IMG/VR virus record: IMGVR_UViG_3300046660_000570
Span: 1-33,269 of that record
DNA: 33,269 nt
Strand: one strand, 5' to 3'
Origin: a virus
The notes below the pieces were generated by a model. The model ran no database searches, was not told where the DNA came from, and saw only the letters and a program-made list of their open reading frames with translations. Of this stretch, positions 1-33,269 are shown in pieces. The translations under genes were made by a program, and so were the position numbers. Numbering within the stretch: position 1 is the first letter of the stretch; every line of letters starts with the position of its first letter.

Positions 1-64
1 CGGCCAAGATGATGGCCTGCTGCTTCTGTTCATCGGTGTAACGACGGCGGGATACGGGTGACAT
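1..64 (-). CDS. Transposase OrfA-like protein, N-terminal fragment
   Basis: An ATG at 64-62 on the minus strand opens a frame beginning MSPVSRRRYTDEQK, which runs off the left edge after about 21 residues. A good ribosome binding site, GGAGG, lies about 7 bases upstream. The basic start followed by an RRRY-T-x-E-Q-K segment resembles the start of IS3-type OrfA helix-turn-helix proteins, which bind the IS ends. The location just inside a candidate IS terminus supports this. The fragment is too short for certainty, and it could be another small helix-turn-helix protein. Confidence 0.5.
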   Translation of the reverse strand, partial: MSPVSRRRYTDEQKQQAIILA

Positions 65-127
65 AGGGAACCTCCAAGTGCGATCAAATTATCGCTTCTT
101 GGCGTCCGTTTCAGCGGGGCAGGTTCA
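1..127 (-). mobile_element. IS3-family-like insertion sequence, terminal part
   Basis: Read on the minus strand from position 127, the sequence starts TGAACCTGCCCC and continues to GGACGCC about 20 bases in. This matches the general IS3-family terminus pattern (TG, a CCCC block, then GGAC). The transposase start codon follows 63 bases inside the end, as expected for orfA of this family. Only this end is visible; the rest lies left of the window. The insertion point is about 22 bases from the cos candidate. The family assignment rests on the terminus pattern and on a 21-residue protein start. Confidence 0.55.
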
Positions 128-149
128 AGTGTCGTCGGACGCCACCGGC

Positions 150-164
150 GGTGAGGCGGAGAAC
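150..164 (+). other. cos: Candidate cos site, P2-like
   Basis: The string GGTGAGGCGGAGAA matches the start of the P2 cohesive end as I remember it (GGCGAGGCGGGGAA) at 12 of 14 positions, in the same orientation. It also lies in the expected place, outside the 3' end of the leftward portal gene. The small/large terminase pair (M and P homologues) would cut here. The P2 sequence is recalled, not looked up, and the 3' half of the 19-base P2 end is not conserved. Confidence 0.55.
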
Positions 165-240
165 AGCTGCATGAGTGGGGCGGCTCGAGAAGGAGCACCC
201 TCCGCCCCTCTATGGAGTTTTCGAGGTGGCCACCGGGAAC

Positions 241-453
241 GGGTAATTGAGGTTATGGATTCCACCAGAGGCCAACAATTGTTGTATTTTCAATGAGATA
301 GGCGACTCGACGAAGGGTTATAAAAGAGTAATGGAAGGGTAAGGGCATTACCTTTAACGAAGGTAATGAGATGAGATCCGCAAGCCCTTACAAATCAATG
401 ACATAACCTTCGATTATTGGGGCAATTACCTTTCAAAACCACTTGAGGGTAAT
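241..453. repeat. Array of about ten GGTWAT elements
   Basis: GGTAAT, GGTTAT or one-base variants occur at 242-247, 251-256, 316-321, 327-332 (AGTAAT), 338-343 (GGTAAG), 362-367 and 448-453 on the plus strand. Inverted copies occur at 347-352, 403-408 and 425-430. A perfect 8-base inverted repeat, GTAAGGGC (339-346) with GCCCTTAC (384-391), lies inside the array. Several copies are preceded by GA or AA, giving a GAAGGTAATG-like core. The pattern looks like a set of protein-binding sites rather than coding sequence. The function is unknown. Confidence 0.6.
273..284. repeat. Perfect palindrome CAACAATTGTTG
   Basis: A 12-base perfect palindrome in the gene-free left region. Its half-sites recur around the repressor/early control region, as TTGTTGAT at 26203-26210 and CAACAATT at 26241-26248. 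In addition, TATTTTCA follows this palindrome and TTTTCA follows the CAACAA copy at 26241. This is suggestive of a shared binding protein such as the CI-type repressor, but no direct evidence is available. Confidence 0.4.
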
Positions 454-665
454 CATCGGCGCATAGACGCCCCAAGGGATCCGGCCCCAAAACGGCTACG
501 TCTCAGGCGGATTACCCGTTTGCCGTGGTCGTATCGAGAATTCGTTCAAGTCGCGGGACAGCAGCCATGGCGCAGCCGCCCCAACTGGCCCTGGCTTGAG
601 GGGATCTGCAGGTGTCAGCGCACTGCCAGATGCCACTCGCGATCCAAGCCCAGAAGGGCCGGCGT

Positions 666-693
666 GGCCCCGCAGGCCCCGCAGGCCCGCAGG
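666..693. repeat. Short GC-rich tandem repeat
   Basis: Three head-to-tail copies of GGCCCCGCA (the third one base shorter) occur at 666-674, 675-683 and 684-691. No function can be assigned. Such repeats are common replication-slippage products in GC-rich genomes. Confidence 0.6.
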
Positions 694-830
694 TAAAGCC
701 ACCAATGAAGACCGCAGGCGTGGCGGGGAGACGAGTGCCGGCACGAGTCACCGAAGGGCGCCCACTCATGTATCATTCAGGTTAACCGGGTTCCACCCCG
801 ATCCATCAGAATTGGAAGAAGGATCTCAAA

Positions 831-1778
831 GTGCTGCGCAGTGACGAGCGTTGGATTATTCACATGGAAGCTCAAGTAAGCTGGGTCCCCCACACCGCTC
901 CCAACACAATGAGTATCACGGAACTCGGGGACGCCCTTGCGTCAATCCTCGGAACTCCCGTCGCTAGCCAGCGAGTCGACGCGGCGAATGGCGACGAGTA
1001 CGTAACGTTGGACGCCGTTCAATATTGGCCGCCAAACAAGCCCGTCGCGCTCGTCCTGCTCTTTTCCTGCACTAACAAGGCGGGAGCCGATCCTGGGTTC
1101 CGTAACGTGATTAACGGGGCGAACAGGACTGAGGCGAAGAAGACGAACGAAGGCATTTCTTCCTCTGCACACCTTGTTATCAGGCTAAAGGAGGTGAGCG
1201 AGGCCGATGAATCCTACTGGCCAGCCGTTTTAGAGGATGTGCCAAGCATCGGCAAGACAAAGATCCAGAGCGCAGTCACGTCGATGATCGGGACTGTGCG
1301 CAAGTACACTTACGACAACAATGGCACGAAAGAGCCGGCAAGCCCACGCTTCCAGTTGCATAGCCAAGAAGGCGAAGACTTGGTCAAGGATATTGGTGAA
1401 GGTCAAATTTCATATTTGGTCGCCACCCGCGAGAGAAAGCCTTCAAAGAAATTCGATGAAATCCCCGGGCTTGAGCCTCAAGAGCAAACTCAGAAATTTA
1501 AGCTCGAGAAAGGTTTTAAGCCTGATGGAGGAATGAAGAAGTTTTTGCTTGAGCTCTGCGGTGCAAGCAAGTCGGCGGGCTACAAGAAAATTCGCGTAAA
1601 TTACCGACGAAAAGATGGGAAAAACAGGTCAATTACGCTGGGAACACACCGCGAGGACGCGGACGACTTCCTGATCAAGAAGGTAGAACGCATCGACATG
1701 ACTACCTGTCCGCTACCCCAAATGCACACAGTAATTTCGAAAGAGCTAGTCGCCGAAATAGTGAAGAAGCTGCCATGA
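831..1778 (+). CDS. Hypothetical cargo protein, first of a two-gene operon
   Basis: A 315-residue soluble protein that I do not recognise. The GTG start at 831 is chosen because an AAGGA ribosome binding site lies about 7 bases upstream; the ATG at 864 has none. No signal peptide or membrane segment is visible. The C-terminal third is rich in lysine and arginine (around residues 230-285), which would suit nucleic-acid or phosphate contact, but no catalytic motif stands out. The gene overlaps the next one by ATGA, so translation is coupled. Base composition is clearly more AT-rich than the phage late genes, which points to acquisition as cargo. Its place between cos and the portal gene is one where P2-like phages carry anti-phage genes, so a sensor or effector role in defence is a reasonable inference. 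Confidence 0.85.
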   Translation: MLRSDERWIIHMEAQVSWVPHTAPNTMSITELGDALASILGTPVASQRVDAANGDEYVTLDAVQYWPPNKPVALVLLFSCTNKAGADPGFRNVINGANRTEAKKTNEGISSSAHLVIRLKEVSEADESYWPAVLEDVPSIGKTKIQSAVTSMIGTVRKYTYDNNGTKEPASPRFQLHSQEGEDLVKDIGEGQISYLVATRERKPSKKFDEIPGLEPQEQTQKFKLEKGFKPDGGMKKFLLELCGASKSAGYKKIRVNYRRKDGKNRSITLGTHREDADDFLIKKVERIDMTTCPLPQMHTVISKELVAEIVKKLP

Positions 1779-2413
1779 TCGAGGCACTGCGAATAGTTCT
1801 ATCGCCACTGAGCTATTTGTCTGCAAAGAATCCCACGAAAGCGTACTGGGACTACATTATCCCAGCGCTGGTTGGCGCAGCCGTGTGCGTACTTTTCATC
1901 CTTCCAGGATTTAAAGTGGCCATATTCGGTGAAAAGGGCGTAGTTCACGGAGTCAACGAGCTTATTCAAGTACTCGTAGGGTTTTACATTGCAGCCCTCG
2001 CAGCTGTCGCTTCTCTTGCGAATCCAGCATTGGACCGAGGGATCGATGGGGACCCAATCAAGCTCAAGCAAGCAAAGCTCACCCGCCGGCAGTTTCTATG
2101 CTTAGCGTTTAGTTATCTATCGTTATTGTCAATATGCATCTACGGAGCAGGCCTACTCGCAAATCTGACTGCAGGCACTGTGCGGGCCTCCGCCCCCCCG
2201 GCATTGCTCCCCTATTTCCGAGGAATATTTGGCTTGATGTATGGATTCTTTGTCGCCCAGATGGCGTGCATCACGTCTGTCACGCTCTACTATTTGGGCG
2301 AAAGAATCCATGTCGCGCAGCTGGTCGCGAATCCACCAGAGATAATTCAGATTGATCCAAATGCTAGTAATGATGGACCTCATGTCAGACACGCGCCGAC
2401 CACACTGGATTAG
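1775..2413 (+). CDS. Four-helix membrane protein, second of the cargo operon
   Basis: A 212-residue inner-membrane protein with four clear hydrophobic segments at about residues 27-46, 63-84, 107-131 and 146-172. A charged loop with lysines and arginines lies between the second and third, and a polar C-terminal tail of about 30 residues follows. The ATG overlaps the stop of the upstream gene, so the two products are probably made in fixed ratio and may act together. A soluble protein coupled to a multi-pass membrane protein is a layout seen in several abortive-infection systems, where the membrane part damages or guards the envelope. That role is inference. I do not recognise the family; Kiwa KwaA also has four helices, but the partner here does not look like KwaB. 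Confidence 0.85.
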   Translation: MIEALRIVLSPLSYLSAKNPTKAYWDYIIPALVGAAVCVLFILPGFKVAIFGEKGVVHGVNELIQVLVGFYIAALAAVASLANPALDRGIDGDPIKLKQAKLTRRQFLCLAFSYLSLLSICIYGAGLLANLTAGTVRASAPPALLPYFRGIFGLMYGFFVAQMACITSVTLYYLGERIHVAQLVANPPEIIQIDPNASNDGPHVRHAPTTLD

Positions 2414-2488
2414 TGTCAGCTTATTGCTTGGCTCGCGAACCTGGGTGACGTTCCCCGCCGCTACTGGATGCACCGTATCGGCAGCAGG

Positions 2489-3484
2489 CTAGAAGGCACA
2501 AAGGTCTAATCGATCAAAGCGCAATACCTCTGCCGAAAGCCAGTCATTCGCGGCCGCGAGTCTGGTTTGTAGTGGCTCCAACTCCATCGCCGCCCAAACC
2601 GTCGCTGCGTCTCGGATTGACCCAAACCCGCCGCTGTTCTGGGGCACGATGCCTAGCAGCTGCGGCGGCACTCGCAGCGCTGCCAGCATGTCGTCGCGGG
2701 TGACGCTCTTGATGCCAGTGAACTCGTCCCGGGCGGCCACTTCGCTTACTGGGATGAGCTGCAGGCCGTCCTTTTTGCCGTTCGGCGAGTGGACGAACAG
2801 GTTGCGGAAGTTGCCTGGGCCCCTGGACTGCCGCAGAGCCTCGCGAAGGGCCTCCACGTCGCCCTCCTCCGGTTGCGGGTCGGTCAGGTAGAGGATGAAC
2901 CCGGCGTGCGAGCCGTTGTTGTAGTACTTGCGCCGGAACAAGGTAGCGGACTCGTTGAGCAGCGCGGCCTGGACTGCTGGCATCCATTCCGGAAGGCCGT
3001 AGATCTCCTGGTCGGCATCGGCCTCCCGCAGCTGGAGCACCTCGCCCGGCCTGAACTCGTGCTCGACTTTGCCCGCACGCACCTGGAAGAACTCACCCGG
3101 CTCGACGCCGCGTCTCATGTACTGGGCCAACGGCACCGTCAGGCTGTGGGTTTTCCCAGACAGGGCTCGGCGCCGCTCCACGTACGCCATGCCAAAGGTG
3201 GTGTAGTCCAGCGCCAGCTGTGCGAAGGTGGCGCGGCTCATCAGCTTGTGCGGCCGGAAGGTGCGCACCAGCATGTTGCGCTTGAACGTCAATCCGCTCT
3301 GCAGGTAGGGATTTGCCCTGGTGGTGCGCGACAGGCCTTGCAGGTCCACCGGCGGCTCGTAGTAGCGCCCGTTTCGCCAGCATTCCAAGTAGTCCAGGAA
3401 GCCGCGCGAATCCAGCACCGGCGTGGGATCGCCAAAGGTGAATGCCTCGATGCCAGGGCTCGGTGACGGGGTGGTATCAGTCAT
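2489..3484 (-). CDS. Q: Portal protein (P2 gpQ family)
   Basis: A 331-residue protein matching the PBSX/P2 gpQ portal family in length (P2 gpQ is about 344) and sequence style. It contains the segments YLQSGLTFKRNMLV, FARY/YVERRR-type blocks and RKYYNNGSHAGFILY, ending in an LRVPPQLLGI...GGFGS region typical of the family. Twelve copies would form the channel at the capsid vertex through which DNA is packaged and to which the tail attaches. Its ATG overlaps the TGA of the terminase gene (ATGA), so P and Q form a leftward late operon as in P2. The frame stays open upstream to 4147, but that extension is only a shadow of the terminase gene. Confidence 0.95.
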   Translation of the reverse strand: MTDTTPSPSPGIEAFTFGDPTPVLDSRGFLDYLECWRNGRYYEPPVDLQGLSRTTRANPYLQSGLTFKRNMLVRTFRPHKLMSRATFAQLALDYTTFGMAYVERRRALSGKTHSLTVPLAQYMRRGVEPGEFFQVRAGKVEHEFRPGEVLQLREADADQEIYGLPEWMPAVQAALLNESATLFRRKYYNNGSHAGFILYLTDPQPEEGDVEALREALRQSRGPGNFRNLFVHSPNGKKDGLQLIPVSEVAARDEFTGIKSVTRDDMLAALRVPPQLLGIVPQNSGGFGSIRDAATVWAAMELEPLQTRLAAANDWLSAEVLRFDRLDLCAF

Positions 3485-5277
3485 CAGAAAATCTCCATGG
3501 AGCCGCGCGCGGCGGTACCGCCTTCCAGCGGCTCGTTCTGCAGCGCATGCATGAGGGCCCAGGCTAGGTCGGCGTGGCCGGTGGTGCGGGAGCGGCCCGC
3601 CCGGTAGGTGACCTGGCGGCCGCTCGGGGTGAGGGTCTTCTGGATGGCCAGAAGCGATTGGGTCAGGTCGGTCCAGCCAGCGTCGTACTCCAGGCGCTCG
3701 TTCTTGATCACGTCGAACGCTTTCAGCACCAGGCGCGTCTTCACCTCCGGGGAGTAGCTGAAGGTGGTGACGCCGGGGAAGAACTGCCGGACCAGCTGGG
3801 CCACGCCGGTTCCCATGCCCGTGGTGTCGATGCCGATATAGGTGACCCAGTACCGCTTGGTCACCAGCTGGATGAAGGCAGCTTGTCCGGCAAAGTCCAT
3901 GCCCTTGAACTGATGGCGCTCGAGCACACGGAACTTGCCGCCTGGCAACGGGGGCGGCGCGACGACGACGATGCCGGCGCTGTCGCCTGATTCGGCGGGG
4001 TCGTAGCCCACCCATACGGCGCGGTCCGCATAGGGCCGGACTGCCAGTGGCTTGAAGACGTCGGCCCACTCCACCCAGCTGTCCACCTGGCAGGGCTGCA
4101 GCAGCGTGAGCGGGAAGATGCTGGCGCTGTCGTCTACGAACTCGCACATCAGCAGGTTGGCGAACTCTTCCGCGCTGTAGTCCCGGCGCAGCTCCTCCAC
4201 ATCGAACAGCTCGCAGCCCCGGCCTGCTGCGTCCAGCACGGTGACGATCTGCCGCCAGATGGCATCCTCGCAGCGTCGCCCGGACTGCAGGTGTCCGTGG
4301 CTGACATCCACCAGTACCTGCTGCGACTTCGGCCGGCCCTTGTTGAAGCGCTCACCGGTCCAGAAGTCGAACGCCTCGTGGGCCATGGTGGAGGGGGTGC
4401 TGAAGTAGGTCTTGCGCCACTTCTTGTGCATCGCCATGCCGCTGGCGACCTTGTTCAGCTGGTTGAAGCCGTAGGTCCAGAAGAATTCATCGAAGTAGAA
4501 ATTGCCGTGGTAGCCCTGAGCGGTGCGCGCGTTTGTTCCCAGGAAGAACAGCTCGGCGCCGTTGCCCAGGGTGATCGGCTCGCCTGTCAGGTCCCGGTCC
4601 AACACCTCGTGCACGAAGCTGCGCATGTAGCCGAGGAAAATGTGGGCCTGGCTCTTGGAGGCGCTGAGGAAGATCTGGTTCCGCCCCGTGGTGAGCGCAT
4701 CGATCAGCGCTTCACGTGCGAAGTACCAGGTCGCACCGATCTGCCGCGACTTCAGGATGATGCGGGTTCGCTCCGACCCTGCCCGGTACCAGTCGCGCTG
4801 GTACTCGAAGCAGCCATCCACGAAGGCGGACCGCAACCGCTCGACTTCTTCATCGCTGAAGGTGTTCTTGCGAACTTTCTTCTTCGAACCGGCATTGCGG
4901 TTTGCCACCGCCGGGTTGAGGTCGGCCTCGTTCCCGCCACCCTGGTAACGCTGGATGCGCGCCTGGCGCTCCAGCTGACGGTGCAGCAGATCGATCTCCT
5001 TGAAGTCGCCACCGGTCTTGCCTTCCTTGTGGATCAGGACGGCCAAGCGCGCCTCGAGTGCACCGCCGATGCGCTCCACGGTGTCCGCGCGGTCCCAGCC
5101 ATCCCGCGACTTCCAGCTGTGAACCGTCTTGTCCTTCTCGCAGATGAAGCTGGCGATGTCGCACACGCGCCACCCCATCCAGTACAGGTACTTGGCCTGG
5201 CGTCGTGGATCGAGGTGAAGGGTTTGGGCTACGCTGCTCACCTGAACAGGTTGCCGGCCCACGCGCGCGCGCGACAT
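3484..5277 (-). CDS. P: Terminase large subunit, ATPase (P2 gpP family)
   Basis: A 597-residue protein, close to P2 gpP (590). It packages DNA from cos with ATP. The N-terminal 60 residues hold the DPRRQAKYLYWMGW block and a helix-turn-helix typical of gpP. A Walker-A-like LKSRQIGATW follows at about residue 175, and a Walker-B-like FYFDEFFW at about 262. The C-terminal nuclease part has acidic motifs GYDPAESGDSAG, IDTTGMGTG and HADLAW. The start at 5277 has no good ribosome binding site, and a GTG at 5241 is possible. It forms an operon with the portal gene and is divergent from gpO. Confidence 0.95.
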   Translation of the reverse strand: MSRARVGRQPVQVSSVAQTLHLDPRRQAKYLYWMGWRVCDIASFICEKDKTVHSWKSRDGWDRADTVERIGGALEARLAVLIHKEGKTGGDFKEIDLLHRQLERQARIQRYQGGGNEADLNPAVANRNAGSKKKVRKNTFSDEEVERLRSAFVDGCFEYQRDWYRAGSERTRIILKSRQIGATWYFAREALIDALTTGRNQIFLSASKSQAHIFLGYMRSFVHEVLDRDLTGEPITLGNGAELFFLGTNARTAQGYHGNFYFDEFFWTYGFNQLNKVASGMAMHKKWRKTYFSTPSTMAHEAFDFWTGERFNKGRPKSQQVLVDVSHGHLQSGRRCEDAIWRQIVTVLDAAGRGCELFDVEELRRDYSAEEFANLLMCEFVDDSASIFPLTLLQPCQVDSWVEWADVFKPLAVRPYADRAVWVGYDPAESGDSAGIVVVAPPPLPGGKFRVLERHQFKGMDFAGQAAFIQLVTKRYWVTYIGIDTTGMGTGVAQLVRQFFPGVTTFSYSPEVKTRLVLKAFDVIKNERLEYDAGWTDLTQSLLAIQKTLTPSGRQVTYRAGRSRTTGHADLAWALMHALQNEPLEGGTAARGSMEIF

Positions 5278-5287
5278 GCGCGGCCGG

Positions 5288-5306
5288 CGTAGAACGCTGC
5301 GCTACA
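5288..5306. promoter_or_regulatory. Candidate late-activator operator at P/O
   Basis: CGTAG-N9-CTACA lies in the divergent gap between terminase and scaffold genes. The same dyad occurs in the gaps before J (11053-11071) and V (14754-14772), and I saw it in no other intergenic region. This matches the three gaps where late promoters are needed. Ogr/Delta proteins are known to bind a dyad of similar size upstream of P2 late promoters, and the phage encodes an Ogr homologue. Rightward from here, a start point near 5350 would leave a normal leader for gpO. Leftward, the site is very close to the chosen terminase start. Confidence 0.6.
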
Positions 5307-5345
5307 GGTACTTCCCGTTGAAGCACCCGCACCTGCCACTGACCA

Positions 5346-5382
5346 TGGGTCATCGCATCAGCACCCGATGCGCGACGACCCA
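5346..5382 (+). repeat. Imperfect inverted repeat before gpO
   Basis: TGGGTCATCGCATC (5346-5359) pairs with GATGCGCGACGACCCA (5367-5382), with one mismatch and a two-base bulge around a 7-base loop. In RNA it would form a stable hairpin that ends four bases before the AGAGG ribosome binding site of the scaffold gene. It could tune translation of gpO or protect the 5' end of the late mRNA. Confidence 0.4.
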
Positions 5383-5394
5383 GGCAGAGGCGAC

Positions 5395-6261
5395 ATGGCC
5401 AGCAATTCCGACAACAAGCAGCGCTCCCGATTCTTCCGCGTAGCCGTCGAAGGCGCGACCACCGACCGACGCGAGATCAGCCGGCAGGACATCCTGGACA
5501 TCGCGGAGACCTACAGCCCGGAGGTCTACGGCGCCCGGATCTGGATCGAGCACCTGCGCAGCAAGCTGCCCGACGGCCCGTTCCGCGCCTACGGCGACGT
5601 TGTCGCGGTCAAAGCCGAGGAAGTCGAGATCCAGGGCCAGACCAAGCTGGCGCTGTTCGCCCAGGTCGAGCCGACCGGGGAACTGGTGAACCTGGTCAAC
5701 AACCTGAAGCAGAAGGTCTACACCAGCATCGAGATTGCCCCGAACTTCGCGGGCAGCGGTCGCGCTTACCTGTACGGCCTTTCGGTCACCGATTCGCCGG
5801 CCAGCCTTAGCACCACCATGCTCGCATTCTCCGCCAAGCATCCGGAGCACAGCCCGCTGCAGGACCGAAAGCTGGCGCCGGAGAACTGCTACTCCGAGGC
5901 AGCCGAAGTCACCGTGGTGTTTGAGGACGAGACCCCCTGCACTCGCCCCGGCCCAGTCGCCGCCTTGCTGGGCAGCCTTGGTTTCGGGCAGCGGAAGAAG
6001 GACCCCGCTCCAGCGCCAGTGGCCGACAGCCATGAGCTGGAGGCGTTCGCTAACAAGCTGCTGGATGCGGTGAACGAGCAGGACGCCGCCGTCGCCGAAC
6101 TGTTGCAGAGCAACCGCAGCCTGCGCGCCGAGATACAGAGCCTCACCGCCCAGATGAACGGCGTGCGCAAGACCTTGGACGAGACACCGCAGCACTTCAA
6201 TCAGCGCCCCATCGTTCCGGGCAGCGCGGGCGATGACGCGGTCAACGCGACCGACTGCTGA
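5395..6261 (+). CDS. O: Capsid scaffold/maturation protease (P2 gpO family)
   Basis: A 288-residue protein, near P2 gpO (284). The ATG at 5395 is chosen over 5368 because AGAGG lies five bases upstream. The N-terminal half is a serine protease. D24, H53 (WIEHLRS) and S111 (YTSIEI) sit where the P2 triad D19, H48, S107 would put them: the D-H spacing is identical and the H-S spacing is one residue shorter. The C-terminal half (about residues 205-265) is a helical coiled coil that acts as scaffold. It directs assembly of the capsid protein encoded next and then cleaves itself and the capsid and portal proteins. Confidence 0.94.
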   Translation: MASNSDNKQRSRFFRVAVEGATTDRREISRQDILDIAETYSPEVYGARIWIEHLRSKLPDGPFRAYGDVVAVKAEEVEIQGQTKLALFAQVEPTGELVNLVNNLKQKVYTSIEIAPNFAGSGRAYLYGLSVTDSPASLSTTMLAFSAKHPEHSPLQDRKLAPENCYSEAAEVTVVFEDETPCTRPGPVAALLGSLGFGQRKKDPAPAPVADSHELEAFANKLLDAVNEQDAAVAELLQSNRSLRAEIQSLTAQMNGVRKTLDETPQHFNQRPIVPGSAGDDAVNATDC

Positions 6262-6298
6262 CAGCACCCTACCCCACTCGCCTTCCTGGAGCACCCCC

Positions 6299-7315
6299 AT
6301 GCGCACCGAAACCCGCCAGCACTTTGATGGCTTCACCCAGCAGGTTGCCCGCCTCAACAACGTGGGCAACGTTGCCCATACGTTCGCGGTGGATCCGGCC
6401 GTGCAGCAGACCATGGAAACGCGCATGCAGGAGAGCAGCGCCTTCCTCTCGGCCATCAACATGCCAGGCGTGGTCGATCTGAAAGGCGAAAAGATCGGTG
6501 TCGGTATCAACGGCACCATCGCCGGCCGCACCGACACGCGGGGCGATGGCGAGCGAAAGCCGGCCGACGTCACCGCGCTGGACCAAAACGGCTACGAATG
6601 CGTCCAGACCAACTACGACACCGCCCTGCCCTACGCTCGCCTGGACGCCTGGGCACGCCACAAGAACTTCCAGACCCTGATCCGCGACGCCATCATCCGC
6701 CGTCAGGCCCTCGACCGGATCATGGTGGGCTTTAACGGCACCAGCATTGCCGACACCACCAACCGCGACACCCATCCGCTGCTGCAGGATGTCAACAAGG
6801 GCTGGCTGCAGAAGTACCGGGAAACCGCACCGCAGCGGGTAATGCATGAGGGTAGGCTCGATTCGGGCCAGATCCGGATTGGCGGCGAAGACGCGGACTA
6901 CGCCAACCTGGACGCGCTGGTGATGGACCTGGTGGCCAACATGATCGACCCGTGGCACCAGGAGGATCCCGAGCTGGTGGTGATCTGCGGCCGATCGCTG
7001 GTGCACGACAAGTACTTCCCGATCATCAACAAGGACAACGCCCCGACCGAGCAGGTTGCCGCCGACCTGGTACTGGGCACCAAGCGCATTGGCGGGCTGC
7101 AGCCGGTCGTGGTGCCGTTCATGCCGCCCAAAGGCCTGATGGTCACCTCGCTGAGCAACCTGTCCCTGTACTGGCAGATCGGCGGCCGTCGCCGCTTCAT
7201 CCAGGAGCAGCCAAACAAGAACCGGGTCGCCAACTTCGAATCGTCCAACGATGACTACGTGGTCGAAGACTACGGTCGCGGCGCGGTGGCCGAGAACATC
7301 GAAATGGAGCCCTGA
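6299..7315 (+). CDS. N: Major capsid protein (P2 gpN family)
   Basis: A 338-residue HK97-fold major head protein, similar in length to P2 gpN (357 before processing). The ATG at 6299 has GGAG about eight bases upstream. Recognisable family segments include the N-terminal MRTETRQHFDGF, the TDTRGDGERKP block, NYDTALPYARLDAWA and the C-terminal DYVVEDYGRGAVAENIE. The protein forms the icosahedral shell after scaffold-directed assembly and N-terminal trimming by gpO. It lies 37 bases after gpO and is followed three bases later by the small terminase, in the O-N-M-L order of P2. Confidence 0.96.
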   Translation: MRTETRQHFDGFTQQVARLNNVGNVAHTFAVDPAVQQTMETRMQESSAFLSAINMPGVVDLKGEKIGVGINGTIAGRTDTRGDGERKPADVTALDQNGYECVQTNYDTALPYARLDAWARHKNFQTLIRDAIIRRQALDRIMVGFNGTSIADTTNRDTHPLLQDVNKGWLQKYRETAPQRVMHEGRLDSGQIRIGGEDADYANLDALVMDLVANMIDPWHQEDPELVVICGRSLVHDKYFPIINKDNAPTEQVAADLVLGTKRIGGLQPVVVPFMPPKGLMVTSLSNLSLYWQIGGRRRFIQEQPNKNRVANFESSNDDYVVEDYGRGAVAENIEMEP

Positions 7316-7318
7316 GCC

Positions 7319-8026
7319 ATGGCCGATACGCCGGCAAAACGACATGTGCAGCGGCTGCTGGCGGCGTCGGCGGCGACGCAGGCGGCGGGCGGCCAGCTGA
7401 TGGCAGGCACGCCCATCCACCAGCAGATGCAGCTGCAGCTCGCGGGCGACCGCGCACGCCTGAAGCAGCTGCAGTCGACCCAGGCCAAGGCGCAGCTGAA
7501 GCTGGCGTTGCTGCCGACCTACACCGCCTATGTAGACGGCGTGCTGGCCGCCAACCTAGGGGGCGACGACCTGGTCGTATCCACAGTGATGCTGTGGGCC
7601 ATCGACGCCGGCGACTACCAGCGAGGTCTGCATGTCGCGGAGTACGTGCTTGGCCACGGCCTCGCTATGCCTGACAGCTTCAGCCGCACTACCGGCTGTG
7701 TGGTGGCTGAGGAGGTGGCGGTGGCCGCCCTCAACGCACAGCGCACTGGCACCCGGTTCGATCAGGCCGTGCTGGATCGGGCCGTGGCGCTCACCGAGCA
7801 CTACGACATGCCAGACCAGGTCCGGGCCAAGCTGCTGCTGGCACGTGGCCGCAACTCGATGCTGCGCGAAGACGAGCAGCCTGTCACTTCGGCTCCTCAG
7901 CTGAACGCAGCTATCGAAGATCTGCGCCGTGCCATCCAGCTGCACGACAGCTGCGGTGGCAAGGAAGACCTGAAGCGCGCCGAGCGCCTTCTGAAGCATA
8001 TCGAGGCAACCCAGTCCCAGGACTGA
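7319..8026 (+). CDS. M: Terminase small subunit (P2 gpM family)
   Basis: A 235-residue protein, near P2 gpM (247). It recognises cos and recruits the large terminase. The N-terminal region (about residues 1-55) is rich in lysine, arginine, glutamine and alanine and would bind DNA. The middle has the AIDAGDYQRGLHVAEYVL block typical of gpM, which describes the protein's helical core. The start codon follows the capsid stop by three bases, and the M position in the O-N-M-L operon is conserved. No unusual feature seen. Confidence 0.93.
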   Translation: MADTPAKRHVQRLLAASAATQAAGGQLMAGTPIHQQMQLQLAGDRARLKQLQSTQAKAQLKLALLPTYTAYVDGVLAANLGGDDLVVSTVMLWAIDAGDYQRGLHVAEYVLGHGLAMPDSFSRTTGCVVAEEVAVAALNAQRTGTRFDQAVLDRAVALTEHYDMPDQVRAKLLLARGRNSMLREDEQPVTSAPQLNAAIEDLRRAIQLHDSCGGKEDLKRAERLLKHIEATQSQD

Positions 8027-8129
8027 GCCTCCCACCGAGCGTCCCCGCGACCCCGCCGGCTCGGGGCCGATCACCTGGCAACCCTCCGCCTGGTGTGACG
8101 CCCCGACCACCGGCGACCCAGGAGATTCC

Positions 8130-8597
8130 ATGAGCAGCTTCACCGCCAATGCGTCCCCCGTTGTCCTGCAGCGCCCCATCACCGCCGGGCCGTTCTGGCC
8201 GGAAGTGGATGTGGCCGCGTTGCGCGATGCCATGCGCGTACCCGGAGACGTGGCCGCGCCGCGCCTGCGCGGGGCGGCGGTGATGGCGGTCATCGCGGTA
8301 ACACGCGAGCTGACGGCGTGGAAGGACAAGGTTGAGGCCGCTGGGCATCTGACACTTGCAGACGTGCCCGCGCCACACGTGGATGGTGTCTCGGTGCTGC
8401 AGCAGCTTTTCCTGCGCGCGGTCTACTGCGCCACGGCGGTCGAGCTGCATGAGCGCTACCGCTCCTATGACGCCACTGCGCAGGGCAACCAGCGGGCCGA
8501 TGAACTCACCCCGACCATCGATGAACTCCGCCGCGATCACCGCGGCGCCGTCCGCGATCTGCTCGGCATCGACCGCGTAACCGTGGAGCTGATCTGA
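8130..8597 (+). CDS. L: Head completion/stabilisation protein (P2 gpL family)
   Basis: A 155-residue protein close to P2 gpL (169). It binds filled heads and readies the portal vertex for tail joining. An AGGAG ribosome binding site lies about six bases before ATG 8130. The block GPFWPEVDVAALRDAMRV near residue 25 and the RSYDATAQGNQRADEL segment at about 110 are family-like. A 103-base non-coding gap separates it from gpM. The stop overlaps the start of the next gene (TGATG), as usual for L-X. Confidence 0.92.
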   Translation: MSSFTANASPVVLQRPITAGPFWPEVDVAALRDAMRVPGDVAAPRLRGAAVMAVIAVTRELTAWKDKVEAAGHLTLADVPAPHVDGVSVLQQLFLRAVYCATAVELHERYRSYDATAQGNQRADELTPTIDELRRDHRGAVRDLLGIDRVTVELI

Positions 8598-8812
8598 TGC
8601 GCGTGATCGCACAACAGGGCGACACCCTTGATGCCCTGTGCCACCGGCACCTGGGACGCACCGCAGAAGTAGTGGAAAAGGCCTTCGCCCTCAACTACGG
8701 CATCAGCCTGCACGGCCCCTTCCTGCCCATGGGATTGACAGTGGATCTACCGGATGCGCCATCGTCCGCCGCCGGCACCGCCGTGCGCCCGCTGGTCCAG
8801 CTCTGGGACTGA
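8597..8812 (+). CDS. X: Tail protein X (P2 gpX family, LysM-like)
   Basis: A 71-residue protein, near P2 gpX (67). It has the LysM-like block QGDTLDALCHRHLGR followed by VEKAFALNYGI and a proline-rich end, typical of the tail X family. It is essential for P2 tail assembly and probably acts at the tail hub or in peptidoglycan contact. The ATG overlaps the gpL stop, and its own stop overlaps the start of the first holin gene. Confidence 0.93.
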   Translation: MRVIAQQGDTLDALCHRHLGRTAEVVEKAFALNYGISLHGPFLPMGLTVDLPDAPSSAAGTAVRPLVQLWD

Positions 8813-9168
8813 TGATGACCGAGCCCACCTCGACCGGCAGCATGATGGTCCTGGCTACCGGCGTCGGCCTTGCGTCGCTGCTGCCGGGCATCGAAACCGA
8901 TGCATTCATCGGGGCCTTTGCCGGCGCCACGCTGTTCGTCGTGTCCGCCAAGGACCTCTCCCTGTTCAAGCGCCTGGTCTACCTGGCCATCAGCGTGGTG
9001 GCTGGCTACCTGGGCGGCACCGAGGTGATGCGCCGGTTCGACGTGGCATCCAGCGGCCTGGCTGCCTTCCTGTGTGCCGCCACCATCATCACCCTGACCT
9101 TGACGTTGATCGAACGCAGTCGGGCAGCGCGCCTCCCCCAACCACGGAAGGAAACCTCCGATGGATGA
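8812..9168 (+). CDS. Holin-like membrane protein
   Basis: A 118-residue protein with hydrophobic stretches at about residues 10-28, 32-48, 55-72 and 80-102, and a charged C-terminal tail. It lies between gpX and the endolysin, where P2-like phages encode the holin that releases endolysin from the cytoplasm. Two adjacent ATGs (8812 and 8815) open the frame. Dual starts are known to set holin timing in some phages, but here they may be incidental. The end overlaps the next gene by eight bases. The exact holin family is not certain. Confidence 0.8.
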   Translation: MMTEPTSTGSMMVLATGVGLASLLPGIETDAFIGAFAGATLFVVSAKDLSLFKRLVYLAISVVAGYLGGTEVMRRFDVASSGLAAFLCAATIITLTLTLIERSRAARLPQPRKETSDG

Positions 9169-9436
9169 CCTTCTCACCGCCGCCACGCTCACCTGCAGCC
9201 TGGCCATCTGCGTTCGGCTGCTTATCTACCGCGCACCGGCAGGCTCACGCCACCGACGGGGTATTGCCTTCGTCGCGTGGCTGCTGATCGCCAGCACGGG
9301 TGGCCAAGCGGTTCAGATCCTGCTGCAGGACGCGCACGCCACGCCAAGCGCCTGGCATCTGGTGCTGCTTGCCGTGCTGCTGATCGCCATCTGCCGCGCA
9401 CGCGGCAACCTTGCCCGTCTGTTCGGAGTGGATTGA
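9161..9436 (+). CDS. Putative three-helix holin (Phage_holin_3_7 type)
   Basis: A 91-residue protein with three hydrophobic segments at about residues 5-23, 36-52 and 64-80. It carries a RAPAGSRHRRG loop after the first helix and a short basic end. The pattern fits the PF05449 family of putative 3TM holins common in P2-like phages of Xanthomonadaceae. A purine-rich site (GGAAGGAAA) precedes ATG 9161. Together with the preceding membrane protein it forms a two-component holin or holin/antiholin pair. Confidence 0.82.
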   Translation: MDDLLTAATLTCSLAICVRLLIYRAPAGSRHRRGIAFVAWLLIASTGGQAVQILLQDAHATPSAWHLVLLAVLLIAICRARGNLARLFGVD

Positions 9437-9438
9437 CC

Positions 9439-10074
9439 ATGCTGACCGCCGCCCTGCTTGCCCGCATCCTGCAGTGCCCCATCACCCGCGCACAGCGCTG
9501 GGTGCAACCGCTGAACGCTGCCATGCAGCGCTTTGGCATCACCACGCCGCTGCGCGTGGCTCACTTCCTGGCCCAGCTGGGCCATGAGAGCCTGAGCCTG
9601 TCCCGCCTGGAAGAGAACCTGAGCTACAGCCGCGCTCGCCTCCTGGAAGTGTTCGGCGCCCACATTGCACCTGGCGAGGCCGCCGACCATGTCCACCAGC
9701 CAGAGCGCTTGGGCAACCGCGTCTACGCGGGTCGCAACGGAAACGGCGATGCGGCCAGCGGGGATGGCTACCTCTACCGTGGCCGAGGACCACTGCAGCA
9801 CACCGGCCGGGGCAACTACCGGCGCGTGGGTGAACTGATCGACCAGCCGCTGGAGCTGCAGCCCTCGCTGCTCATCGAGCCGGAAACCGGGGCGATGGCT
9901 GCCGCTGCCTTCTGGCAGGACAACAGCCTCAATGCCCTTGCCGACCAGCGCGATGTACTGGCCGCCAGCCGCGCCATCAACCTCGGCAACGCACGCTCCC
10001 GGTTCACCCCGAACGGGATGGCGGACCGTCTCTCGCGGCTGCAGCGCGCCCTGCAGGCCCTGGAGGTGCGCTGA
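9439..10074 (+). CDS. GH19 endolysin (chitinase-like lysozyme)
   Basis: A 211-residue glycoside hydrolase family 19 protein that cleaves the peptidoglycan glycan backbone to lyse the host. The catalytic acid is the E of LAQLGHESLSLS (near residue 50) and the second acid is in LEENLSYS. The family signature GYLYRGRGPLQHTGRGNY lies at about residues 112-130, and AINLGNARSR is near the end. There is no signal peptide, so release depends on the upstream holins. It replaces the P2 gpK-type endolysin at the same place. The start follows the holin stop by two bases. Confidence 0.95.
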   Translation: MLTAALLARILQCPITRAQRWVQPLNAAMQRFGITTPLRVAHFLAQLGHESLSLSRLEENLSYSRARLLEVFGAHIAPGEAADHVHQPERLGNRVYAGRNGNGDAASGDGYLYRGRGPLQHTGRGNYRRVGELIDQPLELQPSLLIEPETGAMAAAAFWQDNSLNALADQRDVLAASRAINLGNARSRFTPNGMADRLSRLQRALQALEVR

Positions 10075-10111
10075 TGACGTGCCGCGATGACGCATGGGCT
10101 GGGACTGAAGC

Positions 10112-10597
10112 ATGAAGAAACATCAGCTGCTGAGGCAGCACCTGGTCACGGCGGTGCCGGCGTTGGCCGTCGACCCTGAGCGCCTGCTGGTATTCGTGGA
10201 TGCCGGCGGGCTCAACGGCACCTACCGACCGGGGCTGAGCTACGAATACCGCTATACCTTGGAGCTCATCTTGAGAGACTTCAGTGGCCCTCCGGAAGCG
10301 GTCATGCTGCCGCTGCTGCAGTGGCTCACCCGCCATCAGCCCGAACTGCTGGCCATCCCGGCCAATCGCGAGAAGATCGTGTTCGAAGTGGATGTGCTGG
10401 CGGATGAGCTGGTCGATCTGGCCATCAAACTACCGCTGACCGAGCGGGTGCGTGTGTCGCGTGACGCTGCCGGCGCTCTGCAGCTGGAACATCTGCCCGA
10501 GCCGCTACCGGAGCGGGAGCATGCTGATGCCCTGAGTGGTGGGGACCTGTTTGCCGACGGTGCAGTCATCGCACATCTGCCTGCCATCACCGAATGA
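10112..10597 (+). CDS. R: Tail completion protein (P2 gpR family)
   Basis: A 161-residue protein close to P2 gpR (155), which with gpS finishes the tail and allows joining to the head. It starts MKKHQLLRQHLVTAVPAL and contains the GLSYEYRYTLELILRDF block typical of gpR. Its stop overlaps the gpS start as ATGA. The 37 bases separating it from the endolysin leave no room for the LysB/LysC-type lysis genes found here in P2. Confidence 0.92.
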   Translation: MKKHQLLRQHLVTAVPALAVDPERLLVFVDAGGLNGTYRPGLSYEYRYTLELILRDFSGPPEAVMLPLLQWLTRHQPELLAIPANREKIVFEVDVLADELVDLAIKLPLTERVRVSRDAAGALQLEHLPEPLPEREHADALSGGDLFADGAVIAHLPAITE

Positions 10598-11052
10598 ACG
10601 AGGACCTGCAGCGCCTGGAGACATGGGTTGCGCCACTTCTGCAGAGGCTAAAGCCTGCCGACCGTGCGCGCCTGGCTCGAAAAGTCGGTACCGCCCTCCG
10701 CCGCTCCCAGCAAAAGCGCATCGCGGCGCAGCGAAGTCCGGACGGCACCGCCTACGCGCCCCGAAAAGCGGCGCCGAAGCGGTCGAAGGCTGGACGGATC
10801 AAGCGCGGTGCGATGTTCGTCAAGCTGCGCCAGACGCGGCACCTTCGGGCCCGAGGCACGGCCGCCGAGGTCGTGGTGGGATTCAGCGGCAGGGTGTCCC
10901 GCATCGCCCGCATCCATCAGGAGGGCAGGCAGGAAGCCATTGGCACCAACCGCATCAAACACGTCTATGCCCGCCGGCAACTATTGGGTTTCACGTCGAC
11001 TGATGAGCAGCTGGTCCGCGACCTCATCATGGACCACCTGCGCGCCGTATAG
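10594..11052 (+). CDS. S: Virion morphogenesis/tail completion protein (P2 gpS family)
   Basis: A 152-residue very basic protein, the same size as P2 gpS (150). It has the family segments LARKVGTALRRSQQKRIAAQ, PDGTAYAPRK and GFSGRVSRIARIHQEG. It acts with gpR in tail completion. It ends the rightward late operon that starts at gpO, since an 85-base gap with a candidate activator dyad follows. Confidence 0.93.
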   Translation: MNEDLQRLETWVAPLLQRLKPADRARLARKVGTALRRSQQKRIAAQRSPDGTAYAPRKAAPKRSKAGRIKRGAMFVKLRQTRHLRARGTAAEVVVGFSGRVSRIARIHQEGRQEAIGTNRIKHVYARRQLLGFTSTDEQLVRDLIMDHLRAV

Positions 11053-11071
11053 CGTAGGAACCACCGCTACA
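11053..11071. promoter_or_regulatory. Candidate late-activator operator before J
   Basis: CGTAG-N9-CTACA begins one base after the gpS stop. It is one of three copies of the YGTAG-N9-CTACA dyad, each in a late intergenic gap. If an Ogr-type activator binds about 55 bases upstream of the transcript start, transcription would begin near 11117. That leaves a short leader before the GTG at 11138 and would exclude the ATG at 11102 as start of gene J. A TTAAGT at 11079-11084 could be a -10 box in an alternative reading. Confidence 0.6.
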
Positions 11072-11137
11072 CCCCAGCTTAAGTGCCTTGTCTCGCGTGC
11101 GATGGGACGCTGCAGCGGATCCCAAGCCGGTGCCGCC

Positions 11138-12130
11138 GTGTCCGCCTTTACCGCCGTTGACCTATCCCGCCTCCCCCTACCCGACGTGTTCGAGCAGGTC
11201 TCATTCGAACAGCTTCTGGAACAACGGGTGGCAGACTTCCGTCGCTACATGCCCGAGTTCACCGCACTGGTGGAGCCCGATCCGCTATACAAGTCTCTTC
11301 AGGCCAGCGCTTACCGCGAGCTGGTACTGCGTGAGCAGTTCAACCAGCGGGCCAAAGGGCTGTTTCTGGCCTATGCGCAGGATGGCGACCTGGATAACCT
11401 GGGCGCGCCGTTTGGCGTCACCCGGAAAGAGCTGACGCCTGCCGATGAAGACGCGGGCACCCCAGCCATCTACGAAAGTGACGCGGAGTTCCGGCGCCGA
11501 ATACAGCTCTCGCCCGAGGGACTCTCAGTAGCGGGCCCGGAAGGGGCGTACATCTTTCACACGCTCGGTGCGGATCCGCGCGTGCTGGATGCAAGTGCGA
11601 GTAGCCCCAGGCCGGACGATCTGCGGAGCCTGATCTTCTCGGTGCTGCAGGCCCACGAGGCGCCACCGCAGCTGATGGAAGAAATGGCCAGCCGGCTCGA
11701 TGCGGCCGTGTGGCCCGGCACTGTAGTGGTCTCCGTGCTGTCCCGCGAGGGGAATGGCAGTGCGGACCCCGACCTGGTCGAGGCGGTAGACCGGGCGCTC
11801 AGCTCCCAGGATGTCCGTCCCTTGACGGATGAAGTTGCCGTTGCCTCTGCTGAGATTCGTCCGTACGAGGTGGTCGCAGACCTGTTCACCTTCGACGGAC
11901 CGGATGGCGAAGTGGTACTCCGAGAGGCGGAGCGCCGTCTGACCAGTTATCAGGGCGAGGCCCACCGCCTTGGGCGCAACATTTCGCTGTCGGCGCTCTA
12001 TGCGCAACTTCACGCCGAAGGGGTGCAGCGCGTAGTGCTTCACAGCCCATCCGAGGATCTGGTGGTGGACCGCCACCAGGCCGCGTATTGCACGGCAGTG
12101 AGCATCAACCACGTGGGCACCGATGAATAA
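11138..12130 (+). CDS. J: Baseplate assembly protein J (P2 gpJ family)
   Basis: A 330-residue baseplate wedge protein (P2 gpJ is 302). The GTG start at 11138 gives VSAFTAVDLSRLPLPDVFE, which lines up with the start of P2 gpJ. The ATG at 11102 in frame would add 12 unlike residues. The FTALVEPDPLYKSLQASAYRE block near residue 45 and the AYAQDGDLDNLGAPFGVTR block near residue 78 are typical of the family. In P2 the order is V-W-J-I; here J follows S directly, and V and W come after the fibre genes. Confidence 0.93.
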   Translation: MSAFTAVDLSRLPLPDVFEQVSFEQLLEQRVADFRRYMPEFTALVEPDPLYKSLQASAYRELVLREQFNQRAKGLFLAYAQDGDLDNLGAPFGVTRKELTPADEDAGTPAIYESDAEFRRRIQLSPEGLSVAGPEGAYIFHTLGADPRVLDASASSPRPDDLRSLIFSVLQAHEAPPQLMEEMASRLDAAVWPGTVVVSVLSREGNGSADPDLVEAVDRALSSQDVRPLTDEVAVASAEIRPYEVVADLFTFDGPDGEVVLREAERRLTSYQGEAHRLGRNISLSALYAQLHAEGVQRVVLHSPSEDLVVDRHQAAYCTAVSINHVGTDE

Positions 12131-12677
12131 GTCGCCCAGCCTGCTTCCGCCCAACACCACACCGCTGGAGCGGGCGATGGAAGGCGCCGATGCCCGGGTG
12201 CTGAGCATGCGAATGGGCCACGCCGACATCAAGAACCCAAGCCGCTGCCCGGCCCCGTTGTTGCCGTGGCTGGCGTGGGAGCTGTCCTTGGACACCTGGG
12301 ACAGCGCCTGGCCAGAACACATCAAGCGGCAGCGCATCGCCAGCGCCATCAACATCCAGCGCCACAAGGGAACGGCGGGCAGCGTCCGCGACGTGATCGA
12401 GTCCTTCGGCGGCACCGTGGTGATCCGGGAGTGGTGGGAGCAGGAGCCGCGTGGCAACCCGCACACCTTTGAGCTGCTGCTCATCCTCTCCGGACGCCCG
12501 GGCATTGATCCCTCCGCCAAATATGTGGAAGACGTCATTGCAGAGGTCAACCGCACCAAGCCGGTGCGGTCCCACTTTACGTTCACGCAAGGCGCTGAAT
12601 TCGAAGAGCGTCTGGGCGTCATCGCGGCATTCCGCCCTGCCGTCTATCGCCGTATGAACATAAGCTTTAAGGATTAA
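12123..12677 (+). CDS. I: Tail/baseplate protein I (P2 gpI family)
   Basis: A 184-residue protein close to P2 gpI (176). It contains LLPWLAWELSLDTWDSAWPE at about residues 44-63 and RHKGTAGSVRDVIESFGG at about 80-97, the two signature blocks of phage tail protein I. It joins the wedge with gpJ and provides the attachment point for the tail fibre. Its ATG overlaps the end of gpJ by eight bases, and the fibre gene follows after four bases. Confidence 0.95.
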   Translation: MNKSPSLLPPNTTPLERAMEGADARVLSMRMGHADIKNPSRCPAPLLPWLAWELSLDTWDSAWPEHIKRQRIASAINIQRHKGTAGSVRDVIESFGGTVVIREWWEQEPRGNPHTFELLLILSGRPGIDPSAKYVEDVIAEVNRTKPVRSHFTFTQGAEFEERLGVIAAFRPAVYRRMNISFKD

Positions 12678-12681
12678 CCGT

Positions 12682-14133
12682 ATGCGAATGAAGTTTACCG
12701 ATCTGGGCCGGGCGGCCATGGTCAACGCGCGCAACACCGGCACCAACGCGGTCACCGTTACCGAGATCGGAGTGACCGAGCTGGGCTTCCTTCCCGATCC
12801 AGATGGTGGCGATCAAACACTGCCAGGAGAACGCAAGCGAATCGCAACGTTCGGCGGCAAGGTCATCGCCGATGACGTCATACATGTGACAGTGCGCGAT
12901 GAGACCGAGGATGCCTACTCACTGCGCGGCATTGGACTGTATCTCCATGACGGCACGCTGCTGTGCCTCTATGGGCAGGAACGTGTGATCCTGGAAAAGT
13001 CATCACAGGCAGTGATGTTGCTCTCGGCCGATCTGATGCTTGCGGACATGGATAGCACTCAGATCGAGTTCGGAAGCGCTGGCTTCCTCAATCCTCCGGC
13101 GACGACCGAAGAGCATGGGGTGGTAGAGCTGGCGACCGACCATGAGGCAAGCTCGGGGAAAGACAGTCGCAGGGCGGTAACCCCTCAGGCGCTGACAGCA
13201 GCCCTCGATCATCGCCTGGGCCGAGGCGCACCTACTGAACTCGCGAAAACGATCATTGCGGAGGAGGGAAATGCTGGTGTTCGTGCGCTCCTCGGGCTCG
13301 GATCAGCCGCGCAGAAGGATGACGGTGAAGAGAATGGCTTGGACGCAGACCTGCTTGATGGACGACACGGTGACTTCTATCTGGACTGGTCCAATCTCAC
13401 CGGCGTACCGGCGAGCACCCATATACCAGGCCAGATCGTAGTATTTGCCGGTAGACAGCCGCCACCTGGCACGCTGTTGTGCGATGGCCGCCTGTTGGCA
13501 ATCGAAGCTTACCCAAGGCTTTGGGCAGCGATCGGAGATACGTATGGCGGCGATGCTTCTACAGGAACATTCAGCCTTCCACGACTCGACGATGAGAGCT
13601 GCATCATTCACACCAGCGACTCGGCCATCGTGGGGACAACCAGTCCCGGTGCCGTAATAGCCCACAGCCATGGAGCAAGTGCGTCGGCAGCAGGCAGCCA
13701 TGCCCACTCCGCTTCGGCGAGCTGGAGCGGCGACCACGTACATGGCGCATGGACCGACGGGCAAGGCCACCATGGTCACGGTGGCAGCACGACGGGCGCT
13801 GGGGAGCACCAGCACCTCACACCGTTCGCAGAAGGCGGTCACGCCTACCCGTGGGGCGCGGACTACAGCAACCATATGGGCTCGCGAGGAAATATCGACT
13901 GGGATAACCCGTGGCCCTATACCAGCCACGCCGGCCATCACGCGCACCACATCGCGGCCGACGGCAATGGCAACCATGCTCACAACATCGGCATGAACGG
14001 TGCAGGCGGTCATGGCCACAACATCTCTGTCGGTGCTGTGGGCGACCACGGCCACGTCATTAGCGTCGGGGCTACAGGGGTATCCCAGAACCTTCCCGCC
14101 GGAATTCGAATGCTGTACTGCATTGCCTACTAG
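12682..14133 (+). CDS. H: Tail fibre with collar domain and iron-type HxH tip
   Basis: A 483-residue receptor-binding fibre. Residues 1-150 form the baseplate-attachment domain. A fibre repeat, EHGVVELATDHEAS, lies at about 151-180. A tail-collar domain (PGTLLCDGRLLAIEAYPRLW ... FSLPRLDD) spans about 260-310. The C-terminal 160 residues carry nine HxH motifs (HSH, HAH, HVH, HGH, HQH, HAH, HAH, HGH, HGH) spaced by glycine- and serine-rich stretches. In T4 gp37 such HxH pairs bind a line of iron ions in the needle-like tip, so a metal-stiffened trimeric tip is expected here. It is shorter than P2 gpH (669). Confidence 0.92.
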   Translation: MRMKFTDLGRAAMVNARNTGTNAVTVTEIGVTELGFLPDPDGGDQTLPGERKRIATFGGKVIADDVIHVTVRDETEDAYSLRGIGLYLHDGTLLCLYGQERVILEKSSQAVMLLSADLMLADMDSTQIEFGSAGFLNPPATTEEHGVVELATDHEASSGKDSRRAVTPQALTAALDHRLGRGAPTELAKTIIAEEGNAGVRALLGLGSAAQKDDGEENGLDADLLDGRHGDFYLDWSNLTGVPASTHIPGQIVVFAGRQPPPGTLLCDGRLLAIEAYPRLWAAIGDTYGGDASTGTFSLPRLDDESCIIHTSDSAIVGTTSPGAVIAHSHGASASAAGSHAHSASASWSGDHVHGAWTDGQGHHGHGGSTTGAGEHQHLTPFAEGGHAYPWGADYSNHMGSRGNIDWDNPWPYTSHAGHHAHHIAADGNGNHAHNIGMNGAGGHGHNISVGAVGDHGHVISVGATGVSQNLPAGIRMLYCIAY

Positions 14134-14143
14134 GAAACATCCC

Positions 14144-14746
14144 ATGCAACTCACCGAACCCCATGAGACTTACGGGCATTCCTTCGATGAACATACCCGC
14201 CTTTACCTGCTTCCCGTCAGGATCTTTCCAGAGGCAGACGGCAGCTGCCCGCTCCCCCTTAATACAGTAGATTTCCCTCCTTTCCAGAAGGCAGACCAGC
14301 ATCAGGCCTGGCGTATCAACGAGAAGCAAACGGCGTGGGAGATTGTGGACGACTACCGGGGAGCGATGCTTTGGGAAAAATCGACTGCAATGGGAGCGCC
14401 AAATCGATTGGAGATCAACGAGCAGCCCTCGAGTGGCGTGACACTCCTGGCGCCGCTCGCCATTGAGCCTGGGGAGCCGCTGACCAACCGATGGGATGAC
14501 GAACTTGAACAGTGGCAACTGGTCCCCGACTACAGCCGCGTGCCGGTCTGGGAAAAGGCCACCGGGGCTGTACTACCCATGCTCCTTCCCGGCGATCCAC
14601 TGCCGTTTTCTGCGACAGACATTCCACCTCCACGAGATATGGCCGGACCAGTTCGCTTCGACGATTCGCTCGGCGAGTGGGTTCTGGTTCCTTCGGCTCC
14701 GGTGCTACCGGACGTACCATCCCTTCGCCCCGGTGCCAATGCGTGA
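14144..14746 (+). CDS. Tail fibre assembly-like protein with W-V-x-D-Y repeats
   Basis: A 200-residue protein directly after the fibre gene, in the position of P2 gpG. It holds two clear repeats and a partial third. The first is AWEIVDDYRGAMLWEKSTA (near residue 65), the second QWQLVPDYSRVPVWEKATG (near 123), and the partial one is EWVLVPSAP near the end. The W-x-x-V-x-D-Y/H-R-G pattern is seen in phage tail-fibre chaperones and fibre-associated proteins. Upstream of each repeat lies a WDDELEQ-like or FDDSLGE-like segment. A chaperone or fibre accessory role is inferred from position and motif. Start ATG 14144 follows GGAAAC. Confidence 0.8.
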   Translation: MQLTEPHETYGHSFDEHTRLYLLPVRIFPEADGSCPLPLNTVDFPPFQKADQHQAWRINEKQTAWEIVDDYRGAMLWEKSTAMGAPNRLEINEQPSSGVTLLAPLAIEPGEPLTNRWDDELEQWQLVPDYSRVPVWEKATGAVLPMLLPGDPLPFSATDIPPPRDMAGPVRFDDSLGEWVLVPSAPVLPDVPSLRPGANA

Positions 14747-14753
14747 GGATTGC

Positions 14754-14772
14754 TGTAGATCGGGCGCCTACA
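14754..14772. promoter_or_regulatory. Candidate late-activator operator before V
   Basis: TGTAG-N9-CTACA is the third copy of the late-gap dyad. It lies between the fibre assembly gene and V, where the last late operon (V, W, FI to D) should begin. It overlaps a second inverted repeat, GGCGCCTAC (14763-14771) with GTAGGTGCC (14788-14796), which could form a hairpin in RNA and might end the J-I-H-G transcript. The distance from dyad to the V start at 14819 is short for a -55 activator site. Confidence 0.55.
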
Positions 14773-14818
14773 TAGGCAACCAGATGCGTAGGTGCCACGC
14801 GGCAGCGAGCATGTCCGC

Positions 14819-15367
14819 ATGGAAAGTCGCTTATCCCAACAACTGAGCACCCTGCTGCGCGACGGCGTAGTGACTGAGGTAGATCACAAGCACGCGCGGT
14901 GCCGCGTAAGGTCAGGCGAAAACCACACTGACTACATCCCTTGGTTCACGCCCGCCGCAGGGCAGGTCAGAGTTTGGTCGCCACCAAGCGTAGGCGAGCA
15001 GGTCCAGTTGCTCTGCCGTGATGGCGACATGGCCAACGCGATTGCGCTACCGGCACTGTTCAATGACAAGTTTCCGGCACCGTCCTGCAAGCCCGGGATG
15101 GTTCTCGTCGAGTTCGCCGACCGCTCCAGGCTGACCTACGACAGCACGGCGCACGCCCTTGCGGCAGAGCTGTCTTCCGGCAGCACCGTCAGCATCGTTG
15201 CAAGTGGCGGGGTCCGGATAGCTGGCAATGTAACCATCACTGGCGACGTCAACATCGAAGGCAGGGCGGTGGCGACCGATGACGTGCTTGGTGGCGGTGT
15301 AAGCCTGAAGAACCACACCCATGGCGCCGTGCAGCCAGGGAGCGGCAACTCAGGGCCACCCGAATGA
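14819..15367 (+). CDS. V: Baseplate spike protein V (P2 gpV family)
   Basis: A 182-residue protein (P2 gpV is 211), the trimeric spike that pierces the outer membrane. The start MESRLSQQLSTLLRDGV at 14819 lines up with gpV; a GTG at 14792 would add nine residues. An OB-like N-terminal domain contains WFTPAAGQVRVWSPPSVGEQ, followed by a beta-helix rich in short T/V repeats. It ends with KNHTHG, the HxH pair that binds iron at the tip in P2 gpV. It starts the V-W-FI operon here. Confidence 0.93.
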   Translation: MESRLSQQLSTLLRDGVVTEVDHKHARCRVRSGENHTDYIPWFTPAAGQVRVWSPPSVGEQVQLLCRDGDMANAIALPALFNDKFPAPSCKPGMVLVEFADRSRLTYDSTAHALAAELSSGSTVSIVASGGVRIAGNVTITGDVNIEGRAVATDDVLGGGVSLKNHTHGAVQPGSGNSGPPE

Positions 15368-15714
15368 TCGGCATGTGCGCCTCCACTGGCGCTGTAGCAA
15401 CCGGGAGCGCTCACCTAGCCCAATCGGTCCGCGACATCCTCACCACGCCTCTCGGCTCGCGCATCGCGCGCCGGGACTACGGCTCGCTCCTGCCAGACCT
15501 CATCGACCAGCCCTTCAACGACCTCACCAGGCTGCGCATGTTCGGCGCCGTGGTCACCGCGCTGATGCGCTGGGAACCGCGCATGCAGGTCAGCCGCGTA
15601 TCGCTTTCGCCCGGCGCTTCACCCGGCGCCTTCCAACTTGACTTGGACTACCGCCCGGCCGCTGCCGGCACCCCTTCGACGCTCAGCGTCGCCCTTCGCT
15701 TCCCCATCGCTTAA
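15364..15714 (+). CDS. W: Baseplate protein W (GPW/gp25 family)
   Basis: A 116-residue protein the same size as P2 gpW (115). It is a lysozyme-like wedge protein related to T4 gp25 that starts sheath polymerisation. The block LTTPLGSRIARRDYGSLLPD near residue 30 and the DQPFNDLTRLRMF segment are the family signature. The ATG overlaps the gpV stop (ATGA). Confidence 0.95.
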   Translation: MIGMCASTGAVATGSAHLAQSVRDILTTPLGSRIARRDYGSLLPDLIDQPFNDLTRLRMFGAVVTALMRWEPRMQVSRVSLSPGASPGAFQLDLDYRPAAAGTPSTLSVALRFPIA

Positions 15715-15730
15715 CCACAGGAGTCACCGC

Positions 15731-16903
15731 ATGGCACCCCAGGACTACCACCACGGCGTACGCGTCGTTGAGATCGACGGCGGCGTTCGCCCCATCCGTA
15801 CCGTGGCCACCGCCATCGTCGGCGTTGTCTGCACTTCGGCCGATGCCAGCGACAGCATGTTCCCGCTGGATACCCCGGTACTGATCACCGACGTGCGAGG
15901 CGCCATCGGCCAAGCCGGCACTGAGGGCACCTTGGCCAGCGTGCTGACCGCCATCGCCGACCAGGCCAACCCGGTGACCGTGGTAGTCCGTGTGGCCGAG
16001 GGCGATGAAGCCTCCGACACCATCAGCAACGTCATCGGCACCGTGGCCGACGGCAAGTACACTGGCCTGCAGGCACTACTGGTGGCCGAGAGCAAGCTGG
16101 GCGTGAAGCCGCGCATCGTCGGCGCGCCCGGCTTGGACACCAAGGAAGTCACCACCGCCATCGCGTCCATCTGCAAGAAGCTGCGGGCCATCTCCTACGT
16201 GGGTGTAGGCGACAGCAAGACCGTCGCAGAGATTCTGACCTACCGCAAGCAGTTTGGGGACCGCGAGCTGATGATGATCTGGCCGGATTTCCTGGCCTGG
16301 AACACCCAGACCAGCGCCGCCGACGTCACCTTCGGTACCGCCCGCGCCATCGGCCTGCGTGCATTGATCGACCAGCAGATGGGCTGGCACAAGACCCTGT
16401 CCAACGTGCCGGTGCAGGGCGTGACCGGCATCAGCGCCGACGTCACCTGGGACCTGCAGGATCCGCAGACCGACGCCGGCCTGCTCAACGCCAACGACGT
16501 CACTACCCTGATCAACAGCCGCGGCTACCGTTTCTGGGGCTCGCGCACCTGCAGCGATGACCCGTTGTACGCCTTCGAATCGGCCACCCGCACCGCGCAG
16601 ATCCTGGCTGACACCATCGCCGACGCGATGATGATCTACGTCGACAAGCCGCTGCACCCTTCCACGGTGAAGGACATGCTGGAGACGATCAACGCCAAGT
16701 TCCGCGAGCTGAAGGCCGGCGGCTACGTGATCGATGCCAACGCCTGGTACGACGAAGGCCAGAACCTGCCGACCCAGCTGTCCTCGGGTCGCCTGGCTAT
16801 CGACTTCGACTACACACCGGTGCCGCCGCTGGAGTACCTGCAGCTCAACCAGCGGATCACCGACCGCTACTTCGCCGACTTCGCCAACCGCATCGACGCC
16901 TGA
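15731..16903 (+). CDS. FI: Tail sheath protein (P2 gpFI family)
   Basis: A 390-residue contractile sheath protein, near P2 FI (396). An AGGAG site lies about nine bases before ATG 15731. Family segments include YHHGVRVVEIDGG at the start, VRGAIGQAGTEGTL near residue 56, RGYRFWGSRTCSDDP near residue 262 and LEYLQLNQRITDRYF near the end. The protein forms the outer tail tube that contracts on infection. It is cotranscribed with V and W; no separate promoter is visible in the 16-base gap, unlike P2 where FI has its own late promoter. Confidence 0.96.
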   Translation: MAPQDYHHGVRVVEIDGGVRPIRTVATAIVGVVCTSADASDSMFPLDTPVLITDVRGAIGQAGTEGTLASVLTAIADQANPVTVVVRVAEGDEASDTISNVIGTVADGKYTGLQALLVAESKLGVKPRIVGAPGLDTKEVTTAIASICKKLRAISYVGVGDSKTVAEILTYRKQFGDRELMMIWPDFLAWNTQTSAADVTFGTARAIGLRALIDQQMGWHKTLSNVPVQGVTGISADVTWDLQDPQTDAGLLNANDVTTLINSRGYRFWGSRTCSDDPLYAFESATRTAQILADTIADAMMIYVDKPLHPSTVKDMLETINAKFRELKAGGYVIDANAWYDEGQNLPTQLSSGRLAIDFDYTPVPPLEYLQLNQRITDRYFADFANRIDA

Positions 16904-16919
16904 CCAAGGAACCCCCTGC

Positions 16920-17429
16920 ATGTCCCTGCCCAGCAAACTGAAGAACCTGAACCTGTTCAATGATGGCGTGAGCTATCTGGGCCAGGTCACCGAGTTCAAG
17001 CTCCCCACCTTGACCCGCAAGATGGAGGAGTACCGTGCCGGCGGCATGGCCGGCCCCATCAGCATCGATATGGGCCAGGAGAAGATCGAGGCCGAGTGGA
17101 AGTGCGGCGGCCTGATGCGCGAAGTCCTGCACCAATACGGTGCGGTGTCGCATAACGGCGTGCAGCTGCGCTTCGCCGGCGCCTACCAGCGCGAGGACAG
17201 CGCCGAGACCGACGCGGTCGAGATCGTCATCCGTGGCCGCCACAGCGAGATCGACGCAGGCACCGGCAAGGTCGGCGACGACACCGAGTTCGCGGTCAAG
17301 ACCGCCGCCAGCTACTACAAGCTGAGCATCAACGGCCGCACCGAGATCGAGATCGACATGGTGGGCATGGTCTTCATGGTCAACGGCACCGACATGCTGG
17401 CCGCTCAGCGCCGTGCCATCGGCTACTGA
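16920..17429 (+). CDS. FII: Major tail tube protein (P2 gpFII family)
   Basis: A 169-residue protein close to P2 FII (172) that forms the rigid inner tube through which DNA passes. Typical blocks are KLKNLNLFNDG at the start, VTEFKLPTLTRKMEEYRAGG and GPISIDMGQEKIEAEW in the first half, and TEIEIDMVGMVFMVNGTD near the end. It follows the sheath gene after 16 bases, as in P2. Confidence 0.96.
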   Translation: MSLPSKLKNLNLFNDGVSYLGQVTEFKLPTLTRKMEEYRAGGMAGPISIDMGQEKIEAEWKCGGLMREVLHQYGAVSHNGVQLRFAGAYQREDSAETDAVEIVIRGRHSEIDAGTGKVGDDTEFAVKTAASYYKLSINGRTEIEIDMVGMVFMVNGTDMLAAQRRAIGY

Positions 17430-17455
17430 TTCCCTCTCCATTCCCAGGAACACCA

Positions 17456-17812
17456 ATGAATCTGATCTCTTCGCCTGCCGAAGTCATCGCCGAGCTGGAT
17501 ACGACATCCGGCAAAGTGACCAACACCTCACTTTCCAACATCGAGCTGGATGCTCCGATTTCACGTGGCGACCAGCTCATCACCACCCTGCAGCTGCGCC
17601 GGCCAAACGCTGGCGAACTGCGCGGCATCAAGCTGGCCGACCTGCTGCAGATGGATGTCAGCGCCCTGGCCCTGCTGTTGCCGCGCATCAGCAGCCCAGC
17701 ACTGACGGCCGCTGACGTGGGCAAGCTGGATCCCGCCGACCTGGTCAGCATCGCCACCGAGGTGGGCGGGTTTTTCTTGTCGAAGGCGCAGCGGGAATCC
17801 CTGTCTGCGTAG
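17456..17812 (+). CDS. E: Tail assembly chaperone E (P2 gpE family)
   Basis: A 118-residue protein in the position of P2 gpE (91 residues), a chaperone that coats the tape measure protein before tube assembly. The central PISRGDQLITTLQLRRPNAG and GIKLADLLQMDVSAL segments are typical of phage tail assembly proteins. Near its end, GGGTTTTTCTTG offers a slip site. The -1 frame is open from there through the E' gene, so an E-E' fusion of about 161 residues (107 plus 54) can be made, as in P2. Confidence 0.93.
   Translation: MNLISSPAEVIAELDTTSGKVTNTSLSNIELDAPISRGDQLITTLQLRRPNAGELRGIKLADLLQMDVSALALLLPRISSPALTAADVGKLDPADLVSIATEVGGFFLSKAQRESLSA
17768..17779 (+). other. Probable -1 ribosomal frameshift site (E to E')
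   Basis: The E frame reads GGG TTT TTC TTG here. Slipping back one base on the five-T run moves the ribosome into the frame of E', which has no stop before 17938-17940. The P2 site is TTTTTTG. This one is weaker, since the P-site pairing after slippage (GTT) is imperfect while the A-site pairing (TTT) is good. The conserved frame relation and open -1 frame are seen directly; use of the site is inferred. Confidence 0.65.
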
Positions 17813-17820
17813 AGGAGTTC

Positions 17821-17940
17821 ATGGCCGACATTGCGACAGTCTTCGCTTTCAGCCTGGGCGAACTGTCGCAAATGTCCCTGATTGAACTGATTGAGTGGCG
17901 CGAACGTGCGCGTGTACGAAGTGGAGCTGAGCAGCGGTGA
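17821..17940 (+). CDS. E': GpE-family tail protein (P2 gpE' part)
   Basis: A 39-residue frame beginning MADIATVFAFSLGEL and containing MSLIELIEWRERA, the hallmark of the Phage_P2_GpE family. It can be made as the C-terminal part of the frameshifted E-E' product. It also has its own ATG with GAGGAG directly upstream (short spacing), so separate synthesis is possible. With E it helps the tape measure fold. It lies nine bases after the E stop, in the -1 frame relative to E. Confidence 0.9.
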   Translation: MADIATVFAFSLGELSQMSLIELIEWRERARVRSGAEQR

Positions 17941-17952
17941 TAAATTCTTCCC

Positions 17953-18120
17953 ATGAACAATTTTTCCGCGCTGCTGCTTGGCATGCTGGCTCTGTACGTC
18001 GTTCTGGCCTTCCTCTTTGTAGTGATGTGGCGCACCGGCTTTCTCTTCATGGTGCTGAACATTCTCGCGGACGAGGTGGCGAAGTTGCGCCGCAGGATCT
18101 CTCGCAACAGTGGGGACTAG
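17953..18120 (+). CDS. Micro membrane protein 1 (55 aa)
   Basis: A frame beginning MNNFSALLLGMLALYVV with one long hydrophobic segment (about residues 5-38, possibly two short helices). A basic tail with KLRRRISRN follows. It lies 12 bases after E' and is the first of three consecutive tiny membrane proteins placed between the tail chaperone and the tape measure, where P2 has none. The ribosome binding site is weak. No family is recognised. A role in superinfection exclusion or lysis is possible from size and topology, but this is inference. Confidence 0.6.
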   Translation: MNNFSALLLGMLALYVVLAFLFVVMWRTGFLFMVLNILADEVAKLRRRISRNSGD

Positions 18121-18126
18121 ACCCGC

Positions 18127-18279
18127 ATGGACCTCATCATTTCACTACTCGTGTGCGCCGCTGGCATCGTCATCCTGATGGTGTTCTTTGGACTCATGCT
18201 CGGGGCGGGAATGTTTGCTGGAGAGCTGCTGAGCAGAATCATGGGATATTCGCCTTCCAATGTGGACCGGGATCGATAG
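18127..18279 (+). CDS. Micro membrane protein 2 (50 aa)
   Basis: A frame beginning MDLIISLLVCAAGIVIL with a hydrophobic stretch over about residues 3-32 and a polar end SNVDRDR. A GGGGAC precedes the ATG. It starts six bases after the stop of the first small gene, so the two are tightly packed as expected for real genes. No family is recognised. Confidence 0.6.
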   Translation: MDLIISLLVCAAGIVILMVFFGLMLGAGMFAGELLSRIMGYSPSNVDRDR

Positions 18280-18300
18280 GACAGGAGAGGACGCCGCCTG

Positions 18301-18438
18301 ATGGGCATGCTTATATTCATTCTTATATCGCTACTAATACTGACACCTATCTTTCTTGGGATAGTGTGGGCACTGTGCATCCTCTGCCAGCTGGTCGTGA
18401 CGATTTTCAACGGTCTATCTGCAAAGCCCGACCCGTAG
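18301..18438 (+). CDS. Micro membrane protein 3 (45 aa)
   Basis: A frame beginning MGMLIFILISLLILTPIF, hydrophobic over about residues 3-38 with a short polar end LSAKPDP. An AGGAGAGG site precedes it at a slightly long spacing. It ends 22 bases before the tape measure gene. Base composition is less GC-rich than the flanking tail genes. The three small genes share size, topology and packing, so they may be related or act together, though sequence similarity between them is weak. Confidence 0.6.
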   Translation: MGMLIFILISLLILTPIFLGIVWALCILCQLVVTIFNGLSAKPDP

Positions 18439-18460
18439 CCAACCTTGATGGCGCTGCCCC

Positions 18461-21316
18461 ATGAGCGGTGCCAACCTCCGCTTGCAGGTGGTCCTGCAGG
18501 CGCTCGACAAGGCAAGCGCGCCCTTCCGAAAGGTGCTGAGTGGCAGCAAAGCACTGGCTGGAAGCCTGCAACTGCAGCAAGATGCGCTGCGTCGACTCAA
18601 CGCTGCACAACGCGATGTCAGTGCGTACCGCCAGCAACAGAAGGCCATTCAGGACACTGCAGCTGCTCACCGGATGGCGCAGCAGCGCGTGCGCGAGCTC
18701 GCCCGCGAGATGGACGCCAGCGTCGCGCCGACGCGAAAACTGAGCCAAAGCTTCGCTCAGGCAAAGTCTGCCGCACGGCAGTTGAAGACGCAGCACCAGG
18801 AGCACGCGCAGGCGTTGCATCGCCTGCGTGGCAGCCTGGACCAGGCTGGCATCAGCACTCGGCGCCTCGGAACCGACGAGCGCAGGCTCCGTGCAGAGAT
18901 ATCAAAGACCAGTGCCCAGATGGATGCTCAGCGCAAGCGCCTCGCTGCTTTGGATGCTGCCAAGGAGCGCGGCCGAAAGATGCAGTCTGGCGGCATGAGT
19001 GCTTCGGCGCATGGCGCCGGGTTTGCCGTGGGTGCTTCTGGCGCTTTGCGCCGCATGATGGCGCCCATCAAGGACGCTATGGCGTTCGAGTCAGCGATGG
19101 CTGACGTTCGGAAAGTGGTGGACTTCGAGTCCCCCGAGGCTTTTGGGCAGATGAGCAAGGACATCAAGGGACTGTCCCTGCGGTTGCCCATGGTTCCGAC
19201 CGAGATAGCCAAGATCGTGGCGGCAGCTGGCCAGGCCAATGTACCTCGCGAGGAATTGCTTCGATTCACTGAAGAAGCCGCGATGATGGGCGTCGCGTTC
19301 GATATGAGCGCGGAAGATGCAGGGAAATCCATGGCCACCTGGAGAACAGCCTTCAGGCTGAATCAGGACGAAGTGGTTTCCCTTGCAGACAAGATCAATC
19401 ATCTAGGGAACACCGGCTCTGCGGATGTTGGACAGATCACTGCAGTTCTGGAGCGTGTCGGCGCGCTCGGCGAAGTTGCAGGTCTGGACAGCGGCGGCGT
19501 GGCTGCGTTGGGAGCCACGATTGCAGCGATGGGCACTCAGTCCGAGGTCGCTGCCACCGGCATCAAGAACGTCCTTCTCACGTTGTCGTCCGGCGACGCT
19601 GCGACGGCACGGCAAGCTGCGGCCCTCAGGTCGCTGGGCCTGGACGCGTCCGACATGGCCAAGGCCATGCAGCAGGATGCTGGCGGGGCCCTGGTGGGTG
19701 TGCTTGAAAAGCTCAAGGAGTTGCCACAGCACGCCCAATCAGCTGCGCTCACCCAGCTGTTCGGACGTGAGTCGATAGGCGCAGTGGCCCCGCTGCTGAC
19801 CAATCTCGATCAATTGAAGGAGAACTTTGGGAAGGTCGCGGATGCGAGCAAGTACGCCGATTCGATGAAGAAGGAGTTCTTGGAGCGCACCGGCACGTCT
19901 GAGAATGCCGTACAGCTGCTCAACAATGCATACCGTGTCACGTCAGCGACCCTGGGCGAGCTGCTCCTGCCTGAGGTGAAGAAGCTCTCCGCTTGGGCAC
20001 AGCGTGTTCTGGAACGCTTCGTCAAATGGGTGGAGGCCAACCCGAAACTGGTTTTGGCCGTTTCCAAGCTCGCGATTGCGGGCGCAGCTCTCCTAGCGAT
20101 GCTGGGCGGTGTCGCGGTTGGCGGAGGGCTTGTGGCAATGATGCTCAGTCACCTCCACAAGGCCGTCATGGTCGTGAGCGGCGGGCTGGGAAAGGTGTCT
20201 GGCGTTGTGAGCTCTTTGGGGGGCCGTGGTTTAACCATGCTCCTCAACGTTGGCCGCACGCTGCTCCCCATCCTTGGCGGCGTCAGTGCGCCAATCCTCG
20301 CAATCGGCATTGCCGTGGGCGTAGTAGCGGCACTCGTGTGGAAGTACTGGGAACCGATCAAGGCGTTCATGGCGGGCGTATGGGGCGGAGTCGTAGAGGC
20401 CGTCAGACCCGCGATGGAGCAGCTCAAGGGTGTGCTTTCCCCTTTGGCCCCGCTGTGGGACATGGTCTCCGGCGCCATGGGCAAGGCTTGGGCTTGGGTC
20501 AAGCAACTCTTCGCACCCTTTGAAGCCAGCAGCGAGCAGCTGCAAGGCGCAACGGAGGCAGGACGTGGGTTCGGCGAGGTGATCGGCAAAGTGCTGGGCG
20601 GAGGAATCAACCTGGCGGTCGGCGCCATCGGCCTGCTGACCACGGCATTCAAGACCATCCTACCGATCATCATGACCGCCATCGGCGGCGTCTGGACCTA
20701 CCTGCAGGGCGCCTGGGATCTGATCGTGGGCCTGTTCACCCTCGACGGTGCGCGCATCACCGAGGGCGTGACGAAGATCTGGGATGGACTCAACCAGATC
20801 CTGGGCGGCTGGCCGGCAAAGCTGATGCAGACCGGCATCGACATGATCAACGGCCTCATCAACGGCGCCCTCTCTCTCGAGGCCGTTGTGCAGGAGAAGA
20901 TCATGGGCATCGCCTCCAGCATCATGGGCACGTTCAAGAGCGCGCTTGGCATTGCAAGCCCCTCAAAGGTGTTCGCCCAGTTCGGTGAGTTCACCATGCA
21001 GGGACTTGCCGGTGGCTTGGAGAGCAGCCAGGGTGCCCCGCTGCAGCAGATCACCGGCGTCGGCGACCGGATGAAGCAGGCCGGCGCGGGTGTTGCGCTT
21101 GGCATTGCGGCAATGCCAGCCATGGCCGCTGGCGGGCCCGTACTGGCGCCGGGCGCCTCGGCCGCTGGTATCGGCGCGGCGGCAGCCAGTTACACGATCA
21201 ACATCCAGGCCCCTGCAGGCGTAGATGCCGAGGGTATCGCGCGCCTGGTCCGGCAGGAGATCGAGGCCATCGAGCGCCAGAAGGCCAGCCGCTTAGCTTC
21301 CCGCCTGACCGACTGA
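18461..21316 (+). CDS. T: Tape measure protein (P2 gpT family)
   Basis: A 951-residue tail length protein, longer than P2 gpT (815), which predicts a longer tail if the usual length rule holds. The first 190 residues are a long charged helical region rich in Q, A, R and K (coiled coil). A TP901-type core domain follows at about 195-500, with the MADVRKVVDFESPE and LGNTGSADVGQITAVLERVG segments. Hydrophobic helices lie at about 525-560 and 590-630, and a glycine- and alanine-rich C-terminus follows. It ends with VRQEIEAIERQKASRLASRL. Start ATG 18461 has only a weak ribosome binding site. Confidence 0.95.
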   Translation: MSGANLRLQVVLQALDKASAPFRKVLSGSKALAGSLQLQQDALRRLNAAQRDVSAYRQQQKAIQDTAAAHRMAQQRVRELAREMDASVAPTRKLSQSFAQAKSAARQLKTQHQEHAQALHRLRGSLDQAGISTRRLGTDERRLRAEISKTSAQMDAQRKRLAALDAAKERGRKMQSGGMSASAHGAGFAVGASGALRRMMAPIKDAMAFESAMADVRKVVDFESPEAFGQMSKDIKGLSLRLPMVPTEIAKIVAAAGQANVPREELLRFTEEAAMMGVAFDMSAEDAGKSMATWRTAFRLNQDEVVSLADKINHLGNTGSADVGQITAVLERVGALGEVAGLDSGGVAALGATIAAMGTQSEVAATGIKNVLLTLSSGDAATARQAAALRSLGLDASDMAKAMQQDAGGALVGVLEKLKELPQHAQSAALTQLFGRESIGAVAPLLTNLDQLKENFGKVADASKYADSMKKEFLERTGTSENAVQLLNNAYRVTSATLGELLLPEVKKLSAWAQRVLERFVKWVEANPKLVLAVSKLAIAGAALLAMLGGVAVGGGLVAMMLSHLHKAVMVVSGGLGKVSGVVSSLGGRGLTMLLNVGRTLLPILGGVSAPILAIGIAVGVVAALVWKYWEPIKAFMAGVWGGVVEAVRPAMEQLKGVLSPLAPLWDMVSGAMGKAWAWVKQLFAPFEASSEQLQGATEAGRGFGEVIGKVLGGGINLAVGAIGLLTTAFKTILPIIMTAIGGVWTYLQGAWDLIVGLFTLDGARITEGVTKIWDGLNQILGGWPAKLMQTGIDMINGLINGALSLEAVVQEKIMGIASSIMGTFKSALGIASPSKVFAQFGEFTMQGLAGGLESSQGAPLQQITGVGDRMKQAGAGVALGIAAMPAMAAGGPVLAPGASAAGIGAAAASYTINIQAPAGVDAEGIARLVRQEIEAIERQKASRLASRLTD

Positions 21317-21326
21317 GGATTCCCAC

Positions 21327-21725
21327 ATGATGATGACCTACGGCACCTTTGTGTTCTCCGTCGCTACCGCCGCCTACGACCAGCTGCAGCGTCAGATGAG
21401 CTGGCGCCATCCCAGCAGCGAGCGCATGGGCGCTCGGCCGGCGCGCCAGTACGTCGGCCCCGGCGACGACACCATCAACCTGCAGGGCACCATCACGGCC
21501 GAACTGGCGACCGACCTGCGTGTGCTGGACGAACTGCGCGAACTGGCCGACCAAGGGCGCCCGCAGGCACTGGTTGAAGGCACCGGCCGTGTCTATGGCG
21601 CCTACCTGCTGGTCAGCCTCAACGAGACCCGGAAGGAGCTCTACAAGGACGGCACGCCTCGACTGATCGAGTTCCAGATGCAGTTGGAGCGGGACGATGA
21701 AGGCGCCGCTGGAGCAGCGGCATGA
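21327..21725 (+). CDS. U: Tail protein U (P2 gpU family)
   Basis: A 132-residue protein, near P2 gpU (159), placed between T and D as in P2. The YDQLQRQMSWRHPSSERMG segment near residue 17 and GPGDDTINLQGTI near residue 44 are typical of gpU. It belongs to the tail tip/hub. Three consecutive methionines at the start leave the exact start open between 21327 and 21333. Its stop overlaps the start of gpD. Confidence 0.94.
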   Translation: MMMTYGTFVFSVATAAYDQLQRQMSWRHPSSERMGARPARQYVGPGDDTINLQGTITAELATDLRVLDELRELADQGRPQALVEGTGRVYGAYLLVSLNETRKELYKDGTPRLIEFQMQLERDDEGAAGAAA

Positions 21726-22714
21726 GGGCCAGCCCCTACCCCATCCCTGCCTGGCGGGTTTCTCTCGACGGCCAGGACCTGACCGAGCGGCTAGCGCCCC
21801 GCCTACTCGACCTGACCCTCACCGAGAGCCGGGGCGACGAAGCCGACCAGGTCGACCTGCGACTGCACGACCACGACGGGCGAGTCGCCTTGCCCCGACG
21901 CGGCGTCACGCTGCAGGTGGCCATCGGCTGGCGTGATGGTGGGCTGTTCGACAAGGGCACGTTCGTGGTGGACGACGTGGAGCACAGTGGCGCGCCAGAC
22001 ATCGTCACCATCCGCGCCCGCTCGGCAGATCTCACCGGTGCTGTGCGCGGGCGGCGGGAGCGGAGCTGGCATGACACCACCCTGGGCGAGATCCTGAGCA
22101 CCATCGCCGGAGAGCATTCGCTGCGCCCGGCCATTGCCGCAGGCTTGGCGTCCACGCCGATACCCCATCTGGACCAGGCCAATGAGAGCGACATCAACCT
22201 GCTGACCCGTCTGGCCAAGCGGTTCGATGCCGTCGCTACGGTGAAGGCCGGCACATTGATCTTTGCGCCCATCGCTGCAGGCACCAGCCCCAGTGGCGCG
22301 GCGCTACCGGCGGCCCTCATCACCCGCGCGTCGGGCGACCAGCATCGCTACAGCGTTGTCGACCGGGACAACCATACCGGCGTACGTGCCTATTGGGGCG
22401 ACCGTGATGCCGCGCGTCGAAAGGCAGTGCTGGTGGGCACTGCGGACAACGAGAAGAAGCTCCAGGCCACGTACGCCACCGAAGCCGAAGCTAGACAGCA
22501 GGCAGAAGCAGAACTGAAGCGGCTGACGCGCGGAACGGCCCAGCTGAGCTACAGGCTCGCGCTAGGCCGCGCAGATATCTATCCGGAACAGGCAGTGACG
22601 GTGAGTGGCTTTAAGCCGGAGATCGACGGGGCAGAATGGCTGGTGGTTAAGGCCCACCACTCCATAGGTGCTGGGGGATTTATGACCACACTAGAGCTGG
22701 AACTTGCTCGCTAG
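21722..22714 (+). CDS. D: Late control protein D / tail hub (P2 gpD family)
   Basis: A 330-residue protein (P2 gpD is 387) that forms the baseplate hub related to T4 gp27. Family blocks are RLLDLTLTESRGDEADQVDL near residue 35, NESDINLLTRLAKRFDAVAT near 155 and the C-terminal GAGGFMTTLELE. It starts at ATGA overlapping gpU. It is the last gene of the rightward late region. Its TAG stop overlaps the TAG stop of the leftward PIN gene in the four bases CTAG, with no terminator between. Confidence 0.94.
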   Translation: MRASPYPIPAWRVSLDGQDLTERLAPRLLDLTLTESRGDEADQVDLRLHDHDGRVALPRRGVTLQVAIGWRDGGLFDKGTFVVDDVEHSGAPDIVTIRARSADLTGAVRGRRERSWHDTTLGEILSTIAGEHSLRPAIAAGLASTPIPHLDQANESDINLLTRLAKRFDAVATVKAGTLIFAPIAAGTSPSGAALPAALITRASGDQHRYSVVDRDNHTGVRAYWGDRDAARRKAVLVGTADNEKKLQATYATEAEARQQAEAELKRLTRGTAQLSYRLALGRADIYPEQAVTVSGFKPEIDGAEWLVVKAHHSIGAGGFMTTLELELAR

Positions 22715-24081
22715 GCGATCGACCATCTCGTCCAGCCGACTCCATCGTCATTCCCGACATATAAGTCCACAGTTTTAAAGAAGTAGCTGTCCGCACTTTG
22801 ACCTGCGTCGACCAGCGAAATGATCGATTGAACATCCGTCGCCTTAAATCTTCCAGGCAGGTACACATAGACCTCAAGATCGAAGACCGGATGAATGCTC
22901 ATAAGCCGTGCCAATGCTGGCGCGATGCCGCCCCCTCCAAGAATAAGCAAGTCTTCGGCATTGACCGCGAGGGCGCCAGTGAAGCGCGCCTTCTCGCCCA
23001 CCCGGAGGCCAACGGCGAATCTCCCGTTCGAATCCAGTACTTGATAGTGGCGACTGGTCAGCGTCCGATTCAGTCTATCGCTATCGATTGATCCACTCGA
23101 TAGCGAAGGCTCCGTTGCACTTGGAAATCCAAGATTCTTCGCGGACTTCCGAATTACGTCACCAATGCTCATCCAGCTCGAATCATGCGCGCTCGACGCA
23201 ACGTCGCTTAACGTTGTCGTCGATACATCCACTCGAAGTCGCTCACCTGCCGACTCTAGGAACTTCTCAAACGAGTACATCCAGAACCGCTCGACTTTTG
23301 CTCGCTCTAGCATCTCCGCATACATTTCCTGAAGTGGCCCCCAGACAGTCTTGTTATGCGATAGCCACCAGTCGTCCTTTGCATCATTAGTTATGATGAT
23401 CAGATCTTTGATGCCACTTCGCGCCACATGCTCGATGGTCTGCGCCCACACCAGATAGTCACTGTACTTGCGGTTATAGGTGAGCGCCCCAAACCGGAAC
23501 GAGTCCTTTCCGTCATCTTTGAAGCCAGGCCCCATCTTTACCAAGTAGCGCGCCGCTGCTTCCGCTTCCATCGACTTGATCTGGTCTTGACTAGGAGCTG
23601 TACCAATCGCGCCGGCAAAAATCTCGGCAATTTGATCAGCAACGGGATCGACGCCATTTGGATCGATGTGCCCAGCCAACGCGCTCTCTGCAGCAAGGAC
23701 CACTGCTTCTCCTGCCTTGCGGATCTCGCTCATTCGCTCTACAGCGTCGACCAAACCGCGATCAGCAAGCTTTACCGCCGCCACGGCCCTATATACTTCC
23801 TCGAAGGCCCGGTTTATAGGCTCCACACTTTTTGCGACGACGTCCCGTGCTTCAATGATGCATCGCACGCGCCCACGGTGGTACTCCAGAGCTACGTTGT
23901 GTGGAATCCAGACCCTGCCTTTCAGCCCAGAGAGAATCTTGAACGCTTGCTTTCTTGTCTGCTCGGGAAGTCGATAGAACTGAAGCAGCACACTTGAATC
24001 AAGCACAAACGTTGCGCCGGACCAAAGACTTTGCAGATCCGGCTCGCTAGGCGCGTAGTACCCGGGGAACAATTCCTTCAT
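22711..24081 (-). CDS. PIN-like domain protein, distal paralogue
   Basis: A 456-residue protein with an N-terminal PIN-like nuclease domain of the PIN_8/DUF4935 type. The ATG at 24081 is chosen over the upstream TTG at 24108 because it aligns with the start of the neighbouring paralogue (MKELFPGYY versus MKKEFSGYY). Acidic positions are D28 (VLDSSVLL), E66 (WIPHNVALEYHRGR) and the aspartates of SDYLVWAQ and IITNDAKDDWW. The first motif is D-S-S, where the paralogue has the canonical D-T-N, so activity could differ. The C-terminal half (about 320-456) is a separate alpha/beta domain. It lies downstream of the repressor on the same strand and is more AT-rich than the phage core. A prophage-encoded defence or toxin role is inferred. 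Confidence 0.85.
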   Translation of the reverse strand: MKELFPGYYAPSEPDLQSLWSGATFVLDSSVLLQFYRLPEQTRKQAFKILSGLKGRVWIPHNVALEYHRGRVRCIIEARDVVAKSVEPINRAFEEVYRAVAAVKLADRGLVDAVERMSEIRKAGEAVVLAAESALAGHIDPNGVDPVADQIAEIFAGAIGTAPSQDQIKSMEAEAAARYLVKMGPGFKDDGKDSFRFGALTYNRKYSDYLVWAQTIEHVARSGIKDLIIITNDAKDDWWLSHNKTVWGPLQEMYAEMLERAKVERFWMYSFEKFLESAGERLRVDVSTTTLSDVASSAHDSSWMSIGDVIRKSAKNLGFPSATEPSLSSGSIDSDRLNRTLTSRHYQVLDSNGRFAVGLRVGEKARFTGALAVNAEDLLILGGGGIAPALARLMSIHPVFDLEVYVYLPGRFKATDVQSIISLVDAGQSADSYFFKTVDLYVGNDDGVGWTRWSIA

Positions 24082-24204
24082 GTGAAGATCACTCAGTTCA
24101 ATACGCAACGATCATTAGTAGATTAACCAATCTCCAGCATCAGTACACCGCTCGGCAGCTGAAGAGCCACGTACTCATCAAAAGTTGCTGATCGCGGGCG
24201 GGCA

Positions 24205-25599
24205 CTAGGATTTCCCAACACTGAAGTCCTTTCGATAGAGAACTCGGTCCTCGGCAATTCCGAGGAGAGTGAGTGAACCAAGCTCCGGGAGCCTTTTTCG
24301 CACGTTATCCAACACGCGGCGCGCGGACTCTCTGAATCCATTCAACCTGCCGTCATAGCTACCAAAGCAAACCACACCCACAGAGCGCTTAGTCGTAGAC
24401 AGCGTGAGGCCCAGGTACTGAATTAGTAGCGAGCTGAGGCTCAGCGCACTCATCTGCCAAGCGTCTAGGTCAATGAGGATAAGGTGCTCCTTTGATCCGT
24501 CCACGGTTCGCTGGGCTACCGGACATGCCCCATCGGGCCGCCCATTCTCGAAGATGGTTGCACCCATCTCGTCGGCGGCGAGTAGAGCATTCTGTAGCGA
24601 GGTTCTGTAGTTCACGTCTCCCGTCACATCGCCACTGGTCGCCCAGCCGCTGCGCAGGTTTCCCAGTAGGTACCGCTCAGATGATTCAATCTCTGCAAGC
24701 CTCACATCATCCAGGGCTTGCTGCGTTACATTCGCGCCAAGGTGCTTGTTGGACTCGCTCATGAACTCGTGAAGTGTGTACATCCAAAAGCGATCTGCCC
24801 CACCCTTTCTTCGCATTTCCATGCAGAGCTCCGGAAGCGGACGTACCCCCGAACTGGACTTCGTATCGAGCCACCAATCTTCTTTGACATCGGATGTAAC
24901 GAAGATCACGTCTTTCAGCTTTTGCTCTTGCACGTAAGCAAGAAGCTGAGACCAAAGCAGATAGTCACCGAACTGGCGGTCGTAGATGATACCGTCCGCT
25001 TGGTAAAGGTCGCCTGCCTTGGCTTCATCCATGTAGCCCGGGCCCATCTTGGCTGCATAGCGCAACTTCGCTTGGGCGTAAAGCGCATCTACTTCTTCCT
25101 GCCCCCCCGGGCGAGGTCCAACCCTGCCGTTGAACAGCGTGGTCAGCGTATCCAGGATATGGTCCTTCTCACCTGGAGCGACGTAACCGTCCATGCCCTT
25201 CTTTAGATGTTCTATGAGCGCTGCAGCAGATTTCTCCATCTGCTTCAGCTCTGCCTCTACCTCGATCCCGACACCTCGCTCCTTCATGTCGAGATCCCGG
25301 ACGTTCCGAACGAACCCTGCGTGGGACTTCTTTACGTCGTCGACGACACCCTTTGATCGCGCGAACTCCTCACGCAGGGCATTGATCCGATTCCGCTGAT
25401 ACTCGACGCCAACTTGATAAGGTATCCAGATGCGGTGCTTGATCTTCTTTAGGATCGAGAGCAACTGTTCCCGCGTCTGTTTCGGCACCCGATAGGTATG
25501 AAGCAGGACATTGGTGTCGAAGACGACGACGGCTCCGGCCCAAAGCCGAGTGACATCTTTTTCGTCAAGCTCGTAGTACCCAGAGAATTCCTTCTTCAT
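24205..25599 (-). CDS. PIN-like domain protein, proximal paralogue
   Basis: A 464-residue paralogue of the adjacent downstream gene. The N-terminal PIN-like domain has D28 in VVFDTNVLLHTYR, E66 in WIPYQVGVEYQRNR, GDYLLWSQLLAY near residue 210 and IFVTSDVKEDWW near 230. These are the acidic residues that bind Mg or Mn in PIN ribonucleases. A helical section (about 70-150) follows the second acid. The C-terminal domain (about 360-464) has alternating hydrophobic strands such as LSSLLIQYLGL and SVGVVCFG. A strong GGGGGAGAGG precedes the ATG. It lies 140 bases downstream of the repressor, so lysogenic expression is likely. RNA cleavage in abortive defence is a plausible role by family, not shown. 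Confidence 0.87.
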   Translation of the reverse strand: MKKEFSGYYELDEKDVTRLWAGAVVVFDTNVLLHTYRVPKQTREQLLSILKKIKHRIWIPYQVGVEYQRNRINALREEFARSKGVVDDVKKSHAGFVRNVRDLDMKERGVGIEVEAELKQMEKSAAALIEHLKKGMDGYVAPGEKDHILDTLTTLFNGRVGPRPGGQEEVDALYAQAKLRYAAKMGPGYMDEAKAGDLYQADGIIYDRQFGDYLLWSQLLAYVQEQKLKDVIFVTSDVKEDWWLDTKSSSGVRPLPELCMEMRRKGGADRFWMYTLHEFMSESNKHLGANVTQQALDDVRLAEIESSERYLLGNLRSGWATSGDVTGDVNYRTSLQNALLAADEMGATIFENGRPDGACPVAQRTVDGSKEHLILIDLDAWQMSALSLSSLLIQYLGLTLSTTKRSVGVVCFGSYDGRLNGFRESARRVLDNVRKRLPELGSLTLLGIAEDRVLYRKDFSVGKS

Positions 25600-25739
25600 G
25601 CCTCTCCCCCATCCTTAGGCGGCTGGCACCCCGTCTTTAAACGGCGAGCAACAGCAGGTTGTCATGTCGTTGCTGACTCTACAACGCTTCGTATCCCGGC
25701 AGCTAGCATCCCCCATGACTACCAGAAGCTGACCAATAT

Positions 25740-26186
25740 TCAGCTCGACCGTTTCCGACTACGGCTCTTCTTTGAACCGACTTGGAAGGAAACGTTGCCT
25801 TGCATCACCGGGCCAACGTTGACCTGCCCGGAGTTGTCACCGGCGACTGCTGCCGTAGCATGGGCAACGGACCCAGACGTCAGCACTGCCAGCGCCGCAC
25901 GCCGCAGTTCACCCGATGCCATCCGGTACCGCGACAGGATCTCAGCTTCCTCATCGTGCAGTTCCGAGGGAAAACCTGTCAGCACGTAGCCAATATCGAC
26001 ACCCAATTCGGCCACGCCGTGCAGGTAGTTCGCCGTCGGCGAGTTCACGCCGCTCTCGTACCGCAGCTGCGTCTGTTTGTTCTTGCCACCGCGCTCTCCC
26101 ATCTCTTCCTGATTGAGCTTCAGTCGCTCGCGCTCGGCGCGCAGCCGCGCCCCTACGCCGTGTCGAAGATCGTCAACGCGTCCCAT
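25740..26186 (-). CDS. CI/C-type phage repressor (XRE family)
   Basis: A 148-residue regulator with an N-terminal XRE helix-turn-helix (about residues 6-62) that includes GARLRAERERLKLNQEEM, TQLRYESGVNSPTANYL and LGVDIGYVLTG. A short C-terminal part ends in DNSGQVNVGPVMQGNVSFQVG plus a very basic tail. No LexA-type protease domain is present, so SOS cleavage is not expected. The start at 26186 suits a GGAG nine bases upstream; an ATG at 26195 is too close to it. It is divergent from the gp16-like regulator across an 82-base control region, the standard layout of a P2-type switch. Confidence 0.9.
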   Translation of the reverse strand: MGRVDDLRHGVGARLRAERERLKLNQEEMGERGGKNKQTQLRYESGVNSPTANYLHGVAELGVDIGYVLTGFPSELHDEEAEILSRYRMASGELRRAALAVLTSGSVAHATAAVAGDNSGQVNVGPVMQGNVSFQVGSKKSRSRKRSS

Positions 26187-26202
26187 TTTTGACATCTCCG
26201 TG

Positions 26203-26231
26203 TTGTTGATTTCGTTTTTTGGGACTATGGT
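26203..26231 (+). promoter_or_regulatory. Candidate early promoter
   Basis: TTGTTG (26203-26208) and TATGGT (26226-26231) with 17-base spacing lie between the repressor and the early operon and would start transcription near 26238. Inverted half-sites TTGTTGAT (26203) and CAACAATT (26241) flank the -10 box and could be repressor operators. They match the halves of the palindrome at 273-284. The promoter boxes are moderate matches only. Confidence 0.4.
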
Positions 26232-26268
26232 TTCCCTCGGCAACAATTTTCACCCCTTGGAGACCCGG

Positions 26269-26484
26269 ATGTCCAAAGTTGTCCTGAAGACGCCACAAGA
26301 AGTACGCGATGAGCTTGATAGGCAGGGACTGTCCCTCGCCGATTTCGCCCGGGCCCATGGGTTGGCGCCCCGCACGATCTATCGGGTACTTGAAGGTCGC
26401 CACAAAGGTCGCCGGGGACAAGCACACCGCGCAGCCGTTGCGCTCGGCTTGAAAGCTGGCGTGGCTGACTCGACCGGCCTGTAG
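26269..26484 (+). CDS. DNA-binding protein, BcepMu gp16 family (Cox-like position)
   Basis: A 71-residue helix-turn-helix protein. TPQEVRDELDRQGLSLADFA and HGLAPRTIYRVLEGRHKGRR are the signature of the BcepMu gp16 family, found as the first early gene in many Xanthomonadaceae and Burkholderia prophages. It faces the repressor gene across the control region, the place of P2 cox, so it probably represses the lysogenic promoter or favours lytic growth. GGAG precedes ATG 26269 by about seven bases. It is followed nine bases later by the Ogr homologue. Confidence 0.9.
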   Translation: MSKVVLKTPQEVRDELDRQGLSLADFARAHGLAPRTIYRVLEGRHKGRRGQAHRAAVALGLKAGVADSTGL

Positions 26485-26492
26485 GAGATCGC

Positions 26493-26819
26493 ATGACGTC
26501 ACACGGCCCACGCAGGAAAGTGGTTTTCAGGTGCGACTTCTGCAAGTCGCCCCTCATCAAACGAACCAGCCACCTCAGCCATGACCATCTTCGCCACGAT
26601 TCCTTCGTCTGCAGCGATCCGATCTGCTCTGCTGCATTTACCGGCCACACGGAACTGACCGGTGTGGCCAGCCCGAGCGGCATCCCGCACGCGCCGGCCT
26701 CGGACCTGCCGCCCAGCCCGGCCTACGCACGCGAGATCGCGCAACGTGCGCACAGATCGCTCCAGGGCGGGATGCAGCCCGACCTGTTGGATGCCCTACC
26801 CAGCCCCGCCGACCACTGA
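26493..26819 (+). CDS. ogr: Ogr/Delta-family late gene activator
   Basis: A 108-residue protein whose N-terminal part has the Ogr/Delta zinc-binding pattern C14-x2-C17-x22-C40-x4-C45, followed by AAFTGHTELT. Ogr proteins bind zinc and activate the late promoters by touching RNA polymerase alpha. In P2, ogr follows D at the end of the late region. Here it is the second early gene and the site after D is filled by the PIN genes. The likely targets are the three YGTAG-N9-CTACA dyads. The C-terminal 60 residues are proline-rich and not typical of P2 Ogr (72 residues). Confidence 0.88.
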   Translation: MTSHGPRRKVVFRCDFCKSPLIKRTSHLSHDHLRHDSFVCSDPICSAAFTGHTELTGVASPSGIPHAPASDLPPSPAYAREIAQRAHRSLQGGMQPDLLDALPSPADH

Positions 26820-26830
26820 GGGATAGAGCC

Positions 26831-26899
26831 ATGGCGTTACTTGAAGTGGCGGCACCGCCGTCAACGGCGAAGCTATGTTTGAGGGTCGCCCATGCGTGA
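26831..26899 (+). CDS. Possible 22-residue leader peptide before the primase
   Basis: A short frame beginning MALLEVAAPPSTAKL lies 12 bases after the Ogr stop and ends inside the first codons of the primase gene, so the stop and the primase start overlap. The primase itself has only a weak ribosome binding site, which would suit translation coupled to this leader. It may also be chance. Confidence 0.3.
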   Translation: MALLEVAAPPSTAKLCLRVAHA

Positions 26900-29597
26900 G
26901 TCGCTCCGCCAACAGGTGCTGCAGCGCATCGAGCGGGACTACGGACTGAAGCACCGTCCCGGCACCGAGTACATGCGCGGTGGCCTGTGTCCGTCCTGCA
27001 GCAAGAAGGAGCTCTATACCAATCACGCTAGGCCTTGGGTGCTGCGCTGCGGCCGCCAGGCGAAGTGTGGACGCGAGGTCGCCGTCAAGGAGCTCTACGA
27101 TGATCTCTTCGATGACTGGTCCAGGCGGCATGAGCGCACGCCGACGTCGCCCAACGCGGCGGCAGATGCCTACCTCCACTATTCGCGCGGTTTTGAGCTT
27201 GAAGCACTTCGGGGTCTGTACACGCAGGAGAGCTTCCACGACCGAAAGATCAACGAAGGCACCGCCACGGTGCGGTTCCCCTTGGCCAAAGGTGGTTACT
27301 GGGAGCGCCTGATCGACAGGCCACATCGGTTCGGCAAGCAGAAAGCCCGCTTCATGCCCGGCCAGAGCTACGCGGGCACCTGGTGGATTGCACCCTCCGT
27401 GACTGAGCTTCTGGCCACCACCAGGGAGCTCTGGATCACCGAGGGCATCTTCGACGCGATGGCACTGATGCAGCATGGCCTGACGGCCGTCTCCGGCATG
27501 TCGAGCAACGCATATCCCGAGGACTCGCTTCGCGCCCTGCGTGACCAGCGGATCGGTCGGCTGCCAACCCTCGTGTGGGCCTACGACAATGATCCCAAGG
27601 CCTGCGACTACGTCCGCCGCCACGTCCGTCGCGCCGAAGCGCTGGGCTTCGCGTCTCGTGCAGCCTTGATCGCACAGAAGCCAGGCACGAAGACCGACTG
27701 GAACGACCTTCACCTGCGCGCAGCGATGGCGGGGAGCACCAGCGAACGGCGTAGCCAGTGGGATTCGGACATCGCCGAGGCCCGCTACCTGGGCGACCTG
27801 CTCTTGGCCAAGACGGCTGTCGAGAAGGGCGCCCTGATGCACGCCCACAGCCAGCGCCGCGAGTTTCACTTGGAACACCGGTCCCGGCTCTACTGGTTCA
27901 GCTTCGACGGCAGCAAGTTCGACAAGCTCTGCCAGGAACGCGCGAAGCGCCAAGACGATCCGGACGAGGAGCTGGACGATGCCGAAGCGGACAAGATCCG
28001 CCGCGCCTGCAGCAGCGTCGAAGAGATCGCCAACTGCTACCCCGAAGCGCTCTACTTCCAGAGCCACGAGGTCACCGACGAGAGTTGGTACTTCTTCCGC
28101 GTCAGCTTTCCCCACGACGCGCCACCAGTAAAGGGCACCTTTACCGGGGCGCAGGTTGCAAGCGCCAGCGAGTTCAAGAAGCGGCTGATCAGCATGGCAC
28201 AGGGCGCTGTCTTCACCGGTACCGGGCACCAGCTCGACTGCATCACGCGTGATGTTCTCTACAACATCACCAAGGTGCAGACCATCGACTTCGTGGGCTA
28301 CAGCGCCGAGCACGCGTCCTACATACTGGGCGACATTGCCGTGCGCGAAGGTGAGGTATCGGTCGCCAACGCCGAGGACTACTTCGAGTTCAAGCAGCTG
28401 CGGGTCAAGACCACCCAGAAGTCCATCCGCCTCGACATCCAGCGCGATGCCCAGCGGTTCCGGACGGACTGGTTGCCTTGGCTGTGGACCTGCTTCGGCA
28501 CCCACGGGATGATCGCCCTTACCTTCTGGTTCGGCTCGTTGTTTGCCAACCAGATCCGCAGCGCCCACAAGTCGTTTCCCTTCCTGGAAGCCACGGGCGA
28601 GGCCGGCGCCGGCAAAACCACGCTGTTGACCTTCCTGTGGAAGCTGCTCGGCCGCAGCGACTACGAAGGCTTTGATCCCGCCAAGTCGTCCAAGGCCGGG
28701 CGGGCCAGGGCTATGGGACAGATATCGGGCATGCCAGTGGTGCTGCTGGAAGCCGACCGCAGCGACGCCGACCGGACTCACGCGAAGGCGTTCGAGTGGG
28801 ATGAGCTCAAGGACTACTACGGCGGTGGCACCCTGGCCACGCGCGGCGTACGCAACGGCGGAAACGACACCTATGAGCCCCCGTTCCGGGGCACGATCTG
28901 CATCAGCCAGAACGCGGCGGTGGATGCCAGCGAAGCGATCCTGACCCGCATCGTGAAGCTGCACTTCCGCAAGCCTAAGGTGACGACGGAAAGCCGGATG
29001 GCCGCGGACAATCTCAATGCGCTTCAGGTCGAGGAGCTGAGCCATTTCCTGATTCGCGCCGTGCGCGCCGAGGCCCAGGTACTGAAGGTCTTCTCGGAGC
29101 GGCTGCGTGCGCACGAAGCACAGCTCCGCGAACGGGAAGAGCTGCGCATGGAGCGCGTCATCAAGAATCATGCACAGATGCTGGCCCTGCTTGATGCACT
29201 CGGCGTGGTCCTTCCGATTCCAGATGACATTGCGGCCGCGACACGCTCCGCGCTTGCCGCAGCTGCCATTGAACGCCAGAGCGCGGTCAGTGCGGACCAC
29301 CCGCTGGTGACCGAATTCTGGGAGGTCTACGAATACCTGCAGAGCAGCAACGGCGGCCTCAGCGTCGTAAATCACTCTCGCGACCCGGCGCTGATCGCGA
29401 TAAACCTCAACGAATTTGCGGCAAAGGCGGCGCAACATTCGCAGCAGCTTGCCGACCTGAAGCTGCTGCGTTCGCTGTTGCGCGACTCGCGCCGGCACAA
29501 GTGCCAGGACACCAACGTGGCCGTCAACAGCGCCATCCGAAAAGGTGCGAATGGGCTGGGTTCTTCCACCGTCAAATGCTGGATATTCAACGTATGA
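26892..29597 (+). CDS. Zinc-ribbon/Toprim primase-helicase
   Basis: A 901-residue replication protein. The N-terminus has a zinc ribbon (C33, C36, C53, C59). A Toprim primase core follows, with WITEGIFDAMAL near residue 183, WAYDNDPKA near 230 and TDWNDLHL near 272. The C-terminal half is a P-loop ATPase with Walker A GEAGAGKTTLL near residue 570 and VVLLEADRSDADR about 50 residues later, as expected of a helicase. This is the architecture of P4-alpha-like primase-helicases and replaces the rolling-circle endonuclease gpA of P2, so replication is probably of a different mode. The 996-residue open frame on the opposite strand is a composition artefact. Confidence 0.93.
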   Translation: MRESLRQQVLQRIERDYGLKHRPGTEYMRGGLCPSCSKKELYTNHARPWVLRCGRQAKCGREVAVKELYDDLFDDWSRRHERTPTSPNAAADAYLHYSRGFELEALRGLYTQESFHDRKINEGTATVRFPLAKGGYWERLIDRPHRFGKQKARFMPGQSYAGTWWIAPSVTELLATTRELWITEGIFDAMALMQHGLTAVSGMSSNAYPEDSLRALRDQRIGRLPTLVWAYDNDPKACDYVRRHVRRAEALGFASRAALIAQKPGTKTDWNDLHLRAAMAGSTSERRSQWDSDIAEARYLGDLLLAKTAVEKGALMHAHSQRREFHLEHRSRLYWFSFDGSKFDKLCQERAKRQDDPDEELDDAEADKIRRACSSVEEIANCYPEALYFQSHEVTDESWYFFRVSFPHDAPPVKGTFTGAQVASASEFKKRLISMAQGAVFTGTGHQLDCITRDVLYNITKVQTIDFVGYSAEHASYILGDIAVREGEVSVANAEDYFEFKQLRVKTTQKSIRLDIQRDAQRFRTDWLPWLWTCFGTHGMIALTFWFGSLFANQIRSAHKSFPFLEATGEAGAGKTTLLTFLWKLLGRSDYEGFDPAKSSKAGRARAMGQISGMPVVLLEADRSDADRTHAKAFEWDELKDYYGGGTLATRGVRNGGNDTYEPPFRGTICISQNAAVDASEAILTRIVKLHFRKPKVTTESRMAADNLNALQVEELSHFLIRAVRAEAQVLKVFSERLRAHEAQLREREELRMERVIKNHAQMLALLDALGVVLPIPDDIAAATRSALAAAAIERQSAVSADHPLVTEFWEVYEYLQSSNGGLSVVNHSRDPALIAINLNEFAAKAAQHSQQLADLKLLRSLLRDSRRHKCQDTNVAVNSAIRKGANGLGSSTVKCWIFNV

Positions 29598-29695
29598 ACA
29601 AAATCCGGCAGTTGCGGCTTGCGCGGCAGCAGACCCGGCAGCTTCTGGAGAACGCCTGCGGCCCTGTCCGTTGCACGGAACAGGAACTGATCTGA
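29594..29695 (+). CDS. Possible 33-residue peptide after the primase
   Basis: A short frame beginning MNKIRQLRLARQQTRQLLE whose ATG overlaps the primase stop (ATGA), so it could be translated by re-initiation. It is basic and probably helical. Its coding status is uncertain. Confidence 0.35.
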   Translation: MNKIRQLRLARQQTRQLLENACGPVRCTEQELI

Positions 29696-29774
29696 CCACT
29701 GAAGAAAGCGGGTCCGGCCAATGGCGCGCCAACGCCGTTGCTGGGCCATCCCACCACGAAGCTCGGAGAGAGCC

Positions 29775-30266
29775 ATGAAACAGCAAGCTGAGTTGAACCC
29801 AACCGCCGCCGCACGCTCGCAGGAGATCGACACCGGACCCGAAACAGAGGCTATCACGACACTATCTGACGCTGAAACAGACCGTCGCAGGTCAGTGCTT
29901 CACGACATCTACCAAAGTCCGAAGGGTGTCGAACCCGCATCGTTGCTGTCCGAACTCACCTCCAAGGCTGAGTACGCTTCCACGCTGCCTCCCTACGAGG
30001 AGGTCGTTGGCCTGCATCACGCACGTGAGCTCCTCGCCACTGCCCTGATCGCCCGCCTGCAATCCACCGCGCCGGCGAGCGAGCGGGAAGCCCTCGTTCG
30101 CGACCTCGTCACTGCAGTCACGCATCAGCGTGCACTGGTGCACTCCGCCACTACCGTATTCGGCTCCGACCTCAGGGTTGCGGGACATCGCGTGGATGCC
30201 GCCTTGGCCGCCCTTGCTGCGTGCCCACCGCCTACAAAGGGAGAGGGCCAGGAGGCGGCGCAATGA
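29775..30266 (+). CDS. Hypothetical early phage protein
   Basis: A 163-residue mostly helical protein, polar at the N-terminus and rich in alanine and leucine after residue 60. ATG 29775 is preceded by GGAGAG at good spacing, better than the in-frame ATG at 29721. Its stop overlaps the next start (ATGA). I do not recognise the family. Position between primase and integrase in a tightly coupled set of three genes suggests an accessory role in replication or excision, but nothing in the sequence names it. Confidence 0.75.
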   Translation: MKQQAELNPTAAARSQEIDTGPETEAITTLSDAETDRRRSVLHDIYQSPKGVEPASLLSELTSKAEYASTLPPYEEVVGLHHARELLATALIARLQSTAPASEREALVRDLVTAVTHQRALVHSATTVFGSDLRVAGHRVDAALAALAACPPPTKGEGQEAAQ

Positions 30267-30553
30267 CGATTCGCCAGATCGCATCCCCAGCTCCCCTGCA
30301 GGTCTGCCACGCCGGGCACAACGCCCGGCTCATGGAGGACGGCAGGCGCCGGGAGGCTGGCGGCGGGCACTTCGTCGAGTGCCGCTGCTGCCACACCCGT
30401 CGGCACGTCAGCTCGGAGCGTGCTGTCCAGGAATGGGCGGGGGTGTATGCCCGACGCCCGGCCACCGAGCAGGGCAGGGCCCGCAATGTCGCTCAACTCG
30501 GCCTGTCCCTCGGCGATTGGGCACATGTGCAGTCCAGGAGCTGCAAGCCGTGA
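30263..30553 (+). CDS. Small zinc-ribbon-like phage protein
   Basis: A 96-residue protein with candidate zinc ligands C15, H19 (VCHAGHNARL) and C40, C43 (VECRCCHTRRH). The layout recalls the small Lar-like or other phage zinc-ribbon proteins, but the spacing does not identify a family. It overlaps both neighbours by ATGA/GTGA, so the three genes 29775-30771 are translated as a coupled set. Confidence 0.75.
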   Translation: MTIRQIASPAPLQVCHAGHNARLMEDGRRREAGGGHFVECRCCHTRRHVSSERAVQEWAGVYARRPATEQGRARNVAQLGLSLGDWAHVQSRSCKP

Positions 30554-30771
30554 CCGACCGTATCGTGCGTTTCTCCGCACTGCAGCGTATCTGCTCGCCT
30601 GAAGGCCCTCCGCCGCGCGCCGCCACCGTGCGGCGTTGGGCCGACCGCGAGGGCATCCGCTACAAGTACGACCGCCATGGCGGCATCTGGACCACGGTCG
30701 ATGCCGTGAACGCTGCGCTGGGACTGGTTGATCGACCCCACGACAACACCAGGGAAGAGGACCTCATTTGA
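30550..30771 (+). CDS. xis: Excisionase-like DNA-binding protein
   Basis: A 73-residue protein from a GTG start that overlaps the preceding stop. The segment ATVRRWADREGIRYKYDRHG near residues 25-44 and the following WTTVDAVNAALGL look like a winged helix of the excisionase/MerR type. It lies directly before the integrase gene (TGATG overlap), as expected for a recombination directionality factor. The function is inferred from fold and position. Xis is used as a role label rather than a proven homologue. Confidence 0.7.
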   Translation: MTDRIVRFSALQRICSPEGPPPRAATVRRWADREGIRYKYDRHGGIWTTVDAVNAALGLVDRPHDNTREEDLI

Positions 30772-31949
30772 TGGCACGTGGCAGGAAAAGGAAGTTCAAT
30801 CCCGCCATCCCGGGGCACATCGACCAGGACTCGTTGCCAAAGGGCGTGTACTGGGCCGATCAGCGCTGGTTTGTCTATGACGATCACCCCGAGGGCGGCC
30901 GCAGGGTGAAGCGCACCATCGCCCACGCAGCTGCGCGGCTCTCGGATCTGCACGCGATGGTCGAAGAGCGGTCATCGGGCGTGGCACGCGGCACCCTGCG
31001 TTTCCTGTTCGACCGTTACCACGCGTCCAGCGCCTTCAAGGAGCTGGCCACCGGCACCCGCAAGAACTACCTCAGCTATGCCGAGGTGCTGGCCAACTAC
31101 GTGCGCAAGGACGGTACGTTGCTGGGCGCGATGCAGGTCAACCGCATCACCACCCCCGTGGTACAGCGCCTGGTTGAAACCTTCGCGGCCGGTCGACCGG
31201 CCAGCCGCACCCAGCCGGCGCTGCCGGCGACGCCCACCAAGGCGAACCACCTGCACCGCTACCTGCGGCTCACCCTGTCCTGGGGAGTGCGCATGGGCTA
31301 CTGCAGCACCAATCCGGCCAAGGGGGTACGGCAGGCGAAAGAGCAGCGTCGCATCCGCATGCCAACGCTGGACGCCTACCGCGCCGTGCTGGCGTTCGCG
31401 CGTGAGCGTGGCGCCCTGCCCTCCAATGCGCTGGGGCGGGTGTCTGACTACCTGGCGCCGGTGATGGTGCTCGCCTACAGCGTTCGCCTGCGCGGCATCG
31501 AGGTGTGCACGCTCACAGACGCCCATCGCCAGGAAGAAGGGATCCACAGCAACCGGCGCAAGGGGTCGCGTGACAACATCACCGAGTGGGACGACGAAAT
31601 GCTGCAGGCGTGGAATGACCTGGTTGAACGCCGGCACCGGATCTGGAACCGCAAGGGCCGCGTGCGGCCGGTTCCGCTGCGCGCCATCGATCGCTACCTG
31701 CTGGTGGAGCGTGGCGGCAACCCCATTCGCAAGTCTGCGCTGGATACCGCTTGGCAGCGGCTCATCACCGAGGCGATCAGCGCCGGCGTCATCGATGAGA
31801 GCGAGCGGTTTTCGCTGCACGGCCTGAAGCATCGGGGCATCACCGACAGCGACAACAAGGCCGCCGGCGGCCACCGGACCGAAGCCATGCGGCAACGCTA
31901 CGACCACGAAGTACCGCTCGTGAAGCCGCCTCGAAAGTCCGGCTTGTAA
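30771..31949 (+). CDS. int: Tyrosine site-specific integrase
   Basis: A 392-residue phage integrase. The N-terminal part (to about 70) holds an arm-binding-like basic region, and residues 75-185 form the core-binding domain. The catalytic set is R in YSVRLRGIEV (near 240), K in SNRRKGSRDN (near 265), H350 in LHGLKHRGIT, H368 in GGHRTEAM and Y377 in MRQRYDHEVP. The usual HxxR is HxxK here, as seen in related Xanthomonadaceae integrases. The ATG at 30771 is chosen; a TTG at 30768 also lies in frame. The gene ends 83 bases from the 3' end of tRNA-Lys, which marks that tRNA as the attachment site. Confidence 0.95.
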   Translation: MARGRKRKFNPAIPGHIDQDSLPKGVYWADQRWFVYDDHPEGGRRVKRTIAHAAARLSDLHAMVEERSSGVARGTLRFLFDRYHASSAFKELATGTRKNYLSYAEVLANYVRKDGTLLGAMQVNRITTPVVQRLVETFAAGRPASRTQPALPATPTKANHLHRYLRLTLSWGVRMGYCSTNPAKGVRQAKEQRRIRMPTLDAYRAVLAFARERGALPSNALGRVSDYLAPVMVLAYSVRLRGIEVCTLTDAHRQEEGIHSNRRKGSRDNITEWDDEMLQAWNDLVERRHRIWNRKGRVRPVPLRAIDRYLLVERGGNPIRKSALDTAWQRLITEAISAGVIDESERFSLHGLKHRGITDSDNKAAGGHRTEAMRQRYDHEVPLVKPPRKSGL

Positions 31950-31992
31950 GCGTGAAACATCGCAATATTTCCGCCAATTTTTCCACGACCAC

Positions 31993-32015
31993 AAAAAAGG
32001 CGCCCCACGGGCGCC
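31993..32015 (-). terminator. Rho-independent terminator of tRNA-Lys
   Basis: On the minus strand GGCGCCC and GGGCGCC form a perfect 7-base stem around a 3-base loop, followed by six T residues. It lies 18 bases downstream of the tRNA 3' end. Because it is on the prophage side of the tRNA, it may have been supplied by the phage to restore termination after integration. Confidence 0.85.
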
Positions 32016-32032
32016 TAAGTGGTTGATGCAAT

Positions 32033-32108
32033 TGGTGGGCCGTGATGGATTCGAACCATCGACCAAAAGATTAAAAGTCTTCTGCTCTACCGACTGAGCT
32101 AACGGCCC
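32033..32108 (-). tRNA. tRNA-Lys (anticodon TTT), prophage attachment gene
   Basis: A complete 76-base tRNA on the minus strand: acceptor GGGCCGT pairs with ACGGCCC, the D arm is GCTCAGTCGGTAGAGC, the anticodon loop CTTTTAA gives TTT, the T loop is GTTCGAATC, and CCA is encoded. The intact tRNA and the integrase pointing at its 3' end make this the likely attB gene, with the crossover in its 3' part. The promoter is on the queC side. Confidence 0.97.
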
Positions 32109-32141
32109 ATTGCATGCCCCGACTTCGCGCCGGGGGTGCGC

Positions 32142-32170
32142 ATTCTAACCCATCTTGCGCCGCAGGCGTA
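32142..32170 (-). promoter_or_regulatory. Candidate tRNA-Lys promoter
   Basis: On the minus strand TAGAAT (32147-32142) is a good -10 box followed by a GC-rich discriminator GCGCACCCCC, typical of stable RNA genes under stringent control. The -35 box 17 bases upstream (TACGCC) is weak. The transcript would start near 32135, about 27 bases before the mature tRNA. Confidence 0.4.
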
Positions 32171-32179
32171 CCCCGCCGA

Positions 32180-32845
32180 TCAGGCGTAGCGGGTCGGGTC
32201 GGCCACGCCGGCGTCGGCGAAGCCCTGCGCGCGCAGGCGGCAGGCGTCGCAGTGGCCGCAGGCGGCGCCGCTGTCATCGGCGTTGTAGCAGGACACGGTG
32301 AGGCCGAAGTCCACGCCCAGGCGCACGCCTTCACGCACGATGTCGGCCTTGCTCAGGAACTGCAGCGGCGCGTGCACCTGGATGCCCGCCCCTTCCACGC
32401 CCGCCTTGGTGGCCAGGTTGGCCAGGGTCTGGAAGGCGCTGATGAACTCGGGGCGGCAGTCCGGGTAGCCGGAGTAGTCCACGGCGTTGACGCCGCAGAA
32501 GATGTCGTTGGCGCCCAGCACTTCGGCCCAGCCCAGCGCGACCGACAGCATGATGGTGTTGCGCGCCGGCACGTAGGTGACCGGGATGCCCTCGCCGCCC
32601 GCTTCGGGCACGTCGATGTCGTCAGTCAGCGCCGAGCCGCCGATGCTGCGCAGGTCCACGTTGACGGTCTTGTGCGCGACCACGCCCAGCGCCTTGGCCA
32701 CGGCGGCGGCGGCATCCAGTTCGGAGGTGTGGCGCTGGCCGTAGCGCACGCTCAGCGCATGCACGGCGAAGCCCTGCTCGCGGGCCATGGCGACGACGGC
32801 GGCGGAATCCATGCCGCCGGACAGGAGGACAACTGCGTTCTTCAT
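32180..32845 (-). CDS. queC: 7-cyano-7-deazaguanine synthase
   Basis: A 221-residue enzyme that turns 7-carboxy-7-deazaguanine into preQ0 with ATP and ammonia in queuosine synthesis. The PP-loop ATP motif [10 protein letters not shown] is at residues 8-17, VRYGQRH near 38 and [10 protein letters not shown] near 95. Four zinc-binding cysteines occur in the C-terminal [18 protein letters not shown] segment. The start at 32845 puts the PP-loop at its usual place; the longer frame to 32911 adds an unrelated stretch. It lies after queE on the same strand. It is a host gene just outside the prophage. Confidence 0.97.
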
Positions 32846-32920
32846 GAGGGTGTTTCCGGTGGGTTGCGGGAAAGCCAGCACGCTGTCCCGCGCCGGTACA
32901 TCAAGGGGCAACGAACGGGC

Positions 32921-33269
32921 TCAGCGGCCCGGCTCGTCGTCCCAGAGGATTTTGTGGAGCTGCATCTGGAAGCGCACCGGCAGGCGGTCCTCCACGATCC
33001 AGTCGGCCAGCTCGCGCGGGCTCACCTGGCCCTTGCTGGGCGAGAACAGCACCATGGAGCGCTCGTTCAAGTGGTGCTCGCGGACCATGCCGCGCGCCCA
33101 GTCGTAGTCCTCGCGGCTGCACAGCACGAACTTGATCTGGTCACGGCGGGTGAGCAGCGGCAGGTTTTCCAAACGGTTGCGCGCCATTTCGCCGGAACCG
33201 GGGGTCTTGAGGTCGACCACGCGCGATACGCGCGGGTCCACGCCGCTGACATCCAGTGCGCCGGAGGTT
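32921..33269 (-). CDS. queE: 7-carboxy-7-deazaguanine synthase, C-terminal part
   Basis: The last 115 residues of QueE, the radical-SAM enzyme preceding QueC in queuosine synthesis. TSGALDVSGVDPRV, VVDLKTPGSGEMARN and FVLCSREDYDWAR are typical of its C-terminal half. The N-terminal part with the CxxxCxxC cluster motif lies beyond the right edge. The frame is intact to the edge. It is 75 bases upstream of queC, and the two are probably cotranscribed. Confidence 0.95.
   Translation of the reverse strand, partial: TSGALDVSGVDPRVSRVVDLKTPGSGEMARNRLENLPLLTRRDQIKFVLCSREDYDWARGMVREHHLNERSMVLFSPSKGQVSPRELADWIVEDRLPVRFQMQLHKILWDDEPGR

Follow-up and report, generated by a model that had tools for sequence, protein, structure and literature searches.

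The 33,269-base virus record IMGVR_UViG_3300046660_000570, analysed over its full length (the window), carries a P2-like late region. P and Q (terminase and portal, identified by Pfam/PHROG; 2489–5241, minus strand) run leftward, and three plus-strand units run rightward: O to S (5395–11052), J to the fibre-assembly protein (11141–14746) and V to D (14819–22714). Compared with P2, there is an extra promoter before J, and V heads the tail operon, so that the window has no F promoter. The closest named relative is Smp131, with about 77% identity across P–L. Outside the late units, two genes adjoining the portal gene (831–2413, plus strand) match the PADLOC candidate defence pair PDC-M53A/PDC-M53B (E 9e-19 and 3e-33), and two genes side by side, each with a PIN_8 (PIN-like nuclease) domain, lie between D and the ogr region (22711–24108 and 24205–25599, minus strand). 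At the right end, past the integrase (30768–31949), a queC gene (Pfam QueC, 260 bits; 32180–32911, minus strand) is probably host DNA beside the integration site.

A preliminary description of this DNA had reported a dyad, YGTAG-N9-CTACA, in the gaps between the late units, and the three copies are present exactly at the coordinates it gave: CGTAGAACGCTGCGCTACA in the P/O gap (5288–5306, centre 5297), CGTAGGAACCACCGCTACA before J (11053–11071, centre 11062) and TGTAGATCGGGCGCCTACA before V (14754–14772, centre 14763). The placement between late units thus stands for all three, but not a one-to-one pairing of dyads and promoters, there being only three dyads for the four promoters: P and O share one, from which they diverge. 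The exact motif occurs only these three times in the window and in none of 100 dinucleotide-preserving shuffles of it. With two mismatches permitted it becomes common (11 matches vs 5.6 expected), and the case for the dyads is therefore built on the exact matches together with conservation. In an unbiased ranking of 4-mer half-sites, covering every one with a spacer of 8–15 in the three gaps, GTAG-N9-CTAC came first with 24/24 positions matched, so the motif is not just one picked by eye.

Conservation was assessed in about 45 IMG/VR loci with a capsid at least 66% identical, the gaps being located by homology and two loci whose sequence stops before the gap being left out of the gap counts. 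The core GTA-N11-TAC is found at the homologous place in 45/45 P/O gaps, 33/36 S/J gaps and 31/32 V gaps. Three of the four misses carry a site with one mismatch (S/J in L008, S/J and V in L046), while the S/J gap of the fourth (L043) looks rearranged. The half-sites are constant across the relatives, and the spacer and adjacent bases vary. When spacers of 4–21 were scanned, only N11 gave a strong enrichment in the gaps, N16 giving a smaller signal (27 matches), and for YGTA-N11-TACR there are 90 occurrences in the 15.6 kb of gaps vs 5 in 739 kb outside them, with 1–5 dyad matches per whole relative record. These counts are non-independent, as each of the four promoters goes back to an ancestral promoter of its own. 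A search of the same gaps in related phages had been suggested beforehand as a check; the motif turned out to be present in nearly all of the relatives and rare elsewhere, that is, neither absent from their gaps nor frequent at random places. Some relatives have extra dyad matches 1–2 kb from ogr; at least two of these, which fall within open reading frames whose peptide is partly conserved, were judged to be coincidental.

The dyads are accompanied by a second element at a fixed distance. In an ungapped alignment with the dyad centre as 0, the P, O, J and V promoters all carry a -10-like NANNMT, usually followed by G, at +44 to +49: CAACCT for P (5248–5253, minus strand), GACCAT for O (5341–5346), GACGCT for J (11106–11111) and GAGCAT for V (14807–14812), the last three on the plus strand. 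NANNMT stands at +44 in 118/119 distinct promoter sequences; of the 19 other offsets tested, 18 had it in none. When a dyad with at most one mismatch was required together with the -10, the window gave exactly four matches, one for each late promoter, and Smp131 gave matches at these four promoters and one further, spurious match. In the sigma-70 -10 element, the two bases that matter most are the A at position 2 and the T at position 6. Their presence here leads to predicted transcript starts near +56 in all four promoters, at 5241 (P), 5353 (O), 11118 (J) and 14819 (V). The O promoter has a TTG about 35 bases ahead of the start. A hairpin, GCATCG-AGAAC-CGATGC, lies just past the predicted O transcript start, and several relatives have an imperfect inverted repeat, TGGG...CCCA, around the J -10 (11103–11124 in the window and at homologous places).

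The predicted starts also bear on the unequal distances between the dyads and the genes, which the preliminary description had flagged as unexplained. The distance from dyad to promoter start is fixed at 56 bp, and it is the length of the leader that varies, with predictions of 0 nt for both P and V, about 23 nt for J (start codon GTG 11141) and about 42 nt for O, whose start codon is probably ATG 5395, preceded by an AGAGG ribosome site. In the window, both V ATG 14819 and P GTG 5241 are positioned at exactly +56; aligned relatives have these codons at +56 or +57 (V at +56, P at either). GTG 5241, at the predicted mRNA 5' end, is probably the start codon of P, as ATG 14819 probably is that of V. 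The fixed distance together with start codons at +56 predicts leaderless P and V messages. The same fixed distance to the -10 is at odds with the reading of the dyads as transcription terminators or RNA hairpins at the ends of units. Their position between operons, and the S–J dyad beginning immediately past the S stop codon, would suit such a function; yet in the P/O gap, between divergent starts, there is no transcript to terminate, the arms are only 4–5 bp with no T run, and the 9-bp spacer is free to vary while the half-sites are fixed. With the -10 distance and the divergent P/O gap both against it, this reading, to which we give next to no credence, was rejected.

The geometry is that of P2 (NC_001895), whose record annotates activator sites at 3057–3087 (shared by P and O), 10239–10266 and 17555–17583 and transcript starts at 3016, 3127, 10308 and 17626. 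These starts lie 55, 56, 57 and 57 bp from the centres of TTGT-N11 dyads, with the -10-like sequences GAAACT and CAATCT, and GAAAAT and TAGCCT shifted by one base. The late promoters of P2 (P, O, V and F) and those of the window are thus alike in the single P/O site, the 55–57 bp geometry, the NANNMT element and the V start, which P2 has annotated at the A of the V ATG (+57, as in phage Dobby). They differ in that the P2 sites are imperfect (GTTGT...), whereas those of the window are near-perfect YGTA-N11-TACR dyads of 19 bp. The P2 activator site has been reported as TGT-N12-ACA (PMC3931495), and the sites in the window have instead the span TGT-N13-ACA. As no exact TGT-N12-ACA is found in P2's own annotated activator sites either, this consensus was not treated as defining. 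In the window, as in P2-type late promoters generally, a site precedes each late unit and is common to the divergent P and O, the dyad lies about 55 bp before the predicted start, and a -10 is present with no regular -35.

Comparable arrangements are found in more distant phages. Pseudomonas phage Dobby (Citexvirus) has TGTA-N11-TACA before P/O, V and F, a -10 at +44 and the V ATG at +57; it differs in its P2-like gene order and in that its ogr-like zinc-finger gene is unannotated, an open reading frame with an Ogr-like cysteine pattern at 27755 (about 3756 in locus L169) being listed as hypothetical. Acidovorax phage Alfacinha1 has TGTG-N11-CACA and the same -10 as the window. In Ralstonia phages phiRSY1/phiRSA1 an Ogr motif, TGTTGT-N13-ACAACA, has been described before four late operons (PMC5694545); compared from this published motif, the half-sites are longer (TGTTGT). 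The B-dependent promoters of coliphage 186 (U32222) resemble those of the window in a C4 zinc-finger activator, a shared divergent site and GAAACT/GACAAT at +44, but have an asymmetric site, GTTGTG...CCA, which is why dyad enumeration gave nothing clear in 186. The same enumeration revealed no clear common dyad in the Burkholderia phages Milagro and FLC5. Of 34 distant P/O gaps, 20 contain TGT-N13-ACA, which likewise spans 19 bp (0–6 contain a version with another spacer), and the remaining 14 have no exact match; nearly all gaps with the motif have -10 elements in both directions, L055 being a clear exception. Chance, or shared ancestry of functionless sequence, might be considered for the dyads, since the relatives have the flanking genes in common and the P/O gap is well conserved overall. 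However, the same motif recurs in three separate gaps of one genome, the half-sites are unchanged where spacer and flanks diverge, and phages as distant as Dobby, Alfacinha1 and the 20 loci retain the span and the -10, which makes this explanation highly improbable.

The candidate activator is encoded by the phage itself. As claimed beforehand, an Ogr homologue is located at 26493–26819 (plus strand): the 108-aa product contains the Ogr/Delta zinc-finger domain (Pfam PF04606, 27.2 bits vs a cut-off of 26.3; PHROG 603, transcriptional regulator), and its cysteines 14, 17, 40 and 45 form the Ogr/Delta pattern C-X2-C-X22-C-X4-C, with only 26% identity to P2 Ogr and 49% to the Smp131 homologue. 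A protein search of genome contigs with Ogr gave one locus only. It has been established that the sites are present and conserved, that their geometry is fixed and agrees with the annotated P2 sites and starts, and that an Ogr homologue is encoded; Ogr binding, promoter activity and the transcript starts are what we infer. The proposal that the dyads are the phage's own late operator has accordingly gained ground, from the conserved gaps, from the P2 activator distance to the -10 in four promoters and from the Ogr/Delta protein, and the dyads are very probably binding sites of this activator, switching on the four late units. Another phage or host protein could in principle bind them as late-promoter control sites, for example the HTH protein whose gene (26113) adjoins ogr. 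This is quite improbable, though, as the -56 position, the 19-bp span and the single site between divergent promoters agree with P2, whose late promoters need Ogr (PMC3931495), and as a diverged lineage (L102–L104; capsid about 65% and V about 32% identical) that has kept an 80–82% identical Ogr has also kept the dyad and -10 in its P/O and S/J gaps. In this lineage there is no dyad before V, which directly abuts the fibre-assembly gene, with no gap.

If the Ogr homologue is the activator, it would occupy the dyad at about -56 and bring in the host RNA polymerase at four promoters, each with a -10-like element but lacking a normal -35, so that the P–Q, O–S, J–G and V–D units would be turned on late in infection. 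The dyad being symmetric, the P/O copy could act in both directions. The distance from activator to start would be constant, the genes differing only in their distance behind the start, and P and V would be translated from leaderless or nearly leaderless mRNAs.

In Smp131 (NC_023588) the same dyads and -10 elements are located in the same gaps, at 4641, 10877 and 14862. Its late sites were published as TGT-N12-ACA-like sequences at 4381–4398 (TGTGGATCAGGATGGCCA), 10964–10981 (TGTCCACATTTACCGCCA) and 14928–14946 (TGGATAGCGCCCAGCCCCA) (PMC3931495). These fall within the coding sequences of P, J and V, or at their beginning, and are not the conserved dyads, which are the better candidates for the late sites. 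The broader conclusion of that paper, P2-like late control via an Ogr homologue, stands.

A further feature lies between dyad and -10. Within the clade, a (CG)4-6 tract is found here in the promoters of P, V and J. The window has it in full before P ((CG)6, 5262–5273, conserved in relatives), in degenerate form before J (CGCGTGCG, 11094–11101, where most relatives have a full (CG)5-6) and not at all before V, and the tract is thus not strictly required. Among distinct spacers, CGCGCGCG occurs in 24/28 of P, 15/18 of V and 14/16 of J, and in none of O; by overlapping counts, there are 204 occurrences within or next to the gaps vs 24 elsewhere in the 755 kb searched. It is also present in the P spacer of 11 of 19 distant loci (29 per kb vs 0.19 elsewhere), and CG tracts are seen in Dobby (O and F) and Alfacinha1 (P, J and F). 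A literature search found no description of a CG tract tied to Ogr-type late promoters. One speculative reading, which we hold to be unlikely on balance, is that the tract is a functional element of such promoters in GC-rich hosts, for instance a flexible or supercoil-sensitive (Z-prone) hinge coupling activation to late, replicating DNA. A scan for the tract plus dyad, covering 297 genomes from a single bacterial family, gave mostly single scattered matches and identified no satellite; only three genomes (G313, G081 and G231) have such a match on a contig that also carries an Ogr gene. In G231 (C1:504949–506501) an Ogr_Delta gene lies just 1.5 kb from a P/O-type dyad with a CG tract; the locus may be a prophage that has been rearranged or reduced, or some other element.

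An Ogr-type late operator set is a known kind of system, and its arrangement is known from P2; here it is newly and precisely located. The exact site was overlooked in the closest published relative, Smp131, and is common to dozens of related phages. This fixes the late-promoter map for a group of Stenotrophomonas/Xanthomonas P2-like phages and corrects the published Smp131 sites, and it provides a rule by which late promoters can be found from sequence only: a 19-bp dyad, a -10 at +44 and a start at +56. It also predicts leaderless V and P transcripts in these phages and highlights the conserved CG tract.
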